Below, one piece after another: positions 1 to 64,000 of a stretch of 64,000 bases of DNA (its first letter is position 1; each line of letters begins with the position of its first letter). Below the pieces are notes generated by a model. That model ran no database searches, was not told the origin of the DNA, and saw only the letters and a list, made by a program, of their open reading frames with translations. Location of the stretch: contig CANLUY010000002.1 in the NCBI GenBank assembly GCA_947494435.1, positions 992,001 to 1,056,000 on the forward strand, given 5' to 3'. The position numbers were made by a program, and so were the translations under genes. Source of the stretch: an uncultured Litoreibacter sp. (GTDB lineage: Bacteria; Pseudomonadota; Alphaproteobacteria; Rhodobacterales; Rhodobacteraceae).

Positions 1-115
1 ACGCCAATTCACCCGCCGTCAACGCTTTGCCACTCATTAAAGCGGACAGCATGTTTGCACGACCCGGATCTCCGATTAACGACCCAATCCGCGAGATATC
101 AGGCCCTTCCTTCAT
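1..115 (-). CDS. ArsR-family HTH regulator, N-terminal fragment
   Basis: Only the first 38 codons lie in the window; the gene continues past base 1. The visible N-terminus (MKEGPDISRIGSLIGDPGRA followed by a helix reading NMLSALMSGKALTAGELA) is the usual start of ArsR/SmtB winged-helix repressors, where an I-x-x-LIGDPxRAxML helix precedes the recognition helix. The gene runs opposite to the chromate operon that starts at 253, so the 137-bp gap between them is probably a shared promoter and operator region. Regulation of the operon by this protein is inferred from the arrangement. The metal-binding or dimerisation part is not visible, so the ligand is unknown. Confidence 0.75.
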   Translation of the reverse strand, partial: MKEGPDISRIGSLIGDPGRANMLSALMSGKALTAGELA

Positions 116-252
116 AACGCCCTTACAATTCGCTTGATACCGAACCATGCCAGCAAAACCGGTTTCAAACAAGCGCAAACACTACGGCCCGTACCGAAGC
201 ATTAACTGCCACCTAAGCACTACGTTTCCCTCAGACACATAAGGAGGGCCCA

Positions 253-576
253 ATGCTCACATGCTTCATTCGCTACCAGATCGACCCAACCAAACGCGCA
301 TTGTTTGAAGAATATGCGCGCAACTGGGGTCAAGCCATCCCAAGAAATGGTGCAGGCCTTATCGGATACTATGCCCCTCACGAGGGGTCGAGCACGCTGG
401 CCTACGGCGTCTATACGATCCCGTCCCTTGCGGCCTATGAAACGTATCGGGCTCGCCTCGCAGAAGACCCCATCGGGAAAGCCAACTATGACTTTGCAAT
501 ACAAGAGAAATTCATCTTGCGCGAGGACAGAACATTTCTGAAACTCGCCAGCACACCTCATGGAGCGCAAAAATGA
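253..576 (+). CDS. NIPSNAP family protein
   Basis: A 107-residue protein with the ferredoxin-like alpha+beta fold pattern of NIPSNAP proteins: an MLTCFIRYQIDP opening strand, a helix ending in W (EEYARNWGQAIPR), GLIGYYAPHEG, and YGVYTIPSLAAYETYRARL. A strong Shine-Dalgarno site (AAGGAGG) sits 5-6 bases before the ATG, supporting this start. The stop overlaps the start of the next gene as ATGA, so the two are translationally coupled. The biochemical role of bacterial NIPSNAP proteins is not established. Here it is the first gene of a five-gene set ending in a chromate transporter, so a stress role is possible, but that is inference. Confidence 0.8.
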   Translation: MLTCFIRYQIDPTKRALFEEYARNWGQAIPRNGAGLIGYYAPHEGSSTLAYGVYTIPSLAAYETYRARLAEDPIGKANYDFAIQEKFILREDRTFLKLASTPHGAQK

Positions 577-941
577 TTGCTGTAATGTTTGAAGTCGAAC
601 CTGCGGACGGGAAAAAAGAAAGCTACCTTGAAGTGGCCGCGAAAATGCGCCCGTTGCTGGATGAGGTCGACGGCTTCATTTCAGTGGAGCGGTTTCAGTC
701 GATAACAAATCCCAACAAGATGATCTCCCTGTCATTTTTCCGCGACGAAGACGCCCTGAAAAACTGGCGCACACTGGCTGAGCACAGAGCCGCCCAGAAA
801 GCCGGCCGCGGTGGTCTGTTTGCAGGGTATCGCCTTCGCATCGGGTCCGTCATCCGCGATTACGGGTTGGACGAGCGCAGAGAGCAAGCGCCACTGGACA
901 GCAATGTCGCCCATGGGTGTCCCATGCATTCCAAGGCTTGA
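573..941 (+). CDS. Antibiotic biosynthesis monooxygenase (ABM) domain protein
   Basis: A 122-residue ABM-fold protein (dimeric ferredoxin-like barrel). The opening strand MIAVMFEVEPADGKKESYLE, the helix AAKMRPLLDEVDGFISVERFQS and the segment MISLSFFRDEDALKNWR are typical of this superfamily, which includes cofactor-free monooxygenases and haem-degrading enzymes. The tail past about residue 95 is not part of the domain and ends in HGCPMHSKA. It overlaps the previous gene by four bases (ATGA) and is followed by ChrB-like and ChrA genes. A redox or quinone-detoxifying role alongside chromate export is plausible but not shown. Confidence 0.8.
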   Translation: MIAVMFEVEPADGKKESYLEVAAKMRPLLDEVDGFISVERFQSITNPNKMISLSFFRDEDALKNWRTLAEHRAAQKAGRGGLFAGYRLRIGSVIRDYGLDERREQAPLDSNVAHGCPMHSKA

Positions 942-1047
942 TATTTTCGGCGACCCACGGCACAAGCTACGCATGGGGTGGCGCGAATACCCCGTGAGGC
1001 GACAGCCCAAGTTTCGCATCCCAACTCAAGTATAACGGGGTGCATCT

Positions 1048-1860
1048 ATGCCTGCTCTTAACGAAATATCTCAAACACAACTGATGCGTTTGATCGGAAC
1101 ACCAGACGCGCCCGCAATCGTCGACGTCTGCATGGCCTCAGATTTCGAAGACGACCCTCGGGTCATCCCGACGGCCCAGCGCTGCCCACACGATCACATT
1201 GAAATGCTGGGCCCTGATTTACAGGGCAAACGCGTCGTCATCATTTGCCAGAAGGGCAAAAAACTTAGCCAAGGCGCAGCTGCGCTTTTGCGGACACAGG
1301 GTTTGAAAGCGGAATACCTTGCAGGTGGGATACATGCATGGCGTGATGCGGACCTCCCCCTTATTCCTGCGGCAAACCTGCCGCCGAAAGGGTCCACTTG
1401 GGTCACACGTCACCGACCGAAAATTGACCGCATCGCCTGCCCTTGGTTGATCCGCAGGTTCGTAGATCCCGACGCAAAGTTCTTATACGTGCAGCCCGGT
1501 GAAGTCGCGAGAGTTGCTGAAAATTTCAACGCAATCCCCTTTGATATCGAAGGCGTTGAGTTGTCCCATCACGACGACGACTGCAGCTTCGACGCAATAC
1601 TGAAGCGGTTTGCGCTCGACACACCACCGTTACAAAAGCTTGCCACTCTGGTGCGGGCCGCGGACACGAACAGACATGATCTTGCCCCGGAGGCTGCAGG
1701 ACTGCTCGCCATCTCCGTCGGGCTAAGCCGTGCCCATAAAGATGATCTGGATCAGCTGGAGGCAGGGATGGTTGTTTATGATGCCCTCTACCGGTGGGCG
1801 CGGGATGGTCAGGGCGAGGGTCATGACTGGGCAGCTACGCGTAAAGATGTGCCATCATGA
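1048..1860 (+). CDS. Rhodanese-ChrB fusion, chromate-resistance protein
   Basis: A 270-residue protein in two parts. Residues about 1-115 form a rhodanese domain with the loop IICQKGKKLSQGAAALL (candidate active-site Cys) and the GGIHAWR strand-helix. Residues about 118-265 match the C-terminal domain of ChrB (STWVTRHRPKIDRIACPWLIRRF, then FDIEGVELSHHDDDCSFDA with a His/Asp cluster that could bind metal). Classical ChrB is a chromate-sensing regulator or accessory protein; in this variant the N-terminal domain is replaced by a sulfurtransferase. It is coupled by ATGA overlap to chrA, fixing its job in chromate handling. Whether it senses or reduces chromate cannot be read from the sequence. 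Confidence 0.85.
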   Translation: MPALNEISQTQLMRLIGTPDAPAIVDVCMASDFEDDPRVIPTAQRCPHDHIEMLGPDLQGKRVVIICQKGKKLSQGAAALLRTQGLKAEYLAGGIHAWRDADLPLIPAANLPPKGSTWVTRHRPKIDRIACPWLIRRFVDPDAKFLYVQPGEVARVAENFNAIPFDIEGVELSHHDDDCSFDAILKRFALDTPPLQKLATLVRAADTNRHDLAPEAAGLLAISVGLSRAHKDDLDQLEAGMVVYDALYRWARDGQGEGHDWAATRKDVPS

Positions 1861-3098
1861 CACTTACAGAGCTGTTCAAGATATTCGCACGGATCGGAAT
1901 ATTGTCCTTCGGTGGGCCAGCGGCGCAGATCGCGCTTATGCATAAAGAATTGGTGGAAACCCGTCCTCTTCTGAAAGAGCAACAGTTTTTGCGGGCGCTC
2001 AGCTTTTGCATGTTACTGCCCGGACCCGAGGCAATGCAGCTGGCAACATATGCAGGCTGGCGACTGCGCGGTGTGCCCGGCGGCCTCATTGCAGGACTGT
2101 TATTCGTTCTACCCGGTGCTGCGGTCATTCTCGCCCTCGCATTGGCCTATGGCACTTACGGTGGCCTCGACTGGGTTCAGGCGGTCTTTCTGGGGATCAA
2201 AGCGGTTGTGGTTGTGATCGTGCTTGAAGCTCTATTGAAAATCTCCAAACGCGCTTTGAAACGCCCAGCGCATTGGGTCATCGCAGTGTTTTCGTTCATT
2301 GCGATCTACGTATTCTCCGTCCCGTTCCCCGTGATTATCTTGTTGGCTGGAATTGCTGGCGCTGTTTTGTCATCAGAGGCTCCATCGGAAAATGCAGCAC
2401 CTGTGTCATTCAGAAAAACACTGAAAACGATCGCGATCTGGACAACAGTTTGGATCACCCCACTCGCGCTAGCATATGCTATCGACCCAAACTTTCTGGG
2501 ACCGCTGGGCGTATTCTTTTCCAAACTCGCGATGGTGACATTCGGCGGGGCCTATGCGGTCTTGGCTTATATGACGCAAGCCGTCGTGAGCGACCTTGGC
2601 TGGCTGAGCACGGCGGAAATGATGGATGCGTTGGGATTGGCGGAGACAACACCGGGCCCATTGATCCTTGTGACCGAATTTGTAGGCGCGCTCGCAGGCT
2701 ACCGCGAAGGTGGTCTGGCACTCGCGGTTTCGGCGGCGTTCATTACCTTATGGGCGACATTCGCCCCGTGTTACCTCTGGATCTTTGCAGGTGCCCCCTA
2801 CATTGACTGGCTCGCCAGCCGGCCCCGTCTTTCCGCAGCACTCAGCGCGGTGACAGCCGCTGTTGTTGGTGTCATCTTGAATTTGACCCTCTGGTTTGCT
2901 CTGCACCTCTTCTTCAAAGACCTAATATCGCTACCACTCGGATTTGGAGCTTTGATCATCCCAGAGATAAGTTCGCTCCAGATAACTCCCATCTTTCTCG
3001 CACTGATTGCAGGCTATTTGATGCTCGTCCGACACATGAACTTGGTCACCGTTTTGGCGTGCGGCGCGCTTTGTGGATTGGCGACCATTCTTCTTTGA
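1857..3098 (+). CDS. chrA: Chromate efflux transporter ChrA
   Basis: A 413-residue inner-membrane protein of the CHR family in its long, two-half form. Each half starts with the family signature: IGILSFGGPAAQIALMHKEL near residue 12 and AMVTFGGAYAVLAYMTQAVV near residue 225. Many hydrophobic helices follow, with charged linkers between the halves (SSEAPSENAAP). CHR proteins export chromate that has entered through sulfate uptake. The start overlaps the rhodanese-ChrB stop (ATGA), so both come from one transcript that also carries the NIPSNAP and ABM genes. The length is normal and no lesion is visible. Confidence 0.93.
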   Translation: MTLTELFKIFARIGILSFGGPAAQIALMHKELVETRPLLKEQQFLRALSFCMLLPGPEAMQLATYAGWRLRGVPGGLIAGLLFVLPGAAVILALALAYGTYGGLDWVQAVFLGIKAVVVVIVLEALLKISKRALKRPAHWVIAVFSFIAIYVFSVPFPVIILLAGIAGAVLSSEAPSENAAPVSFRKTLKTIAIWTTVWITPLALAYAIDPNFLGPLGVFFSKLAMVTFGGAYAVLAYMTQAVVSDLGWLSTAEMMDALGLAETTPGPLILVTEFVGALAGYREGGLALAVSAAFITLWATFAPCYLWIFAGAPYIDWLASRPRLSAALSAVTAAVVGVILNLTLWFALHLFFKDLISLPLGFGALIIPEISSLQITPIFLALIAGYLMLVRHMNLVTVLACGALCGLATILL

Positions 3099-3163
3099 TC
3101 GCCCCTTCCCCTCCGTCAAGAATCCCCTATGCTGGGACGTAGCTGCCAGCAGAGAGTCAACGC

Positions 3164-3664
3164 ATGCCCGATACGATTGATTACGGCAAAAAGATGCATC
3201 ACGCGATGCGCGGCCTGATTTCAGGCGTGTTGCAGGACGTCGCGGATCACGGCCTTCCGGGCGAGCACCATTTCTTTATCACGTTCGACACGCAGCATCC
3301 CGATGTTGAGATGGCAGATTGGCTGTTTGACCGGTACCCCGAAGAAATGACCATCGTGATCCAGCATTGGTATGATGCGCTTTTCGTCGGCGAAGACGGT
3401 TTCCAGATTACATTGAACTTCGGCGACAATCCGGAGCCTCTTCGGATCCCGTTTGATGCATTGCGCACCTTTGTGGACCCTTCTGTTGAGTTCGGCCTGC
3501 GGTTCGAAAGTCATGAAGGCGAACTACATGAAGTCGTTGAGCTTCCGGAGTTTGAAGACACACCCGACGAGCCGGAGAAAGCCTCTGAGCCTGAGGCCGT
3601 CGAAGATGGTGCGCCAGAGAAGAAAGCGGATGTCGTAAGCTTGGATAGCTTCCGCAAAACCTGA
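3164..3664 (+). CDS. SspB-type ClpXP adaptor protein
   Basis: A 166-residue protein of the alphaproteobacterial SspB family. The core (residues about 1-120) holds the HHFFITFDTQHPDVEM strand, PEEMTIVIQHWYDALFVGEDGFQITLNFG and the PFDALRTFVDPSVEFGLRFE segment that forms the substrate-binding beta-fold. An acidic linker rich in E, D and P follows (about 125-155), and the tail ends VVSLDSFRKT, the short region that docks on ClpX in SspB. It delivers tagged or selected substrates to ClpXP in the cytoplasm. It stands alone between chrA and fumC, and the last residues are intact. Confidence 0.9.
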   Translation: MPDTIDYGKKMHHAMRGLISGVLQDVADHGLPGEHHFFITFDTQHPDVEMADWLFDRYPEEMTIVIQHWYDALFVGEDGFQITLNFGDNPEPLRIPFDALRTFVDPSVEFGLRFESHEGELHEVVELPEFEDTPDEPEKASEPEAVEDGAPEKKADVVSLDSFRKT

Positions 3665-3771
3665 CTTCTGTCAATTGATAGCGAAAACATTCCGCCCGGT
3701 TCCTCCGCGCGATTGTCATCGCCTGCCTCGCCCCCTATAGATTTTTCCGATCATAGACACGAGGACCTCCC

Positions 3772-5163
3772 ATGACCGACACCCGTACCGAGACCGACAG
3801 CTTTGGCCCATTGGAGGTCCCAGCGGACAAATATTGGGGCGCTCAAACTCAACGCTCCATCATGAATTTTCCGATTGGGTGGGAAAAACAGCCTGTCGCT
3901 ATCGTCCGCGCCTTGGGCGTCATTAAGAAGGCCGCAGCAACTGTAAATCTTGAATTCGGCGATCTGGACGCAGAGCTTGCGCCGCATATCCAAGCCGCAG
4001 CGCAGGAAGTGATCGACGGGAAGTTTGACGACAATTTCCCGCTCGTCGTCTGGCAGACCGGATCCGGCACGCAATCCAACATGAACTCAAACGAAGTGAT
4101 TTCTAACCGCGCGATTGAAATGATGGGCGGCGTTATGGGATCGAAAACCCCGGTCCATCCAAACGATCACTGCAATATGGGGCAGTCTTCCAACGACACG
4201 TTCCCGACAGCAATGCACGTCGCCATCGGCATGGTCGCACGCGATACACTACTGCCCGGCCTACGAAAGTTGCAGGCAGCACTTGCTGCGAAGTCAGAAG
4301 AATTCAAAGACATCATCAAGATCGGCCGCACCCACACGCAAGACGCGACACCTCTTACGCTTGGGCAGGAATTCGGCGGCTACGCGCATCAAATGACGAA
4401 GGCCATCGAGCGGGTAGAAGCCTGCCTGCCCGACATTTATGAACTGGCCCAAGGTGGCACCGCCGTGGGCACCGGGCTGAACACCCGCAAAGGGTTCGCC
4501 GAAAAAGTCGCGGCAGAGATCGCGGCGATCACCGACCTGCCGTTCGTCACAGCTCCCAACAAATTCGAGGCGCTCGCCGCCCATGACGCGATGGTCATGT
4601 TCTCCGGTGCGTTGAAAACTGCCGCCGCCTCCATGTTCAAAATCGCTAACGATATGCGCCTGCTGGGCTCCGGCCCCCGCTCTGGCCTTGGCGAATTGAT
4701 CCTGCCCGAAAACGAGCCGGGCTCGTCCATTATGCCTGGCAAGGTGAACCCAACGCAGGCCGAAGCGCTGACAATGGTTTGCGCCCATGTCATGGGCAAT
4801 GACGCCGCCGTAGGCTTCGCCGGCAGCCAAGGTCATTTCGAGCTGAACGTCTACAATCCAATGATGAGCTATAATGTCATTCAATCCATGCAGCTTTTGG
4901 GCGACGCAGCGGGCAGCTTCACCGACAACATGGTCGTGGGCACGCTTGCCAATGAAGAGCGCATCGAAAAACTGATGAAAGAGTCCCTAATGCTCGTCAC
5001 GGCGCTCGCACCGACAATCGGCTATGACAACGCAACGAAAGTTGCGAAGACCGCGCATAAAAACGGCACGACATTAAAGGAAGAGGCCATAGCGCTTGGC
5101 CTCGTCGATGAAGAAACCTTCGATCGCGTTGTACAGCCCAAGGATATGATCGGGCCTAAATGA
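3772..5163 (+). CDS. fumC: Class II fumarate hydratase
   Basis: Cytosolic TCA-cycle enzyme converting fumarate and water to malate, homotetrameric and iron-independent. It is 463 residues, the usual length for FumC. Visible signatures are [18 protein letters not shown], the H-bearing [17 protein letters not shown] and the superfamily signature [13 protein letters not shown] containing the catalytic serine loop. A ribosome site (CACGAGGACC) lies just upstream of the ATG. The TGA stop overlaps the next ATG, coupling it to the DUF4169 gene. Aspartase and argininosuccinate lyase share the fold, but the N-terminal [26 protein letters not shown] fits fumarase best. Confidence 0.96.
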
Positions 5164-5342
5164 AGCCGGTCAATCTAAACCAGTTTAGAAAAACCAAAGC
5201 GCGCGCCGAGAAGAAGGCGCGCGCAGACGCCAATGCTGTGAAATTCGGGCGGAGCAAGGCTGAAAAAGACGCGGTCCGAAAAGAGCAGACGACACTGGCA
5301 ATCTATATTGATGCCCATAAACGTGCACCAGAAGACGAGTAA
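5160..5342 (+). CDS. DUF4169 family small basic protein
   Basis: A 60-residue, very basic protein (many K and R) opening with [20 protein letters not shown] and containing [12 protein letters not shown], the recurring pattern of DUF4169. No function is known for this family. The start codon overlaps the fumC stop (ATGA), so it depends on fumC translation. The fumC, DUF4169, ribbon-helix-helix order is a common one in Rhodobacterales. The composition suggests a long charged helix that may touch nucleic acid or ribosomes, but nothing in the sequence proves that. Confidence 0.85.
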
Positions 5343-5510
5343 GTCTGACCGAAAACCGTCGATTCATTGCAGGTTCTTCATAACAGACGATAATTTTGTT
5401 TTTTTCCCCGAGCCGAACCCTATCTTTGTGCGTAAGCGTTAGACGACTTGAGGCCACGTAGGATGGTCCAAGCCCAACAGGACGACATGTAAACGACCGG
5501 GGAGGACGAC

Positions 5511-5801
5511 ATGACACAACGCCCGAAGAAACGCTCGCTCACCCTAAAGGGGCACCGCACAAGCGTATCGCTTGAGGATCCGTTTTGGTTTGAATTTCGC
5601 AGACTTGCTTCTGAACAGTCGCGACCGATCAATGATTTAGCGGCTGAAATTGATGCAAATCGTGGCCCAGATATCGGCCTCGCCTCTGCAATGCGCCTCT
5701 ACATCTTACGCAGTTTCACCCATCCTACTGATACGATGGACGAGGCGACGTCCAATCAGACAAATCCCGCAAACCCAAGCGGTTATGCCAAGTGCGGTTA
5801 A
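5511..5801 (+). CDS. Ribbon-helix-helix domain protein
   Basis: A 96-residue protein whose residues 1-70 match the RHH_4 type of ribbon-helix-helix DNA-binding proteins: RSLTLKGHRTSVSLEDPFWFEFRRLA forms the beta ribbon and first helix, and DLAAEIDANRGPDIGLASAMRLYILRSF the second helix. A good ribosome site (GGGGAGGA) precedes the ATG. The last 25 residues are low-complexity (TSNQTNPANPSGYAKCG) and run through the 3' end of the converging DUF3592 gene, giving a 96-base tail-to-tail overlap. The target DNA is unknown. The protein follows fumC and DUF4169 after a 168-bp gap, so it probably has its own promoter. Confidence 0.8.
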   Translation: MTQRPKKRSLTLKGHRTSVSLEDPFWFEFRRLASEQSRPINDLAAEIDANRGPDIGLASAMRLYILRSFTHPTDTMDEATSNQTNPANPSGYAKCG

Positions 5802-6191
5802 AAGGTTCAAAATCATAGACGTCATAAATTGACGCTTGAAGGGCACATCAATCGCGACTGTGCCCTTTTCTTTGTCCCACAAAACGTAGACGGGCTGGTC
5901 GACCTCAAGATCGAACCGCCGCGATCCCTCGCTGACTTCCCTGACATAAATCGCGCCATCCTCATTGCGGAAAGCAACCTTTGGAACAAAGGTGACAAAT
6001 GTGTCCTCGGCCCTTCGGTAGGAGCGGACGTCGACAACGATCCCAGAAAGGTTTGCGCCATTTGAAGTCAGGTTCCAGAGTAACCTGTCACCATTGCCAA
6101 AGCCGACAAGCCCGACACCAAACAGTAGAACCATCGAAATTATGCTCCAGCTTGGCCGCCCCTCAAAGGCTGCTTTGAGGGTATCAATCAT
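5706..6191 (-). CDS. DUF3592-like two-TM protein
   Basis: A 161-residue membrane protein. A hydrophobic helix near residues 15-35 (IISMVLLFGVGLVGFGNG) and another near 120-145 (MILNLLTALGITAWVCGICLIG) flank an extracytoplasmic beta-rich region, SGIVVDVRSYRRAEDTFVTF ... FDLEVDQPVYVLWDKEKG, as in DUF3592 proteins. The ATG at 6191 overlaps the end of the P450 gene by eight bases, which favours this start over one 12 codons further upstream. It is the last gene of a three-gene minus-strand operon. The function is unknown; association with the P450 is inferred from the overlap only. Confidence 0.75.
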   Translation of the reverse strand: MIDTLKAAFEGRPSWSIISMVLLFGVGLVGFGNGDRLLWNLTSNGANLSGIVVDVRSYRRAEDTFVTFVPKVAFRNEDGAIYVREVSEGSRRFDLEVDQPVYVLWDKEKGTVAIDVPFKRQFMTSMILNLLTALGITAWVCGICLIGRRLVHRISRMGETA

Positions 6192-7539
6192 CGCTGTCCC
6201 TCCGCGTGACACGCAACCATATACCATCCTTCGCCCGAACGGTCAGATGCGCAACTGGAACAGGGGTTTTTCCTGCAACCAGCTCAAACTTGTAGTGGCG
6301 CAGAAGCATGGACAAAAGCAACGGCCCCTCAAACATCGCGAATCCCGCACCGGGGCAAACCCGCGTGCCCGCCGAGAACGGAATAAACGCCTCCCGTTGG
6401 CAGGTCTTTCCGTTCTCCGTCGTCCAGCGACTTGGATCAAACCCGTCCGGATTGTCCCACAGCCGTTCCTGCCTGTGAAGGTGCCAAGGGGAGATGACGA
6501 TTTGCGAACCCGTCTTCACGCTCCGCTCCCGAAATGTCTCCGGACAGGAAGCTTCACGAACCATCATCGGCACAGGCGGATAGAGCCGAAGCCCCTCCCG
6601 AAACACGTCGCGCGACACCTTGAGCTGCGACATCACCGCGACATCTGGCTCTTTCGGCAGAACGCGCGCCTCTTCAGCCACCTTATCTTGCCACTCGGGA
6701 TACATGGCCAACAAGTATAGCGTCCAAGCCAAAGCTGACGCACTGGTCTCGTGTCCCGCCAAAAAGAAAATCGCGACCTGATCGACCATCTCTTCCGTCG
6801 TGAACACATTGCCCGTTTCCGGATCGCGCATTGTCATGATCTTGGTTGCCAGATCATCGGGTGCCTGACCCGCTTTGATCTCATTCATGCGGCGCGCGGT
6901 AAGCTCCGTGATAAGCGCCCGAATGGCGTGCGCGGTTTGCTTGGTTTCCTTGCGGAACAAACGTGGCATCCAGCTTGGCAGCCGCATCATCGCTGCAAGA
7001 TTCAGGATCGGCTGGGAGCGTTGATACTCACGAAATTCGGTGAACACTTTCTTTGCGATCTCATCATCGATCGGGATTGAGAATAACGTTCGAAAAATCA
7101 CGTCAGCCGCGGCAAAACTGGTCTCTTGCTCGATCTCAATCTCGCCTTCAGTCATCCGAGCAACTGCCGCTTCGCCCGCAGCCCACATGGCCGGAAATGT
7201 GTCTCGCAACCTGCCGCCCTCAAACGCGGGATCAATGATACGACGTTGCCGCTTCCACGTGTCGCCATTTGTCACAAAGACCGAATTGCCCAGAAGCGGC
7301 CGCAGCCCTTCACTGATCCGGTCCGACTTCGGAAAATCATCAGGCCGGTCTTTCAATACCGTCCGGATAAGTTCGGGCTGGTTGATCAGATAGCTACGAA
7401 AAAACGGCGTCTTAAACTCGGCCATCCAAGCGCGGTACAGCTTCGCCGGTTGCGCAGAGAGGATGTCCTGCCGGAACAATCGCAAGTACTTCAAAAAGCT
7501 GACTTTATCGGCGCGTGCAGCCGGTTTGGGCGGCAACAT
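6184..7539 (-). CDS. Cytochrome P450
   Basis: A 451-residue haem-thiolate monooxygenase. All core motifs are present: I-helix AGHETSASALAWTLYLLA (oxygen activation), K-helix EGLR (ExxR), the PxPxM segment YPPVPMMVREA, and the haem loop PFSAGTRVCPGAGFAMFEG with the ligand Cys. There is no N-terminal membrane anchor, so it should be soluble and need a separate ferredoxin and reductase, which are not encoded nearby. The start chosen (MLPPKPAARADK) lies one base after the upstream stop (TGAGATG); in-frame extension would run into the previous gene. The substrate is unknown; the AGHETS type often acts on fatty acids or other lipids. Confidence 0.9.
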   Translation of the reverse strand: MLPPKPAARADKVSFLKYLRLFRQDILSAQPAKLYRAWMAEFKTPFFRSYLINQPELIRTVLKDRPDDFPKSDRISEGLRPLLGNSVFVTNGDTWKRQRRIIDPAFEGGRLRDTFPAMWAAGEAAVARMTEGEIEIEQETSFAAADVIFRTLFSIPIDDEIAKKVFTEFREYQRSQPILNLAAMMRLPSWMPRLFRKETKQTAHAIRALITELTARRMNEIKAGQAPDDLATKIMTMRDPETGNVFTTEEMVDQVAIFFLAGHETSASALAWTLYLLAMYPEWQDKVAEEARVLPKEPDVAVMSQLKVSRDVFREGLRLYPPVPMMVREASCPETFRERSVKTGSQIVISPWHLHRQERLWDNPDGFDPSRWTTENGKTCQREAFIPFSAGTRVCPGAGFAMFEGPLLLSMLLRHYKFELVAGKTPVPVAHLTVRAKDGIWLRVTRRDSDD

Positions 7540-7540
7540 C

Positions 7541-8800
7541 TCAGGCAGCCATCGAGGTGTATCGCGACACAGCCACATCAATCCGCGATCTCGACGGCGG
7601 TCGATCTGCATAGCGCTCTGCAAGCGTCAGCGGGCCTGCGGTAATCTTGAAATAGTCATAGTCCTTTGGCCGATCAAACGCGCAAAGATACTGGAAATGA
7701 AGTCGGAAAAAGCGCCACCTCAAGGCCTTCCATCGCTCTGGACTCAAGCTCTGCGTAAATGCGGCGGAGAACACCAAAGGCCACTTTTTATTGTCTGGCT
7801 CTACGCCACTGACAGACACGGGATCACATAAGGCAAACGCGCACCCGTCTCCGGGCGCGGTGACATCTATCCATGTCAGTTGATCGCGCGCTGACAGATA
7901 ATGCAGATCACGCCGCAACCGATCCGCTTTGGGCAAAAAAGACAACATCGGAACAACCTGCCCCAAAGAAAGAAACGATAGCGCCGGACCATGCTTAGGT
8001 ACTCGGCCCTCACGGATTAGATCGGCCAAGATCGACACAGCCAAATGCGCGCCGGAGGAATGCCCCACGACAAGCACTTCATCCACATCCTCTTCTAAGG
8101 CCGATGCAATCGTGTCGCCAAACTCCCGCATCCGGTCTTCCAAAACCGGCGGATTTGCCCCGCCCCATTGCGCGGAAAATGCATAGTCATGCATCAAATA
8201 GTACGCAAAAAACGTGCCGTCTTTCTTTTTGAACCACCTGAGCAACATCACAAACGCAACGGCCCCACCCGCAGCTCCGAGCGCTGAGATTGCAATCAAA
8301 ATAACCCAGGGTGTGCCATCAGGCAGCATCGCGCCGACACGTTCCACGCCGTTCCAGATCACAAAAAACGCGATCACGGCGACGGTCAGTTGCAACAAAA
8401 GCATCCCGACCGGATAGAGTGCAGCAATCACCGGCCCCTTGCGCAGCATCATCAACCGCCTCAGCGCGCCAGAAGAAATGTAAGTCCAAGCCGTCCGTAT
8501 CAACTGCCAATAGGTATGCGGGATATCGGTCGCCATACTGTCACGGACAATGTCAGACCACACCAGCACTTCAATGTCCGCCTCGGTTTGCAGGCCATCC
8601 ATCTGGCTTCGGACATGCCAGCCATAATGCCCATCGCCTGTCTTGGGGCTCAGTCCAATGTCATAGTTACTGATCTCGGCCTGCGCCGCGCTTTCGGTGC
8701 GGTACAGCTCGCGGTAGCGGCGCGGATGAATCGGGTCGTAGCCCGGGATGTAGAACACCCTGCGCCGCGAAACTTTTCTCTGTGCCTGCTCTTTCGCCAT
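7541..8800 (-). CDS. Membrane-anchored alpha/beta-hydrolase-fold protein
   Basis: A 419-residue protein that I do not recognise as a named enzyme. The N-terminus (RRRVFYIPGYDPIHPRRYRELY) resembles the first strand of an alpha/beta-hydrolase. Two hydrophobic helices at about 130-155 and 163-188 (MLLLQLTVAVIAFFVIWNG and WVILIAISALGAAGGAVAF) form a hairpin inserted in the fold. Then comes DEVLVVGHSSGAHLAVSILADL, a canonical G-x-S-x-G nucleophile elbow. A C-terminal His cannot be assigned with certainty. The stop is one base from the P450 start, so the two are co-translated. A lipid or lactone esterase partner for the P450 is possible but unproven. Confidence 0.7.
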   Translation of the reverse strand: MAKEQAQRKVSRRRVFYIPGYDPIHPRRYRELYRTESAAQAEISNYDIGLSPKTGDGHYGWHVRSQMDGLQTEADIEVLVWSDIVRDSMATDIPHTYWQLIRTAWTYISSGALRRLMMLRKGPVIAALYPVGMLLLQLTVAVIAFFVIWNGVERVGAMLPDGTPWVILIAISALGAAGGAVAFVMLLRWFKKKDGTFFAYYLMHDYAFSAQWGGANPPVLEDRMREFGDTIASALEEDVDEVLVVGHSSGAHLAVSILADLIREGRVPKHGPALSFLSLGQVVPMLSFLPKADRLRRDLHYLSARDQLTWIDVTAPGDGCAFALCDPVSVSGVEPDNKKWPLVFSAAFTQSLSPERWKALRWRFFRLHFQYLCAFDRPKDYDYFKITAGPLTLAERYADRPPSRSRIDVAVSRYTSMAA

Positions 8801-8875
8801 AAGGCGAACCTAACCGCTGACTGGGGCAAAAGTAAGGTCGGACTGCGCATGGACAAGTTCGCGCCCGCGACCTAG

Positions 8876-9112
8876 ATGAAAGATATGGAATTTGACGACA
8901 CTTTAGACGCGACGGGCCTTTTGTGCCCCCTTCCCGTCCTCAAGGCGCGTAAGCGGCTGCAGGGCCTTCAATCCGGCGCGGTCTTGCGCGTGCTTGCTGA
9001 CGATCCCGCAGCGATAATTGACATGCCGCACTTCTGTACCGAGGCTGGGTATACACTGGTATCTCAATCAGAAAACGGGGCGGCCCAAACCTATCTAATC
9101 CGCAAAAGCTAG
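8876..9112 (+). CDS. TusA/SirA-family sulfur carrier protein
   Basis: A 78-residue protein with the TusA fold. The signature DATGLLCPLPVLKARKRL contains the CPxP motif whose Cys carries persulfide sulfur. DDPAAIIDMPHFCTEAGYTL follows as in family members, with a second Cys. It acts in the cytoplasm, passing sulfur in tRNA thiolation, cofactor synthesis or other sulfur trafficking. It stands between two minus-strand genes and converges with the indolepyruvate oxidoreductase, with only three bases between the stops. There is no adjacent partner (TusBCD, TusE or a sulfurtransferase) to fix the pathway. Confidence 0.9.
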   Translation: MKDMEFDDTLDATGLLCPLPVLKARKRLQGLQSGAVLRVLADDPAAIIDMPHFCTEAGYTLVSQSENGAAQTYLIRKS

Positions 9113-9115
9113 TTG

Positions 9116-12100
9116 CTATTCAGCAGCCTGGCGGCTGGTGACAGCGTTCAAACTGGCCAGAAGCTCTTCGCGCCGTTTTGCGGCCTTGCGTTCGTTTTCC
9201 TCTTTCACTGGTCCGAACCCCCGAATTTGCAAAGGTAACTCTGCCAAAGCAATCGCCGCATCTCTATTGGACGCAGACGCGATCTTGCCAAGGTCAGCCT
9301 CATACTGCTTGATCAAGGCCCGCTCCATCTTGCGCTCAGACGTATAGCCGAACACGTCCAACGGTGTGCCGCGCAACCGTTTCGCCTTCGCCATCAGTTT
9401 GAACGCGCGCGACATCGCTGCACCATATTCCTTCTTGATCGGTCGTCCATTTGCGCCGTTTTTTGACAGCAACGGCGGCGCGAGATGATAGCTCACACGA
9501 AAATCACCATCGAATGTGTCACGCAGCTTGGCTTCCGTTTCCAAATGCAACCGCGCGACTTCATACTCATCCTTATACGCCAACAGCTTGTGGTAGCCGT
9601 TGGCTACAGCTTCTTTCAGGGCCGGATCGGCAAACTGATCCAATGCTTTGCGATACCGCTTCGCCAAACGTTTGCTTTGATATTTGGCCAAATGCGCGGC
9701 ACGAAACTCAATCTTATCCTGCAGCGTTTTCGGCAGTTCCACTACGTTAGACTGAAGATGCGCCGCGGCCTCAGCCGGATACAGGACCGCCCAACGCCCC
9801 ATCTCAAACGCACGCAGATTTTTCTCAGGTGCTGCCCCATTTAGCTCAATCGAGCGCTGGATCGCATCGCGCGACAAGGGGATCAATCCCCGTTGCCACC
9901 CGGCACCAAAGATCATCATGTTTGAGAAAATGGAATCGCCCATCAGCGCTTTTGCCAGATCAGTGGCGTCAAAGAAGGCAACACGATTCTGCAATTTGGC
10001 TTCAAGAGACAGCTGCAACCTATCGGAAGGTATAGAGAATTCTGTATCGCGCGTAAAATCACCAGTGACAATTTCATGATCATTGACCACGGCGCCAGAT
10101 GTCTTTGGTTTCATCAGCCCCAATGTTTTCGCGCCAGCACTGACCACCAGATCACCGCCGATCAGCGCGTCAGCCTCGCCCGTCGCCACCCGAATAGCGG
10201 AGATATCTTCAGGACGGTTGGCAAGACGACAGTGAATGTGAACAGCACCGCCCTTCTGTGCAAGGCCCGCCATCTCCATCATGCCCGCACCTTTTCCGTC
10301 CAGGTGGGCAGCCATCGCGAGCACAGCACCAATGGTGACGACCCCGGTTCCACCGACACCCGTGATCACGACATTATGCGTGCCATGGATCACCGGCAAA
10401 TCAGGCTCCGGCATATCGGGCAATTCAAAGCTAACAGCTTGTTGCTTTTTCAACTGCGCACCCTCGACGGTGACGAAAGACGGACAGAACCCGTTCACAC
10501 AGCTAAAGTCCTTGTTGCAGGAGGACTGATCGATCGCGCGTTTCCGGCCCAGTTCTGTCTCCACAGGTACGATAGAGACACAGTTTGATTGCACACCACA
10601 ATCGCCACAGCCCTCACACACATCAGTATTGATGAAAACGCGCTTGTCAGGGTCGGGAAACTGCCCCCGCTTGCGCCGCCTGCGCTTTTCTGCAGCACAG
10701 GTCTGGACATAAACAATGGCCGTCACACCTTTGATATTACGCATCCTTTCCTGAACGTCCTGTAGCTCTGCACGCTCGTGCATCGCGATACCGCTTGGAA
10801 AGGCTTTAGCCTCTACGTCTTCCTTCTCATCGTAAACCACCACGACTTCCCGAACACCGACGGCTTGCAATTCGCGGGCAATTTGTGGCGCATCCAAACC
10901 ACCGTCATTGCCCTGCCCGCCCGTCATAGCCACGGCGTCATTATAGAGAATTTTGTAGGTTATATTCGTACCCGCCGCGACAGCTGCGCGGATCGCGAGA
11001 TTACCGGAGTGGTTATACGTGCCATCCCCGATGTTCTGAAATACGTGATCGCGGGTTGAGAATGGCGCCTCCCCAATCCAGTTCGCGCCCTCGCCGCCCA
11101 TCTGGGTGGAGCCTGTCGTCTCCCGATCCATCCACTGCACCATGTAATGGCATCCGATCCCGGCATAGGCACGCGACCCCTCTGGAACTTTCGTGGACGA
11201 ATTATGCGGACAGCCGGAACAAAAATACGGAAGCCGCGCTGCAATATCCTGCGCATTATCTGATCGCTTCGCTTCAGCGAGCATTGCAAGACCAGCCTCG
11301 ATGCGGTCTGTGCGTCTTCCCTCTTCAACCAATATGGTGCCGAGCTTTTCCGCTATATCAATCGGATCAAGCGCATAGCGCGTGGGAAACAATTCAAGCT
11401 GTCGGCCGTTCTCCCAATTGTCGCCCTTATGCCAGCCGTAAACGCGTCGGCCGTGGCGGTCATCAAAGATCGCCTCTTTAACCTGAACCTCCAGAAGCTT
11501 CCGCTTCTCTTCAACGACAACGATCAGATCAAGCCCTTCGGCCCAGTCATGGAATGTCTCGACGTCAAGCGGCCACACCTGACCGACCTTGTATGTCGTG
11601 ACCCCAAGACGCTCCGCCTCAGCTGCGTCAATACCCAACAGGCTCAGCGCATGGACCAGATCCAACCAGTTTTTTCCAGCGGCCACAAAGCCAATCTTTG
11701 CCCCCGGCTTACCCCAAACCCGTTTGTCAATTTTATTCGCTTTTGCAAAGGCTTCCGCCGCAAACCTCTTGTAATCAATCATACGGGTTTCCTGCTCGAC
11801 CGGTGTGTCGATCAGGCGGATATTCAGACCGCCCTCAGGCATCACAAATTCAGGGGCGACAAAGGACATTCTGTGTGGATCGCCATCCACAACCGATGTC
11901 GCCTCTACCGTGTCTTTCATGGTCTTCAACCCAACCCAAACACCCGCGAAACGCGACAAGGCCCAGCCGTAAAGCCCGTAATCCATGATCTCTTGAACAC
12001 CGGCGGGTGACACCACCGGCATGTAGGCATCGACCATCGCCCAATCAGACTGGTGCAACGTCGTAGAGGATTCGCCCGTGTGGTCATCCCCCATCGCCAT

Positions 12101-12523
12101 AACCACGCCACCATTTGGCGATGACCCAGCCATATTCGCATGGCGCATCACATCACCGGACCGGTCGACGCCCGGGCCTTTGCCGTACCAAAGCCCGAAC
12201 ACACCGTCATACCGCCCTTCACCGCGCAATTCCGCTTGCTGCGCGCCCCAAAGCGCTGTTGCGGCGAGGTCTTCGTTCAATCCGGGTTGAAATGTCACAT
12301 CGGATGCAGCCAATTCCCGGCCAGCTTTTGTCATCTGCATGTCAACGGCGCCGAGCGGCGAGCCGCGGTACCCGGTAACAAGCCCCGCTGTGTTCAGCCC
12401 CACCGCAAGATCACGTGCTTTTTGCATCAGAACCAAACGCACAAGTGCTTGGGTGCCGTTCAAAAGAACGGGGGATTTCTCCAGATCAAACCGATCCGCA
12501 AGCGTGATATCTTGTATGGTCAT
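9116..12523 (-). CDS. Indolepyruvate ferredoxin oxidoreductase, fused alpha-beta type
   Basis: A 1135-residue fusion that oxidatively decarboxylates aryl- or branched-chain 2-oxo acids to acyl-CoA with ferredoxin as acceptor. The N-terminal part carries the pyrimidine and TPP-binding domains (PVLLNGTQALVRLVLMQKARD; TGYRGSPLGAVDMQM; later LYNDAVAMTGGQGNDGG). A cysteine-rich 4Fe-4S segment follows near residues 640-690 (VCEGCGDCGVQSNC and CNKDFSCVNGFCPSF), then the gamma-type domain (VVITGVGGTGVVTIGAVLAMAA). The start at 12523 has a perfect GGGAGG ribosome site seven bases upstream. A LysR gene diverges from it across a gap with an inverted repeat. Such fused enzymes are common in Rhodobacterales and used in amino acid breakdown. 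Confidence 0.93.
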   Translation of the reverse strand: MTIQDITLADRFDLEKSPVLLNGTQALVRLVLMQKARDLAVGLNTAGLVTGYRGSPLGAVDMQMTKAGRELAASDVTFQPGLNEDLAATALWGAQQAELRGEGRYDGVFGLWYGKGPGVDRSGDVMRHANMAGSSPNGGVVMAMGDDHTGESSTTLHQSDWAMVDAYMPVVSPAGVQEIMDYGLYGWALSRFAGVWVGLKTMKDTVEATSVVDGDPHRMSFVAPEFVMPEGGLNIRLIDTPVEQETRMIDYKRFAAEAFAKANKIDKRVWGKPGAKIGFVAAGKNWLDLVHALSLLGIDAAEAERLGVTTYKVGQVWPLDVETFHDWAEGLDLIVVVEEKRKLLEVQVKEAIFDDRHGRRVYGWHKGDNWENGRQLELFPTRYALDPIDIAEKLGTILVEEGRRTDRIEAGLAMLAEAKRSDNAQDIAARLPYFCSGCPHNSSTKVPEGSRAYAGIGCHYMVQWMDRETTGSTQMGGEGANWIGEAPFSTRDHVFQNIGDGTYNHSGNLAIRAAVAAGTNITYKILYNDAVAMTGGQGNDGGLDAPQIARELQAVGVREVVVVYDEKEDVEAKAFPSGIAMHERAELQDVQERMRNIKGVTAIVYVQTCAAEKRRRRKRGQFPDPDKRVFINTDVCEGCGDCGVQSNCVSIVPVETELGRKRAIDQSSCNKDFSCVNGFCPSFVTVEGAQLKKQQAVSFELPDMPEPDLPVIHGTHNVVITGVGGTGVVTIGAVLAMAAHLDGKGAGMMEMAGLAQKGGAVHIHCRLANRPEDISAIRVATGEADALIGGDLVVSAGAKTLGLMKPKTSGAVVNDHEIVTGDFTRDTEFSIPSDRLQLSLEAKLQNRVAFFDATDLAKALMGDSIFSNMMIFGAGWQRGLIPLSRDAIQRSIELNGAAPEKNLRAFEMGRWAVLYPAEAAAHLQSNVVELPKTLQDKIEFRAAHLAKYQSKRLAKRYRKALDQFADPALKEAVANGYHKLLAYKDEYEVARLHLETEAKLRDTFDGDFRVSYHLAPPLLSKNGANGRPIKKEYGAAMSRAFKLMAKAKRLRGTPLDVFGYTSERKMERALIKQYEADLGKIASASNRDAAIALAELPLQIRGFGPVKEENERKAAKRREELLASLNAVTSRQAAE

Positions 12524-12564
12524 CGAAATCCCTCCCAAGCTTTCCGATAGGTTACCATGGATAT

Positions 12565-12585
12565 TAGGTCATATTTACTGACCTA
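12565..12585. promoter_or_regulatory. Candidate LysR operator (TAGGTCA-N7-TGACCTA)
   Basis: A perfect 7-bp inverted repeat, TAGGTCA and TGACCTA separated by seven bases, sits 42 bp upstream of the oxidoreductase start and 100 bp upstream of the divergent LysR gene. LysR regulators typically bind interrupted dyads in such divergent gaps. Assignment to the neighbouring LysR protein is inference. Confidence 0.55.
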
Positions 12586-12685
12586 CCAACATCTTTTTCG
12601 CGAGAAATTGCTTGATAACTGCCAAGAACGTCGCGAGTTATGACTGAAACATGTTAGCGACCAATATTAAAACAGAAGAAGTGTT

Positions 12686-13582
12686 ATGGACTGGGACAAG
12701 TTAAGAATATTTCACGCGGTCGCTGATGCAGGGTCCCTGACCCATGCCGGGGATACCCTGCATCTGTCACAATCCGCCGTCTCAAGGCAAATCCGGGCGC
12801 TCGAAGAATCGCTGAATACCAACCTTTTTCACCGCCACGCGCGCGGACTGATTCTGACCGAACAAGGCGAGTTGCTATTCGACGCGACCAAATCCATGTC
12901 AAAGCGCCTCGACGCCGCCTCCGCCCGCATCCGTGACAGCGAAGAAGAAGTATTTGGCGAATTGCGCGTAACAACAACGATCGGCTTTGGTTCGCTCTGG
13001 CTGGCCCAACGCCTGTCGAAGCTCTACGCTGACTACCCGGAATTAAACATCGACCTCATGCTCGACGAGCGGGTCTTGGACTTGCCAATGCGTGAGGCAG
13101 ACGTTGCCATCCGCATGAAGGAGCCGTCCCAAGCAGACCTTGTTCGCAAAAAACTGATGAGCGTCCGCATGCAACTCTTTGCAAGCCCAAGCTATCTAGA
13201 AGAACACCCCATACCGGAGGCAATAGAAGACCTCCGTGACCATCGTTTGATCTGCCAGAACACCAACTCGGAGCAGGTCAGCGCAGGGGCGACACTGGTC
13301 CGGGAATTGCTGAGCTATGAGTTGCCAAACTTGCTGACGGTCAACAACTACTTTGGATGTCTGCAAGCGGTACATCATGGGCTAGGCGTTGGCGTTCTGC
13401 CAGACTATGTCGCCATTGATGACGAAAACCTCGTGCGCGTGCTACCAGATGTTCAGTCAAATGAGGTTCCTGTTTTCTTGGCCTACCCCGAAGAATTACG
13501 CCATTCCAAACGCATCTCGGCTTTCCGCGATTTCGTTGTCAGCGAAATCAATCTGCAACGAAAAAAGGCGCAAGCCCTTTAA
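12686..13582 (+). CDS. LysR-family transcriptional regulator
   Basis: A 298-residue regulator. Residues 1-60 are the LysR winged helix (MDWDKLRIFHAVADAGSLTHA, LHLSQSAVSRQIRALEESL, LFHRHARGLILTEQGE). A linker helix follows, then the periplasmic-binding-like effector domain from about residue 92 (GELRVTTTIGFGSLWLAQRLSKLY). It is divergent from the indolepyruvate ferredoxin oxidoreductase gene, and a 7-7-7 dyad lies between the two, the classic layout for a LysR regulator controlling its neighbour. The co-inducer would then be an aromatic or branched 2-oxo acid or related compound; that is inference. The length is normal. Confidence 0.92.
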   Translation: MDWDKLRIFHAVADAGSLTHAGDTLHLSQSAVSRQIRALEESLNTNLFHRHARGLILTEQGELLFDATKSMSKRLDAASARIRDSEEEVFGELRVTTTIGFGSLWLAQRLSKLYADYPELNIDLMLDERVLDLPMREADVAIRMKEPSQADLVRKKLMSVRMQLFASPSYLEEHPIPEAIEDLRDHRLICQNTNSEQVSAGATLVRELLSYELPNLLTVNNYFGCLQAVHHGLGVGVLPDYVAIDDENLVRVLPDVQSNEVPVFLAYPEELRHSKRISAFRDFVVSEINLQRKKAQAL

Positions 13583-13651
13583 CTCGCTTAGAAAACCGGC
13601 AGCCATGCAATCGCTGCATATCGGGTATGCCGTATTTTTCGGCAAATTTTC

Positions 13652-13680
13652 TTGAACCGCACAATGAGTAATCCTATCTC
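13652..13680 (+). promoter_or_regulatory. Promoter of the suhB-like sRNA
   Basis: TTGAAC at 13652-13657 and TATCTC at 13675-13680 are separated by 17 bp, a good fit to the housekeeping sigma-70 consensus. No reading frame follows before the terminator at 13728, so the transcript starting near 13687 would be a short non-coding RNA. Confidence 0.55.
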
Positions 13681-13686
13681 AAGCCT

Positions 13687-13756
13687 CGAAGGCAGCAGAT
13701 GCTTCCTTCACCTCCCTGTTGGACTTCGGCCGAGCTTATTGCTCGGCCTTTTTTTT
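13687..13756 (+). ncRNA. suhB/alpha-r14 (MmgR-like) sRNA candidate
   Basis: A transcript of about 70 nt is bounded by the promoter above and a strong terminator. Its middle reads CCTTCACCTCCCTGTTGGAC, closely resembling the single-stranded CUCCCUGUUGGACUU block that I recall as the conserved hallmark of the alphaproteobacterial alpha-r14/suhB family (MmgR in Sinorhizobium, about 77 nt). A small 5' stem (GAAGG pairing CCTTC) is possible, and a GGCCGAGC hairpin with a U-run closes the 3' end, as in that family. Family members act by base pairing with Hfq help. The start point is estimated and the targets are unknown. Recognition is from memory and not from a covariance search. Confidence 0.6.
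13728..13756 (+). terminator. Rho-independent terminator
   Basis: Perfect 8-bp stem GGCCGAGC/GCTCGGCC with a five-base loop (TTATT), followed by eight T residues. It ends the sRNA candidate and could also stop readthrough from the LysR gene 145 bp upstream. Confidence 0.9.
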
Positions 13757-13866
13757 GCAGGTTGCGCTACATGTCTTACGATGCCCTCTCATTGCAAAAT
13801 ACCCCATCTCCGCTACGCTGCGCGATGATCTAAGGGGCCGCAGTAGTAATACTGGGGGTAACAAGA

Positions 13867-15183
13867 GTGCTGAAGGTATTACGCAGACTATACGCAAACG
13901 AGGCCGAGGTCATGGCCTCGACCAAGCGCCTTGGCTGGACAGAATTCACAGTCCGTCACCTTATTCTGCTTGTCTTGGATCTGACGGCCTCCATCCTGTT
14001 TGACCTCACCTTCCCGCTCATTTGGCTGGCGATCTATACTCTGGCGGGCTTCGGATCACGGTTTTCTGTGGCGCGGCTCGACAGCGCCCCGAGCTTACAA
14101 AGCTACCTCTACGCGCTGTTCTTCTACACACTACGCATGGCCACATATCGCGCGATGATCTTGTATCTGTGGTTCTATCCTGACTCCGCCGCACAGTTTC
14201 CAGCGATATGTATGATCATGGCGGGCATCTTGTTCTCGATCAGCCAGAGTACGCGGATCCGAAGCTATTCTATCATTCAGGGCGTTGGCGACTCCGCCGT
14301 CATGTTGATCATCGGTCTGGATTTTCTGCTCATGGGGCAACAGACCGCCGGCACCCTGCTGTCCGGCTTGTGTGCGCTATCCGTCATGATCTATCACGCA
14401 GCCTCCCTGCGTGAGATGCAACTGAACCGCAGAGCCTCTCAAGGGCTGGAAAAGCGGATCAGGCAATCCCAAAAGATGGAAGCCGTAGGCAGGCTCACGG
14501 GCGGCGTGGCGCATGACTTCAACAACATTCTGACAGTCGTGATGGGCAATCTCGATCTCTACAACGAGGTCACCAATGAAAAAGAGCGCGCAGAACTAGT
14601 CCAGAAAGCCCAAGATGCTGCGATGCGCGCATCTACGCTGACATCGCAACTGCTTGCTTTCTCGCGACAAGCCCCTTTGCAAAATCAACGTGTCGAGACG
14701 GCACGCTTCTTGAATGACGTGCACAACTTGTCAGAACGCGTCTTGCCCGCAAACATCTCTCTGCAACTCACCAACACCCCATCGCTCTGGGATATGCAGG
14801 TTGATCAGAACCAGCTTGAAGTGGCGCTTTTGAACCTGATTATCAACGCGCGCGACGCCATGCCAAAGGGCGGATCACTGGAACTGACGGCGTCAAACTA
14901 CGATCCCACCAAGAACACCAAAGCTCCACAGGTTGAGGGCCGCTTCGTCGCTCTCGATTTGATTGATGAAGGTGAAGGCATTCCGGAGGATATTTTGCAG
15001 CGGGTCTTTGATCCGTTTTTCACAACCAAACCTGTCGGCAAGGGCTCCGGTCTTGGCCTGTCCATGGTTCAGGGCTTTGTCGAACAGTCGGGGGGTGACC
15101 TGCTGATACTCAGCGAAGAAGGGAAAGGCACGCGGGTCTGTTTGCTGATCCCAGCCGCCCCGGAACAACATGGATCTTCATAA
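13867..15183 (+). CDS. Membrane sensor histidine kinase (orphan)
   Basis: A 438-residue protein starting at GTG with a GGGGG ribosome site eight bases upstream. Residues about 31-178 hold five or six hydrophobic helices with almost no loops, so sensing is probably within the membrane. A short coiled linker leads to the HisKA box [25 protein letters not shown], with the phospho-acceptor near His216. The ATPase domain shows the N box [14 protein letters not shown], then [20 protein letters not shown] and [20 protein letters not shown]. It resembles the kinase half of hybrid kinases, but no receiver domain follows and no response regulator gene is adjacent. Signal and partner are unknown. Confidence 0.88.
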
Positions 15184-15253
15184 CGGGCTTTCCCCTTCCG
15201 CGGCTCTGGCATAAGAAGCACCCAAGGCAAGATATCTTGGGGGAAGTCGCCAC

Positions 15254-17410
15254 ATGCAGGACCCTGCAATCACCGAAGACCTGATCGCATCACACGGGCT
15301 AAGCGCGGACGAATATCAACGGCTACTAGAGATCATTGGACGTGAGCCGACCTTCACAGAGCTTGGTATTTTCTCCGCCATGTGGAACGAGCATTGCTCT
15401 TACAAATCCTCCAAGAAATGGCTGCGCACCCTGCCCACGGAAGGCCCTCAGGTGATTTGTGGCCCGGGCGAGAACGCAGGGATCGTCGATATCGGCGACG
15501 GACAATGTGTGGTCTTCAAAATGGAATCGCACAACCACCCCTCCTACATTGAACCGTATCAAGGGGCTGCCACCGGTGTCGGTGGCATCCTGCGTGACGT
15601 CTTCACTATGGGCGCGCGCCCGGTTGCGGCGATGAACTCGCTTAGTTTCGGCTCCCCCGATCACCACAAAACCCGCCAACTCGTCTCCGGCGTCGTGGCG
15701 GGCGTCGGCGGATATGGTAACTGCTTTGGCGTACCAACCGTGGGCGGCGAAGTCCGCTTCCATCCAGCCTATAACGGCAACTGCCTCGTGAACGCGTTTG
15801 CGGCAGGCATCGCGGACACCGACAAAATCTTCTACTCCGCCGCCTCCGGCATCGGTATGCCCGTCGTGTATCTGGGTGCCAAAACGGGCCGCGACGGTGT
15901 TGGTGGGGCCACCATGGCTTCTGCCGAGTTTGACGACACCATCGAAGAAAAGCGCCCCACCGTCCAAGTCGGTGATCCTTTCACCGAGAAACGTCTGATG
16001 GAAGCCACACTAGAGCTGATGCAAACCGGCGCGGTTATCTCCATCCAAGACATGGGCGCGGCAGGTCTGACCTGTTCGGCTGTCGAGATGGGCGACAAGG
16101 GTGGTCTTGGCGTCAAACTGAACCTCGAAGATGTCCCGCAGCGCGAAGAAAACATGACCGCATACGAGATGATGCTGTCGGAATCGCAAGAACGCATGCT
16201 CATGGTCCTCAAGCCCGAGCTGGAAGAAGAAGCCCGCGCCGTCTTCGTCAAATGGGATCTCGACTTTGCCATCGTCGGCGAAACCATCGAAGAAGACCGC
16301 TTCCTGATCCTGCACAATGGCGAGGTCAAAGCAGACCTGCCGCTGTCGAAACTCTCCTCGACCGCGCCGGAATATGACCGCCCATGGGTAGAGACACCCA
16401 AAGCCGCACCAATGAAAGACAAGATCGAGATCGATGCAATCGACGGCCTCAAAGCCCTGATCGGCTCCCCCAACTACGCCCGCAAACACTGGGTCTGGGA
16501 ACAATATGACAGCCAGGTCATGGCCGACACTGTTGCGAACCCCGGCGCCGGTTCCGGCATCGTTCGCGTGCACGGCACCGACAAAGCGCTCGCCTTCACC
16601 TCAGACGTGACCCCGCGCTATGTCAAAGCCAACCCGTTTGAGGGCGGCAAACAAGCCGTTGCAGAAGCCTATCGGAACCTCTCAGCATCAGGTGCAACGC
16701 CGCTCGCCACCACCGACAACATGAATTTCGGCAACCCCGAAAAGCCTGAGATCATGGGCCAATTCGTAGGCGCAATCAAGGGCATAGGCGAAGCAGTTGA
16801 AGCGCTGGATATGCCCATCGTGTCCGGCAACGTCTCGCTTTACAACGAGACCGACGGCAAAGGCATCCTGCCCACCCCCACCATCGGCGCGGTCGGCCTG
16901 ATCGACCATCTCGACCAGATCATCGCTGGCAAAGTGCAAGAGGGCTATGTGGCCTTGCTGCTGGGCGGCGAAGGTAATCACCTCGGTCAGTCCGCCCTAC
17001 TCGCGGAAGCCTTCAATCGTGAAGAGGGTGACGCGCCAAAGGTCGATCTGGCCGCGGAGAAATGGAATGGCGACTTTATCCGCAACCACCGCGAGCTGAT
17101 AGCTACCTGCACTGATATCGCTGATGGCGGGCTGGCGCTCGCCGCGTTTGAATTGGCGGATGCCGCGCAAATCGGCGTGACCCTCGACACCGAAGAAACC
17201 AACGCGCTCTTTGGTGAAGACCAAGCCCGCTACGTGATCGCGTGCACGCCTGACAATGCTAAGGCGTTGCTGCTGGCCGCAGAGGGCGAAGCGGACCTGA
17301 TCCAAATCGGCACATTCGGTGGCGACCGCGTGACGTTTGGCGACCAATCCGCCCCGCTCAGCGAACTGTCGGACCTGTATCACACCAGCTTCGAAGCCGC
17401 CTTGGGCTAA
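15254..17410 (+). CDS. purL: Phosphoribosylformylglycinamidine synthase subunit PurL
   Basis: A 718-residue small-type PurL, the synthetase subunit of the PurL-PurS-PurQ complex in de novo purine synthesis. It turns FGAR, ATP and glutamine-derived ammonia into FGAM. Signatures include the [15 protein letters not shown]-like region near residue 65, [23 protein letters not shown] with ATP-binding residues, and the repeated AIRS-like half with [26 protein letters not shown] ribosome site lies nine bases before the ATG. purS and purQ are not in the window. The two genes that follow (BolA, glutaredoxin) are close and may share its transcript. Confidence 0.95.
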
Positions 17411-17471
17411 CGTGACTTGTCACATGCCTCGTGGCTTCCTAGTTTAAAGAAAATCAAAGGACGAACGACAG

Positions 17472-17702
17472 ATGGCTATCACCGCACAAGAAGTCGAAGA
17501 CCTGATCCGCCAAAGCTTTCCCGACGCGACCATTCAGGTCGAAGGTGCGGACGGTGTGCATTTTCAAGGCATGGTCATGGATGAAAGCTTTCGCGGCAAA
17601 AACCGCGTGCAACAACAGCGCGCCGTGATGGCCGCAATCAAAGACAAAGTGGACAGCGGTGAAATTCACGCGCTGGGCCTGACAACCAAAGTACCGGAGT
17701 AA
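17472..17702 (+). CDS. BolA family protein
   Basis: A 76-residue BolA-type protein: AQEVEDLIRQSFPDATIQVE, then HFQGMVMDESFRGKNRVQQQRAVMAAI, with the family's FxGxxxVxxxR-like helix and the C-terminal HALGLTTKVPE that supplies the metal-ligand His. BolA proteins of this short kind pair with monothiol CGFS glutaredoxins to form a [2Fe-2S] heterodimer that moves iron-sulfur clusters or senses iron. The glutaredoxin partner follows after only five bases, a strong contextual support. A GAC-AGATG context with AAAGGACG upstream provides the ribosome site. Confidence 0.93.
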   Translation: MAITAQEVEDLIRQSFPDATIQVEGADGVHFQGMVMDESFRGKNRVQQQRAVMAAIKDKVDSGEIHALGLTTKVPE

Positions 17703-17707
17703 GCCAA

Positions 17708-18070
17708 ATGAGCGACGCAAACACACAGATCAAAGAGACCGTGACCGGCAATGACGTCGTGCTGTTCATGAAGGGCACATCGCAGATGCCGCAATGCGGC
17801 TTCTCGTCGAAAGTCGCGGGCGTGCTGAATTATATGGGTGTCGACTACCAAGACGTGAACGTGCTTGCCGATGACGGCATCCGTCAGGGGATCAAGGAAT
17901 TCTCCGACTGGCCCACAATCCCGCAGCTTTACGTCAAAGGCGAGTTCATCGGCGGTTGTGACATCATCACCGAAATGACTTTGTCCGGCGAGCTAGACAC
18001 TTTGTTCGATGAAAACGACGTCGCCTATAACAAAGAAGCCGCCGACACGATCCGCTCCCACAACTCTTAA
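17708..18070 (+). CDS. grxD: Monothiol glutaredoxin, Grx4 type
   Basis: A 120-residue monothiol glutaredoxin. The active site VVLFMKGTSQMPQCGFSSKVAGVLNY contains CGFS, and the WPTIPQLYVKGEFIGGCDIITEM segment binds glutathione. With BolA, encoded five bases upstream, it forms a glutathione-ligated [2Fe-2S] complex used in cluster transfer and iron regulation in the cytoplasm. Translational coupling with bolA is likely from the spacing. A bidirectional terminator lies about 95 bp downstream. Confidence 0.95.
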   Translation: MSDANTQIKETVTGNDVVLFMKGTSQMPQCGFSSKVAGVLNYMGVDYQDVNVLADDGIRQGIKEFSDWPTIPQLYVKGEFIGGCDIITEMTLSGELDTLFDENDVAYNKEAADTIRSHNS

Positions 18071-18161
18071 ACAGTCAAAAACCTCAGAGTTTCGACTGCG
18101 TGCGACCAAGCTTATGACACCGCCATGCGCCGGGAGGCACCCGGAAAATACCTACCAGAAA

Positions 18162-18190
18162 CAAAAAAGCCCGCTTCACCAGCGGGCTTT
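18162..18190. terminator. Bidirectional terminator between grxD and tkt
   Basis: AGCCCGC (18168-18174) and GCGGGCT (18182-18188) pair across a seven-base loop. A run of A precedes and a run of T follows, so the hairpin works for the plus-strand grxD transcript and the minus-strand tkt transcript. Confidence 0.85.
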
Positions 18191-18211
18191 TCTCATTCTA
18201 TATCAAAGCCT

Positions 18212-20230
18212 TTACGACAGAAGCTCACGCACTTTCGCGGCTGTCTCTTTCGCTGTGATCCCGAAGTGCTCATACAACTCACCAGCAGGTGCAGACGCGC
18301 CGAACCCGTGCATACCGACAAAGCCTGCCTTCTCACGACGGCCACGCTCGCCAAACAACCAGCGATCCCACCCAAAGCGGATCGCGGCCTCAACAGCCAC
18401 ACGCACCGGCCCCGCTGGCAACACCTTGCGACGGTATTTCTCGTCCTGCTCTTCGAACAACTCCCAGCACGGCATCGACACGACACGCGTTCCGATCCCG
18501 TCTGCTTCCAACAGCGCTTTCGCTTCCATCGCGATGGACACTTCGGAGCCAGTCGCCATCAAGATCGCCTGCCGCTTATTCTCGGCCTCAGCCAAGACGT
18601 AAGCCCCTTTCGACACTTCATTGCGCGTCGTGTGCGACGTCCGCACAGTCGGCACCCCCTGACGGGACAGCGCCAGCACCGATGGCGTCTTCGGCGAGGT
18701 CAGCGCAACCTCCCAAGCTTCCGCCGTCTCAACCGCATCGGCTGGCCGGAACACATTCATATTCGGCGTCGCACGCAGCATGGCGAGATGCTCAACCGGC
18801 TGGTGCGTCGGGCCATCTTCACCCAGACCAATAGAATCGTGCGTCATAACATAAGTCACCGGAATGCCCATCAGCGCTGACAGGCGCATGGAGCCGCGTG
18901 CATAATCGGTGAAGCACATGAACGTCCCGCCGTAAGCCTTTGTTCCACCATGTAAAGCCATACCGTTCATGGCAGCAGCCATCCCGTGTTCACGCACGCC
19001 ATAATACATGTAGCGACCCTTGCGGTTCTCTGGGTCAAACACGCCCATATCGCTGGTCAGCGTGTTGTTTGATCCGGTCAGATCAGCCGACCCACCAAAG
19101 GTTTCCGGCATGATGGGGTTGATCACTTCCAACGCCATCTCGGACGCCTTACGCGTTGCTACTTTCGGTGCGCTTTCACTGATCTGCTTCTTGAGCGCTT
19201 TGATTGTCGCCGACAGCTTCCGTGGCGCCTCACCAGACTGTTCCCGCGCAAACTTGGCTTGCTTGTTGGCGGACATGCCTTCCAAACGCGCTTCCCATTC
19301 GTCACGCGCCGCTGCGCCGCGCGATCCAATCGCTTCCCAAGCTGATTTCACATCCGCCGGAATGACAAACGGCCCATGCTCCCAACCGTAGACCTTACGC
19401 GTATCCGCGATCAGGTCATCCGCCGTCAATGCGCCGTGGCCTTTCGATGTGTCCTGCGCAGACGATCCCAGCGCAATATGCGTCTTACACGCAATCATCG
19501 ACGGTTTCTTGGTCTTCTTGGCCTTCTCAATCGCGGCATCAATCGCATCCGGGTCATGCCCGTCGATCTCCTGCACATGCCAGCCCGACGCCTTAAAGCG
19601 CTGCACTTGATCCGTGCGATCGGACAACTCAACCGTACCGTCGATGGTGATATTGTTGTTGTCCCACAGCACGATCAGCTTGCCCAACTCATGACGGCCT
19701 GCGATGCCGATGGCCTCTTGGCTGACGCCTTCCATCAGGCAACCGTCGCCCGCAATGCAATAGGTATAGTGATCGACCAGCTTCTTGCCGAACCGCGCGC
19801 GTTGCACTTCCTCGGCAATCGCGAAGCCAACCGAATTGGCAATCCCCTGACCCAACGGCCCAGTCGTGGTCTCAATGCCAGTCGCATGCCCAAACTCAGG
19901 ATGGCCCGCCGTAATCGCGCCCAACTGACGGAAGTTTTTCACCTGCTCAATTGTCATGTCCGCGTAACCCGTCAGGTGCAGCAGCGAATAGAGCAACATG
20001 GAGCCGTGGCCCGCAGACAGAATAAACCGGTCCCGATCCGGCCAGTTTGGTGCGGAGGCGTCAAATTTCAGATGCTTTTCGAACAGAACCGTGGCCACAT
20101 CGGCCATACCCATCGGCATACCGGAATGGCCGGAGTTGGCGGCCGCAACCGCATCCAAGGTCAGCACACGGATGGCACAGGCCTTGTTCCAATGATCTGC
20201 ATGTTTTTCACGAAGGCTGGCAATATCCAC
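18212..20230 (-). CDS. tkt: Transketolase
   Basis: A 672-residue TPP enzyme of the pentose phosphate pathway and the non-oxidative sugar shuffle, moving two-carbon ketol units between sugar phosphates. Signatures are [27 protein letters not shown], the TPP-diphosphate motif [33 protein letters not shown] and [19 protein letters not shown] choose the GTG at 20230 ([14 protein letters not shown] follows): it has a GGGGGA ribosome site eight bases upstream and gives the family's normal length. An ATG at 20362 would add 44 residues with no similarity to transketolases. The gene is divergent from the coiled-coil/zapA pair and heads a block of sugar-phosphate genes. Confidence 0.95.
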
Positions 20231-20439
20231 GTCTCGGGTCCCCCAATTGGCGTGTTCTTTGCCCGCGGTGATACCAGCGTGACCGCGAAGTTCAAGCGCT
20301 ACAGGCACAAGACCGCCCAAGGTGTTTGAATTCTTCGCTAAATTCCGTAGGCTCAGCGTCAAACGGCCTAGAATAGGCCTTTCCGCGATTCGACGGAGCG
20401 CTCAGCACATGGGCGGCAAAGAAGACAAAGGGGGCAGAA

Positions 20440-20907
20440 ATGTCAGATATTTCCCAACATGAAGGCCGGATCACGGCGGCATTGGATCGCATCGCGTATT
20501 CCATCGAAAACATAACCCCTCAGCCAGACCAAGCCGCAACTTCGCAGGAACCTGATCCCGACCTCGTTGAGGAATTGGAGATTGAGCGGGCCACGAATGC
20601 GCGCCTCGTTGCCTCCAAAGCCGAGGGGGAAGCGCAGATCGAACGGCTCGACACGCGCGTGCACCGCCTCACAGACCGCCTTGAAACCGCAGAGCTGGAA
20701 AACACCCGTCTGCGTAATGTGATCGCCGCCCTAAGCCAGAATAACGCAGCCCTGCGCGACGCGAATGCGGCACATCAAGGCGCGGCTTCTACGGCTGACG
20801 CCGGCGTATCTGCTCAGCTCGCGGACCTACAGGCCGCACGGGCAAACGATATATCGCAGTTGGACGAAATACTGGCCGAGTTGGCCCCAACCCTGAAGGA
20901 GGCCTAA
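20440..20907 (+). CDS. Coiled-coil protein upstream of zapA (ZauP-like candidate)
   Basis: A 155-residue protein with no catalytic motif. After a short N-terminal helix (ALDRIAYSIENI), residues about 45-105 are a continuous heptad-rich coiled coil (VEELEIERATNARLVASK through ETAELENTRLRNVIAALSQNN). The tail ANDISQLDEILAELAPTLKEA is amphipathic. It ends three bases before the zapA ATG, so the two are co-translated. In Caulobacter, zapA shares an operon with zauP, a coiled-coil protein that binds ZapA at the division site. Position and architecture fit, but sequence identity to ZauP was not tested. Confidence 0.7.
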   Translation: MSDISQHEGRITAALDRIAYSIENITPQPDQAATSQEPDPDLVEELEIERATNARLVASKAEGEAQIERLDTRVHRLTDRLETAELENTRLRNVIAALSQNNAALRDANAAHQGAASTADAGVSAQLADLQAARANDISQLDEILAELAPTLKEA

Positions 20908-20910
20908 CCC

Positions 20911-21294
20911 ATGCCCGAAGTAAATATCGACATCGGCGGACGTATCTTTCAGGTGGCGTGCCAGACTGGCGAAGAACATTTCCTTCAATCCGCCGCAAAA
21001 CTGCTCGACAATGAAGCCAGCGTTCTGGCGGAACAAATCGGACGGATGCCTGAGACGCGAATGCTTTTGATGGCAGGCCTTATGCTGGCGGATAAAACGG
21101 CCGGTCTCGAAGAAGAGCTACGCAACGCAGAGGCCCGGCTTGAGACCCAAGCCAAAGAGCTTTCAACAATGAAGTCTGCGCCGCCTGAAAAAATCGAAGT
21201 GGCCGTAATCCCACCTCAAATCGAAGACTCGATGGCAGAGATCGCTGCGCGCGCCGAAGCCTTGGCTGACAGTCTGGAAGCCAAACGGGCCTAA
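20911..21294 (+). CDS. zapA: Cell division protein ZapA
   Basis: A 127-residue cytoplasmic protein that bundles FtsZ filaments at the division ring. The N-terminal domain MPEVNIDIGGRIFQVACQTGEEHFLQSAAKLLDNE is the ZapA fold, and residues about 45-105 form the dimerising coiled coil (MLLMAGLMLADKTAGLEEELRNAEARLE). The last 25 residues (DSMAEIAARAEALADSLE) are a further helix, making it slightly longer than gammaproteobacterial ZapA, as is usual in this group. It is coupled to the upstream coiled-coil gene by a three-base gap. Confidence 0.92.
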   Translation: MPEVNIDIGGRIFQVACQTGEEHFLQSAAKLLDNEASVLAEQIGRMPETRMLLMAGLMLADKTAGLEEELRNAEARLETQAKELSTMKSAPPEKIEVAVIPPQIEDSMAEIAARAEALADSLEAKRA

Positions 21295-21342
21295 ACGACT
21301 CACCGCAATAGCAAGTCACAGACGAAAAGCGGTGCTGGAAAC

Positions 21343-21356
21343 AGTTACCGCTAACA
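21343..21356. promoter_or_regulatory. Central-CG palindrome upstream of gap (site 1)
   Basis: AGTTACCGCTAACA matches the pattern TGTTA-nCGn-TAACA, also seen upstream of the second gap gene, with one mismatch (first base). A palindrome with CG at its centre is typical of LacI-family operators. It lies 147 bp before the gap start. Confidence 0.5.
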
Positions 21357-21403
21357 CTCCGCGATGCGTTTTCAATTCGCCGCCCAATTCGGCGGGCGCG
21401 CTC

Positions 21404-21421
21404 TATGATAACGCTATCATA
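21404..21421. promoter_or_regulatory. Central-CG palindrome upstream of gap (site 2)
   Basis: TATGATAACGCTATCATA: 7-bp arms TATGATA and TATCATA around ACGC. The inner part TGATA-aCGc-TATCA resembles the site 63 bp upstream and the one before the second gap gene. Paired sites would allow looping by a LacI-type repressor. The binding protein is inferred, not seen. Confidence 0.5.
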
Positions 21422-21502
21422 CTGTCAGAAAACGAGAATCTGACTTCTCGCACTCCGCCTACGCCTGTATACGCTGGTCAGGGGTAACGAGGAGATCGGA
21501 AG

Positions 21503-22501
21503 ATGACAACGACAGTCGCTATCAACGGATTTGGCCGCATCGGTCGCTGTACTTTGGCACATATCGCACAAAGCGGACGCAACGACGTGCAAGTCGTCGC
21601 GATCAACGCAACCGGCCCGATTGAAACCAATGCGCATCTTCTGAAATACGACTCCGTCCATGGTCGCTTCCCCGGCGAGATCATGACAACCGATGACACG
21701 ATGGATCTAGGTCGCGGCCCAATGAAAGTGTTCTCCACCTACAATCCTGATGAGCTGGACTGGTCCGGCATCGACGTCGTCATGGAATGCACCGGCAAGT
21801 TCAACTCCAAAGAGCAATCACAAGTCCATATCGAACGCGGCGCTAAGCGTGTGCTGATCTCCGCGCCTGGCAAAAACGTCGACAAGACCATTGTCTACGG
21901 CGTCAACCACCGCGATCTGCTACCCGAGCATGGCGTCATCTCCAACGGCTCTTGCACCACCAACTGCCTCGCGCCGCTGGCGAAAGTCCTGAACGATGCC
22001 ATCGGGATCGAGCGTGGGATCATGACCACGATCCACTCCTATACAGGCGACCAGCCAACGCTTGACCGCCGCCATGACGACCTCTATCGCGCCCGCGCCG
22101 CCGCTATGGCGATGATCCCGACGTCCACAGGTGCTGCCAAAGCGATCAGCCAAGTGCTGCCGGAACTGGATGGCAAGCTTGACGGCACCGCAATGCGCGT
22201 GCCCACGCCAAACGTCTCCTGCGTGGACCTGACATTTGAAGCCTCAAAAGACGTGACCGTGGCCGATGTGAACGAGATCGTGAAAGAAGCCGCAGCCGGT
22301 CACATGGGCGCTGTGCTCAGCTACGATCCCGAGCCAAAAGTCTCAATCGACTTTAATCACACGAATTATTCATCAATTTTTGCGCCAGATCAGACCAAGG
22401 TTGTCGGTGGGCGTACCGTTCGGGTATTGGCTTGGTATGACAACGAATGGGGCTTCTCCTGCCGCATGGCCGACGTGGCTGCCGCGATGGGACGCCTCTA
22501 A
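21503..22501 (+). CDS. gap: Glyceraldehyde-3-phosphate dehydrogenase, Ala36 paralogue
   Basis: A 332-residue phosphorylating [25 protein letters not shown] is the dinucleotide-binding loop, [19 protein letters not shown] carries the catalytic Cys, and NEWGFSCRMADV is near the C-terminus. The residue after the second beta strand, which contacts the adenosine ribose, is Ala36 (VVAINATGPIETNAHL) where NAD-specific enzymes have Asp. Loss of this Asp is known from NADP-accepting gluconeogenic GAPDHs such as Bacillus GapB. This copy may therefore serve the biosynthetic direction, unlike the copy at 25493, which keeps Asp. Two candidate operators lie upstream and a 46-codon gene follows. Confidence 0.93.
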   Translation: MTTTVAINGFGRIGRCTLAHIAQSGRNDVQVVAINATGPIETNAHLLKYDSVHGRFPGEIMTTDDTMDLGRGPMKVFSTYNPDELDWSGIDVVMECTGKFNSKEQSQVHIERGAKRVLISAPGKNVDKTIVYGVNHRDLLPEHGVISNGSCTTNCLAPLAKVLNDAIGIERGIMTTIHSYTGDQPTLDRRHDDLYRARAAAMAMIPTSTGAAKAISQVLPELDGKLDGTAMRVPTPNVSCVDLTFEASKDVTVADVNEIVKEAAAGHMGAVLSYDPEPKVSIDFNHTNYSSIFAPDQTKVVGGRTVRVLAWYDNEWGFSCRMADVAAAMGRL

Positions 22502-22528
22502 CTCTGACGCAAAGGCCCTGCCTCAGCC

Positions 22529-22669
22529 ATGACCAACAAAATCGCAATCGCGCTGGGGCTGCTGATCGTCTCCCTACTGGTCCTGAACGCAGTTATGGGC
22601 TGGGAAGCACATGTCTTCCTTGGACGAAAATTCATTGATCTCATCGAATACCTCGCCTTCTGGCGCTAA
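22529..22669 (+). CDS. Small single-TM protein downstream of gap
   Basis: A 46-codon frame, MTNKIAIALGLLIVSLLVLN then AVMGWEAHVFLGRKFIDLIEYLAFWR. Residues 4-23 form one hydrophobic helix, and the C-terminal part is amphipathic and basic/aromatic. It starts 27 bases after the gap stop. I recall small proteins of this type (ending in LIEWIAFWR-like residues) downstream of gap in other Rhodobacterales, which argues it is a real gene. The function is unknown; its position suggests co-transcription with gap. Confidence 0.7.
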   Translation: MTNKIAIALGLLIVSLLVLNAVMGWEAHVFLGRKFIDLIEYLAFWR

Positions 22670-22770
22670 TGATAAACGCACTCCCACTCGGCAAAGCTCA
22701 ATACCGACGTCTCCCTGTAAACGTCGAATAGAAACCAAACGCGTCACGCGCCTAAAAAACCACAAGAAAT

Positions 22771-22798
22771 CACACCTACCCCATTTGGGTGACTTGAT
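22771..22798. promoter_or_regulatory. Shared upstream motif, copy 1 (LuxR-type gene)
   Basis: A 28-bp stretch starting CACACC and ending TTTGGGTGACTTGAT matches, without gaps, 21 of 28 positions of the stretch at 24466-24493 upstream of the VPLPA-CTERM gene. The common core is TTTGGGTGACnTGAT. It lies 50 bp before the LuxR-type start. Probably an operator for autoregulation (inference). Confidence 0.5.
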
Positions 22799-22848
22799 TT
22801 TCTTGGATTTGGTTAAGAAACTTACCACGGTGCAATTTGGTATTTTAA

Positions 22849-24441
22849 ATGGCGAAACAGACTTCTTTAGACGACACGCTACTTGATGTATTTTCGCTGG
22901 TCTCGAACGACGACGCACTGTCAGCACGCAGCGAGGTGATTGCGCATTACCGCAATGGCGAAGGCTCCATCTCAGGATCTGTCATCTGGTGCGACTTTCA
23001 ATCTGACGGCAAATTCCTAAGGGCTGGCGTATCCGATGTCGGACTGATGGAAAGCCGCTCCATCCTGACCAAAAACGGCCACCCTGTCGTGGACGAGATC
23101 ACCGAACACGCCGAATTGCATGGCCTGCAGGCGGGTAACCTGATCCCCTCTACCCAGCGGGACGGGTTTCACTGGTGCATTCCCTACTCTGCCCCCAGCA
23201 CGAACAAACGGCCTGTCCACGGGTTGCGCACGTTGCTGATCACCGAAGACCTGTTTCTCGAAGTGTTCGACCTGTTCAATATCGAAGTGCAACTCACCCC
23301 GGCCGAGAAACGGCTGGTGTACCAACTGATCTCAGGGCTCAACACCAACGAAGCCGCCGAACTGGACGGCGTCTCTGTAGAAACCAAGCGCACGCATCTC
23401 AAACGCGCCATGAGCAAGCTGGACTGCTCCAACCAATCCGCCATCATGCGCTTGGTCGTCTCCCAACTCATCCATGTCCTGTACCTGTGTGAGAACGAGA
23501 CCTCCCAAAACCGGATCATCGAAGCCTTCACCTCAGACCACTTACATGGATCAGTACGACTGTCTTCGCAGCGCCTCCCCAATGGCCGTCTGCAACGCGT
23601 CTGGGAAATGGGCCCCGCGGACGGCAAGCCGCTGTTGGTTCTGCACGGCTATCTTTTCCCGTTCATGATGCTGAACGCACAGGATGCTTTGGAAAAACTT
23701 GGCCGCCGCTTGGTAATCCCCGTGCGCCCCGGATATCTCGACGATCAGGAAAACACGCGGATTTATCATGAAGGCCGGATGATCGAACAAACGGTCGAAG
23801 ACCTCGAAGCGTTCATTCGTCAAACTTGGAGCGGCCCGGTCGACGTCCTGTGCCATGCGACAGGCGCGTATTACGCGATGATCATCGCAAAAAACTCACC
23901 TGACATTTTCTCAAAGCTGATCGTCACATCGATTAATTTGATGATGGACAATGAGGACAAACAGTCTTTATCCGCCAGCTTTCTGGGTGGCATTCGCAAA
24001 CTCGCGAAACATAATGGCATGTATGAAATGCTGGTCCGCCAGTTTCAGAAAACAACCTTCTCGAATGACCGGACGACACGCTTTGTCTTGCGTCGTTTAT
24101 TTCGGGAAAACCGAACGGATCTCGACACATTGAACGGCGTCTTGGGCCACGGTGAAGCCTTCGGGTGGTACCGTGCGCTTCATGCGGCGTCGATGGTGGG
24201 CATCGCGTCTGATTTTGGCTTAGTAAATATCCACGCGGGCGAAGCTTTGGCAGATGTAACTGTCCCCGTCATATTCCTGCATGGGCCCGAAGACTGCTTC
24301 ACTAGCATCGCGGAAATGCAAAGCTACATAGAGCTTTGCCCCTTTGCAGAGTTGAAGATTTTGCCCGAAGGCGGACATCTGGCGATTGCCAGTCACGCAG
24401 CGATGTTCTGGGACCAGATCGAAACCGTTCTGACCGAGTAA
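22849..24441 (+). CDS. LuxR-type HTH fused to alpha/beta-hydrolase domain lacking Ser nucleophile
   Basis: A 530-residue protein in three parts. Residues 1-145 are a PAS-like N-terminal region I do not recognise. Residues 149-205 form a LuxR/GerE helix-turn-helix (LTPAEKRLVYQLISGLNTNEAAELDGVSVETKRTHLKRAMSKL). Residues about 258-530 are an alpha/beta-hydrolase fold (PLLVLHGYLFP; LHGPEDCFTS with the acid; PEGGHLAIASH with the His). The nucleophile elbow reads VLCHATGAYYA, so the G-x-S-x-G Ser is Ala337 and the first Gly is Cys. The domain is probably a ligand-binding, non-catalytic sensor. The DNA-binding domain is internal, unlike ordinary LuxR proteins. There is no clear ribosome site before the ATG. 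Confidence 0.82.
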   Translation: MAKQTSLDDTLLDVFSLVSNDDALSARSEVIAHYRNGEGSISGSVIWCDFQSDGKFLRAGVSDVGLMESRSILTKNGHPVVDEITEHAELHGLQAGNLIPSTQRDGFHWCIPYSAPSTNKRPVHGLRTLLITEDLFLEVFDLFNIEVQLTPAEKRLVYQLISGLNTNEAAELDGVSVETKRTHLKRAMSKLDCSNQSAIMRLVVSQLIHVLYLCENETSQNRIIEAFTSDHLHGSVRLSSQRLPNGRLQRVWEMGPADGKPLLVLHGYLFPFMMLNAQDALEKLGRRLVIPVRPGYLDDQENTRIYHEGRMIEQTVEDLEAFIRQTWSGPVDVLCHATGAYYAMIIAKNSPDIFSKLIVTSINLMMDNEDKQSLSASFLGGIRKLAKHNGMYEMLVRQFQKTTFSNDRTTRFVLRRLFRENRTDLDTLNGVLGHGEAFGWYRALHAASMVGIASDFGLVNIHAGEALADVTVPVIFLHGPEDCFTSIAEMQSYIELCPFAELKILPEGGHLAIASHAAMFWDQIETVLTE

Positions 24442-24465
24442 CATACGGATTTTCATCAAATTTAA

Positions 24466-24493
24466 CACATGTCACCTGTTTGGGTGACGTGAT
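24466..24493. promoter_or_regulatory. Shared upstream motif, copy 2 (VPLPA-CTERM gene)
   Basis: Contains GTCACCTGTTTGGGTGAC (24471-24488), a perfect 6-bp inverted repeat (GTCACC/GGTGAC) with a six-base spacer, the size and shape of a LuxR-type box. It is 115 bp before the VPLPA-CTERM start. Related sequence lies upstream of the LuxR-type gene itself, which suggests the fusion protein binds both sites. Confidence 0.55.
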
Positions 24494-24608
24494 GCTTCTT
24501 AAGCGATTCTAGACATATGTTAGGGGGGAGTCCGCGTAGAATCTGGGCTGCCTTTTTTTTAGGAACTGTCTCGGTAAAGGGTCCGGGTCACAGAAGAAAG
24601 AAACGGTA

Positions 24609-25262
24609 ATGAAAGTAAAGTATCTCGTAGGTTTTGTAGGTGGGGCCATTATGGCCGCCACCATGGCATCAGCGGCTGTCTTGGACTTTAACGGCAGTGG
24701 TCAATTGACAGGTGCGACTGGTGTCGATGTAGACGGTACGCTCTACGATGTCGCATTTGTCGATGGGACATGTGCCAATTTGTTCAATGGATGTGACAAT
24801 CCAATGGATGATTTTGTGTTCCTGACGCAAGCGCTTGCTGACAGCGCGTCGCAAGCATTGCTCAATCAGGTCCTCTTTGACGGCGCCATGGGCAATTTCA
24901 GATCGCAGCCGGAACTGGTATTCGGGATTGATCCGTTCAACCCCGCAGCGCCCAATAACACGGGATCAGTTATCACCGCCTATGAAATAAATGGCGGCGC
25001 AGTGCGTGGATCTACGGCGATCATTTCTAACAATCCCACAACGGCCGGTCAGGTTGGGTCAGCTGTTCTTGGTATCACGAACCGCGACACATCTGCGACA
25101 ACAAGAGCTGGCAGGTCCACAGTTTTTGCGGACTGGAGCGTCTCCAACGTCGTGATCGTTGATCCTCCGATGCCTGCCGTGCCATTGCCTGCTGGTTTCG
25201 TGCTCAGCCTCACCGCATTTGGTGGGCTATTCGGCTTACGCCGTATGAAGCGGAAGTCCTAA
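24609..25262 (+). CDS. Exported VPLPA-CTERM anchored protein
   Basis: A 217-residue secreted protein. Residues 1-23 are a signal peptide (MKVKYLVGFVGGAIMAATMASAA). The middle is a Gly/Asn/Asp-rich beta region (VLDFNGSGQLTGATGVDVDGT, DFVFLTQALADSASQALLNQVLFDG) without a recognised domain; two Cys (CANLFNGC) may form a disulfide. The C-terminus is a sorting signal: VPLPAGFVLSLTAFGGLFGL then a basic RRMKRKS, the VPLPA-CTERM type processed by an exosortase-like enzyme (not in this window). It follows the LuxR-hydrolase fusion after 167 bp with a LuxR-box-like dyad between them, so it is the obvious candidate target. Surface or extracellular matrix role is inferred. Confidence 0.85.
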   Translation: MKVKYLVGFVGGAIMAATMASAAVLDFNGSGQLTGATGVDVDGTLYDVAFVDGTCANLFNGCDNPMDDFVFLTQALADSASQALLNQVLFDGAMGNFRSQPELVFGIDPFNPAAPNNTGSVITAYEINGGAVRGSTAIISNNPTTAGQVGSAVLGITNRDTSATTRAGRSTVFADWSVSNVVIVDPPMPAVPLPAGFVLSLTAFGGLFGLRRMKRKS

Positions 25263-25273
25263 ATCCTATCTTC

Positions 25274-25300
25274 AGCGGGCCAGCGTAATTCTGGCCCGCT
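25274..25300. terminator. Hairpin after the VPLPA-CTERM gene
   Basis: Perfect 10-bp stem AGCGGGCCAG/CTGGCCCGCT with a seven-base loop, 11 bp after the stop. There is no T-run after it (ACCCCAC), so it is a weak or Rho-assisted terminator or an mRNA-stabilising hairpin. Confidence 0.55.
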
Positions 25301-25439
25301 ACCCCACAATTGCGCATTCAAATGCGTGGGTGGCGACGAATTCTCTGCGGATAGCTGCCTTGAATTGGTTTGCCCGGCAAAGCACCCCTCGCCCACATTC
25401 ATCTGCCTCTCAACCTTGACCTTTTCCGCAGAATGCTTT

Positions 25440-25453
25440 TGTTAGCGGTAACA
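25440..25453. promoter_or_regulatory. Central-CG palindrome upstream of second gap
   Basis: TGTTAGCGGTAACA: arms TGTTA and TAACA are a perfect inverted repeat around GCGG, with CG at the centre. It lies 40 bp before the gap start at 25493, in the position of a repressor site over or just after the promoter. The shape fits LacI-family regulators such as the CceR carbon regulator of Rhodobacter; that assignment is inferred. Confidence 0.6.
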
Positions 25454-25492
25454 GCAAACACATTGCAGAGCGCGAAAATCAAGGAGCACAGA

Positions 25493-26497
25493 ATGTCCGT
25501 AAAAGTTGCTATCAACGGGTTTGGCCGCATTGGCCGCAATGTCTTGCGTGGGATCATCGAGTCCGGTCGGACAGATATCGAAGTGATCGCGATCAATGAT
25601 CTTGGACCGGTTGAAACAAACGCGCATCTGCTGCAATTCGACTCCGTCCATGGCCGCTTCCCGCAAGAGGTCACCGTAAAAGGCGATACGATTGATGTCG
25701 GACGTGGCCCAATCGCAGTCACAGCCATTCGTAACCCCGCCGATCTTCCTTGGGCCGACGTGGACATCGTTTTGGAATGCACAGGTATTTTCACCTCGAA
25801 AGAGGCATGCCAAGCCCATCTCGAAAACGGCTCCTCTCGCGTTTTGATCTCTGCCCCGGGCAAACAAGCGGACAAAACAATTGTCTATGGCGTCAATGAA
25901 GGCACGCTGACCGCAGATGACTTGGTCGTTTCAAACGCGTCCTGCACCACGAACTGTCTTGCGCCGATTGCAAAAGTTCTTAACGACAATCTCGGCATCA
26001 ACAAAGGCTTCATGACAACGGTCCACGCCTATACAGGCGACCAGCCAACATTGGACACGATGCACAAAGACCTTTACCGCGCGCGCGCCGCCGCATTGTC
26101 AATGATCCCAACGTCGACCGGCGCCGCAAAAGCCGTCGGTCTGGTGATGCCAGAACTGGATGGCAAGCTCGACGGCGTTGCAATCCGCGTCCCTACCCCA
26201 AATGTCAGCTGCGTAGATTTGACCTTTGAAGCCGCACGGGAGACCACGGCAGAAGAGATCGACGCAATGATGAAAGCCGCGTCAGAGAAAGGCCCGCTCA
26301 AGGGAATATTGGGATATTCCGACAGGGCGCTCGTCTCTTGCGATTTTAACCATGATCCGCATTCCTCCACCTATGCGACAGAACAGACCAAGGTTTTGGG
26401 TGGTAACATGGTGCGCGTGCTTAGCTGGTATGACAATGAATGGGGCTTCTCCAACCGGATGGCTGATACAGCGGTTGCGATGGGAAAATTGATCTAG
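25493..26497 (+). CDS. gap: Glyceraldehyde-3-phosphate dehydrogenase, Asp36 paralogue
   Basis: A 334-residue phosphorylating GAPDH. The ATG at 25493 is preceded by AAGGAG eight bases upstream; upstream in-frame extension has no similarity to [25 protein letters not shown] binds the cofactor, [20 protein letters not shown] carries the catalytic Cys, and [37 protein letters not shown] binds phosphate. Asp36 is kept ([16 protein letters not shown]), as in NAD-dependent glycolytic enzymes. It sits directly before pgk in the glycolytic block, with a strong terminator and a 98-bp gap between them. Confidence 0.95.
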
Positions 26498-26544
26498 TTT
26501 CGCACTAACAATTTTCGGAAATACGTTCTATTACAAGACCTTGA

Positions 26545-26575
26545 AAGATTCCCCGCATGCGGGGAATCTTCTTTT
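26545..26575 (+). terminator. Terminator after second gap
   Basis: A 26-bp perfect palindrome at 26545-26570 (outer arms AAGATTCCCC and GGGGAATCTT, centre GCATGC) followed by CTTTT. It should end the gap transcript; pgk, 25 bp further on, must then rely on readthrough or a promoter overlapping this hairpin. Confidence 0.8.
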
Positions 26576-26595
26576 ATTTCTGAGGGGACACATCA

Positions 26596-27774
26596 ATGGC
26601 TTGGAAAACGCTCGACGACGTTGAGATCAAAGCGAAGACAGTTCTCATTCGCGTGGACATCAACGTCCCCGTAGAAGACGGCAAGGTCACCGACGACACC
26701 CGCATCCAGCGGATCATTCCAACCGTCAACGAAGTCATCTCTAAAGGCGGCAAAGCCATTCTGATGGCCCATTTCGGCAGACCAAAAGGTCAGGTCGTAC
26801 CTGAGATGTCACTGGCTCAGATCGTCCCGGCAGTTGAGGCGGCACTCGGCAAGCCGGTGACCTTCATCTCCGGCAACTACGCCGAAAGCGTCGGCGCGCT
26901 TTCCAGCGGAGACGTCGCTTTGCTGGAGAACCTGCGCTTCAACCCCGGTGAAGAGAAGAACGACGCAGGCTTCGCACAACGCCTCGCCTCCCTCGGCGAT
27001 CTTTATGTCAACGATGCCTTCTCCGCCGCGCATAGGGCACATGCCTCAACAGAAGCAATCGCCCGCCTCATGCCCTGCTGTGCAGGTCGATTGATGGAAC
27101 AAGAGCTGAGCGCGTTGGAAACCGCGCTGGGCACACCAAAGCGGCCCGTGGTGGCGGTAGTGGGCGGCGCTAAAGTGTCTACCAAGCTTGACCTGCTATC
27201 AAACCTTGTGGAGAAAACAGACCATTTGGTCATCGGCGGCGGCATGGCAAACACCTTCCTTGCAGCCCAAGGGATTGATGTCGGCAAATCACTTGCCGAG
27301 CATGACATGACCGACACAGCGACGGAGATCATGACAAAAGCCAAAACCGTCGGGTGCACGATCCATCTACCCGTGGATGTCGTCGTCGCGCGAGACTTCA
27401 AAGCCGGTGCCGAGAATGAGACCGTTGCTGCGGACGCTTGCCCCGCAGACGCGATGATATTGGACGCAGGTCCAAAGACCGTCGACAATTTGGAAGCTGT
27501 CTTCGATCAATGTGAAACCTTGATCTGGAACGGACCGCTTGGAGCCTTTGAGATTCCTCCCTTTGACATCGCCACAAATGCGGCGGCGGCAAAGGCGGCG
27601 GAGCAGACCAAGGCGGGCAAGTTGATCTCTGTTGCGGGCGGAGGGGACACAGTTGCTGCCTTAAACGTGAGTGGAGCTGCCGACGATTTCACATATATTT
27701 CTACAGCAGGTGGTGCGTTCCTTGAGTGGATGGAAGGCAAAACCTTGCCCGGAGTGGCCGCTTTAGAGACTTAG
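26596..27774 (+). CDS. pgk: Phosphoglycerate kinase
   Basis: A 392-residue glycolytic/gluconeogenic enzyme transferring phosphate between 1,3-bisphosphoglycerate and ADP. Signatures: [24 protein letters not shown] (substrate-binding N-domain), [31 protein letters not shown]-like [28 protein letters not shown] in the hinge and the C-terminal nucleotide loop [31 protein letters not shown]. Length and motifs are complete. A TGAGGGGACAC ribosome site precedes the ATG. An SDR gene follows after 15 bases. Confidence 0.97.
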
Positions 27775-27789
27775 TTCAGGAGGGATATC

Positions 27790-28566
27790 ATGGCCTATGC
27801 GTTGATCACCGGAGCCTCGGAGGGCATCGGAAAGGAGCTGGCCAGATGTGCCGCCAAAGACGGATATGATCTGATCCTTGCCGCGCGTTCAGAAGACAAA
27901 CTGACTGCTGTGGCGTCTGCCTTGTCCAACGAATTTGGCATTTCAGCCGATGTCATTCTATCCGACCTCAGCAAGCCTAATGCAGCTGATATGTTATGGA
28001 AAAAGGCCACCGACGGGCGCGAAATCGATGTGCTGGTCAATAATGCAGGCTTGGGAAGCAACGGGCCGTTTGCAAAAAACGACTGGGCACGCGAACAGGA
28101 TATGATGCAGATCAATATGATCGCGCTGACGGCCCTGATGAAATTCGCGGTCCAAGACATGAGTGCACGAGGCCGCGGTAAGATCCTGAATGTGGCTTCA
28201 ACTGCCGGTTTCATGCCCGGACCGAAAATGGCGGTGTATCACGCCAGTAAAGCCTATGTCCTACATCTTAGCGAGGCCGTCGCGGAAGAGTTGTCTGGCA
28301 CACGCGTCCTGATCTCGGCCCTTTGTCCGGGAGCGACCAAAACAGAATTCTTTGATGGGGCAGACATGCATGATGTGCGGCTGGTCAATATGGGGATGAT
28401 GGATTCCGCCCAAGACGTCGCTGTGGCCGGTTGGCGGGCGATGAAAGCGGGCAAGCGCATTGAGGTCACTGGCTTCATAAACAAAGTTTTTGCCTTTCTG
28501 CCACGTGTCTTGCCACGCCGCGTCATCGCGTGGACAGTCAAACAGTTTTTCGCACGGAAACACTAA
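27790..28566 (+). CDS. SDR family NAD(P)-dependent oxidoreductase
   Basis: A 258-residue classical-type short-chain dehydrogenase. The cofactor motif TGASEGIGKEL, the NNAG motif VLVNNAGLGSNGPF, and the catalytic YHASK (MAVYHASKAYVLHLSEAVAEEL) with Ser in LNVASTAGF are all present. The C-terminus is basic (LPRRVIAWTVKQFFARKH), as in SDRs of the DltE/YqjQ-like group. The substrate is not recognisable. It lies 15 bases after pgk with an AGGAGG ribosome site, so it is probably in the pgk operon, although the reaction need not be glycolytic. Confidence 0.9.
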   Translation: MAYALITGASEGIGKELARCAAKDGYDLILAARSEDKLTAVASALSNEFGISADVILSDLSKPNAADMLWKKATDGREIDVLVNNAGLGSNGPFAKNDWAREQDMMQINMIALTALMKFAVQDMSARGRGKILNVASTAGFMPGPKMAVYHASKAYVLHLSEAVAEELSGTRVLISALCPGATKTEFFDGADMHDVRLVNMGMMDSAQDVAVAGWRAMKAGKRIEVTGFINKVFAFLPRVLPRRVIAWTVKQFFARKH

Positions 28567-28586
28567 ATTTCCGACGTTATCAAAAC

Positions 28587-28600
28587 TGTTAGCGCCACCA
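28587..28600. promoter_or_regulatory. Possible half-site of the carbon-operator family before aldolase gene
   Basis: TGTTAGCGCCACCA keeps the left arm and centre (TGTTAGCG) of the palindrome found upstream of the second gap gene, but the right arm matches at only three of five positions. It is 84 bp before the aldolase start. Weak on its own; listed because of its position in the same gene block. Confidence 0.3.
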
Positions 28601-28683
28601 TAATTGCATCCGTGATCCACCTGCCCTAGACACCGTGCAAGGCAGTCTTGCCATTATTTTTTGCTATTGGGATGTTTCCACTG

Positions 28684-29577
28684 ATGCCGAACCAGAACCA
28701 AATTGATCAAATCACGTCCGGACTGGGCTTTATCGCAGCTCTTGATCAATCCGGTGGATCGACCCCCAAAGCCCTGAAACTCTACGGTATCGAAGAAGAC
28801 GCATATTCTTCCGAAGACCAAATGTATGACCTAATCCATGAGATGCGGTCCCGTATTGCCCTGTCGCCTGAGTTTACCGGCGACAAAGTGATCGGCGCGA
28901 TCCTGTTTGAAAAAACCATGGAGCGCGAGATCGCGGGCAAACCTGCCAGCCAATATCTTTGGGAAGACAGCCGTGTCGTGCCGTTCCTGAAGATTGATAA
29001 GGGCCTTGAGGATGAAAGTGACGGCGTAAAGCTGATGAAAGATATCCCCGGCTTGGACGACCTGCTGCGCCGCGCCGTTGACGCGGGCATGTTTGGGACC
29101 AAGATGCGCTCTGTGATCGATGCTGCATCAGAGAGCGGGATTGCCGCGAACGTCTCTCAACAGTTCGAAGTTGCGCGGGCGATTATGGCGCATGGATTGG
29201 TGCCTATCGTTGAGCCTGAAGTGACTATCAGCATTGCAGACAAGGCGCAGGCCGAAGATATTTTGCGCGGAGAGCTGGCGCGCCAGTTGGATGGTCTAAA
29301 CAGCGATCAGAATGTCATGCTGAAATTGACGCTTCCGGAAACGCCAAATCACTATAAGGCGCTTGTCGATCACCCCCGCGTCATGCGGGTCGTCGCATTG
29401 TCGGGCGGATATGACCGTTCCGAGGCCAATGCGCGTCTGTCAAAGAACAGCGGTGTTGTCGCGAGCTTCTCGCGTGCGCTGACTGAAGGGTTGTCTGCCG
29501 GTCAGGACGATGCGGCTTTCCGCAAAACCCTGAGCGAGACGATTGACAGCATCTACACCGCGTCTGTCGCAGGCTGA
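28684..29577 (+). CDS. Fructose-bisphosphate aldolase, class I
   Basis: A 297-residue Schiff-base aldolase of the bacterial class I type, interconverting fructose-1,6-bisphosphate with the two triose phosphates. Visible are the N-terminal GLGFIAALDQSGGSTPKALKLYGI, KVIGAILFEKTMEREIAGKP, the acidic/basic VPIVEPEVTISIADK, and the Lys-bearing strand NVMLKLTLPETPNHY, the likely Schiff-base lysine, then VVALSGGYDRSEANARL binding phosphate. The ATG at 28684 gives the family's length; two upstream in-frame starts (28648, 28672) would add a hydrophobic MPLFFAIGMFPL and have no better ribosome site. It ends the sugar-phosphate block. Confidence 0.9.
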   Translation: MPNQNQIDQITSGLGFIAALDQSGGSTPKALKLYGIEEDAYSSEDQMYDLIHEMRSRIALSPEFTGDKVIGAILFEKTMEREIAGKPASQYLWEDSRVVPFLKIDKGLEDESDGVKLMKDIPGLDDLLRRAVDAGMFGTKMRSVIDAASESGIAANVSQQFEVARAIMAHGLVPIVEPEVTISIADKAQAEDILRGELARQLDGLNSDQNVMLKLTLPETPNHYKALVDHPRVMRVVALSGGYDRSEANARLSKNSGVVASFSRALTEGLSAGQDDAAFRKTLSETIDSIYTASVAG

Positions 29578-29715
29578 CGATCGCCTAAAACTCGGTGTTT
29601 TCCGGCGTTTTTCTCAGGAAGATGTCATTTAGGGGATTCACAAAGCGAATCGCCTGTGCGATGTTTGCTAAAAGCCAGCGGGACAAGTTGGTGTTAAGAG
29701 GTAATCGCGGCGCAC

Positions 29716-30018
29716 ATGTCGACCACACGGACATCACCAGGCCTGACATCACTGCTCATTTGTGCAGTGCTTTTTACAATGGGCGCCTATTTCACATTTG
29801 CCGCTGTGCAAGGAGATTATGGGATTTTCCGCCGTGTGCAGGTGGATGCCGAAGTCGACACCCTGCGCCAGGAGCTTGATGCGCTGGAAGCTGAAGTGGC
29901 TGAGATGCGCAATAAGACAAGGCGGTTGTCTGATGGCTACCTCGATCTTGATCTGCTCGACATGCAAGCACGCGAAGTGCTTGGCATGATGCGGGCTGAT
30001 GAGATTATTATCCGCTAA
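29716..30018 (+). CDS. FtsB/DivIC-type septum formation initiator
   Basis: A 100-residue bitopic protein. A short basic N-terminus (MSTTRTSPG) is followed by a single transmembrane helix (LTSLLICAVLFTMGAYFTFAA, about 10-31). A periplasmic coiled coil follows (VDTLRQELDALEAEVAEMRNKTRRL, about 48-72), then the conserved DLDLLDMQAREVLGMMRADEIIIR end. FtsB joins FtsL and FtsQ in the divisome and relays the activation of septal wall synthesis. It lies directly upstream of pdhA, a common order in alphaproteobacteria, but a 153-bp gap with its own palindrome separates them. Confidence 0.88.
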   Translation: MSTTRTSPGLTSLLICAVLFTMGAYFTFAAVQGDYGIFRRVQVDAEVDTLRQELDALEAEVAEMRNKTRRLSDGYLDLDLLDMQAREVLGMMRADEIIIR

Positions 30019-30125
30019 TTTTCGAAAATTTTTGGAACTTTTACAGCGGTGTCGCGTTTTGCCTCGCGTGCATAGCTGGCTTGTAAAATCTGATCGTGCA
30101 ATTATCAGCACCGTCTGATATTACA

Positions 30126-30143
30126 TAGTTTAACGTTAAACTA
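30126..30143. promoter_or_regulatory. Perfect palindrome upstream of pdhA
   Basis: TAGTTTAACGTTAAACTA is an 18-bp perfect palindrome with CG at its centre, 28 bp before the pdhA start. Its core TTA-aCGt-TAA matches the core of the sites before both gap genes, but the outer arms differ (GTTTA rather than TGTTA). It is likely an operator for PDH expression; whether the same protein binds is open. Confidence 0.6.
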
Positions 30144-30171
30144 CTTTTTACATCAGGGAGGATGTCGCACA

Positions 30172-31173
30172 GTGGCTGCTAAGAAACCTGCCAAGAAAGC
30201 GAATGTCTCAAAAGACGAGCTTCTGCAATATTACAAAGACATGCTTTTAATTAGACGGTTCGAAGAGAAAGCAGGACAGCTTTACGGAATGGGCCTGATC
30301 GGTGGATTTTGCCATCTCTACATTGGGCAGGAAGCTGTTGTGGTTGGTCTTGAAGCCGCTGCCAAAGAAGGCGACAAACGGATCACCTCCTACCGCGACC
30401 ATGGTCACATGCTAGCATGCGGGATGGATCCGAAGGGCGTGATGGCTGAATTGACCGGACGCGAAGGTGGTTACTCGAAAGGTAAAGGCGGCTCCATGCA
30501 CATGTTCTCTAAGGAGAAGCATTTCTATGGCGGCCACGGAATTGTTGCAGCGCAGGTGCCACTAGGTGCCGGACTGGCGTTTTCAGACAAATACAAGGGC
30601 AATGACAACGTTACTTTCACCTACTTCGGTGATGGAGCGGCGAACCAAGGTCAAGTCTATGAAGCCTATAATATGGCCGAGCTGTGGGACCTGCCCTGTA
30701 TTTTTGTTATCGAGAACAATCAATACGCAATGGGAACTTCTACACAGCGGTCCACCAAATCTCCCTCCTATTTCGCGCGAGGGGCGGCATATGGCATCGA
30801 GGGCGAAGAAGTCGACGGCATGAACGTACTTGCGGTGAAAGAGGCTGGTGAGAAAGCTGTCGCACACTGCCGTGCGGGCAAAGGTCCTTATATCTTAGAA
30901 ATCAAAACCTATCGCTATCGCGGCCACTCTATGTCGGACCCTGCAAAGTATCGGACACGTGAAGAAGTTCAAAAGATACGCGATGAACGCGATGCAATTG
31001 AGCAGGTGCGTGATATGCTGCTGACCGGCAAGCACGCATCTGAGGATGATCTGAAAGCGATCGACAAAGAGATCAAGTCAGTGGTCAACGAGGCCGCCGA
31101 GTTTGCTAAAGAAAGCCCAGAGCCCAGCTTGGACGAGCTTTATACAGATATCTACATGGAAGCGGAGGCCTAA
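30172..31173 (+). CDS. pdhA: Pyruvate dehydrogenase E1 component, alpha subunit
   Basis: A 333-residue TPP-dependent subunit that decarboxylates pyruvate within the PDH complex. It starts at GTG 30172 ([33 protein letters not shown]); the only nearby ATG (30162) is out of frame. An AGGGAGG site lies 11-12 bases upstream. The TPP motif [31 protein letters not shown] and the [18 protein letters not shown] loop are present. The heterotetrameric E1 form fits alphaproteobacteria, unlike the single-chain AceE of gammaproteobacteria. pdhB follows after four bases. Confidence 0.96.
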
Positions 31174-31177
31174 GAAC

Positions 31178-32536
31178 ATGGCGACTGAAATTCTTATGCC
31201 CGCCCTCTCGCCCACTATGGAAGAAGGCACTTTGGCCAAATGGCTTGTAAAGGAGGGCGACACCGTCTCCTCCGGCGACATCATGGCCGAAATCGAAACA
31301 GACAAAGCCACGATGGAGTTTGAGGCTGTCGATGAAGGTATCATTGGGAAAATTCTAGTTGCTGAGGGCACGGAGGGCGTAAAAGTTAATACTGCTATCG
31401 CGGTGCTGGTCGAAGACGGAGAAAGCGCAGACGACATTGCAGAGGCCGAGCCTGCCGATGCTCAGATCTCAATAGATGAACCTGCTGCTGCAGCACCTGC
31501 CGCTCCGGTCGAGGTTGTCACTCCGAAAGAGATGGACATCCCCGAGGGCACCGAAATGAAGCCAACAACCGTACGTGAAGCTTTGCGCGACGCCATGGCC
31601 GAGGAAATGCGCCGCAGCGAGAACGTGTTTTTGATGGGCGAAGAAGTCGCTGAATATCAAGGCGCTTACAAAATTTCCCAAGGATTGCTAGATGAGTTCG
31701 GCGCTAAGCGCGTGATTGATACGCCGATCACAGAGCATGGTTTTGCAGGGATTGGCGTCGGTGCAGCGTTTGGTGGTCTGAACCCTATTGTGGAATTCAT
31801 GACATTTAACTTCGCCATGCAAGCCATTGACCAAATTTTGAATTCTGCGGCCAAGACGCTCTATATGTCAGGCGGACAAATGGGTGCGCCCATTGTGTTC
31901 CGCGGCCCAAACGGCGCTGCTGCTCGCGTGGGAGCTCAGCACTCACAAGATTATGCCGCATGGTACGCGCAGATACCGGGCCTCAAAGTTGTCATGCCTT
32001 ATTCGGCAGCTGACGCAAAAGGATTGCTTAAGACTGCAATCCGTGACCCTAACCCAGTCATCTTCTTGGAAAATGAAATTCTCTACGGACAGTCCTTCGA
32101 TGTGCCAGTGATGGACGACTACACCCTGCCCTTTGGGAAAGCCAAAATCTGGCGCGAAGGGTCTGACGTCACGATCGTGAGTTTTGGTATCGGAATGAAA
32201 TATGCCCTAGAAGCAGCAGACGAACTAGCCAAAGAAGGCATCTCGGCGGAGGTCATCGACCTGCGGACCTTGCGCCCGATGGACATGCCGACCGTGCTGG
32301 AAAGCGTCAAGAAAACAAACCGCTGCGTCACTGTTGAGGAGGGTTTCCCGGTCTGCTCCATTGGCAGTTACATCAGCTCACGGATAATGACAGAGGCATT
32401 TGACTATCTCGATGCGCCTGTACTGAACTGTACCGGTAAGGACGTACCTATGCCCTATGCAGCCAACCTCGAAAAGCTTGCGCTGACCACGACCAAAGAG
32501 GTCATGGACGCCGTCAAAGCCGTCACTTATCGCTAA
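31178..32536 (+). CDS. pdhB: Pyruvate dehydrogenase E1 beta subunit with N-terminal lipoyl domain
   Basis: A 452-residue subunit. Residues 1-80 are a lipoyl domain ([37 protein letters not shown] with the lipoylated Lys). A Pro/Ala-rich linker follows (about 95-120), then the E1-beta transketolase-like domain ([43 protein letters not shown], and [15 protein letters not shown]). The lipoyl-E1-beta fusion is typical of alphaproteobacteria. The lipoyl domain is nearly the same as that of the next gene's product, which points to duplication. The start at 31178 is four bases after the pdhA stop; upstream in-frame codons read into pdhA. Confidence 0.96.
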
Positions 32537-32548
32537 GGAGAGCTGGAT

Positions 32549-33841
32549 ATGCCAATAGAACTGCTTATGCCCGCGCTCTCGCCGACGATGGAAGAAGGCA
32601 CGCTGGCCAAATGGCTGGTGAAGGAAGGTGACTCGATTAATTCCGGGGACGTCATGGCCGAGATCGAAACCGACAAAGCCACCATGGAATTCGAGGCGGT
32701 GGACGAAGGCGTCATCGGCAAAATTTTGGTCGCCGAAGGCACCGAAGGGGTGAAAGTGAACACACCTATTGCAGTGATCCTAGAAGATGGGGAAAGCGCC
32801 GATGATATTGGTGAAGCTTCTGCCCCTGCTGCGGCTGCTCCATCGACCGAAGAGACTGTTGCTGAAGCGCCAAAGGCCGAGACCTTCACAGAGCAATCCA
32901 CCGCTCCAGCCAAAAACGGGGATCGTGTGTTTGCCTCCCCTCTGGCCCGGCGCATTGCTAAGGACAAGGGGTTAGACTTGTCGCAGATCAAAGGCTCTGG
33001 CCCAAAAGGCCGGATCATCAAAGTGGATGTGATGGACGCCAAAGCAGGCGAGGCCCTTGCCCCGGCGGCCTCCGCACCAACTGCTGCAGCTCCGGCTGCG
33101 CTGGCCGCTGGCCCCGCAACAGATGTCGTGCTGAAAACATACGCCGACCGCGAGTTCGAAGAAGTGCCTTTGGACGGAATGCGCAAAACCATTGCGGCCC
33201 GCCTGACCGAGGCCAAACAATCCGTGCCGCATTTCTACCTGCGCCGCGACATTGAATTGGACGCGTTGCTTAAGTTCCGCGGCCAGCTGAACAAGTCGCT
33301 GGAGCCGCGCGGAATCAAATTATCGGTGAACGACTTCATCATCAAAGCCAGCGCCTTGGCCCTACAACAGGTGCCTGACGCAAACGCGGTTTGGGCAGGT
33401 GACCGGACGTTGTCGCTAAAACCGTCAGATGTGGCCGTGGCCGTAGCTATCGAAGGTGGGTTGTTTACGCCTGTACTGAAAGATGCGGAAATGAAGTCAC
33501 TTTCAGCTCTGTCGGCAGAGATGAAGGACCTCGCCTCCCGCGCCCGCGACCGAAAGCTGGCCCCGCACGAATACCAAGGCGGTAGCTTCGCGATTTCCAA
33601 CCTCGGCATGTTCGGCATCGACAATTTTGACGCTATTATCAATCCACCCCACGCCGCAATTTTAGCGGTAGGGGCTGGGACGAAAAAACCTGTCGTAGGC
33701 GATGATGGTGAGTTGAAAGTTGCAACCGTGATGTCGACAACGTTGAGCGTAGATCACCGGGTGATTGATGGTGCTCTTGGAGCAAACCTATTAAATGCAA
33801 TCAAGATCAACTTGGAAAACCCAATCACAATGTTGGCCTAG
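32549..33841 (+). CDS. pdhC: Dihydrolipoamide acetyltransferase (E2) of PDH
   Basis: A 430-residue core protein of the complex. Residues 1-80 are one lipoyl domain ([12 protein letters not shown]). A linker rich in A, P and E follows, then the E3/E1-binding domain at about 130-165 ([30 protein letters not shown]) and the catalytic acetyltransferase domain with the [17 protein letters not shown] active-site His and Asp. It passes acetyl groups to CoA. An AAGGAGAG ribosome site lies upstream. E3 (lpd) is not in the window, so it must be supplied from elsewhere. Length and domain order are normal. Confidence 0.96.
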
Positions 33842-33850
33842 AACACAGTT

Positions 33851-33874
33851 GGCAGCTCTTTACTTCGAGCTGCC
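33851..33874. terminator. Hairpin between pdhC and cysE
   Basis: Perfect 8-bp stem GGCAGCTC/GAGCTGCC with an eight-base loop, between the converging pdhC and cysE stops. No T-run on either strand, so termination here is uncertain. Confidence 0.4.
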
Positions 33875-33896
33875 GACTGCTGGAAGCAAAGCTGTG

Positions 33897-34706
33897 CTAG
33901 ACTTGGCCAGAAAGAAGTTGATCCATTGTTATCGAAGGTTGTGAACAACCTGCTTCGCCGACAATCTTTGCCGGAACGCCAGCCACAGTTTTCATCGGAG
34001 GAACCTTTTCCAGAACGACCGAACCAGCGGCTACACGCGAACAATGGCCTACTGTTATATTGCCCAACACCTTGGCTCCGGCACCAATTAGGACTCCATC
34101 CTCAATTTTTGGGTGTCGATCATCGTCCTCTTTTCCCGTTCCACCAAGCGTAACAGAATGCAGCATTGATACATTGTCGCCTACAATTGCTGTTTCACCG
34201 ATGACAATGGAATGGGCATGATCAATCATTATCCCACGCCCAATTTTTGCTGCAGGATGCACGTCGATCCCAAAGACTTCGCTGACGCGCATTTGGAAAA
34301 AGTAAGCTAAATCCTTTCGCCCCTCCTTCCAAAGCCAATGACCGACGCGATACGCCTGAACAGCCTGAAATCCCTTGAAATAAAGCAACGGTTGAAGAAA
34401 CCGATGACATGCCGGGTCACGTTCAAAAACAGCGACAATATCTGCGCGTGCAGCATCTCCCAAGGTCTTGTCAGACGCATATGCCTCGTCGGCGATTTCT
34501 CTAAGGATCTGCTCAGACATCTCCGCTGAGGCTAGTTTCTGCGACATCCGGAATGACAGAGCACGTTCAAGACTATTGTGGTGAAGAACTGTTCCATGGA
34601 TCATGCCACCCAAAAGGGGTTCATCCGCAATCGCATCACGAGCTTCCTCGGATATGCGCTGCCAAACGGGATCAATTTCGGCGACGTTGCTGCTAGGTTG
34701 CTGCAT
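33897..34706 (-). CDS. cysE: Serine O-acetyltransferase
   Basis: A 269-residue cytoplasmic enzyme making O-acetylserine from serine and acetyl-CoA, the first step of cysteine synthesis. The N-terminal helical domain (PVWQRISEEARDAIADEPLLGGMIHGTVLHHNSLERAL) is followed by left-handed beta-helix hexapeptides (VHPAAKIGRGIMIDHAHSIVIGETAIVGDNVSMLHSVTLGG, IGAGAKVLGNITVGHCSRVAAGSVV), with the catalytic His in DHAHS and the C-terminal tail that normally binds the cysteine inhibitor. The ATG at 34706 has AGGAG six bases upstream. The neighbourhood of cysE beside the GTA cluster is conserved in Rhodobacterales. Confidence 0.94.
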   Translation of the reverse strand: MQQPSSNVAEIDPVWQRISEEARDAIADEPLLGGMIHGTVLHHNSLERALSFRMSQKLASAEMSEQILREIADEAYASDKTLGDAARADIVAVFERDPACHRFLQPLLYFKGFQAVQAYRVGHWLWKEGRKDLAYFFQMRVSEVFGIDVHPAAKIGRGIMIDHAHSIVIGETAIVGDNVSMLHSVTLGGTGKEDDDRHPKIEDGVLIGAGAKVLGNITVGHCSRVAAGSVVLEKVPPMKTVAGVPAKIVGEAGCSQPSITMDQLLSGQV

Positions 34707-34806
34707 AACCAACTCCTGTATGTCGGCAATTTACCTACTATAACAACAACCACAATTCCATGACCAATGCGGTAGTGTACACTAAGCTGTGAAAACCTGC
34801 CAAAAT

Positions 34807-35523
34807 CTAATCCGCGCTCGGCAAATCAAATTGCATCAGATGCACAGCAAGTCTGACGGTACCGGCGCTAAAATTTCCACCATTCGCAGTTAGTCTCAAT
34901 GAAGTAGGAACGTAATAAGCAACTGGCTGACCGGTGACGCCGCGAAGCCACGCATTGGCCGTGAGGCCAAGGCTTGAACCATAGCGGGTTTCAGCTCCGT
35001 TCACGCCCAACGACCAGTCGGACAAGTCTCCAGTAATTTCGCTTAGAACACGCCCCGTTACAGCCAAAACGCTGGTATGCGCTGGGATGATGAAACCTGT
35101 GTCCTCAATCGCCCCACCACCAGACAGGATGACATCCGTCTCGACGACTTCTGCCCGCAGTGCCGCACGACTGACGGAGACGGCCAACAAGTTTTCGATC
35201 CAATGAGCTCCATCAAAGGTCAACCGAACAGCCTCATCAGCCACCCAAACATTCCAACCAAATAGCGGCTCTAAAAAAACCCAGCTACCGTTTAGGAAGG
35301 AGGCCATTTTTCCATCCTGCCCAACCCACGCATCTGTTCCACCGGCAGCGATCAAATAGCTCTCACCCTCTGAAACGACGAATGGTGGTGCATTGAGAAC
35401 GCGACTCTCGACAGATAATTGCATTGTCGCATCAATACGCGACAAAGCCTCGTTCACAGTGACATGTTTTTGCGCCTGCGCTGATGCAATCAATGGCAAT
35501 TTCAGTTTTGCTGTTTCAGACAT
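34807..35523 (-). CDS. DUF2793 protein at the end of the GTA operon
   Basis: A 238-residue protein. Residues about 1-95 are a DUF2793 domain: SETAKLKLPLIASAQAQKHVTVNEALSRIDATMQLSVESR, GGTDAWVGQDGKMASFLNGSW and the W-rich FGWNVWVADEAVRLTFDGAHW. The C-terminal half is a beta-rich region (VILSGGGAIEDTGFIIPAHTSVLAVTGRV ... YYVPTSLRLTANGGNFSAGTVRLAVHL) resembling receptor-binding or spike domains. The start overlaps the end of the megatron gene by eight bases, so it is co-translated with the GTA genes. In the Rhodobacter GTA, DUF2793-type proteins belong to the particle surface. A host-binding spike or fibre role is likely but inferred. Confidence 0.8.
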   Translation of the reverse strand: MSETAKLKLPLIASAQAQKHVTVNEALSRIDATMQLSVESRVLNAPPFVVSEGESYLIAAGGTDAWVGQDGKMASFLNGSWVFLEPLFGWNVWVADEAVRLTFDGAHWIENLLAVSVSRAALRAEVVETDVILSGGGAIEDTGFIIPAHTSVLAVTGRVLSEITGDLSDWSLGVNGAETRYGSSLGLTANAWLRGVTGQPVAYYVPTSLRLTANGGNFSAGTVRLAVHLMQFDLPSAD

Positions 35524-38500
35524 AGATTATTTTCCTTGCGTAAGGGCCAGGCCCGAAACTTTGTGAAATTTGCGAGACACGGATTTCAAAAGGAGCACTG
35601 ACCCCGTCAGAGGTCGCGGTCACGTCCGCATAAGTCCAATGTGGATGATCCACCTGTTCTTCTCGAATAATTGCCCCCTCCTTAATAATTTGCAGCAAGT
35701 ATAGTTCGCTGGTTTCTCCCAACGGAACCTCAACTGAAGACCAGCTATCTCCATCAATTCGCGTGCGTCTGATCCATGAAAAGCTCCTCCCACTCGGGCC
35801 TCGCGTTGCTTTTAGCTGTGCCGGTGAATAGGGCCTGAGGCCAATACCGTCGAAAGCTTCGACGTAATGTCGATAGGAAACGTCATCATAACCCTTCGCC
35901 GCTGGGCCAATTCGATAATGTCTTTGAAGGTCACGTTGCGATGCGTCTAGGGCGATCTGTTCTGCTGCGCCATCGAGAAGCACAAAACGAGAGTTTGCCG
36001 GCCAAACGTTGGGCATCACGGCGTCTGTTCCAGCCTGCCCCCGCAGCAAGCCGGAAAGCTCATATTTGTTCTCTGCCACTAAGACGGCATCAGAGAATTG
36101 AAAAACTTCCCAACGCCCGGTCGTTCCATCACCAATCGCGGCAACATTGGCACCATTCAAAACTTGAAGACGACCCTTGGAACTGAGCGTTCCGTTCCAC
36201 AATTTTACTTCAAGTATTGCTCCATCTGACCAAAGTCCCGGACGTGAGGAATATAGAGGTTCTTCCGTCAAACCGATGACCGATGGGCGTTCAATCAGTC
36301 TATTTAGGGTGTAGTCACTGTCTTCAGTGGCGGAAAAAAGTGCGGCTGTTCCTGGCCAAGGACGGCCAGACACAGCCACATACGGCGCATGAGGCACCTT
36401 CTCCCCTGACAGTAGTGGTAAATCCATAAACTGCGTAATGAGTGGCGATGGTTTGGTGAACCTACGAATTTGTGGAAGTTCATCGTCCAGACGCGGTGGT
36501 GCATAAACCTGCTTTTCCACACGCGTAGCTTCGATCAAACGCTCATTCGCGTCTTCTATTCGATCAATTCTGTATTGCGCATCTCCACCATCTCTAGAGC
36601 CTACCCTGATCCAGTCCCCAGCCTTCACATCACTCCGTGAAGGAGGAAGCGTCAGTGTTACGCTGTCGCGCGATACACGGGACTCGACCAACCAACGTTC
36701 AACCGTCAATTGCGCTTCAGATGCCGTTAAGTAGATTGGTAGATCATTTTGAGTAGACAATGGAGACTCGTCCGAAGGATAACGAGCAGACACGACGTGG
36801 CTCTCAAACGCAGCTTCACCAGCCGTATAACCAAGACGAACCGTCCCTATTAGCTCCGCCTCTGGTGCTCTCGAAAATTCGATTGCAGTGTCTGCATCTT
36901 CAGGCAGGACATAGTCTTCACTTCCGACAAAGTGCAGATCAGCGGCGTCACGATTACAAAAAACCAACGTACCGCCGCGTTCAATTGCGTCAAAACCATA
37001 TGTCACCATAAGGCTCTGCAATGACGCCCTGGCAGATTCTAGCTCAGTTACTGAATATCCCCTTACGATCCCATGAAGCGCACTCACATCGTAAGAGATC
37101 ACTCCTGAGAACTCACAAATCTCCGCAACGACAGAAGCCAACGTCTGTACTGAGCTTCTCCCATTGAGCCAATGTCCTGTCAGATAATTCTTCCCATCGC
37201 TCCAAATTTCCAAGTTGTTTGGGAAATCAGGCCACGGGCGAGCATCCCAAGCCCAAATATGCGATTTGGTGACATCGACCATTTGGCCTGAGTAAAGGCT
37301 CGATGGCGGGTTTTTAGTTGGGTCTGAGAAATGCAGGTCATAAGCCCGAAGAAACTGAAGCTGAGCGTAATCATCGCGGGATCCGTTCGAATAGTAGGGT
37401 CGCGCGCTTTCGCTGGACTTGTCGTCAAGAAATTTGTTTGGTTGATTTGGGCCTTTATCAATGGCTGCACAGCCCAATTCGGTAAACCAAATCGGTTTTG
37501 ACTCAGGAACCCAACTGGTGGGATTTACCGCTCTGGTTCCGTTGATACGATCAAAATGCGGCTGCCCCCACCAGCCTACTAAGTCTTTATGTCGGAAAAC
37601 CCAGTCCTCTCCGTACGCTCCATCAGTAATTGGTGTACGGACTTGATCGTCCCGATCCGATTGTGAGGCATAAAACCAATCAAACCCCTCGCCACCTGCC
37701 ACATTGGCCATCAAATAGTCCAACTCATAGGGGCTACCGAAGGAAGCATCCAAATGCGTATCCCCATCGCGCCAATCGGAGAGCGGCATGTAATTGTCTA
37801 TTCCAATGAAATCGATAGCTGGATCCGACCAAAGCGGGTCGAGATGAAAGAGAACATCCCCACTTCCATCTTGCGGGTGATATCCAAAATACTCTGACCA
37901 GTCGGATGCGTAGCTAATCTTGGAATTTGGAAGGATAGCTTTGACGTCTGCAGCCAGCGCTCTCAAAGCATCGACAGCCGGAAATTCACCTAAATCATCC
38001 CGTATCTGGGTCAGAGCACGCATCTCCGACCCTATACAGAATGACGATACTCCCCCAGTAGCAGCACAAAGATGGGCATAGTGTAGGATAAAGCGCCTGT
38101 AAGAAAACTCTGATGGCCCTGTATAGGACACTGACGTCCCATCAACGCTAAAATCACTTGGAAGAGCCGTCCCAAAGAACGCGTCAACTTCAACGCGCGC
38201 TTGAGCTGATTGATCTGTGGTCCCGGGAACTTCCGGAGCAAGCTCAGTCGTAATGCGCCCACGCCAAGGTAATACAGGTTGCCCTATGCCAGCAGTCCAG
38301 GGATTTGGTAAAGTGTTCCCCTCGAGAACTTCCATTAACAAGAATGGGTAGAACATCACATCTTGCCCAGCCGCTTGAAGTGCGTGGATAGCTTCAACAA
38401 CTGAAGCATCAGTTGGCGTGCCGCCGTAAATCGGCCTACCATCAACGCGACCGACACTCTCGGCATCTGCACGGGCAATGCCGTTTACGCTCCAAGAAGC

Positions 38501-39490
38501 ATGCCCGTCTTGCGCCCATTGCGATTGATTTTGGTCGACGACCACAGGACTACCTAAACTGGGTTCCGTTGGTGCACCGCCAGCCTCGACTTTGGGTTTG
38601 CATATGCAAAAGGCGGCACGTAGGTCATCACCGAACCAACTCACGACGAGAGACGTAGACTTACTTTTCGGAAGTTCGGTTGTCAGGGCATTCAGCGACG
38701 AAACCAAATCGACTTGGCCGTCCTCTGAATTGATGTTGGCAGGCGGTTCGCCGTCACCGGAAGCAAAGACAGGTGTGGTTGCGAGGGCAAATTCTCCACT
38801 TCCCGGAAGAAGTGTAACGCCCCGAACGATATCTGCCAGCGACCCAGCTTCGGTATGATGTTTTGGTTGAGAAGGCCGGACAACTTCGAATGTGAATTGC
38901 GGCACGCGATTTCCATAAGGTTCCAACGGAATGTCTTCGAAGACCACGTAGGCCAAACCACGATAAGCCGGAACCTGTCCCGCTCCTTCAATCGCGGTCA
39001 TAAGAGGATCTGGGAGTTGATCAGGTGATCCAGTGTAAACCCTCATATTTAGATCGTTGTTCTGTACGATACTGCCATCCGCCCAAACGCGACCGACCCG
39101 CGCAATTTCTCCTTCGCACAAGGCGATAGCCACGCTAATCGTGTATGAATAGCTACGCGCAGTAGGCCCTTTGGGCGCACCTTTCCCGCCGGTCTGGGTC
39201 GTCGTTACTGTCTCTCGGTAATTCGATGTCCAGATAACATTCCCAGGAATGCGAGCCCGCCCGAATACCCGGGGGATAGCACCGCCTTCGCTCGCTCCCA
39301 TGACACGCATGCGATCAAGCTTGCCTGTCTCTACGGTTTGGCTACCAGTGCCCATCAACCGCTGATCAATGGCTTTTCCAAGTGTCGCACCGATCGCGCG
39401 TCCAATGACAGCCGAGCTGAGGCCAAATGCGCCACCGCCTAACGAGCCGCCGATCGCAGCGCCAGCCGCGGACAAAAGAATGGTTGCCAT
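35516..39490 (-). CDS. GTA baseplate megatron (g15), TIM-barrel-like
   Basis: A 1324-residue tail-tip protein. It opens with a Gly/Ala-rich hydrophobic segment (residues 4-45, LLSAAGAAIGGSLGGGAFGL on), which in the RcGTA megatron is thought to insert in the host membrane. The phage-tail hub region follows (VMGASEGGAIPRVFGRARIPGNVIWTSN). A GTA TIM-barrel-like, glycoside-hydrolase-like domain spans about 430-720 (FCIGSEMRALTQIRDD, FIGIDNYMPLSDW, KPIWFTELGCAA with a Glu in the expected acid position). Beta-rich tail domains finish it. It should form the baseplate centre and contact the recipient cell. Its stop overlaps the DUF2793 start. Confidence 0.93.
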   Translation of the reverse strand: MATILLSAAGAAIGGSLGGGAFGLSSAVIGRAIGATLGKAIDQRLMGTGSQTVETGKLDRMRVMGASEGGAIPRVFGRARIPGNVIWTSNYRETVTTTQTGGKGAPKGPTARSYSYTISVAIALCEGEIARVGRVWADGSIVQNNDLNMRVYTGSPDQLPDPLMTAIEGAGQVPAYRGLAYVVFEDIPLEPYGNRVPQFTFEVVRPSQPKHHTEAGSLADIVRGVTLLPGSGEFALATTPVFASGDGEPPANINSEDGQVDLVSSLNALTTELPKSKSTSLVVSWFGDDLRAAFCICKPKVEAGGAPTEPSLGSPVVVDQNQSQWAQDGHASWSVNGIARADAESVGRVDGRPIYGGTPTDASVVEAIHALQAAGQDVMFYPFLLMEVLEGNTLPNPWTAGIGQPVLPWRGRITTELAPEVPGTTDQSAQARVEVDAFFGTALPSDFSVDGTSVSYTGPSEFSYRRFILHYAHLCAATGGVSSFCIGSEMRALTQIRDDLGEFPAVDALRALAADVKAILPNSKISYASDWSEYFGYHPQDGSGDVLFHLDPLWSDPAIDFIGIDNYMPLSDWRDGDTHLDASFGSPYELDYLMANVAGGEGFDWFYASQSDRDDQVRTPITDGAYGEDWVFRHKDLVGWWGQPHFDRINGTRAVNPTSWVPESKPIWFTELGCAAIDKGPNQPNKFLDDKSSESARPYYSNGSRDDYAQLQFLRAYDLHFSDPTKNPPSSLYSGQMVDVTKSHIWAWDARPWPDFPNNLEIWSDGKNYLTGHWLNGRSSVQTLASVVAEICEFSGVISYDVSALHGIVRGYSVTELESARASLQSLMVTYGFDAIERGGTLVFCNRDAADLHFVGSEDYVLPEDADTAIEFSRAPEAELIGTVRLGYTAGEAAFESHVVSARYPSDESPLSTQNDLPIYLTASEAQLTVERWLVESRVSRDSVTLTLPPSRSDVKAGDWIRVGSRDGGDAQYRIDRIEDANERLIEATRVEKQVYAPPRLDDELPQIRRFTKPSPLITQFMDLPLLSGEKVPHAPYVAVSGRPWPGTAALFSATEDSDYTLNRLIERPSVIGLTEEPLYSSRPGLWSDGAILEVKLWNGTLSSKGRLQVLNGANVAAIGDGTTGRWEVFQFSDAVLVAENKYELSGLLRGQAGTDAVMPNVWPANSRFVLLDGAAEQIALDASQRDLQRHYRIGPAAKGYDDVSYRHYVEAFDGIGLRPYSPAQLKATRGPSGRSFSWIRRTRIDGDSWSSVEVPLGETSELYLLQIIKEGAIIREEQVDHPHWTYADVTATSDGVSAPFEIRVSQISQSFGPGPYARKIIYV

Positions 39491-39555
39491 GCGGCACCTC
39501 GTTCAATGAAAATTGATTTGTAAAAGCAGTGCTGGCTAGTGTTTGAGCACCAATC

Positions 39556-39996
39556 TTAAGCGTCGGGAAATCTAAACCGCGCAGCAACACGACGCCGCCA
39601 CGGTTTGGAAAACGGTGACAGTTCCACCCCATGGCCGCTATAGGCGTGAATGAAGGCAGGCTCTCGCCCGGATCGCGCCAGAATTCCCAAGTGTTTGGCT
39701 ACGCTGCCATGACGCATACGGAATAGAATAACATCGCCCGCAGAGGCTTCCGCCGCATCGGTTTGAATTAAATGTCGCTTTGCTGCGAGAAACAGGTCTT
39801 CCCTCCCTTGCGGCTCAGACCAGTCCGCACTGTAGGCCGGCGTTTCTTCCGGCTCTTGCCCATAAAGCGCACGCCAAACACCCCGCAACAAACCCAAACA
39901 GTCCGTTCCCGCCCCTTTGCAGGAAGCTTGGTGCCGGTATGGTGTACCGACCCACTCTATTGCCTCAGCGACAGCACGATCTGCGATCTCACTCAT
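39556..39996 (-). CDS. GTA NlpC/P60 cell-wall peptidase (g14)
   Basis: A 146-residue NlpC/P60 cysteine peptidase. The N-terminal EAIEWVGTPYRHQASCKGAGTDCLGLLRGVW contains the catalytic Cys in the TDCLGL motif, and HGSVAKHLGILARSGREPAFIHAYSGHGVE supplies the His region. Within the particle it is expected to cut peptidoglycan so the tail can reach the recipient membrane. It is coupled to the preceding g13 gene by an ATGA overlap. The gap to the megatron gene is 65 bp, one of the few clear spacers in the cluster. Length is normal for the GTA family member. Confidence 0.93.
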   Translation of the reverse strand: MSEIADRAVAEAIEWVGTPYRHQASCKGAGTDCLGLLRGVWRALYGQEPEETPAYSADWSEPQGREDLFLAAKRHLIQTDAAEASAGDVILFRMRHGSVAKHLGILARSGREPAFIHAYSGHGVELSPFSKPWRRRVAARFRFPDA

Positions 39997-40871
39997 TGAT
40001 ACCGGCTCCGTCCATCATTATTGGTAGATGCAGATGGATAACCCATAAGCCAATCTTCTCCGGGAATATGTGGAAATCCGCGAAAATTCAGTAAGTTGTC
40101 AAATTTATCTCGGCAAGTCTGTAGACACTTGTCACACCCTGCTTCCAACAACACAGCATCACCGACAGTGACGTCCGCGCGGAACTCTTCCCATAGTTCA
40201 ATTTTGCGCTGCCCGTCGCTTACAAGATCCGACTTGATTGCTCCACTCAAACCCTCGGCAGCGCCGCTCATCACTTCGCAGCGACCTCGCGCAAACCACC
40301 CTTCAGAAAAGGACGAATGTTCTTCAAAAATTAGAACGCGATTGTCTTCAATACCAACAATCACGGTGTCCAAGCGCAGCGTCGGAGACTCTAAATCGAC
40401 ACCACAAGCCGTATCACCAAGAAGAGCCTGACAACCACGTTGAAAGACCGCACCAACAGGTTGATTAAGCCCTTCGCTTAACCCTCGCAACTCAGCGTGA
40501 AACGCACCGTCGATGCACTTAATTTCACCAATGCTTCCGGAAAATTGCAATTCTCGCTGGGTAACGTCTTGCCAATTGACAAGCCAAGATTTCACATCGG
40601 CACCATCAAATCGCCCTGCAGATATATCAGCCTCCGTCACCGAAATATCTGACAAAGCGCCTACAGCTTGAGAATTATCGACCGCCAAGCCCGTAACCTG
40701 CTCCATCGCTCTAGCGGTCATCCCGCTTTCCGCTTTGAAAGAAATGCCGTCAAAGGAAACTGAAATGTCATGGTCTGTGAAACCAAAGACTCTGCCATCT
40801 CTCCGGATCACGGCCCAGCATCGACATACAGTGGTCGTTTTGGTTTGTAGATGTTCGAGAAGGCCCGTCAT
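39993..40871 (-). CDS. GTA DUF2163 hub protein (g13)
   Basis: A 292-residue protein with DUF2163 features: TTTVCRCWAVIRRDGRVFGFTDHDISVSFDG at the start, VDNSQAVGALSDISVTEADI, and a four-Cys C-terminal motif LLEAGCDKCLQTCRDKFDNLLNFRGFPHIPGEDWLMGYP that in the RcGTA structure binds an iron-sulfur cluster or metal. It forms the tail hub between the distal tail ring and the megatron. Overlaps g12 upstream and g14 downstream by four bases each. The Cys residues are all present. Confidence 0.92.
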   Translation of the reverse strand: MTGLLEHLQTKTTTVCRCWAVIRRDGRVFGFTDHDISVSFDGISFKAESGMTARAMEQVTGLAVDNSQAVGALSDISVTEADISAGRFDGADVKSWLVNWQDVTQRELQFSGSIGEIKCIDGAFHAELRGLSEGLNQPVGAVFQRGCQALLGDTACGVDLESPTLRLDTVIVGIEDNRVLIFEEHSSFSEGWFARGRCEVMSGAAEGLSGAIKSDLVSDGQRKIELWEEFRADVTVGDAVLLEAGCDKCLQTCRDKFDNLLNFRGFPHIPGEDWLMGYPSASTNNDGRSRYQ

Positions 40872-41500
40872 ATGCGCACCTCGACGACTGGGACATTTGG
40901 AACTTCGCCCGCTTGAAAAGAGGCAACGCCAGTCTGGATGACGTCGGTGTCAAAACGAACAGGCACGTCAAACTCAAAACCTGCAGAAACACTTATCCCG
41001 GGCGCAGGAGGCGTCAAAAACGTGACGATTCCAGTGGTGAGGTCAATCGTCCAATCAAAACCCTCAACAGTAACAAGTCCGTCCAATCCAACAGTGACGG
41101 TTCCATCGACCGGTTTGGTGATCGGGCGCACATAACTTGTTCCACCAGATGCGTAGGTCTTAGTTATCTGAAAGCTGCTTTCGACACCGTCGCCAGTTCC
41201 AATCAGTTGGTCCTCAAAATTAACCTCCGCAGTTGCTGTACTAGACTTATAGTCCGACCAATCTTTCCATCGAAACGCATGCAACTGTCCCTGCCTCGCT
41301 TCAAAGAACGAGATCATTTCAGATACATCGTCCTGCGACCGCAATCCGAAGCCCGCATCATATCTGCGGCGTGAATGTGCCCAGGGCGTATTTCTTTCTT
41401 CAAACCCATTCGCCAGCGTGACCACTTCGGTACGTCGCTCCGGTCCACCAAGGGAACCAAAAGACAATGCCGCCGGAAAGCGTACTTCATGAAAGCTCAT
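40868..41500 (-). CDS. GTA distal tail protein, DUF2460 (g12)
   Basis: A 210-residue protein of the DUF2460 family. Signature: SFHEVRFPAALSFGSLGGPERRTEV, GFEERNTPWAHSRRRYDAGFGLRSQDDVSEMISFFEARQGQLHAFRWKDWSDYKS, then a beta-rich end DWTIDLTTGIVTFLTPPAPGISVSAGFEFDVPVRFDTD. Such proteins form the distal tail ring that joins tube and hub. The start is 12 bases after the tape-measure stop, and the stop overlaps g13. Length and motifs are typical. Confidence 0.93.
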   Translation of the reverse strand: MSFHEVRFPAALSFGSLGGPERRTEVVTLANGFEERNTPWAHSRRRYDAGFGLRSQDDVSEMISFFEARQGQLHAFRWKDWSDYKSSTATAEVNFEDQLIGTGDGVESSFQITKTYASGGTSYVRPITKPVDGTVTVGLDGLVTVEGFDWTIDLTTGIVTFLTPPAPGISVSAGFEFDVPVRFDTDVIQTGVASFQAGEVPNVPVVEVRI

Positions 41501-41511
41501 TTTAGACCTCT

Positions 41512-42177
41512 TTAGCGATTGCGTTGACCGGCAGCCATCATCCGGCTCATCCGAGCCGCGATCTGGCTCTCAGAGCGTTGGAAACCTGCGACGTTAGGGG
41601 TCGAGATATTCATAACGACTTGCACAGGTCTGCCTCCACCACCTGACGCGACGCCCAATTTGCCATCGGGACCGCGTGACAGCGGCATAATCGCTTCAGG
41701 TCCCGCTTCTCCCATCAGACCTATACCACCCCTCATCGGAAAATGTGTCGGTCCCCCGATAACTCCGCCTTTTGCAAAGGGCATCACGCGACCTTGGGAA
41801 AAGCTACCGCCTTTCTCGAAAGGCAAAATACCCGAAACAACGGAATTCACACCATTCGCGAGGATTGAACCCAACCCATCCTGAACTGGCTTCATCGCAG
41901 AGTTATAAGCCGCATTGATCATGCTTGAAGCGACAGTCTTGAGAGCGTCTGAAAGCTTCATCCCATCAAATGCCAGGCCGTCGAATGCTTTACGTAACCC
42001 GCCTCCAATAGACAGCGACAGGGATTGTACCTCTTTCGAGGTGTAAACCATCGTCTGCCTCATGCCCGCCAACTCGCCTGCGAACGTCGACAAAACAGAC
42101 TGCGCTCCCCCCAACGAGCTATCCAATCCATCAATCCGGTTTTCTAATTCATCCAAACTGCCAAAAATCTCACTCAT
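41512..42177 (-). CDS. GTA tail tape measure protein (g11)
   Basis: A 221-residue short tape-measure protein that sets GTA tail length. The N-terminus is helical (MSEIFGSLDELENRIDGLDSSLGGAQSVLSTFAGELAGMRQ). Glycine-rich hydrophobic segments follow, then FSQGRVMPFAKGGVIGGPTHFPMRGGIGLMGEAGPEAIMPLSRG, the stretch found in tape-measure C-termini of lambda-like phages and GTAs. ATG 42177 lies inside the end of the upstream small gene, overlapping by eight bases. The small size fits the short GTA tail. Confidence 0.92.
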   Translation of the reverse strand: MSEIFGSLDELENRIDGLDSSLGGAQSVLSTFAGELAGMRQTMVYTSKEVQSLSLSIGGGLRKAFDGLAFDGMKLSDALKTVASSMINAAYNSAMKPVQDGLGSILANGVNSVVSGILPFEKGGSFSQGRVMPFAKGGVIGGPTHFPMRGGIGLMGEAGPEAIMPLSRGPDGKLGVASGGGGRPVQVVMNISTPNVAGFQRSESQIAARMSRMMAAGQRNR

Positions 42178-42367
42178 TGCGATCAAACTCCCCGCGATGC
42201 GCTGCGTCCAATTCCATAAGCCGAGCCCTAGTCAGTGGTGGATCTTGACCTTCAACACCCAAAATGATGCTGAGCTCGTATGGCGTAAGTGCCCAAAACT
42301 GCTCAGGCTGAAGACCAGCACCACGCAAACCAGCCTTCATCATATGAATCCAATTCAAACCGCTCAT
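42170..42367 (-). CDS. GTA small tail-assembly chaperone, rcc01693 family (g10.1)
   Basis: A 65-residue protein: WIHMMKAGLRGAGLQPEQFWALTPYELSIILG and PPLTRARLMELDAAHRGE. The pattern QPEQFWALTPYEL is characteristic of the GTA rcc01693 family and of phage tail assembly chaperones of the downstream type. With g10 it probably keeps tape measure soluble during assembly, by analogy with phage gpG/gpGT pairs. It overlaps g10 (four bases) and the tape measure gene (eight bases). No frameshift-type slippery sequence was examined in detail. Confidence 0.85.
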   Translation of the reverse strand: MSGLNWIHMMKAGLRGAGLQPEQFWALTPYELSIILGVEGQDPPLTRARLMELDAAHRGEFDRNE

Positions 42368-42681
42368 AGAGACGGTGCCGCAAAGGCTCGGGCCAACAGC
42401 TGCGCCGCAGCTTTGGTGGCCGCCATCAACCCACCCTCAATTTCGACAGTGAGCAGATCAGCCGACGTGCCTGTCCAACCACCTCCACGTAGCCCAGCAA
42501 TAAGCAAAGCAAGAACGTCACCGGTTGCAAATGCGCCTGTTTCGAAGCGCTCAATCAGCTCAACAATGGTTTCATCTCGCAGTTCTGCTTCCAACTCCGC
42601 CAAAGCTCCAAGTGTCAGCTTGAGAGCATGCTCCTGACCATCCAACGTGACTGAGACTTCGCCAGCCCAAGGGTTCACCAT
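42364..42681 (-). CDS. GTA tail chaperone gp10 family (g10)
   Basis: A 105-residue protein of the GTA-gp10 type: VNPWAGEVSVTLDGQEHALKLTLGALAELEAELRDETIVELIERFETGAFATGDVLALLIAGLRGGG. The family carries a tail-tube-binding beta strand plus helices and acts as an assembly chaperone. The ATG at 42681 overlaps the stop of the tail tube gene (ATGA); a TTG one codon upstream is less likely. It is coupled to the rcc01693-like gene downstream. Length is typical. Confidence 0.9.
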   Translation of the reverse strand: MVNPWAGEVSVTLDGQEHALKLTLGALAELEAELRDETIVELIERFETGAFATGDVLALLIAGLRGGGWTGTSADLLTVEIEGGLMAATKAAAQLLARAFAAPSL

Positions 42682-43100
42682 CAAACGGCGACCGGTGCGA
42701 AAGTCACAGCTGACGCAGACGCCATCGCCAATTCATATGTTGCTTCTCCATCATGGGAGCCCGCGTACTCTATGGATGTGATCTGAAACTTTCCCTCTAC
42801 GGTCCCGAAATCCGGAATGATGACTTGGAAATCAGGCATCTCTCCATTGAAAAAGATCTCCCGGGCACGTTCATCGGTCTGATCATCGCGAAAGACGCCC
42901 GATCCCGACAACGACGCAGATTTGACCCCTGCACCTGCAAGGAGCTCGCGCCATCCCCCTTGGCTCTCAAGCGTTGTGACATCGACTTGCTCTGCATTGA
43001 ATGAAATGCGTGTAGCTCTCAAACCAGCGAAGGTTTCAAAGCTACCAGCGCCCGTCACGTCTACCTTGAGTAATAAATCCTTACCTCTTTGCACTGCCAT
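42681..43100 (-). CDS. GTA major tail tube protein, TP901-1 family (g9)
   Basis: A 139-residue beta-sandwich protein that stacks in hexamers to form the tail tube. The opening AVQRGKDLLLKVDVTGAGSFETFAGLRATRISFNAEQVDVTTLESQGGWRELL is the TP901-1-type tail protein pattern, followed by SGVFRDDQTDERAREIFFNGEMPDFQVIIPDFGTVEGKFQITSIEY. The ATG at 43100 has GGAG about nine bases upstream and matches the family start; an ATG four codons further upstream is possible but lacks support. Stop overlaps g10. Confidence 0.93.
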   Translation of the reverse strand: MAVQRGKDLLLKVDVTGAGSFETFAGLRATRISFNAEQVDVTTLESQGGWRELLAGAGVKSASLSGSGVFRDDQTDERAREIFFNGEMPDFQVIIPDFGTVEGKFQITSIEYAGSHDGEATYELAMASASAVTFAPVAV

Positions 43101-43150
43101 TGAGGTCTCCAATTCTGATATGATTTAGATGAATGTTGATTGGTGCAGAT

Positions 43151-43561
43151 TTAGTTGTCCTGCACCCGCGCCCGAAAAATCAGATCAATGCGTCTGATAC
43201 GTGCCTTTTCCACACGCGCAGCTTTGGCCCGATAAAAATGCAGATAGACCAAGCGGCCCCGGCTTAAGGTCAGTTCTGCATCAACCAAAGCATCTGAGAC
43301 AGCTGCGGCAATCCGTTTTGCCACGAAAAACCCATCGGCTTCAGTCACTACCGAAATATCAAATTCGTGCAGCGCGCCCGCGCCAGTAATATCGGATCGA
43401 TCACGCACGCGTTCGCCACCAAGCGTGACATAGCTCGCCGGTAAAGCTCCGCTTGGTTCAGCATCGAAAACAGCTGGGCCAATCAAACCACTTAAAGTGA
43501 TATCCGAAATCAACTTCTGGAAAACAGCTTCCTGCAAAGCTGCAGAGACAGCGTAACTCAT
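43151..43561 (-). CDS. GTA tail terminator protein, DUF3168 (g8)
   Basis: A 136-residue protein with DUF3168 features: SYAVSAALQEAVFQKLISDITLSGLIGPAVFDAEPSGALPASYVTLGGERVRDRSDITGAGALHEFDISVVTEADGFFVAKRIAAAVSDAL. DUF3168 proteins form the ring that caps the tail and joins it to the neck. ATG 43561 overlaps the stop of g7 (ATGA), so this start is preferred over one nine codons upstream. A 50-bp gap to the tail tube gene follows. Confidence 0.92.
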   Translation of the reverse strand: MSYAVSAALQEAVFQKLISDITLSGLIGPAVFDAEPSGALPASYVTLGGERVRDRSDITGAGALHEFDISVVTEADGFFVAKRIAAAVSDALVDAELTLSRGRLVYLHFYRAKAARVEKARIRRIDLIFRARVQDN

Positions 43562-43896
43562 CCCGCCACCTCTTCGACACACTGGCAACTCAAGTAGCGC
43601 TGGTCTGTATCAGCATCGGTCACGGACAGTATTCGAAACAGTCGTGTCCTTTCCCGAAACCGCTGATCAGGTCGTGGCCGTTGCGGCGACCCGACCGGTG
43701 CAGAACGGATGACGATCTTACATGGAACCGATGACAGCGCCACGCCTCCGCCTAGCGCTTCACGGCCAGAGCCGGGATGCAATGCCCCCCAAAGATCTCC
43801 AACAGCGACCCAAGCATCCGCAAAACCGCCTGCCCCGTCGGAAACGCGCGTGGACTCTTCAAGCAAAAAATGACGATTTAGGGTACCCAAACTCAT
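43558..43896 (-). CDS. GTA head closure protein (g7)
   Basis: A 112-residue phage head-closure (stopper) type protein: LGTLNRHFLLEESTRVSDGAGGFADAWVAVGDLWGALHPGSGREALGGGVALSSVPCKIVIRSAPVGSPQRPRPDQRFRERTRLFRILSVTDAD. This matches the SPP1-gp16-like fold that closes the connector and holds the DNA in. It overlaps the connector gene g6 upstream and g8 downstream by four bases each. Length is typical. Confidence 0.9.
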   Translation of the reverse strand: MSLGTLNRHFLLEESTRVSDGAGGFADAWVAVGDLWGALHPGSGREALGGGVALSSVPCKIVIRSAPVGSPQRPRPDQRFRERTRLFRILSVTDADTDQRYLSCQCVEEVAG

Positions 43897-44489
43897 TGGT
43901 GCCCCCCAAACAAACGAATGTTGCGATGTGCGTCCAGTAAGGCCATCACACCAAACGGCATGAGCCCCGAAGAACCGCTCCGATCCCAGCGGTTCTCATA
44001 GTAATGCGCCGCCAATAAGAAAACAGCTTCGCGCAAGTCAGGCGGGATATCCAACCAAGCAGGTCCAAAGCCTGCATCAAACGCCATTTGGACACTCCCA
44101 CCTTGAGGAACGACAGGTAGCCGAGCCCCAACAGCCTGCAATTGTGGTCGATGCGTGTCGCGCTTAAGGCTATACAGACCGGGATCAACCACGCTCTGCA
44201 AACCTTCGCGATTTGTTAAAGTGACAGAGACGATGCTACTGACCGGGGCGACCGGTAATGCCTGACTTTGCGGAGTGGACCAGCTGGTTAATTCCCAAAC
44301 AACTTGGCGTCGCAACAACATCTTTCCGATGCGCGCCTCAATAGTTGCCATTGCCGCCCGAACATAACTTTCCAATACAACGTCTTGAATGTCATCATCG
44401 GCAAACCCGCTTCCTAACCGCAGATGCGCTTTGAACGCCTCAATAGGCAAATTGGACAAATCAATGGATGTCAGCTCTACAAGCACCAT
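43893..44489 (-). CDS. GTA head-tail connector/adaptor protein (g6)
   Basis: A 198-residue connector of the phage gp6 type: helical N-terminal part LSNLPIEAFKAHLRLGSGFADDDIQDVVLESYVRAAMATIEARIGKMLLRRQVVWELTSW, middle beta region (VSSIVSVTLTNREGLQSV) and helical end DLREAVFLLAAHYYENRWDRSG. The ring of this protein sits under the portal. ATG 44489 has GGAGG six bases upstream; a GTG directly before it is an alternative. An 87-bp spacer separates it from the capsid gene. Confidence 0.92.
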   Translation of the reverse strand: MVLVELTSIDLSNLPIEAFKAHLRLGSGFADDDIQDVVLESYVRAAMATIEARIGKMLLRRQVVWELTSWSTPQSQALPVAPVSSIVSVTLTNREGLQSVVDPGLYSLKRDTHRPQLQAVGARLPVVPQGGSVQMAFDAGFGPAWLDIPPDLREAVFLLAAHYYENRWDRSGSSGLMPFGVMALLDAHRNIRLFGGHQ

Positions 44490-44576
44490 CACGCACCTCC
44501 GCAGGCAAGTTCAGTTTTAAAGAAAGGAGGCCCCGCCCGCGCGCCACAAGCAGGCAGGGCCGATCTCAATCCAGTC

Positions 44577-45791
44577 TTAGCTGGTCGAGAATTTCAGTAA
44601 TTTGATCGCTGCAAAGTCGCTAACATCGCCGCCTACACGCTTGGTTGCATAGAACAGAACGTGCGGCTTGGCGGAAAATGGATCGCGTAAAATACGAAGA
44701 TCAGGACGTTCCGCGACCGTATAGCCAGCATTGAAGTCACCAAATGCAATTGCATGTTCGTCTGTCGCAATATCCGGCATGTCTTCAGCAATAAGGACGG
44801 GATACCCCATAAGACGGGCCGGTTCCCCTGCGGCCAACCCATCAGACCAAAGGAAGCGCCCATCAGCGTCCTTCATTTTGCGCACTGCGCCAGCCGTTTT
44901 GGAGTTCATAACAAACGATGCATTGGCGCGGTACTTGGCACCCAATGCATAGACCAGTGTCACAATGGCATCTGCAGCTTCACCTGACGCGAAATCGCCG
45001 TCGACGCCGGTGGCGATGTACCCAAGATTATTCCAGCTCCAGCTATCATTATCGACCGTTGTATGCCTCAAGAACCCTTTCGGTTTATCGACGCCATCAC
45101 CGCTGATAAATGCGGCAGCCTCGCTTGACGCAAACTTGTCAGCGATACGGGAAGCCAACCATGTCTCGACATCGAAAGCGCTGTCATCCAACAGGCGCTG
45201 AGATGCTTTTGGCAAGGCTGACAACTCATGCAAAGGAATGGTGATACGCTCGATCTGTGGCGTATCTGTCTCCGCAGCGGCGCCGGTTTCCGTGGCCCAA
45301 CCAGACCCAACTTCAGTATGGTCAACAAGGACCTCAAATGCTGTCGCTTCAACGTTCACAATATTTGCAACAGCACGCAAGGACGCAGTGGAGCGCAAGA
45401 CGCCGCGAATGGTGTCCGCAGTCTGCGGATCAACAAGATACCCGCCCTCAGCGGCAATCGCAGAAGACAAAGCTTTACCTTCCAGCTCAAGCCCACGCAG
45501 CGCGTCATCATCTCCGGAACGCAGATAGGCGTTAAAGGCCTTCTTATGGGGCGCCTCCGTGTCCATAGCGGTCGAAAGTGCCGGCCGGGCACGGGTAATA
45601 GTTTTACGATCCAAATGGGTCATGCGGTCTTCCTGTTGTTGTAGTCGGGATTTAATGTCGGCTTGAAATGCACTGAAATCGCTTAGAAAACCGGTCATCT
45701 CAGTCGCTAAATCTGCAGCACCGCCTGCAGATGGGATCGGGGCAGCGGGCATAGCCTCACTACCCCGAGACTTCGTCTCGGGTTTGGTCAT
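44577..45791 (-). CDS. GTA major capsid protein, HK97 fold (g5)
   Basis: A 404-residue HK97-type capsid protein. Residues about 1-105 are a Pro/Ala-rich and then helical delta-like region (TGFLSDFSAFQADIKSRLQQQEDRMTHLDRKTITRARPAL) expected to be removed by the prohead protease. The shell domain follows: KAFNAYLRSGDDDALRGLELEGKALSSAIAAEGGYLVDPQTADTI, the E-loop VLVDHTEVGSGWATETGAAAETDTPQIERITIPLHELSALPKASQRLLDDS, and GDFNAGYTVAERPDLRILRDPFSAKPHVLFYATKRVGGDV. It forms the small GTA head. No lesion seen. Confidence 0.95.
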   Translation of the reverse strand: MTKPETKSRGSEAMPAAPIPSAGGAADLATEMTGFLSDFSAFQADIKSRLQQQEDRMTHLDRKTITRARPALSTAMDTEAPHKKAFNAYLRSGDDDALRGLELEGKALSSAIAAEGGYLVDPQTADTIRGVLRSTASLRAVANIVNVEATAFEVLVDHTEVGSGWATETGAAAETDTPQIERITIPLHELSALPKASQRLLDDSAFDVETWLASRIADKFASSEAAAFISGDGVDKPKGFLRHTTVDNDSWSWNNLGYIATGVDGDFASGEAADAIVTLVYALGAKYRANASFVMNSKTAGAVRKMKDADGRFLWSDGLAAGEPARLMGYPVLIAEDMPDIATDEHAIAFGDFNAGYTVAERPDLRILRDPFSAKPHVLFYATKRVGGDVSDFAAIKLLKFSTS

Positions 45792-45826
45792 GAACTCACC
45801 TTAGGTTTGAAAAATAGGTCGGGCGG

Positions 45827-46378
45827 TTAGGCCGCGAGTGTTCGGCGCAAGGTTCGCAGTACCCCGGCCAAGTTATTGGCAAGATCAGGCTCCGGCTCAT
45901 CCGCCTTTGCACCAATCCGCGCTTCCGGAAGCATAGGGAACGTAACGAGCGACACCTCCCACAGCTCCAACTCCGCCAATTGCCTGCGGCCTTTGGCGTC
46001 CCGATCAGCTTTCACCGTCCGGTATCCGATAGATAATCCGTCAATAGCCCCTGCCCGGATTAATGCTGCGGCTTCCCGGCCGCGCTGAGTTTCAGTTAAC
46101 AATCTTCCCTTTACGAAAAGGCCTTTTTTGTCTTCTCGCACTTCATCCCAGACACCAATCGGTTCGCGTGGATCGTGTTGCCAAAGCAGCTTAACACTTG
46201 TTCCTGCATCCTTAAGGTGCTTCAGCGATGCGCCATAGGCACCGGGTCTCACGAGATCACCGCCCTGATCAACCTCGTTAAACAAAGACGCATAACCGGC
46301 AATCGTAGCGTCCTCACCAAGCTCTATCTGATCGCCAATTGCACAGTACTTCCGCTCTAACTGCTCCGAAATGCTCAT
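45827..46378 (-). CDS. GTA prohead protease, HK97 family (g4)
   Basis: A 183-residue serine protease of the herpes-like/HK97 prohead type. EDATIAGYASLFNEVDQGGDLVRPGAYGASL opens the fold, LLWQHDPREPIGVWDEVREDKKGLFVKGRLL carries the catalytic His, and AGAIDGLSIGYRT the catalytic Ser. It trims the capsid N-terminus during head maturation. ATG 46378 overlaps the stop of the upstream small gene (ATGA); a longer frame upstream reads through that gene and is not used. Stop is 35 bp from the capsid start. Confidence 0.94.
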   Translation of the reverse strand: MSISEQLERKYCAIGDQIELGEDATIAGYASLFNEVDQGGDLVRPGAYGASLKHLKDAGTSVKLLWQHDPREPIGVWDEVREDKKGLFVKGRLLTETQRGREAAALIRAGAIDGLSIGYRTVKADRDAKGRRQLAELELWEVSLVTFPMLPEARIGAKADEPEPDLANNLAGVLRTLRRTLAA

Positions 46379-46641
46379 AGCACGCCGCCTCCTAAAATTC
46401 CTGTTACCGTCTCGCTCAGAACCGCCGCGGTCACACCGAAAATAGTCAGCCAAACGCGACGCTCGAGCCGCTCCAGACTTATTTCGATCTGCCCCAAACG
46501 GTATTCGAGAGCGCGCCAACGCTCATCTTGAACGCGCTCATTGGCTTGCACTGTATCCGCCCGGGCATACTCGAACGGTTCATAGAGATACCGCGATCCC
46601 CCGGTACGCTCATGCGGGCTATCGCTTTTGGTTTCCTTCAT
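46375..46641 (-). CDS. GTA head formation protein, rcc01685 type
   Basis: An 88-residue protein with a hydrophilic coiled-coil N-terminal part (ARADTVQANERVQDERWRALEYRLGQIEISLERLERRVW) and one hydrophobic helix at the end (LTIFGVTAAVLSETVTGILGGGVL). It occupies the place of the small g3.5/rcc01685 gene between portal and protease in the Rhodobacter GTA, where it is needed for head formation. It overlaps both neighbours by four bases. The TM helix is unusual for a head gene and its exact role is not known. Confidence 0.85.
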   Translation of the reverse strand: MKETKSDSPHERTGGSRYLYEPFEYARADTVQANERVQDERWRALEYRLGQIEISLERLERRVWLTIFGVTAAVLSETVTGILGGGVL

Positions 46642-47801
46642 TCGTGCACCTCACGCGGCAAACCGAGCAGGACCCGCTTTTCGCCATCACTTAGGAAGGA
46701 CGCCTTAGCAACTCGCGCCCATTGCGCGTCTCTCTCAATGCTCAACGCTGCAATTTGATCCAAGTCAGGTGTAAGCGTCACAGCTTCACCGGATAGCTCG
46801 CTCAACCAATGAGACAACGCCCCCAAGACTTTCCCCGCCATCGGCAAAACCGTCAGCCGGTAAAAGGCGCGGTTGGCTTCAGCGTAATTTGCGTAAGTTG
46901 CATCTCCCGGTATGCCCAACAGCATTGGCGGAACCCCAAATGCTTGCGCGATCTCACGTGCGGCAGCCTCCTTGGTCTTCTGGAACTCCATGTCTGACGG
47001 AGAAAACCCCATTGGCTTCCAGTCTAATCCACCTTCAAGCAACATCGGACGACCAGCATTTCGCGCGCCTTGGTGATGCGCTTCCATCTCCACTTGCAGG
47101 CGTTCATATTGGTCGTTGCTCATCGCGCCGTTGCCATCTGATCCCTTGTAGACAATTGCGCCTGATGGACGGGCGGCATTATCAAGTAGTGCTTTCGACC
47201 ACCGCGATGCAGAGTTGTGCACATCAATCGCACTTGCAGCGGCCTGAAGTGGCGAGAAGCCGTAATGATCATCTTGCGGATGAAAGCTACGCACATGACA
47301 AATCGGCGCGCCATCCACCATCGAGAAACGATGTTTCTTGCCCCCCACGGAATAATCATATGCGACAGGCCAACCATCACTCCCCGGAACCAAGGACATC
47401 CGATCCGAACGCAGAACATGAAGCTCAATAGGAACGCCGTCGCCAACAGCCTCAATATAACCGTTCCCACTCAGCAATAACTGACCAAACAAAGCTTCCA
47501 ACAGCTCAGCGCGACCCTGCGCTGCATTGGGTCGAGAGATAAGCGATAGAACAGGATGCGTTTCAAACCTCCGAACATCATCTTGCATCACTAGGGGCAA
47601 GGCCGACGCCGCTTCTGCGACCATTTTTACGGCCCGAAACCCGACGGGGTTTCCTGAAAACCCCGCCCGCGTCAGGGAGGCTGTGTCTCTAGGTGACCAC
47701 GCCACACGGCCCGATCCATGCCAAGCAATAACAGGACCGGTCGCCGACGCCTTCGCCTCCGCAACCTCCACAGTCCCGCGTTTTAAGAAATCAAATACCA
47801 T
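46638..47801 (-). CDS. GTA portal protein, HK97 family (g3)
   Basis: A 387-residue portal protein that makes the dodecameric DNA channel at one head vertex. NPVGFRAVKMVAEAASALPLVM, then VLSLISRPNAAQGRAELLEALFGQLLLSGNGYIEAVGDGVPIELHVLRSDRMSLVPGSDGWPVAYDYS, and FGVPPMLLGIPGDATYANYAEANRAFYRLTVLPM are the HK97-type portal signatures. ATG 47801 (VFDFLKRG) has AAGGGAG seven bases upstream; ten extra upstream codons are less likely. It follows the terminase gene after 148 bp, the largest internal spacer of the cluster. Confidence 0.94.
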   Translation of the reverse strand: MVFDFLKRGTVEVAEAKASATGPVIAWHGSGRVAWSPRDTASLTRAGFSGNPVGFRAVKMVAEAASALPLVMQDDVRRFETHPVLSLISRPNAAQGRAELLEALFGQLLLSGNGYIEAVGDGVPIELHVLRSDRMSLVPGSDGWPVAYDYSVGGKKHRFSMVDGAPICHVRSFHPQDDHYGFSPLQAAASAIDVHNSASRWSKALLDNAARPSGAIVYKGSDGNGAMSNDQYERLQVEMEAHHQGARNAGRPMLLEGGLDWKPMGFSPSDMEFQKTKEAAAREIAQAFGVPPMLLGIPGDATYANYAEANRAFYRLTVLPMAGKVLGALSHWLSELSGEAVTLTPDLDQIAALSIERDAQWARVAKASFLSDGEKRVLLGLPREVHE

Positions 47802-47949
47802 GGTGCCGCTCCCTTGACCCACACGAAACAAACCGGCTCCCGCTATGTCGCGGCCCGAGGCGTCTCAGTAATTATTGAATAGTTTCCGCGACGCGTCTGC
47901 CTTCAGGCGCACCGATACTTCACGTGCTGCTTATGCAGCTGAAGGCCAA

Positions 47950-49359
47950 TCAACCCACGGACCTGATCCTCGGCGACGGGTCTTGCACATGAGAGACGAT
48001 CATTTCCGTGACCGCCCAGACCAAAGCGTCAACTCTGTCAGGACTACGCCGTCCCTTGTAACCAGACACTGTCATTTGGCTCATTTCATCCTCAAGAGCG
48101 ACAAGATCACCGTAGTGTCCCACACGCCCCTGCTCATAGAGTGCCGCAACCGGTTCAGCTCGGATTTCCTTGCCTTTCGTCGCGTGGACGCCCTTAAACG
48201 GAACAAACGGGTCTTCCTGCCGCAGTACTTCTTCAACAAGAAGTCCGCCCTGATTGATCTCCGCAACAATCCTGTCACCACCATGTCGCGCCAAAGCCGC
48301 TAAAGCCGCTCTCGCCCAACCAGATGGCGATGCACCCTGAATAGTCGCATCCTCAATCACGACAGCGCGCCAGTCACGCGGTGGACCTTTAAGGACGCCA
48401 CCGACAACAACAATACCACAGGCATCGGCGTTTTTGCCTTTCGAAACTACCGGATCAACTGCAACGACAATGCGATCAAACTCCGGGACCTCTCGGACAC
48501 GCGCCGCAGCCAACATTTCTGACGTCCACAATGCGCCCTCTGCGTCCTCAAGGAACTCCCCGTCCAACTCCTGACGACCAAGCCGCGTCCCGCCGAAACG
48601 GGCACGCACCTCTTCAAGGAAGTTATCCGCAAGATAAGCCGAATTCGCTTCAGTCGCCGCCGATGTAACAACCGTCGACGACGTTTCCAATATTCTCTTA
48701 AGAACCTCAACATTCTTCGGTGTTGTCGTTATCACCTGCTGAGGATTGTGTCCGAGACGCAAGCCAAACTGCAACATGTCCCATGCGTCCTGACCCTTTG
48801 ACCATTTTGCCAGCTCGTCCAGCCATGCCGCATCAAACTGTGGCCCACGTAGCTCCTCCGGTGACGAGGCCGAATGGCACTCAGCAATAGCACCGTTTGG
48901 CCAAACAAGTCGACGTCTCGTCGCCTGCCAATCCGGCCTGCGATCCGGCGGTGAACACGCCAGAATGCCACTGTCACCAAAGACCATAATGTCTCGGACC
49001 TGATCATAGGTATCGCCGACCAAGGCCACACGCTTCGCGCGCCCTTTTGCCAACGGTGTATCGCCCTCAACCATTGAGCGGACCCACTCTGCACCTGCTC
49101 TTGTTTTGCCGGCTCCCCGCCCTCCCATGATAACCCAGCTGCGCCAATCCCCTTCTGGTGGCAATTGATGCTCCAAAGCCCAGAATTCAAAAACATAGGG
49201 CAACGCAGCCAACGCATGATCACTCAACCCGTCTATGAACTCCTTGACCAGTTCCGGCTTCGCGCAAGCGAGTGAGGCGGCCCCTAATTTCAGATCGTGC
49301 TTGATCAAGGTCGAATGCGTATTTTCCAGCCTTGCCGGCGCGCTGTTCAATCTGCTCAT
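47950..49359 (-). CDS. GTA terminase large subunit (g2)
   Basis: A 469-residue packaging ATPase and nuclease. Walker A is WVIMGGRGAGKTRAGAEWV (GGRGAGKT at 79-86), Walker B is GPQFDAAWLDELAKWSKG, and the RNase H-like nuclease domain starts RIVVAVDPVVSKGKNADACGIVVVGG. It pumps host DNA by the headful into the GTA head. The ATG at 49359 makes a 140-base overlap with the small terminase gene. No other ATG precedes the ATPase motif; a TTG at 49227 with AAGGAG upstream would almost remove the overlap and give 425 residues, so the start is uncertain. Confidence 0.9.
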   Translation of the reverse strand: MSRLNSAPARLENTHSTLIKHDLKLGAASLACAKPELVKEFIDGLSDHALAALPYVFEFWALEHQLPPEGDWRSWVIMGGRGAGKTRAGAEWVRSMVEGDTPLAKGRAKRVALVGDTYDQVRDIMVFGDSGILACSPPDRRPDWQATRRRLVWPNGAIAECHSASSPEELRGPQFDAAWLDELAKWSKGQDAWDMLQFGLRLGHNPQQVITTTPKNVEVLKRILETSSTVVTSAATEANSAYLADNFLEEVRARFGGTRLGRQELDGEFLEDAEGALWTSEMLAAARVREVPEFDRIVVAVDPVVSKGKNADACGIVVVGGVLKGPPRDWRAVVIEDATIQGASPSGWARAALAALARHGGDRIVAEINQGGLLVEEVLRQEDPFVPFKGVHATKGKEIRAEPVAALYEQGRVGHYGDLVALEDEMSQMTVSGYKGRRSPDRVDALVWAVTEMIVSHVQDPSPRIRSVG

Positions 49360-49663
49360 AGAGTTTGCTCTCCTGATTCATCGAAAACGAAAGAAGAGGC
49401 AGGACCTGCCTCATTCCCGAACTGACCTCGGAGTCTTTCAGTTCTCCTTTTGCGATCTGATCAGCATAGCCAAGCAACGCGCCGGTCATTTTTTCGAACA
49501 CCATACAGAACGTCGTCAGCGAATTATCGAGCGTCTTGGAATACGCATCCGCAGCAGAAACCAATTCAGGCTCGACGATGCTGGCGTGTTGGTGATCTTG
49601 GTCTTCTTTTTGTCCACTGTCAGACGTTCCTTCCGGAACGACCACCTTGGGGGTGTCATTCAT
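49220..49663 (-). CDS. GTA small terminase (g1)
   Basis: A 147-residue protein at the head of the cluster. The N-terminus is acidic and disordered (TPKVVVPEGTSDSGQKEDQDHQHASIVEPEL). The middle is helical (AADAYSKTLDNSLTTFCMVFEKMTGALLGYADQIAKGEL, SGMRQVLPLLSFSMNQESKLYEQIEQRAGKAGKYAFDLDQARSEIRGRLTRLREA), as in GTA gp1, shown in Rhodobacter to be a small terminase with weak DNA specificity, which suits generalised packaging. ATG 49663 is preferred over a start seven codons upstream by family pattern. Its 3' end overlaps the large terminase frame. Confidence 0.88.
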   Translation of the reverse strand: MNDTPKVVVPEGTSDSGQKEDQDHQHASIVEPELVSAADAYSKTLDNSLTTFCMVFEKMTGALLGYADQIAKGELKDSEVSSGMRQVLPLLSFSMNQESKLYEQIEQRAGKAGKYAFDLDQARSEIRGRLTRLREAGTGQGVHRRVE

Positions 49664-49713
49664 TAGCGCCTCCAATCCACGCAATGCGTTATAGAATGTG
49701 AAGCAACAGCAAC

Positions 49714-49748
49714 AAAAAAGCGGCGCCGAACAAAGGTTCGTGCCGCTT
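49714..49748 (-). terminator. Minus-strand terminator upstream of GTA g1
   Basis: On the minus strand AAGCGGC (49748-49742) pairs with GCCGCTT (ending 49718), with an inner GTTCG-type helper stem (CGAAC/GTTCG) and an AAAG/CTTT loop, followed by a run of T. It lies downstream of mltG and upstream of g1, so it ends mltG transcription and either insulates the GTA operon or acts as an attenuator if the GTA promoter lies further upstream. Confidence 0.8.
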
Positions 49749-49873
49749 CACATGATGCCCGTCATTAGACCCGGCTTATCACCGACCCAATTCATCCATC
49801 TTATCGAAACGTATGCCAGACACCGTTCGCAGAGTCAAGACAATTTCGCGGAAAATTTCAATTTAATCATTCA

Positions 49874-49888
49874 TTAACAATGGGTTAA
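49874..49888. promoter_or_regulatory. CtrA-type box (TTAA-N7-TTAA)
   Basis: TTAACAATGGGTTAA has the exact TTAA-N7-TTAA spacing of the CtrA consensus, with a third TTAA at 49891. It lies 211 bp before GTA g1 and 101 bp after the mltG stop. CtrA is required for GTA gene expression in Rhodobacter; direct binding here is inferred. Confidence 0.5.
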
Positions 49889-49988
49889 CATTAACACCTG
49901 ACAAAAAACGGCCTAATTTCATGTTCAAAACCTATAAGATACTCACTGAAAAATAGTTAACGAACGACGCCAGATCAAAGTCAGCAGA

Positions 49989-51149
49989 CTAGTTGTTTGC
50001 GTTTCTTTCGGCTTCAATCTTACGCCAAGCTGCCACGTTACGGTTGTGATCTCCGATAGTCACAGCAAACGCATGACCACCGGTCCCGTCGGCAACAAAG
50101 AAAATATACGGCGTGTCGTCCGGGTTAAGCGCCGCCTCAATTGCCAATTTGCCTGGATTGGCGATTGGCGTCGGTGGCAGACCTTCGATAACATACGTGT
50201 TGTAAGGCGTGCGCCTGCGTAGCTCTGATTGCCGGATACCGCGGCCCAAGCCAGAACCTTCTCCCAATGTAATCCCGTAGATCACGGTTGGGTCTGTTTG
50301 CAGCCTCATGCCTTGGTTAAGGCGATTGGTGAACACACTCGCCACTTGGCGGCGCTCTTCAGGTACCCCTGTTTCCTTTTCAACGATAGAGGCAAGGATG
50401 AGCGCCTCTTCCTTGTTTTCCAAAGGCAATCCATCGGCCCGATTGGCCCAAGCTTCGTCTAGTATGCGCGTTTGGGCTTGTGCCATGCGGGTCAATAGCT
50501 CACCACGATCCGTTCCTCGTTTGATCTCGTACGTGTCGGGTGCAAGAGAACCCTCTGCCGGGACTTCATCCAACTCACCGACTAAAAACTCAGCACCCTT
50601 TAGTCCGTCAACGATTTGCCAACTGGTCAACCCCTCAGCAATCGAAACACGGTACACAATGGGGGTTTCGTTCGAGACCGCCTCGCTATAGGCGGCGGGA
50701 ATCTCTTCACCCGCCTTAAACTCGGCAAGGACTTTCACTTCTCCCGTACCCGGCGTGCGTTCCCGAAACCGCAATTCTCCACCAGTGTTGCGGATCAAGT
50801 AGGTCGCAACGAACCTGTATGTAGAGGGTCCGCCAGCCGTAATGATATCGACAATCTCGACCATCGACGCACCCGCCGGGATTTCATAATTCCCGAACTT
50901 AAGCTTACTTGCCATATCCGTGTATTCAGCGCCCATCCGAAAGATCGACGCGTTTGAAATCGCTCCTGCTTCCGCCAATTTATTCGAGACAGATCGCAAA
51001 GACGCACCACGTGGCACTTCAAAAAACGTAGCCTGATCCAAAGGACCTTCAGCTTTGTATTGCGACTGCCCCCACCCGACGAGCCCGCCGACCGCGAACA
51101 GGGCGAGGATAAAAAGCGTCAGAAAATTGGAGGCGATGGACTTCCACAT
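49989..51149 (-). CDS. mltG: Endolytic transglycosylase MltG
   Basis: A 386-residue inner-membrane protein with one N-terminal anchor (FLTLFILALFAVGGLVGWG, about 9-28) and a periplasmic YceG-like domain. SLRSVSNKLAEAGAISNASIFRMGAEYT is a LysM-like region. The catalytic part shows ILASIVEKETGVPEERRQVASVFTNRLNQGMRLQTDPTVIYGI with the essential Glu, and YNTYVIEGLPPTPIANPGKLAIEAALNPDDTPYIFFVADGTGGHAF. It cuts nascent peptidoglycan strands and so limits their length. It follows fabF by seven bases, so the two are co-transcribed, as in other alphaproteobacteria. Confidence 0.95.
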   Translation of the reverse strand: MWKSIASNFLTLFILALFAVGGLVGWGQSQYKAEGPLDQATFFEVPRGASLRSVSNKLAEAGAISNASIFRMGAEYTDMASKLKFGNYEIPAGASMVEIVDIITAGGPSTYRFVATYLIRNTGGELRFRERTPGTGEVKVLAEFKAGEEIPAAYSEAVSNETPIVYRVSIAEGLTSWQIVDGLKGAEFLVGELDEVPAEGSLAPDTYEIKRGTDRGELLTRMAQAQTRILDEAWANRADGLPLENKEEALILASIVEKETGVPEERRQVASVFTNRLNQGMRLQTDPTVIYGITLGEGSGLGRGIRQSELRRRTPYNTYVIEGLPPTPIANPGKLAIEAALNPDDTPYIFFVADGTGGHAFAVTIGDHNRNVAAWRKIEAERNANN

Positions 51150-51156
51150 GACCCGC

Positions 51157-52410
51157 TCAAACTTTTCCCAAGATCAAACACGCATTTGTACCACCAAACC
51201 CAAAGGAGTTTGATAGCACAACATTCACCTCGCGCTTTACAGCCTCATTTGCACAAAGGATCATCTCAGTGTCAGCGGCAGGCGTATCCAAATTGATCGT
51301 CGGCGGGCAAATCTGATCACGAATTGCCAGAATGCAGAAGATCGCTTCAATCGCGCCTGCTGCGCCAAGCAAATGCCCCGTCATTGACTTCGTTGACGAC
51401 ATTGCTGTCTTCGCAGCAGCATCACCAAGCAAACGCTCAACCGCGCCGAGTTCAATCGTATCGGCCATGGTTGAGGTGCCGTGCGCATTCACGTAGTCAA
51501 TCGCACTCACGTCAATTCCCGCGCGCTTCACCGCAGCCCTCATCGCTCGCTCAGCACCTTCATGGTCTTCTGGTGGCGCTGTAATATGATGCGCATCTCC
51601 TGACAGGCCATAGCCAAGCACTTCAGCGTAGATTTTTGCACCACGCGCTTTGGCGTGTTCATATTCTTCCAAAACAACGACGCCAGCACCTTCGCCCATC
51701 ACGAAGCCATCACGATCCGCGTCCCACGGACGTGAGGCCTTGGTTGGATCATCCGCGTGTCCGGTCGACAACGCCTTACACGCATTAAAGCCCGCGATAC
51801 CAATCTCACAAATCGGACTTTCGGCACCACCCGCGATCATAACATCTGCATCATCCAAAGCGATTAAACGAGCCGCATCGCCGATGGCGTGCGCACCCGT
51901 CGAACAAGCCGTCACGACCGCGTGGTTAGGACCTTTAAAACCATAACGAATGGAGACCTGACCAGACACAAGATTGACCAATGCCCCCGGAATAAAGAAC
52001 GGAGAAACACGGCGCGGCCCACGCTCTTTGATCAGCACAGCCGTTTCCGCGATGGATTGTAACCCGCCGATACCAGAACCGATCATAACGCCCGTGCGCT
52101 CTAACTCAACTACATCGTCGGGCTGCCAATCAGCATCCTCAACGGCCATCTGCGCCGCAGCCATTCCATAAAGGATAAAGTCATCGACTTTTCGCGCATC
52201 TTTGGCAGCCATAAAATCGTCTGCATTGAACTGTCCAGGCTCGGTTCCACGCGGCACCTCGCATGCGTAGCCAGTCCCAAGATGCGACGCATCAAACTTC
52301 TCAATGGTGCGCGCGCCGGATTTTCCAGCCAACGCGTTTTTCCAAGACGTCTCAACACCGCTTCCTAGCGGTGTCACCATTCCCAGACCTGTCACAACGA
52401 CCCGACGCAT
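51157..52410 (-). CDS. fabF: Beta-ketoacyl-ACP synthase II
   Basis: A 417-residue condensing enzyme that extends acyl-ACP with malonyl-ACP. The nucleophile Cys lies in VVTACSTGAHAIGDAARLI, the two His in YVNAHGTSTMADTIE and KSMTGHLLGAAGAIEA, and the C-terminal SNSFGFGGTNACLILGK is typical. The start MRRVVVTGLGMVTPLG matches FabF; an AAGGGGGCAGGGC ribosome site precedes it. It shares a transcript with mltG. Its usual neighbour acpP lies 2.3 kb away because two opposite-strand genes intervene, so it must have its own promoter within 52411-52631. Confidence 0.96.
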   Translation of the reverse strand: MRRVVVTGLGMVTPLGSGVETSWKNALAGKSGARTIEKFDASHLGTGYACEVPRGTEPGQFNADDFMAAKDARKVDDFILYGMAAAQMAVEDADWQPDDVVELERTGVMIGSGIGGLQSIAETAVLIKERGPRRVSPFFIPGALVNLVSGQVSIRYGFKGPNHAVVTACSTGAHAIGDAARLIALDDADVMIAGGAESPICEIGIAGFNACKALSTGHADDPTKASRPWDADRDGFVMGEGAGVVVLEEYEHAKARGAKIYAEVLGYGLSGDAHHITAPPEDHEGAERAMRAAVKRAGIDVSAIDYVNAHGTSTMADTIELGAVERLLGDAAAKTAMSSTKSMTGHLLGAAGAIEAIFCILAIRDQICPPTINLDTPAADTEMILCANEAVKREVNVVLSNSFGFGGTNACLILGKV

Positions 52411-52631
52411 GCCCTGCCCCCTTTTATGCCTTCTTGAAGGTTTCCACCGCTTCTACACGGGCCAGCGCCCCAAGGAAAGTGGCCGCACGCAGCTTTCTGC
52501 CGACCCAAAAACAACTTGCCCAGCGCAGCACATGAGAGAACGGCTGGCGGAAACCACCGCCATGTTGAGATAAACCCTTGCGCCTGTGCATCAAGGCGCT
52601 ACCAATTGCCTGAATACGAATTCAGAGAGCC

Positions 52632-53666
52632 ATGATGACCGACTTCCAAGCCGTAAAAGCAGTCACGCGTAGTTATATGTCAGCATTTGATGCAGCTGGC
52701 ACTGATGATCGGCTAGCAGTTCTGCTGGACCACACCTCTGACACATACCAATGGCGTGGCTTACATCCCTTTCATGAACAAAACAGTGCAGAAGATACGG
52801 TTGACGCTTTCTGGCGCCCCCTGCTTACTTCATTCACAGCGTTGCAGCGTCGCGAAACTATCTTCTTTGCTGGTTTGAACGACTGCGACGGCTTTGAAAG
52901 TACTTGGACCTGCTCTATGGGGCATTTCAAGGCTTTGTTCGACGAAGACTGGCTCGGCATCCCTGCGACGCGAAAAACGGTCATGATCCGGTATGCAGAG
53001 TTTCACCGGATTGAAGAGAACAAAATAGCCGAAACAGCGCTGTTCATCGATATACTCGACATCATTAAACAAGCTAATCTCTGGCCGCTCCCAGCAATGA
53101 CGGCAGCGTCTTTTGTCCATCCTGGGCCATTGACTAATGATGGACAGCTTTGGGACCCACATGATCCGGCTGAAGGCCAAAAGACACTCGCAATCATCAA
53201 TCAAATGGCCCAGAACATCTCCGTCGCAAATGCTATTCTTCAAGGCAAATTGGACGCGAAACCGTTGACACCCAAAGAAGAACTCGCGCTCACATGGCAT
53301 GATGACATGGCTTGGTACGGCCCTGCGGGTATTGGCGCCGTCTTCACGATTGATCGCTATATCGAACAACACCAACAGCCTTTCCGAACCTACCTCGCAA
53401 ACCGTGTTTTCAATGGTCACGTCGCACGGATCGCAGAAGGAAATTACGGCGGGTTCTTCGGTTGGCCAAATCTTTCTGTCACCCCGACGGGGGGCTATAT
53501 GGGCCTGCCCGGCTCAGGCCGGCCTGCAGACATGCGCGTTGTGGACGTATACCGTCGAGACGGCGACAAGCTCGCTGAGAACTGGGTCTTTATCGACATG
53601 CTGCATTTCTTAAATCAGCAAGGCCTAGACGTTTTGGCCCGCCTCAAAGAGGTTCCGCGAACTTAA
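52632..53666 (+). CDS. Double NTF2-like (SnoaL/ester-cyclase type) protein
   Basis: A 344-residue cytoplasmic protein made of two related alpha+beta-barrel halves. Residues about 1-165 read AVKAVTRSYMSAFDAAGTDDRLAVLLDHTSDTYQWRGLHPFHEQNSAED...FWRPLLTSFTALQRRETIFFAG. Residues about 205-340 read WHDDMAWYGPAGIGAVFTIDRYIEQHQQPFRTYLANR...AEGNYGGFFGWPNLSVTPTGGYMGLPGSGRPADMRVVDVYRRDGDKLAENWVFIDMLHFL. The IAEN/W-x-x-IDML endings are the SnoaL-like polyketide cyclase/ester cyclase pattern. The substrate is unknown. It is on the plus strand within a minus-strand fatty acid cluster, together with a PilZ gene 65 bp downstream. Confidence 0.8.
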   Translation: MMTDFQAVKAVTRSYMSAFDAAGTDDRLAVLLDHTSDTYQWRGLHPFHEQNSAEDTVDAFWRPLLTSFTALQRRETIFFAGLNDCDGFESTWTCSMGHFKALFDEDWLGIPATRKTVMIRYAEFHRIEENKIAETALFIDILDIIKQANLWPLPAMTAASFVHPGPLTNDGQLWDPHDPAEGQKTLAIINQMAQNISVANAILQGKLDAKPLTPKEELALTWHDDMAWYGPAGIGAVFTIDRYIEQHQQPFRTYLANRVFNGHVARIAEGNYGGFFGWPNLSVTPTGGYMGLPGSGRPADMRVVDVYRRDGDKLAENWVFIDMLHFLNQQGLDVLARLKEVPRT

Positions 53667-53731
53667 ATGTCGGCAACCTGTTCTTAACGCACACCGCTTA
53701 GTCAAGCTGCAGATTTGTAGTCGGATGTGTT

Positions 53732-54658
53732 ATGGTAGTCAGTCATTTATCGAAAGCCGTGTCGCGTTGGCAGGTAATACTCTGTGTGCTCTTCTTGCTT
53801 TGGACGCCAGCAGCGCATGCAAACTGCACGGCACTTCCTGTCATATCAAAACTAGTCATAGAAGTTGATCGCTTAAGCAGCCTCGGCTCTCGGCCAGATA
53901 TCTCAGCTTCGGTTCGCACAATCCATGCGCTTCAAGGCAGCATTTCTAGGTTCGAACTCTTCTCAAGGCTGAGGTCATTCGGAAAAGAGCGGCATTTCAA
54001 CCCTCTACTCGGCTTTCAAGCTCAATTGGCTAATTTGAAACCTATATTGGAAGGATCAGGGGCCCGTGAAATGTCACGCCACCTTAAAACAACAAGTTTT
54101 CAAAGCTCATTACAAATGGCTAAGCGCCTGACAAACGAGCTGTGCCTCACTGAAGAAGAGGCGCAACAAAGCAAATTTGCAGCTGACGAATTCAAAGTTC
54201 TAGAAGGGATTCCAGCGTCCCGATTACCGACGCTAAATACACGGTCAGTCGCATGGAGCCTTATTGGGATGGCGCTTACTCTTGTCGTTGGGCTGTTCGT
54301 GGGCGGCCATTTACGCAAAAAATATCTGGAAAAAGAGAAACGGCGCACAAAGCGCTTCCCGTGCAATATCCCCGTCCTTGTCCAGATCGAGGGCAAGACA
54401 TCAATGCAGCGTCTTGTCGATCTAAGCAGAAGCGGCGCGAATATGGAAAATCAGTTAGGGCTGGATATCGGAAATGAAGTCGCATTGAGTTTCGGTGGCG
54501 TCAAACGCACCGCAACCGTGACTTGGTGCAATTCGCATTTCTCTGGGGTTCAGTTTGGAAAAATTCTCTCAAACCAGAATCTTACCGATATTTTGCACAA
54601 TGCGTATCAAGCCGATAAGTCCAAAGAAAAAAACAGCCCCCTTACGGAGGCTGCTTAA
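53732..54658 (+). CDS. Membrane-anchored PilZ (c-di-GMP-binding) protein
   Basis: A 308-residue protein. Residues 1-30 are a signal peptide (WQVILCVLFLLWTPAAHA). Residues about 31-170 form a helical periplasmic region with two Cys (C32, C138). A transmembrane helix (SVAWSLIGMALTLVVGLFVGGHL) is at about 172-194. A cytoplasmic PilZ domain from about 204 has RRTKR (RxxxR) and DLSRSG (230-235, DxSxxG), both c-di-GMP-contact motifs intact. Inside-to-outside signalling by c-di-GMP is the natural reading. It lies between acpP and fabF on the opposite strand and converges with acpP, 34 bp between stops. Confidence 0.85.
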   Translation: MVVSHLSKAVSRWQVILCVLFLLWTPAAHANCTALPVISKLVIEVDRLSSLGSRPDISASVRTIHALQGSISRFELFSRLRSFGKERHFNPLLGFQAQLANLKPILEGSGAREMSRHLKTTSFQSSLQMAKRLTNELCLTEEEAQQSKFAADEFKVLEGIPASRLPTLNTRSVAWSLIGMALTLVVGLFVGGHLRKKYLEKEKRRTKRFPCNIPVLVQIEGKTSMQRLVDLSRSGANMENQLGLDIGNEVALSFGGVKRTATVTWCNSHFSGVQFGKILSNQNLTDILHNAYQADKSKEKNSPLTEAA

Positions 54659-54683
54659 TCAAAAAAAGACGGTCACCCGTCTT
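54659..54683 (-). terminator. acpP terminator
   Basis: On the minus strand AAGACGG-GTGA-CCGTCTT (54683-54666) forms a 7-bp stem with a four-base loop, followed by seven T. It ends the fabD-fabG-acpP transcript and confirms that fabF is a separate unit here. Confidence 0.85.
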
Positions 54684-54692
54684 AGTAGCTAT

Positions 54693-54926
54693 TTAGGCTG
54701 CTGCACCGATAAATTTCACAGCGTCGCCGAATGTCTGAATGTTTTCAGCGGCATCATCTGGAATTTCGATACCAAACTCTTCTTCAAAGGCCATAACCAG
54801 CTCAACAGTGTCCAGGCTGTCTGCGCCCAGATCATCGATGAAAGACGCGTTGTCGACAACTTTGTCTTCTTCAACGCCCAAGTGCTCGACAACGATCTTT
54901 TTTACGCGGTCTGCGATGTCGCTCAT
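54693..54926 (-). CDS. acpP: Acyl carrier protein
   Basis: A 77-residue acidic carrier that holds growing acyl chains on phosphopantetheine. [72 protein letters not shown] contains the DSL motif, whose Ser carries the cofactor. ATG 54926 (MSDIADRV) is the family start; the in-frame upstream stretch is not ACP-like. It follows fabG after 185 bp and is closed by a terminator. acpP is normally followed by fabF in this group. Confidence 0.97.
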
Positions 54927-55111
54927 GATGAGTATCCTCGTATTCATGCGGGTCAATCCCGCTTTGTGGATGGCCGTTTGGCCTTTGAATGTTATCCCTA
55001 AAGACAACCGCCAAAGCCCGAGATCGCCCCCGGCCTTCAGTAAATCTGGTGCGCCTATAGCATACCAAATGGGGAACGCAAACGCTTATACAAGCCCCGA
55101 ACGGTGCTAGG

Positions 55112-55849
55112 CTAAATCATCGCCATTCCGCCATTTACATGCAAAGTCGTACCAGTCACGTACGCAGCACTTGGACTGGCGAGGTATAGAACACTGCCGG
55201 CGACCTCTTCGGCATCGCCCATCCGGCCAGCCGGAATTTGAGTGAGAATACCTGCCTTCTGATCATCCGTAAGTTTCTCAGTCATGGCAGTAGCGATAAA
55301 ACCGGGCGCGACACAATTCACCGTGATCCCGCGTGACGCAACTTCGTAGGCCAGAGACTTAGACATCCCAACCATCCCGGCCTTGGACGCCGCGTAATTC
55401 CCCTGCCCCGGGTTGCCCGTTGCGCCAACAACGGAAGAGATATTGATGATCCGTCCCCAACGCGCTTTCATCATCCCGCGCAAAACACCTTTGCAGAGCT
55501 TGAAGGTCGATGTCAGGTTCACATTGATCACGGACTGGAATTCCTCATCTGACATCCGCATGAACAGATTATCCCGCGTGATCCCGGCGTTATTGACCAA
55601 GATGTCAACCGATCCCATCGCCTCAACGGCCTGTTTAGGCAATGCCTCGACCGACTCAAAATCTGACAGATTACACGGAAGAACATGTGCGCGTTCGCCT
55701 AGCTCTGCAGCCAGCGCTTCAAGGGGCTCAACGCGCGTTCCAGACAGGCCGACGCTTGCACCTGCTTCATACAGCGTCTTCGCGATAGAGCCGCCAATGC
55801 CCCCCGACGCGCCAGTGACCAGCGCTGTCTTTCCTGTTAAATCAAACAT
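55112..55849 (-). CDS. fabG: 3-oxoacyl-ACP reductase
   Basis: A 245-residue NADPH-dependent SDR of fatty acid elongation. MFDLTGKTALVTGASGGIGGSIAKTLYEAGA gives the cofactor loop, VDILVNNAGITRDNLFMRM the NNAG motif, ISSVVGATGNPGQGNYAASKAGMVGMSKSLA the Ser-Tyr-Lys catalytic set, and GFIATAMTEKLTDDQKAGILTQIPAGRMG the substrate lid. ATG 55849 has AAGGGACG upstream and lies 14 bases after the fabD stop; a start six codons earlier is possible. It belongs with fabD and acpP. Confidence 0.96.
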   Translation of the reverse strand: MFDLTGKTALVTGASGGIGGSIAKTLYEAGASVGLSGTRVEPLEALAAELGERAHVLPCNLSDFESVEALPKQAVEAMGSVDILVNNAGITRDNLFMRMSDEEFQSVINVNLTSTFKLCKGVLRGMMKARWGRIINISSVVGATGNPGQGNYAASKAGMVGMSKSLAYEVASRGITVNCVAPGFIATAMTEKLTDDQKAGILTQIPAGRMGDAEEVAGSVLYLASPSAAYVTGTTLHVNGGMAMI

Positions 55850-55863
55850 CTCAACGTCCCTTC

Positions 55864-56802
55864 TCAAGAATTCAGCGCGCTTGCAGCGGCTTTTACATCA
55901 TCAGGGCTTGAAACCGCGCGGGTTGCAACATCACGGTTGATCCGACGGATCATGCCTGACAATGCCTTTCCGGCGCCAACCTCCCAAATTTCGGTAACCC
56001 CATTCGCAGCCATCCATGCAACAGATGCGCTCCAGCGCACTTGTCCGGTCACCTGCTTGACCAACAAATCGCGGATGACGGCGGGGTCTTCAACCGCTTC
56101 GGCCACGACATTCGCAACAACCGGAACGCGCGGGGCTTTCATGTCAACCGCGCTCAAAGCCTCGGCCATGACATCTGCGGCCGGTTGCATCAACGCGCAG
56201 TGAAATGGTGCGGATACAGGCAACGGCAAGGCCCGTTTTGCCCCCGTCTCTTTCGCGAGTTCAATCGCCCGCTCAACGGCCGCTTTGTCACCAGACAAGA
56301 CATTTTGAGAAGGATCATTTTGGTTTGCGACTTGGCACACATCCCCTTGTGCAGCCTCTTGAGCAACGGCAGTCGCCGTCTCGAAATCCAATCCCAAGAT
56401 CGCAGCCATTGCGCCTTGTCCTACGGGAACAGCAGCTTGCATAGCCTCGCCCCGTTTACGCAGTAGGCGGGCCGTATCTGCAAGGGTGAACGTTCCCGCA
56501 GCTGCCAAAGCAGTATATTCTCCCAGCGAATGGCCTGCTACAAAACTTGCCACATCAACCTCGACACCCTCGTCTTTCAACGCGGCCATGACGGCCAAGG
56601 AGGTCGCCATCAAAGCGGGCTGTGCATTTTGTGTCAGGGTAAGCGCGTCGAGATCCTCCCCCCAAATCAGATCAGACAACTTCTCTCCCAAAGCGTCATC
56701 CACTTCGTCAAAAACAGCCAGCGCACTTGAGTAAGACTGCGCCAAATCGCGCCCCATACCCAGCGTCTGTGCGCCCTGCCCCGGAAATACTAATGCCCGC
56801 AT
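55864..56802 (-). CDS. fabD: Malonyl-CoA:ACP transacylase
   Basis: A 312-residue acyltransferase loading malonyl groups on ACP. It starts MRALVFPGQGAQTLGMGRDLAQ, the standard FabD opening (GQGAQ), with AAGGGG six bases before ATG 56802. The catalytic Ser lies in VAGHSLGEYTALAAAGTF, the substrate Arg in LRKRGEAMQAAVPVGQGAM, and the second His in SAPFHCALMQPA. It begins the fabD-fabG-acpP unit. A 157-bp gap separates it from the divergent b561-YceI gene. Confidence 0.96.
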   Translation of the reverse strand: MRALVFPGQGAQTLGMGRDLAQSYSSALAVFDEVDDALGEKLSDLIWGEDLDALTLTQNAQPALMATSLAVMAALKDEGVEVDVASFVAGHSLGEYTALAAAGTFTLADTARLLRKRGEAMQAAVPVGQGAMAAILGLDFETATAVAQEAAQGDVCQVANQNDPSQNVLSGDKAAVERAIELAKETGAKRALPLPVSAPFHCALMQPAADVMAEALSAVDMKAPRVPVVANVVAEAVEDPAVIRDLLVKQVTGQVRWSASVAWMAANGVTEIWEVGAGKALSGMIRRINRDVATRAVSSPDDVKAAASALNS

Positions 56803-56959
56803 GTCGTGCCCCTTCGTCTTCTGCTGCATCCCGACTTAGCCAAACCCGCATACCACTACAAGCGTGGCGCACACCAAATGTTGAGCCATGCGGGGTTTTT
56901 ATACCGGCGAGCACGCACTACTCTTGCCGCAAAGTAAGCCAAGCAGAGCGAGTCCTGAC

Positions 56960-58150
56960 ATGCGCGGTAATTCTACGACCTCCTACGGAAGCGTCACCAA
57001 GACATTCCATTGGACGATGGCCGCTATGGTCCTGAGCATGATCCCACTTGGCATCGTTGCCAGTGGTTTGGAAAATTCTGAACCATGGAAACCGCCGCTA
57101 TTTTCGCTACACAAAACACTCGGGATCGCGATATTTTTCCTTGCCCTTGGACGGATCGCATGGGCCTTCATTCAACCAAAACCCGCCAGTCTTCACCCAG
57201 ACCGAAAAGTCGAAACCTTCTTAGCTGAATTGGTACATTGGCTCCTTTATGCGTCCTTAATAATTGTCCCGCTATCCGGCTGGATACATCACGCCGCAAC
57301 CACAGGGTTTGCACCGATCTGGTGGCCTCTAGGTCAAGGCTTGCCATACGTTCCAAAAAGTGAGGCGCTCGCCCATACGGCAAAGGCGTTGCACATCATC
57401 TTTGAAAGGGTACTGGTCCTATCTTTCCTGCTGCACTTACTGGGCGCATTGAAACACCATTTCGTTGACAAGGATATCACGCTGAAACGTATGCTCCCCG
57501 GGCACACGGTGAGCACTGGTCGCGACGTCCCGCATAAACACTCTTCCATAACACTGTTCGCTGCTGGTGGTGTCTACCTCGTCGCGCTTGCGATTGGCGC
57601 TGGTCTCGGTCTTTTCGCCACCGAGAAACGCATTACCGCGCCTGAACTAGAAGCGGCACAAAGTGATTGGATCGTTCAAGACGGCATGCTCGGAATAACC
57701 GTCAAACAGCTAGGGTCCAACGTAGAAGGAAGCTTTGCCGACTGGACCGCAGCCATTACCTTCAATCAAGAGCCCGATCAAAACGGTCGCCACGGGGATG
57801 TCGATGTGACAATTTCAATTCCCTCACTCGCCTTGGGGTCTGTCACCGGGCAAGCTTTAGGCCCAGATTTCTTTGATGCGGACACCCATCAAACGGCCAC
57901 CTTTAAGGCCGATATTCTTACTGCGGAGAACGGATACACCGCAAACGGCACGCTTACGATACGCGACAAGAATGTTCCGCTGTCTTTGCCCTTCTCTCTT
58001 CAGATTGAAGGAAACACGGCGACAATGTCCGGCGAAACCTCCGTCAACAGGCTGCAATTTGGGATTGGTGAAGGGACACAACCAACAGAGGGGTCACTTG
58101 CCTTCGACGTCGCTATATCAGTTACTCTTACCGCCATACGCGAGCAGTGA
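56960..58150 (+). CDS. Cytochrome b561 fused to YceI-like domain
   Basis: A 396-residue inner-membrane protein. Residues about 10-185 are a four-helix cytochrome b561 domain: KTFHWTMAAMVLSMIPLG, PLFSLHKTLGIAIFFLALGRIAW, ELVHWLLYASLIIVPLSGWIHHAATTG and KALHIIFERVLVLSFLLHLLGALKHHF hold the His ligands for two haems b. A further TM (AAGGVYLVALAIGAGLGLF) leads to a YceI domain at about 235-392 (DGMLGITVKQLGSNVEGSFADWTAAITFNQEP) in the periplasm, which binds isoprenoid quinone-like lipids in known relatives. The fusion suggests direct electron exchange between a bound quinone and the haems. Its 3' end overlaps otnI by 33 bases tail to tail. Confidence 0.9.
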   Translation: MRGNSTTSYGSVTKTFHWTMAAMVLSMIPLGIVASGLENSEPWKPPLFSLHKTLGIAIFFLALGRIAWAFIQPKPASLHPDRKVETFLAELVHWLLYASLIIVPLSGWIHHAATTGFAPIWWPLGQGLPYVPKSEALAHTAKALHIIFERVLVLSFLLHLLGALKHHFVDKDITLKRMLPGHTVSTGRDVPHKHSSITLFAAGGVYLVALAIGAGLGLFATEKRITAPELEAAQSDWIVQDGMLGITVKQLGSNVEGSFADWTAAITFNQEPDQNGRHGDVDVTISIPSLALGSVTGQALGPDFFDADTHQTATFKADILTAENGYTANGTLTIRDKNVPLSLPFSLQIEGNTATMSGETSVNRLQFGIGEGTQPTEGSLAFDVAISVTLTAIREQ

Positions 58151-58894
58151 CTGCATCCAACCAAGTGATCCATCAGTCTTGCCAGACAACGGCTTATATT
58201 CCGCCCCTAGCGGCGCAGTGTAACCAAGCTCAGCCAAATATGCGAAAATATGCGTGTAATTCACCTCGCCCAAGTCCGGCTCTGCGCGTTCTGGAACACT
58301 CGCAAACTGAATGTGCCCGATAATGTCGCGATGATGCGTTAACCGCCGTGTCAGATCGCCTTCCATGATTTGAAGGTGATAACAATCGAACATCAGTTTC
58401 AAATTTGGTCGATCCACTTCGGCAATGATATCAGCGGCTTGACTGGAAGAGTTCAGAAAATAACCTGGCGCATCGTGATGGTTCAGGGGTTCGATCAAAA
58501 TCGTCAAATTGGCTGCTGCGTCACAGGCAAACCGCAAATTTTCGACAAAGCATTGATGCGCCTGCTCGCCATCCGCGAAACCAGCCATCACATGAATAGC
58601 ACGCGCGCCCGTCTCATTTGCATAACGAATAGCCTGCTCGATTGAGGCTTTGGCCTCCTCTTCGCGGCCCACCAGAGCGCACAAGCCGTTTTCCCCATCA
58701 TCACCCCGAACAGTGTTGATTCCGAGAAGAGGCAACCCCGTTTCATCAAGTGCCGCCTTTATCTCCGCCGCAGGTGTCGCATAGGGCCAATGCATCTCGA
58801 CGGCCGCGAAGCCGCGCCGTTTCGCGGCACGAATAGCGTCGGGTAATGAGAGGTCCGTCCAAAGAAACCCAAGATTTGCTGAAAACTCAGTCAT
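58118..58894 (-). CDS. otnI: 2-oxo-tetronate isomerase OtnI
   Basis: A 258-residue TIM-barrel isomerase of the hydroxypyruvate isomerase-like family. MTEFSANLGFLWTDLSLPDAIRAAKRRGFAAVEMHWPYATP is the family start, ILIEPLNHHDAPGYFLNSSSQAADIIAEV and LKLMFDCYHLQIMEGDL hold the metal-binding Glu/Asp/His, and HIQFASVPERAEPDLGEVNY the last. In the otn pathway it converts 2-oxo- to 3-oxo-tetronate. Hydroxypyruvate isomerase itself is an alternative, but the linkage to OtnC and OtnK settles the role. ATG 58894 overlaps otnC by eight bases. Confidence 0.9.
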   Translation of the reverse strand: MTEFSANLGFLWTDLSLPDAIRAAKRRGFAAVEMHWPYATPAAEIKAALDETGLPLLGINTVRGDDGENGLCALVGREEEAKASIEQAIRYANETGARAIHVMAGFADGEQAHQCFVENLRFACDAAANLTILIEPLNHHDAPGYFLNSSSQAADIIAEVDRPNLKLMFDCYHLQIMEGDLTRRLTHHRDIIGHIQFASVPERAEPDLGEVNYTHIFAYLAELGYTAPLGAEYKPLSGKTDGSLGWMQSLLAYGGKSN

Positions 58895-59531
58895 CCCATT
58901 CCACCCCAAATTTACGCACCAACCCCTGAATCTGTGCCTCGTTCAGCAGGTTTGGCCCCATTCCGCGTGTCATCAACGCGAGCTTCGCAGTCTCTTCCAA
59001 CTCTTCCATCGCGTAACAGGCCGCTTCAATATCTTTGCCCGCCACAACCGGTCCGTGATGTGCCAACACCACCGCACTACGCTTTCCTGCAAGCCCGCGA
59101 ATTGCGTCCCCCATCGCCGGATCGCCCGGCATAAAATAGGGCAACAAGGCCACTTTCCCCAACTTCATGACGCCATAGGCCGTGATCGCAGGCAGCATGT
59201 TATCGGGATCGGTATCGGGCAAGGTCGACAAAGCGACGGAATGGCAGGAATGCAGATGCACGACGGCACCTGTTGGCCGAGTATCATAGAAAGCTGTATG
59301 CAAGGGCACCTCTTTCGTGGGGGCATCCCCGTCCACGTGGCGCCCATCGTCGAGAACCGCCAAACGCGCTGGATCAAGCCTGCCAAAGCAACTGCCAGTT
59401 GGTGTCACAAGTAGCCGGCCATCATCCAAGCGAGCAGAAATATTGCCGGACGACCCCATTGTGAGTCCTCGGTCGAACATCGATTTTGCCAGAAGGCAAA
59501 TATCTTCGCGAAGTCGCGCTTCATCGCTCAT
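58887..59531 (-). CDS. otnC: 3-oxo-tetronate 4-phosphate decarboxylase OtnC
   Basis: A 214-residue class II aldolase/adducin-family enzyme. TMGSSGNISARLDDGRLLVTPTG binds phosphate, TGAVVHLHSCHSVALS carries two zinc His, and VVLAHHGPVVAGKDIEAACYAMEELEETAKLALM the third. In this pathway it decarboxylates 3-oxo-tetronate 4-phosphate to dihydroxyacetone phosphate, which joins the aldolase and GAPDH steps also encoded in this window. Starts by ATGA overlap with otnK. Members of the family also act as fuculose-phosphate aldolases, but context favours OtnC. Confidence 0.9.
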   Translation of the reverse strand: MSDEARLREDICLLAKSMFDRGLTMGSSGNISARLDDGRLLVTPTGSCFGRLDPARLAVLDDGRHVDGDAPTKEVPLHTAFYDTRPTGAVVHLHSCHSVALSTLPDTDPDNMLPAITAYGVMKLGKVALLPYFMPGDPAMGDAIRGLAGKRSAVVLAHHGPVVAGKDIEAACYAMEELEETAKLALMTRGMGPNLLNEAQIQGLVRKFGVEWDD

Positions 59532-60787
59532 TCCAACATCCCTAATGCATCGGCAAAGAACGTCTCTGCACCGAAGTTTCCTGACTTCAACGTCAGCGCG
59601 ATATCATGACCGTCAGATTTCGTGAATGTCCATGGGACACCGGGCGCGATTTCTTGGCCGATAGTTAGCTTATCGACGCCCAAAGCCTTTGTCACAGCAC
59701 CTGATGTCTCGCCACCAGCCACGACAAAACGACGTATCCCCGCTTTCAGCGCGACTTGGGCCAATTCAGCCAAAGCCTCCTCGACCAAAGCCCCCGCACG
59801 CGCGACGCCAAGCTTCTCCTGAGCTTGCTTCACCTTGGCTGGCTCTGCAGTGGCGTAGATCAATATTGAAGCCTTACTCTTCTGCGACAAAAGCCATTCC
59901 TTGGCCAAGGAAGCTCCGTTGTCCGCAAGGTCCAGCGGGTCCAGCTTGAAAGCCATCACCTCAGGCGCATATGCAGCGACTTGCGCTTGCGTCATGGCAG
60001 AACAGCTTCCAGACAAAACGATTGAACCGCCATGCGGAACAGCCGTTTCGGCACTCGCAGATGGGGGCCCGAGCAACCCCTTCTTCCTGAAGATATCTGG
60101 CAGTGGCATCGCGACGGCGCTGCCACCGGTTCCGAGCGCCATATCAGCACAAACTTCGCCAATCACCTGCAAGTCGTCGTTAGAGACCGCATCTATAACA
60201 ACATGCGCGACGTTTTCATCGTGCAGTGAGGCCATGCGTGCTCGCAATGCATCCGCCCCCTGCTCCACGACTAGCCTGTTCGCAAGCCCGACCGGTTTAC
60301 TCACTTGTGGTTCGAGGAGCGCGACCAAGCTGCTCTGACGCATTGGCGTCAGCGGGTGATCTTTCATTGGGCTTTCACTCAACAATTGCTCCCCAACGAA
60401 CAGATGCCCCATGAAGATAGATCGACCGTTTTCAGGAAATGCAGGGCAGTAAAACGTTTGGGACGTCCCCAATTCCGCCATTAAGGCTTCGGCGACAGGC
60501 CCAATATTTCCCTCAGCAGTGGAATCAAATGTTGAGCAATATTTCCAGAAAAACCGCTCTGCACCCGTTTTTTGCAACCATGCCAACGCGGTTTTGCATT
60601 CGGTAACTGCTTCTTCGACAGGCGATGTTCGACATTTCAAAGCAATCACTTCGAAATCCGCTGTATCAACCGGCGAGGTATCAGGGATGCCAATCCGCAG
60701 GTTGACCGATGCGCCGGACCGCGCAAGCAACCCCGCCAGATCTGTTGCACCCGTAAAATCGTCTGCGATGCAGCCCATGACGGTCAT
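59528..60787 (-). CDS. otnK: 3-oxo-tetronate kinase OtnK
   Basis: A 419-residue four-carbon acid sugar kinase (DUF1537 type). MGCIADDFTGATDLAGLLARSGASVNLRIG is the N-terminal substrate domain with the DDFTGA motif, FFWKYCSTFDSTAEGNIGPVAEAL follows, and the C-terminal nucleotide domain has VVAGGETSGAVTKALGV. It phosphorylates 3-oxo-tetronate at O4. An AGGAGAG site precedes the ATG. A palindromic GntR-type operator lies 34 bp upstream. The gene for the first-step dehydrogenase (ltnD/dtnD type) is not seen on either side. Confidence 0.92.
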   Translation of the reverse strand: MTVMGCIADDFTGATDLAGLLARSGASVNLRIGIPDTSPVDTADFEVIALKCRTSPVEEAVTECKTALAWLQKTGAERFFWKYCSTFDSTAEGNIGPVAEALMAELGTSQTFYCPAFPENGRSIFMGHLFVGEQLLSESPMKDHPLTPMRQSSLVALLEPQVSKPVGLANRLVVEQGADALRARMASLHDENVAHVVIDAVSNDDLQVIGEVCADMALGTGGSAVAMPLPDIFRKKGLLGPPSASAETAVPHGGSIVLSGSCSAMTQAQVAAYAPEVMAFKLDPLDLADNGASLAKEWLLSQKSKASILIYATAEPAKVKQAQEKLGVARAGALVEEALAELAQVALKAGIRRFVVAGGETSGAVTKALGVDKLTIGQEIAPGVPWTFTKSDGHDIALTLKSGNFGAETFFADALGMLE

Positions 60788-60820
60788 CCGCGTCTCTCCT
60801 CTTTATCTGTCTAGATTGCA

Positions 60821-60836
60821 TTAATGTATACATTAA
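60821..60836. promoter_or_regulatory. Palindromic operator of the otn operon (GntR type)
   Basis: TTAATGTATACATTAA is a perfect 16-bp palindrome centred on GTATAC, 34 bp upstream of otnK. GTATAC-centred dyads are typical of FadR-subfamily GntR repressors that control sugar-acid genes. No GntR gene is in the window, so the regulator is encoded elsewhere. Confidence 0.65.
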
Positions 60837-60884
60837 CCGCTAGAAACCTGAGCCGTTCAAAAACGTCAACCTGTAATAGCCAAG

Positions 60885-60921
60885 AAAACCCCCGCCACGG
60901 CAAGGCCATGGCGGGGGTTTT
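60885..60921. terminator. Terminator downstream of yceI
   Basis: Long GC-rich stem AAAACCCCCGCCA/TGGCGGGGGTTTT (60885-60897 with 60909-60921) with A and T runs at its ends, so it can work on both strands. It ends the minus-strand yceI transcript 23 bp after its stop. Confidence 0.9.
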
Positions 60922-60943
60922 CTAGAAATATTCAGAAAAGCGG

Positions 60944-61516
60944 CTATTCAGCTTCTTGAGCCTCAATGGAAATCATAATTTTGACTTCATCGCTCACGGC
61001 TGGTGCGAAGGCGCCAAGATTGAAATCAGACCGCAGCACTGTCGTCGTCGCATCGAAACCTAACCAAGGCTTGCCTGCCATCGGATTGTCGCCGGCTTGG
61101 TTCAGCTTTGCGGCCAGCACCACAGGCTTTGTCGTGCCTTGGATGGTCAGGTCACCAGTGATGTTTGCCGTATCATCCCCAGTCACTTCGATGGAGGTTG
61201 AGGCGAATGTCACCATATCCCCATCCTGGGCATTCAGAAAATCCGGACCAAAGAAGTACCCTTCGCGCGCTTCCCAGCCTGTGAACATGGATTTCACAGG
61301 AATTGACACGTTCACTGAAGAGCTTTCGGGTGCGTCCTTGTCGAATATGATGTCACCTTCAAAGCCGGAGAACATCCCATATGTCGTCGAAAATCCAAAA
61401 TGGTTGTACGAAAAAACTATCTGGCTATGGCTTGCGTCGAGCGTGTATTTCTCAGCATCTGCATATGCTGCTGTAGCCGCTAACGCAGCAATTGTCGCAA
61501 GGGCAGTCAGTCTCAT
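60944..61516 (-). CDS. Periplasmic YceI family protein
   Basis: A 190-residue secreted lipocalin-like protein. Residues 1-20 are a signal peptide (MRLTALATIAALAATAAYAD). The mature part has the YceI pattern: YTLDASHSQIVFSYNHFGFSTTYGMFSGFEGDIIFDKDAPESSSVNVSI, FFNAQ-like FGPDFLNAQDGDMVTFAST, and GDLTIQGTTKPVVLAAKLN, ending KIMISIEAQEAE. Relatives bind long isoprenoid lipids such as quinone precursors in an eight-stranded barrel. ATG 61516 gives the clean signal peptide; ten upstream codons (TQFCKRTHR) would spoil it. A second YceI domain is fused to cytochrome b561 3 kb away. Confidence 0.93.
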   Translation of the reverse strand: MRLTALATIAALAATAAYADAEKYTLDASHSQIVFSYNHFGFSTTYGMFSGFEGDIIFDKDAPESSSVNVSIPVKSMFTGWEAREGYFFGPDFLNAQDGDMVTFASTSIEVTGDDTANITGDLTIQGTTKPVVLAAKLNQAGDNPMAGKPWLGFDATTTVLRSDFNLGAFAPAVSDEVKIMISIEAQEAE

Positions 61517-61693
61517 TCGGTGCGTCCTTTTGCAAAACTGGGTCACTCAAGAACTATCCACTTCCTCAGACAGAACAATTCAAAGAAAATCAACAGATTG
61601 TGTGCATTAAAATATACATACGATTTAGAGCTTGAATACACACACCGCCCCTGTAAAAGGGCTCATCCTCCGCGAGACTATTTGAATTGCGGT

Positions 61694-61711
61694 GCCCCTC
61701 GTGACCGGGGC
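61694..61711 (+). promoter_or_regulatory. Possible rpsF leader hairpin
   Basis: GCCCC (61694-61698) and GGGGC (61707-61711) pair across TCGTGACC in the 249-bp region before rpsF, 54 bp before its ATG. Structured leaders bound by the S6-S18 complex are known before rpsF in many bacteria. Whether this hairpin is such a site is not established. Confidence 0.3.
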
Positions 61712-61765
61712 GCGGAGGCTCACGCCCGGTCTTTGAAGCACGCACGTAAAAACTGGAGTACGCAC

Positions 61766-62116
61766 ATGCCTTTGTATGAGCACGTGTTTATCTCGCGCCA
61801 AGATCTTTCCAACGCGCAAGCTGAAGGTCTGATCGAGCATTTCGGCGCCGTCCTCGCGGACAATGGCGGCAAAGTGGTCGAGCACGAGTATTGGGGCCTG
61901 AAAACGATGGCCTATAAGATCAACAAGAACCGCAAAGGCCACTACGCCTATGTCCGTTCCGACGCACCGGCACCTGCCGTGCAGGAAATGGAACGCCTGA
62001 TGCGCCTGCATGATGATGTCATGCGTGTTCTGACCATCAAGGTCGATGAGCATGAAGAAGGCCCCTCGGTTCAGATGCAGAAGCGCGACGAGCGTGAACG
62101 CCGTCCCCGCCCGTAG
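61766..62116 (+). CDS. rpsF: 30S ribosomal protein S6
   Basis: A 116-residue ribosomal protein that binds with S18 to the platform of the 30S subunit. MPLYEHVFISRQDLSNAQAEGLIEHFGAVLADNGGKVVEHEYWGLKTMAYKINKNRKGHYAYV and MERLMRLHDDVMRVLTIKVDEHEEGPS are standard, followed by a charged tail (QKRDERERRPRP). ATG 61766 has CTGGAG nine bases upstream; a longer in-frame extension has no similarity to S6. It heads the rpsF-rpsR-rplI operon. Confidence 0.97.
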   Translation: MPLYEHVFISRQDLSNAQAEGLIEHFGAVLADNGGKVVEHEYWGLKTMAYKINKNRKGHYAYVRSDAPAPAVQEMERLMRLHDDVMRVLTIKVDEHEEGPSVQMQKRDERERRPRP

Positions 62117-62145
62117 CATTCGACTTTAAGAACAGGAGATAAACC

Positions 62146-62373
62146 ATGGCTGCAAAACCATTTTTCCGTCGTCGTAAGTCGGACCCATTTGAGGGCGATA
62201 ACGCTCCCAAAATCGACTACAAAGACACTCGCACACTGCAACGCTACATCTCAGAGCGTGGCAAGATCGTTCCATCGCGCATCACCGCAGTGGGCGCCAA
62301 GAACCAACGAGCGCTGGCCCGTGCCATCAAACGTGCGCGTTTCTTGGCCCTGTTGCCATACGCCGTTAAGTAA
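62146..62373 (+). CDS. rpsR: 30S ribosomal protein S18
   Basis: A 75-residue basic protein, the S6 partner on the 30S platform. [67 protein letters not shown] contains the S18 signature (IDYKD and [27 protein letters not shown]). An AGGAG site lies upstream. There is no zinc-binding CxxC at the N-terminus, so it is the zinc-free form. Ten bases separate its stop from rplI. Confidence 0.98.
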
Positions 62374-62383
62374 GGAGAGCGAC

Positions 62384-63013
62384 ATGCAAGTTATCCTTAT
62401 GGAACGTGTCGCCAAGCTCGGCCAAATGGGCGATGTGGTTGATGTGAAGCCGGGCTTCGCACGCAACTACCTTCTGCCTCAAGGCAAAGCGATGAACGCG
62501 ACAGACGCGAACAAAGCACAGTTCGAAGCGCAGAAAGCTCAGCTGGAAGCGAACAACCTTGAGACCAAGAAAGAAGCCGAAGCAATGGCTGAAAAACTTG
62601 GTGGTCAGCAGTTTGTCATCATTCGCCAAGCGTCTGATTCGGGTTCCCTTTACGGGTCCGTCACGACACGTGACGCTGCTGAGGCTGCAACGGCTGATGG
62701 ATTCACTGTTGATCGTGGTCAGGTCGCTCTTGAGCGTCCAATCAAAGACCTCGGCCTGCACGATGTGATCGCGAAACTGCACCCCGAAGTTGACGTGACC
62801 TTCACTCTGAACGTTGCACGTTCGACAGAAGAAGCTGAATTGCAAGCCTCCGGCAAGTCGATCCAAGAGTTGGCTGCTGAAGAAGAAGCAGAAGCAGAAT
62901 TCGAAATTGCTGAGCTGTTTGACGATATCGGTGCAGCAGCATCTGAGGATGAAGTACTCGCTGAAGCAGTGGCTGAAGATGCCCCTGCTGAGGACGCTTC
63001 CGAAGAGGACTAA
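62384..63013 (+). CDS. rplI: 50S ribosomal protein L9 with acidic C-terminal extension
   Basis: A 209-residue L9; most bacteria have about 148. The N-domain [40 protein letters not shown] (rRNA-binding) leads to the long linker helix ([27 protein letters not shown]) and the C-domain [61 protein letters not shown]. About 60 further residues (from [21 protein letters not shown]) are Glu/Asp/Ala-rich. Similar tails occur in Rhodobacterales L9. A GGAG site lies before the ATG, which starts three bases into the spacer after rpsR's AAG-TAA. Confidence 0.96.
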
Positions 63014-63032
63014 TCTTCGTTTAATCCACTTT

Positions 63033-63064
63033 AAGGCCGCTCCAAATTGGGGTGGCCTTTTTTG
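63033..63064 (+). terminator. rpsF operon terminator
   Basis: An 11-bp stem (AAGGCCGCTCC with GGGGTGGCCTT, two G-T pairs) with a five-base AAATT loop, followed by a T-run. It ends the rpsF-rpsR-rplI transcript. Confidence 0.9.
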
Positions 63065-63088
63065 TTTGCGCCCTCTTCGAAGGCCATA

Positions 63089-63117
63089 CAAAAAAAGCCC
63101 ACCTTTGAGGGTGGGCC
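63089..63117 (-). terminator. Terminator of the minus-strand membrane-protein gene
   Basis: On the minus strand GCCCACC-CTCAAA-GGTGGGC (63116-63097) is a perfect 7-bp stem followed by seven T (63096-63090). It lies 35 bp after the stop of the gene at 63152. Confidence 0.85.
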
Positions 63118-63151
63118 TTGACCTTAAGTTAATGGCGCAGTGTTGGGGGAA

Positions 63152-63751
63152 CTAGCCCATACCCACTTCACGACGTAGGTTCCCTAGAAGCGGCTCCAGC
63201 TCAGCGACGTCGCCCGTGATCATCGGGGTCACCTTGTTCTGTTGCCACGTGACATCAATCCGACCCATGTCCCATTTCATCGTATTCGCCCGCATATCGA
63301 GAGATGCGAGATGATCAATCATCGTGAGTTTGACAACCTCTTCAAAGCGGATTGTTTGTCGGGACTTTTCTTGACCGCGCCAGTTGCATTTCACGATGTG
63401 AAAAGCGCGGCCCTTCTTGTCGACCAATAGTTCTTGTGGTCGACGGCTCAATGCGACCAACCAAACCATCCCGGCGAGCACAAGGTAAAGTCCAATTGGA
63501 TACAGCAACCATGCGCCAGTTGCTTCGGCGGAGACGATCTTATCGCCCGACATCATGAGAAAGACACCCGTCAGCGCCATCACAGTTGAAAGAGCGGCAC
63601 GACCTACCCGCGTTTGCGCACCAGCGGCGGCGGCTGATTGGCTCAAACGATAGCCGGACCGTGTATTGGATCGGTCCAGTGACATGACATGTGGCGCGTC
63701 ATTCTCTGTCGCGTTCAGCGTCGTCCCAAATCCGTAATCAGCCAATGCCAT
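63152..63751 (-). CDS. Two-TM membrane protein of unknown function
   Basis: A 199-residue protein that I do not recognise. The N-terminal 45 residues are polar (HVMSLDRSNTRSGYRLSQSAAAAG). Two hydrophobic helices follow at about 50-68 (RAALSTVMALTGVFLMMSG) and 80-102 (WLLYPIGLYLVLAGMVWLVAL). Then a cytoplasmic beta-rich domain: RRPQELLVDKKGRAFHIVKCNWRGQEKSRQTIRFEEVVKLTMIDHL ... KWDMGRIDVTWQQ, which has the look of a PH-like domain. A GGGGAG ribosome site precedes the ATG. It stands between two terminators, so it is a single-gene unit. Confidence 0.75.
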   Translation of the reverse strand: MALADYGFGTTLNATENDAPHVMSLDRSNTRSGYRLSQSAAAAGAQTRVGRAALSTVMALTGVFLMMSGDKIVSAEATGAWLLYPIGLYLVLAGMVWLVALSRRPQELLVDKKGRAFHIVKCNWRGQEKSRQTIRFEEVVKLTMIDHLASLDMRANTMKWDMGRIDVTWQQNKVTPMITGDVAELEPLLGNLRREVGMG

Positions 63752-63861
63752 CGTGTAAGTCTCCCCATATTCTTGTTGGGGTACAACTCGCGTTCAAATA
63801 CGGCGGAAATTCAGCAAAGCTCTGCTCATTTCAGGGCGTATAGAATGGTTTACCGAAAAAA

Positions 63862-63883
63862 GGCCGATCCTCGCGGATCGGCC
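63862..63883. terminator. Bidirectional terminator before the membrane-protein gene
   Basis: GGCCGATCC/GGATCGGCC, a perfect 9-bp stem with loop TCGC, preceded by six A. The strong reading is on the minus strand, where T residues follow, ending the transcript of the gene at the window's right edge. Confidence 0.88.
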
Positions 63884-63910
63884 CTTTCCAAATAGAAGTA
63901 ACTATACGGC

Positions 63911-64000
63911 CTAGGCGGCGTCGTCATCCAAAGCTTCAACAGCTTTTTCAAGCGCAGCTTTCTTGACGGTCTTATCTTTGATTTCAGCCAGTTCGAACAC
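63911..64000 (-). CDS. tig: Probable trigger factor, C-terminal fragment
   Basis: Only the last 29 codons are visible; the gene continues beyond the window. The residues VFELAEIKDKTVKKAALEKA and the acidic end VEALDDDAA resemble the C-terminus of alphaproteobacterial trigger factor, where the peptide-binding arm ends with ELAxVxDKxV. Trigger factor is the ribosome-bound chaperone near the exit tunnel. The fragment is short, so the assignment is moderate. A terminator follows within 28 bp. Confidence 0.5.
   Translation of the reverse strand: MFELAEIKDKTVKKAALEKAVEALDDDAA

Follow-up and report, generated by a model that had tools for sequence, protein, structure and literature searches.

A regulator in which a LuxR-type helix-turn-helix (HTH) is fused to an alpha/beta-hydrolase fold with alanine in place of the nucleophilic serine lies beside the gene for an exported VPLPA-CTERM-like protein in an uncultured Litoreibacter sp., and the best explanation of the pair, to which we give a probability of roughly 0.58, is that of a local one-component regulator of itself and of the adjacent gene, with the hydrolase domain acting as a non-catalytic sensor or dimeriser. 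In this proposal the HTH would bind a candidate operator that lies ahead of each of the two genes, directly 5' of a -35-like element, and the regulator would control its own gene together with the VPLPA-type gene downstream, more likely as an activator. The hydrolase domain would serve as a ligand-sensing or dimerising module whose catalysis has been lost here (Ala for Ser), as it appears to have been in most of the relatives sampled. Control of the neighbouring gene is supported at the level of sequence, and such a pairing suggests a little-studied way to switch surface proteins on and off. If true, marine alphaproteobacteria have a direct, kinase-free path by which a small molecule alters the cell surface, and hydrolase folds have been turned into sensors of bacterial transcription factors. 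Short DNA probes carrying the candidate operators would allow the claim to be tested.

Parts of this architecture are familiar. Like the LuxR/GerE one-component regulators such as MalT and the LuxR solos, the protein carries a LuxR-type HTH and a sensor-like domain in one chain; unlike them, its HTH sits mid-chain, before an alpha/beta-hydrolase, with no match to an autoinducer-binding or receiver domain. It shares its fold and weak sequence matches with esterases, enol-lactonase (PcaD), BchO and haloalkane dehalogenases, from which it differs in its fusion to an HTH, its Ser-to-Ala replacement and a triad degraded in most sampled relatives. In plants, GID1, D14 and KAI2 use a hydrolase fold as a hormone receptor, the full triad being lost in GID1; the likeness, by fold and proposed role, would be one of analogy, since here the domain is bacterial and joined directly to a DNA-binding domain. 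The 217-aa neighbour resembles the PEP-CTERM/VPLPA-CTERM targets of exosortase in being exported with a VPLPA-like sorting tail. To our knowledge, the regulators linked to PEP-CTERM systems are two-component rather than hydrolase fusions. A literature search, mostly at listing level, found no paper on HTH-hydrolase regulator fusions. Among the papers listed, PMC12530212 is the one that mentions VPLPA-CTERM; passages of PMC3684757 include a PEP-CTERM transcriptional regulator and kinase in a gene list and describe EmbRS/BmfRS of Rubrivivax, LuxR-type HTH regulators acting on biofilm/matrix genes, as REC-domain response regulators with kinases, and those passages mention no hydrolase domain for them.

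Domain order of the regulator

The window, by which we mean the whole 64,000-nucleotide stretch of DNA analysed, carries the pair on its forward (+) strand between two tandem GAPDH genes (21503..22501 and 25490..26497, both +). The regulator gene (22849..24441) encodes 530 aa comprising an N-terminal domain, a LuxR-type HTH and an alpha/beta-hydrolase domain. Residues 1-145 (22849..23283) form a beta-beta-beta-alpha-beta-beta-beta unit in an AlphaFold2 model (pLDDT 81.9 for this domain, mean 83.9 for the protein), which by topology only may be PAS/Cache-like. That assignment is unproven: no PDB entry was matched by Foldseek with E below 0.001 (best E 0.014), the three top matches are to a chemoreceptor sensor domain and are listed together with unrelated folds, and Pfam PAS matches in the relatives L060 and L212 are weak and under cut-off. 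The HTH (residues 148-202, 23290..23454) scores 18.6 bits against the Pfam GerE cut-off of 23.5. With E 2.4e-4 it ranks 13th among the genome's 14 GerE matches, and we therefore take it to be real but divergent; L212 clears the same cut-off with 24.2 bits. At E <= 1, Pfam finds neither an autoinducer-binding domain ahead of the HTH nor a receiver (REC) domain in the protein.

The hydrolase domain, with limits taken from the model (residues 236-530, 23554..24438), falls under the Pfam cut-offs for Hydrolase_4 (23 bits, cut-off 27) and Abhydrolase_1 (14.9 bits, cut-off 25.8), and homologues score above cut-off. The fold itself is present: at E <= 0.001 the model gives 1475 matches in the PDB, and the titles of the 50 listed are those of esterases (one of which is designed), dehalogenases, a thioesterase, a peroxidase and further entries of hydrolase type. 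A sequence-only reading of this DNA had described an internal LuxR HTH followed by a hydrolase fold with a C-H-A-T-G elbow and intact-looking Asp and His loops, and had called for a structure prediction; ORF, Pfam, model and alignment agree on the former, and the prediction recovered the fold.

The surface-protein gene and the shared upstream element

The next gene (24609..25262, +) encodes 217 aa with a VPLPA motif, a hydrophobic stretch, a basic tail and a signal-like N-terminus, the signal and tail being recognised by eye. Its C-terminal sorting segment (residues 191-215, 25179..25253) scores 21.0 bits against TIGR03370 alone and 24.0 in the genome search, where the curated cut-off is 25.35, and 17 of the genome's 23 VPLPA matches exceed that cut-off. 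The product is probably surface-bound, and its earlier description as an exported VPLPA-CTERM protein holds in the form of a VPLPA-like protein scoring under the curated cut-off.

The two genes are preceded by a common element, the direct repeat D1, which contains a 28-nt match (P 0.001 in 1000 dinucleotide shuffles; P 0.007 for a 16-nt match) and places candidate operator 1 at 22771..22798, ahead of the regulator, and candidate operator 2 at 24466..24493, ahead of the VPLPA gene, both on the + strand. The sequence TTTGGGTGACNTGAT precedes both genes, with two exact matches in the 3.89-Mb genome and none elsewhere; its reversed control has no exact match in the genome. Within candidate operator 1, positions 22784-22798 read TTTGGGTGACTTGAT, in which TTGAT may belong to a -35 element; at 24471-24488 candidate operator 2 has the perfect dyad GTCACC-N6-GGTGAC. 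No consensus sigma-70 promoter was found at either site.

The second site might instead be read as the intrinsic terminator of the regulator gene, since a terminator scan reports, 27-50 nt past the stop codon, a 10-pair dyad (24468-24491) whose tail contains T, and candidate operator 1 is a weaker terminator-like site too (6 pairs). We consider this very improbable: the tail is interrupted (ATGCTTCTTA), and the 3' half of the dyad with the following TGAT is found again ahead of the regulator, in unchanged orientation and some 100 nt downstream of 22669, where the nearest upstream ORF ends. The 28-nt repeat is absent from the sequence-only reading. Before the Tateyamaria regulators no element shared with the window is recognisable, nor is there one common to the two Tateyamaria genomes. 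A CCCC-N4-GGGT resemblance before the L143 and L145 regulators was seen by eye and is not counted.

Surface-gene neighbours among orthologues and paralogues

The regulator belongs to a well-supported clade of 9 rows (SH-aLRT 99) that is rare. Among 20 other genomes of the genus no orthologue was found (weak partial matches only, in G005 and G006); a search across the class, covering 385 genomes and using the Nitratireductor orthologue as query, returned the window's own regulator only; a phage collection gave no match and a first scan of genome contigs none. The VPLPA protein likewise has no match in the same 20 congeneric genomes, and the pair has been seen in one genome only. The idea that a VPLPA gene is always adjacent fails among the orthologues, being ruled out as a rule by 0 of 8 loci elsewhere (seven loci and that of G708), and holds among the full-length L060-type paralogues considered below (4/4). 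Four of the eight orthologue loci have a surface-type neighbour of another kind (two autotransporters, one cadherin-like, one RTX), so that with the window included a surface-type gene adjoins in 5/9.

The paralogous dead-hydrolase regulators of clade B (6 rows, SH-aLRT 99) show a parallel arrangement. A VPLPA gene adjoins all four full-length L060-type regulators and a two-partner-secretion (TPS) transporter gene both L059-type ones, and the pairing is retained by members with the triad states N/D/Y (L060), Y/D/Y (L167), N/D/F (L169) and A/D/G (L059 and L207). Each of the four L060-type loci has one GCATAC-N10-GTATGC dyad (<=1 mismatch) where either the regulator or the VPLPA gene begins, whereas 906 kb from other loci contain 2 such sites; because the motif was derived from L060 and L168, L167 and L169 are its independent cases. 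In L167, in L168 and at the L169 VPLPA gene, the dyad lies within 5' ends that were called mechanically, so its promoter placement in these three rests on presumed later starts. In L169 a 1-mismatch dyad precedes the presumed start of the VPLPA gene and a 2-mismatch dyad the regulator; comparing these two upstream stretches directly gave no significant match (P 0.11 and 0.43). L059 and L207 share TGATGCAATTGTACYAAAG between regulator and TPS gene, and this sequence is absent elsewhere in 211 loci. The local-regulator reading is slightly weakened by those dyads that overlap called ORF ends and by G012, where the fifth L060-type member is a 243-aa fragment and the 7 kb retrieved contain no VPLPA gene.

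Two family clades adjoin changing genes for surface or secreted proteins, namely VPLPA-CTERM, autotransporter, TPS, RTX and cadherin-like. In a neighbourhood scan of 74 loci (omitting, for example, G028, G048, G061 and G005:C19, and also G628, G112, G553, G541, G495 and G640), 11/13 marker genes lay within 800 bp of the regulator, where 4.0 were expected (P 2.8e-5); the marker types were picked after some loci were known, and with those loci removed 4/6 were near (P 0.02). Starts in the L-numbered loci were mechanically called, and ORFs may consequently be too long. Of the 59 loci that belong to neither the window clade nor clade B, one (L048) has a near marker, and of 12 named plasmid-borne relatives five have a surface- or secretion-type neighbour and seven none at hand.

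The catalytic triad and rival readings

In the window regulator the Ser-Asp-His triad is incomplete. The elbow C-H-A-T-G (23851..23865, +; context L-C-H-A-T-G-A) places Ala337 (GCG, 23857-23859) at the nucleophile position, while alignment with homologues shows the acid Asp482 (24292..24294) and the base His510 (24376..24378) to be retained. A second Ala elbow, CQATG, occurs in G708 (Tateyamaria), where the His is lost as well, giving A/D/Q; its congener L142, the nearest homologue at 53% identity, has an HSSG elbow with Asp and His. Since L142 keeps Ser-Asp-His and the triad is complete in 5/8 aligned orthologue rows (window row included), the Ala elbow does not define the lineage, and as a fixed lineage mark it is ruled out. 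What had been proposed as a fixed module of Ala elbow and VPLPA gene is therefore contradicted twice over, by the Ser of L142 and by the orthologue loci. Decay itself is widespread: the elbow Ser is absent in 53 of 75 sampled relatives and ambiguous in 7 more (V/D/H members with a VSSG elbow, kept ambiguous because a one-residue shift would bring back Ser), Gln stands in place of His in 43, and these changes span large clades of the family tree. The relatives were the top matches to two queries, so that the fractions do not describe a random sample; among them a degraded triad is, as judged from the alignment, the norm. The view of a dead hydrolase accordingly stands for this protein and G708, with decay common, and is tempered by a closest homologue that retains Ser. 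The further suggestion that a dead hydrolase switches a surface gene survives as a hypothesis for the family, on account of the common upstream element, the clade B pairing with its dyad motif and the widespread triad decay.

A bolder and more tentative reading, which we would not yet favour, extends this to a large alphaproteobacterial family of one-component receptors. In these the hydrolase fold, having in most cases lost Ser and exchanged His for Gln, would be the ligand-binding half of a LuxR-type factor, and at least two clades would be dedicated to the switching of one adjacent, exchangeable surface gene by one regulator; such proteins would be the bacterial equivalent of hormone receptors derived from hydrolases, coupled directly to DNA. 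Alternatively, the domain may be an enzyme now or until recently, with S/D/H relatives hydrolysing their own inducer or modifying a metabolite and the window Ala a recent loss. Complete triads persist in 11/75 relatives, including the nearest homologue and four further orthologues, and the named relative L213 has Asp at the nucleophile position with Asp and His. We nevertheless judge this unlikely, as loss of Ser and of His runs through large clades, surface-gene pairing persists among dead members, and the window regulator's ORF is intact. The two Tateyamaria proteins, L142 with Ser-Asp-His and the dead G708, make enzyme and receptor modes directly comparable within one genus.

Quite unlikely, in our estimation, is a reading in which a variable spot carries the regulator and the VPLPA gene as cargo with no relation to each other, the repeat being another regulator's site or chance. 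The stretch between the GAPDH genes does differ among genomes of the genus, the pair's orthologues are nowhere else seen together, and in G100 the VPLPA protein has a relative (34%) whose gene adjoins other genes. Against this stand the repeat ahead of both genes, with no further exact copy, and the parallel pairing and motifs of clade B. Within the genome, two of the 14 GerE genes, both fused regulators, lie within 3 kb of a VPLPA match; the chance of this is 0.09 for 2/14 GerE genes and 0.01 for 2/5 fused ones.

A gene pair set between two GAPDH genes

In the host genome (12 contigs, 3.89 Mb), the gene for the fused regulator (22849-24441, 530 aa) and the next gene, encoding the VPLPA-CTERM-like exported protein (24609-25262, 217 aa), are flanked by two GAPDH genes in tandem, and the stretch between these (window 22502-25489) varies in length and content among members of the genus. 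The two GAPDH genes are neighbours in 16 of 20 other genus members, 298-6476 bp apart and with differing content between them; about 130 kb separates them in one genome, G009, and a further three carry them on separate contigs. The regulator has no orthologue in these 20 genomes, with only weak partial matches in G005 and G006, and the VPLPA protein matches nothing in them at E <= 1e-4. Directly 3' of the first GAPDH gene, an ORF of 46 aa (22529-22669, + strand; MTNKIAIALGL...LIEYLAFWR) has recognisable relatives at the same position in all six genus loci checked (L090, L095, L097, L099, L102 and L103) and is predicted to encode a conserved small membrane-like protein; its length falls below the threshold used for ORF calling in the window. 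A relative of the VPLPA protein (34%, with a VPLPP tail) is found in genome G100, from another family of the class (L171:5323-5925, - strand), where it adjoins a pyruvate-kinase-like gene, neighbours there being named by eye. Elsewhere in the window lies a gene-transfer-agent-like cluster (33897-49359, - strand), whose five scanned proteins gave GTA_TIM/Rcc01698-like, DUF2460, phage capsid, portal and terminase domains.

Surface genes beside fused regulators

Scanning of 74 family loci for VPLPA tails, autotransporter beta-domains, TPS transporters and RTX repeats, using home-made models or motifs for marker types chosen partly after the fact and with genes in some relatives' genomes called mechanically, yielded 13 marker genes. 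Eleven of these lie no more than 800 bp from the regulator, where random placement would give 4.0 (P 2.8e-5). Without the loci that had suggested the markers, four of six are near the regulator (P 0.02). The neighbour families were confirmed by Pfam or NCBIfam (PF03797, PF03865, PF00353 and PF17963). With clades assigned from a tree of 75 rows, near markers outside the window regulator's orthologue clade and a paralogous clade, clade B, were found at one of 59 loci (L048, an autotransporter). These patterns fit local regulators in these two clades of the larger family, each dedicated to the surface gene next to it. In the host genome itself, two of 14 GerE genes have a VPLPA match no more than 3 kb away (P 0.09 by chance), or two of five when fused regulators alone are counted (chance 0.01); C1:488764, a third fused gene with a GerE match, lies far away from all VPLPA matches.

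The orthologue clade (nine members, SH-aLRT 99) has a surface-type neighbour in five: the VPLPA gene in the window, autotransporters in Tateyamaria (L136) and a congener (L155), an RTX gene 785 bp off in Shimia and a Big_9/Cadherin_4 protein in Kiloniellales. At two Nitratireductor loci, glycosyltransferase genes lie no more than 3.5 kb away; L145 and L137 have neither kind of neighbour, and a patatin gene adjoins the L137 regulator. In clade B (six members, SH-aLRT 99), a VPLPA gene neighbours all four L060-type regulators, those of L060, L167 and L168 exceeding the TIGR03370 cut-off and that of L169 falling below it, and a TPS gene neighbours both L059-type regulators. A fifth L060-type match, a 243-aa fragment in G012 left out of the marker scan, lacked a VPLPA gene across the 7 kb analysed. 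The Ala-elbow receptor co-conserved with VPLPA genes that the sequence-only reading proposed fails among orthologues but comes near to the pattern of clade B. At L059 (G000:C5:5000-18000), an A/D/G regulator (nucleophile/acid/base) adjoins genes for a ShlB/FhaC-type transporter and a large exoprotein, on a 54-kb contig that is probably a plasmid because neighbouring DNA matches plasmid repA/repB genes.

Among 12 loci of named plasmid-borne relatives, a surface- or secretion-type gene stands close to the regulator in five: Hint in Aliiroseovarius, VWA in Pseudosulfitobacter, HYR in Maritalea, TbpB-like and Slam genes in S. meliloti, and, in Ruegeria TM1040, a gene for a hypothetical protein with a signal, followed by a VWA gene. 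The other seven lack so close a neighbour; among them, a VWA gene stands three genes away in Agrobacterium and Peteryoungia, and in two Paracoccus loci a gene for a calcium-binding protein is at least two genes away. In Agrobacterium RAC06 (L214) and Peteryoungia (L218), genes for AraC, a hypothetical protein and VWA precede the fused regulator in the same order and on the opposite strand.

Domain architecture and the fate of the catalytic triad

Pfam places GerE at residues 148-202 of the regulator (18.6 bits, cut-off 23.5) and hydrolase models at about residues 261-515, each below its own cut-off; homologues L142 and L143 pass that of Abhydrolase_1. An AlphaFold2 model built with the sequences of the regulator and seven relatives reaches a mean pLDDT of 83.9, and the PDB matches listed for it are hydrolase-type entries. 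The N-terminal part of the regulator (residues 1-145) is predicted to fold as three strands followed by a helix and three more strands; its top three matches in a structure search were to a chemoreceptor sensor domain, and none was significant. Pfam detected the HTH in two of four plasmid-borne relatives scanned (L212 and L213, not L215 or L217). Near another fused regulator, a gene at L061:2672-3745 (- strand) shows by eye the reverse domain order, with a hydrolase-like start and a LuxR-type HTH-like end. No description of such HTH-hydrolase fusions was found in the literature searched, a search that most subscription journals lay outside.

Aligned with seven orthologue loci, the window regulator reads A/D/H. 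Five of these loci (Tateyamaria L142, Nitratireductor L143, L145, L147 and Kiloniellales L148) keep S/D/H, Shimia L144 has S/D/Q and Roseobacter L146 G/D/Q, and a ninth orthologue, in G708 (68% identity to L142), has A/D/Q. The nearest homologue (53%) thus has Ser, while its congener shares Ala with the window regulator. Among 75 distinct fused regulators, taken as top hits, S/D/H is intact in 11, Ser remains with another residue lost in four, the elbow is non-Ser in 53 and seven are ambiguous (V/D/H with a neighbouring Ser). Gly replaces the elbow Ser in 26 of the 75, Gln occupies the His position in 43, and Asp is kept in 72. At least eight changes between Ser and non-Ser are needed on the tree of the whole set, ambiguous rows excluded and direction not inferred. 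The Gln and Gly replacements follow the clades of the tree, a pattern that may point to selection on pocket residues and not to random decay. None of the 12 named plasmid-borne relatives has S/D/H, and the Asp/Asp/His of L213 could be a catalytic triad. Pairing with surface genes persists in regulators with a lost triad, so catalysis is not needed for it. Because the domain is retained, Gln and Asp are common and hydrolase folds serve as receptors in other systems, we infer that the hydrolase domain may sense a ligand.

Candidate elements upstream of the paired genes

Three regulator sets each have a candidate element of their own near the adjacent surface gene: a repeat in the window, a sequence shared by the TPS loci, and a dyad in the L060-type loci. 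The window repeat is a 28-nt pair, 75% identical and the longest direct repeat within 22500-25500. One copy (22771-22798) stops 50 nt short of the regulator and the second (24466-24493) 115 nt short of the VPLPA gene. The core of the repeat, TTTGGGTGACNTGAT, occurs in exact form at two places in the genome (reversed control, 0), and the two sites with one mismatch both fall within other open reading frames; against 1000 dinucleotide shuffles of both upstream stretches, P was 0.001 for the 28-nt match and 0.007 for a 16-nt match. The downstream copy forms a perfect dyad, GTCACC-N6-GGTGAC. Both copies run into (T/G)TGAT, which could mark the position of a -35 box, and the position just before such a box is a usual one for an activator. 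A promoter scan found no consensus promoter at either copy, and both appear in it as terminator-like.

In clade B, TGATGCAATTGTACYAAAG is common to both TPS loci (L059 and L207), between divergent genes, with no further occurrence among 211 loci searched. The L060-type dyad, GCATAC-N10-GTATGC, lies exact between the divergent regulator and VPLPA genes of L060, and at the presumed regulator start in L168 (exact) and L167 (one mismatch). In L169, where the two genes are in tandem as in the window, the VPLPA gene has a copy with one mismatch where its start is presumed, and a copy with two mismatches precedes the regulator. Across 906 kb of other loci the dyad occurs exactly nowhere, twice at up to one mismatch and 13 times at up to two. 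In L167, in L168 and, for L169, at its VPLPA gene, mechanically called ORFs span the dyad; if it is a promoter element, these ORFs must really begin further inside.
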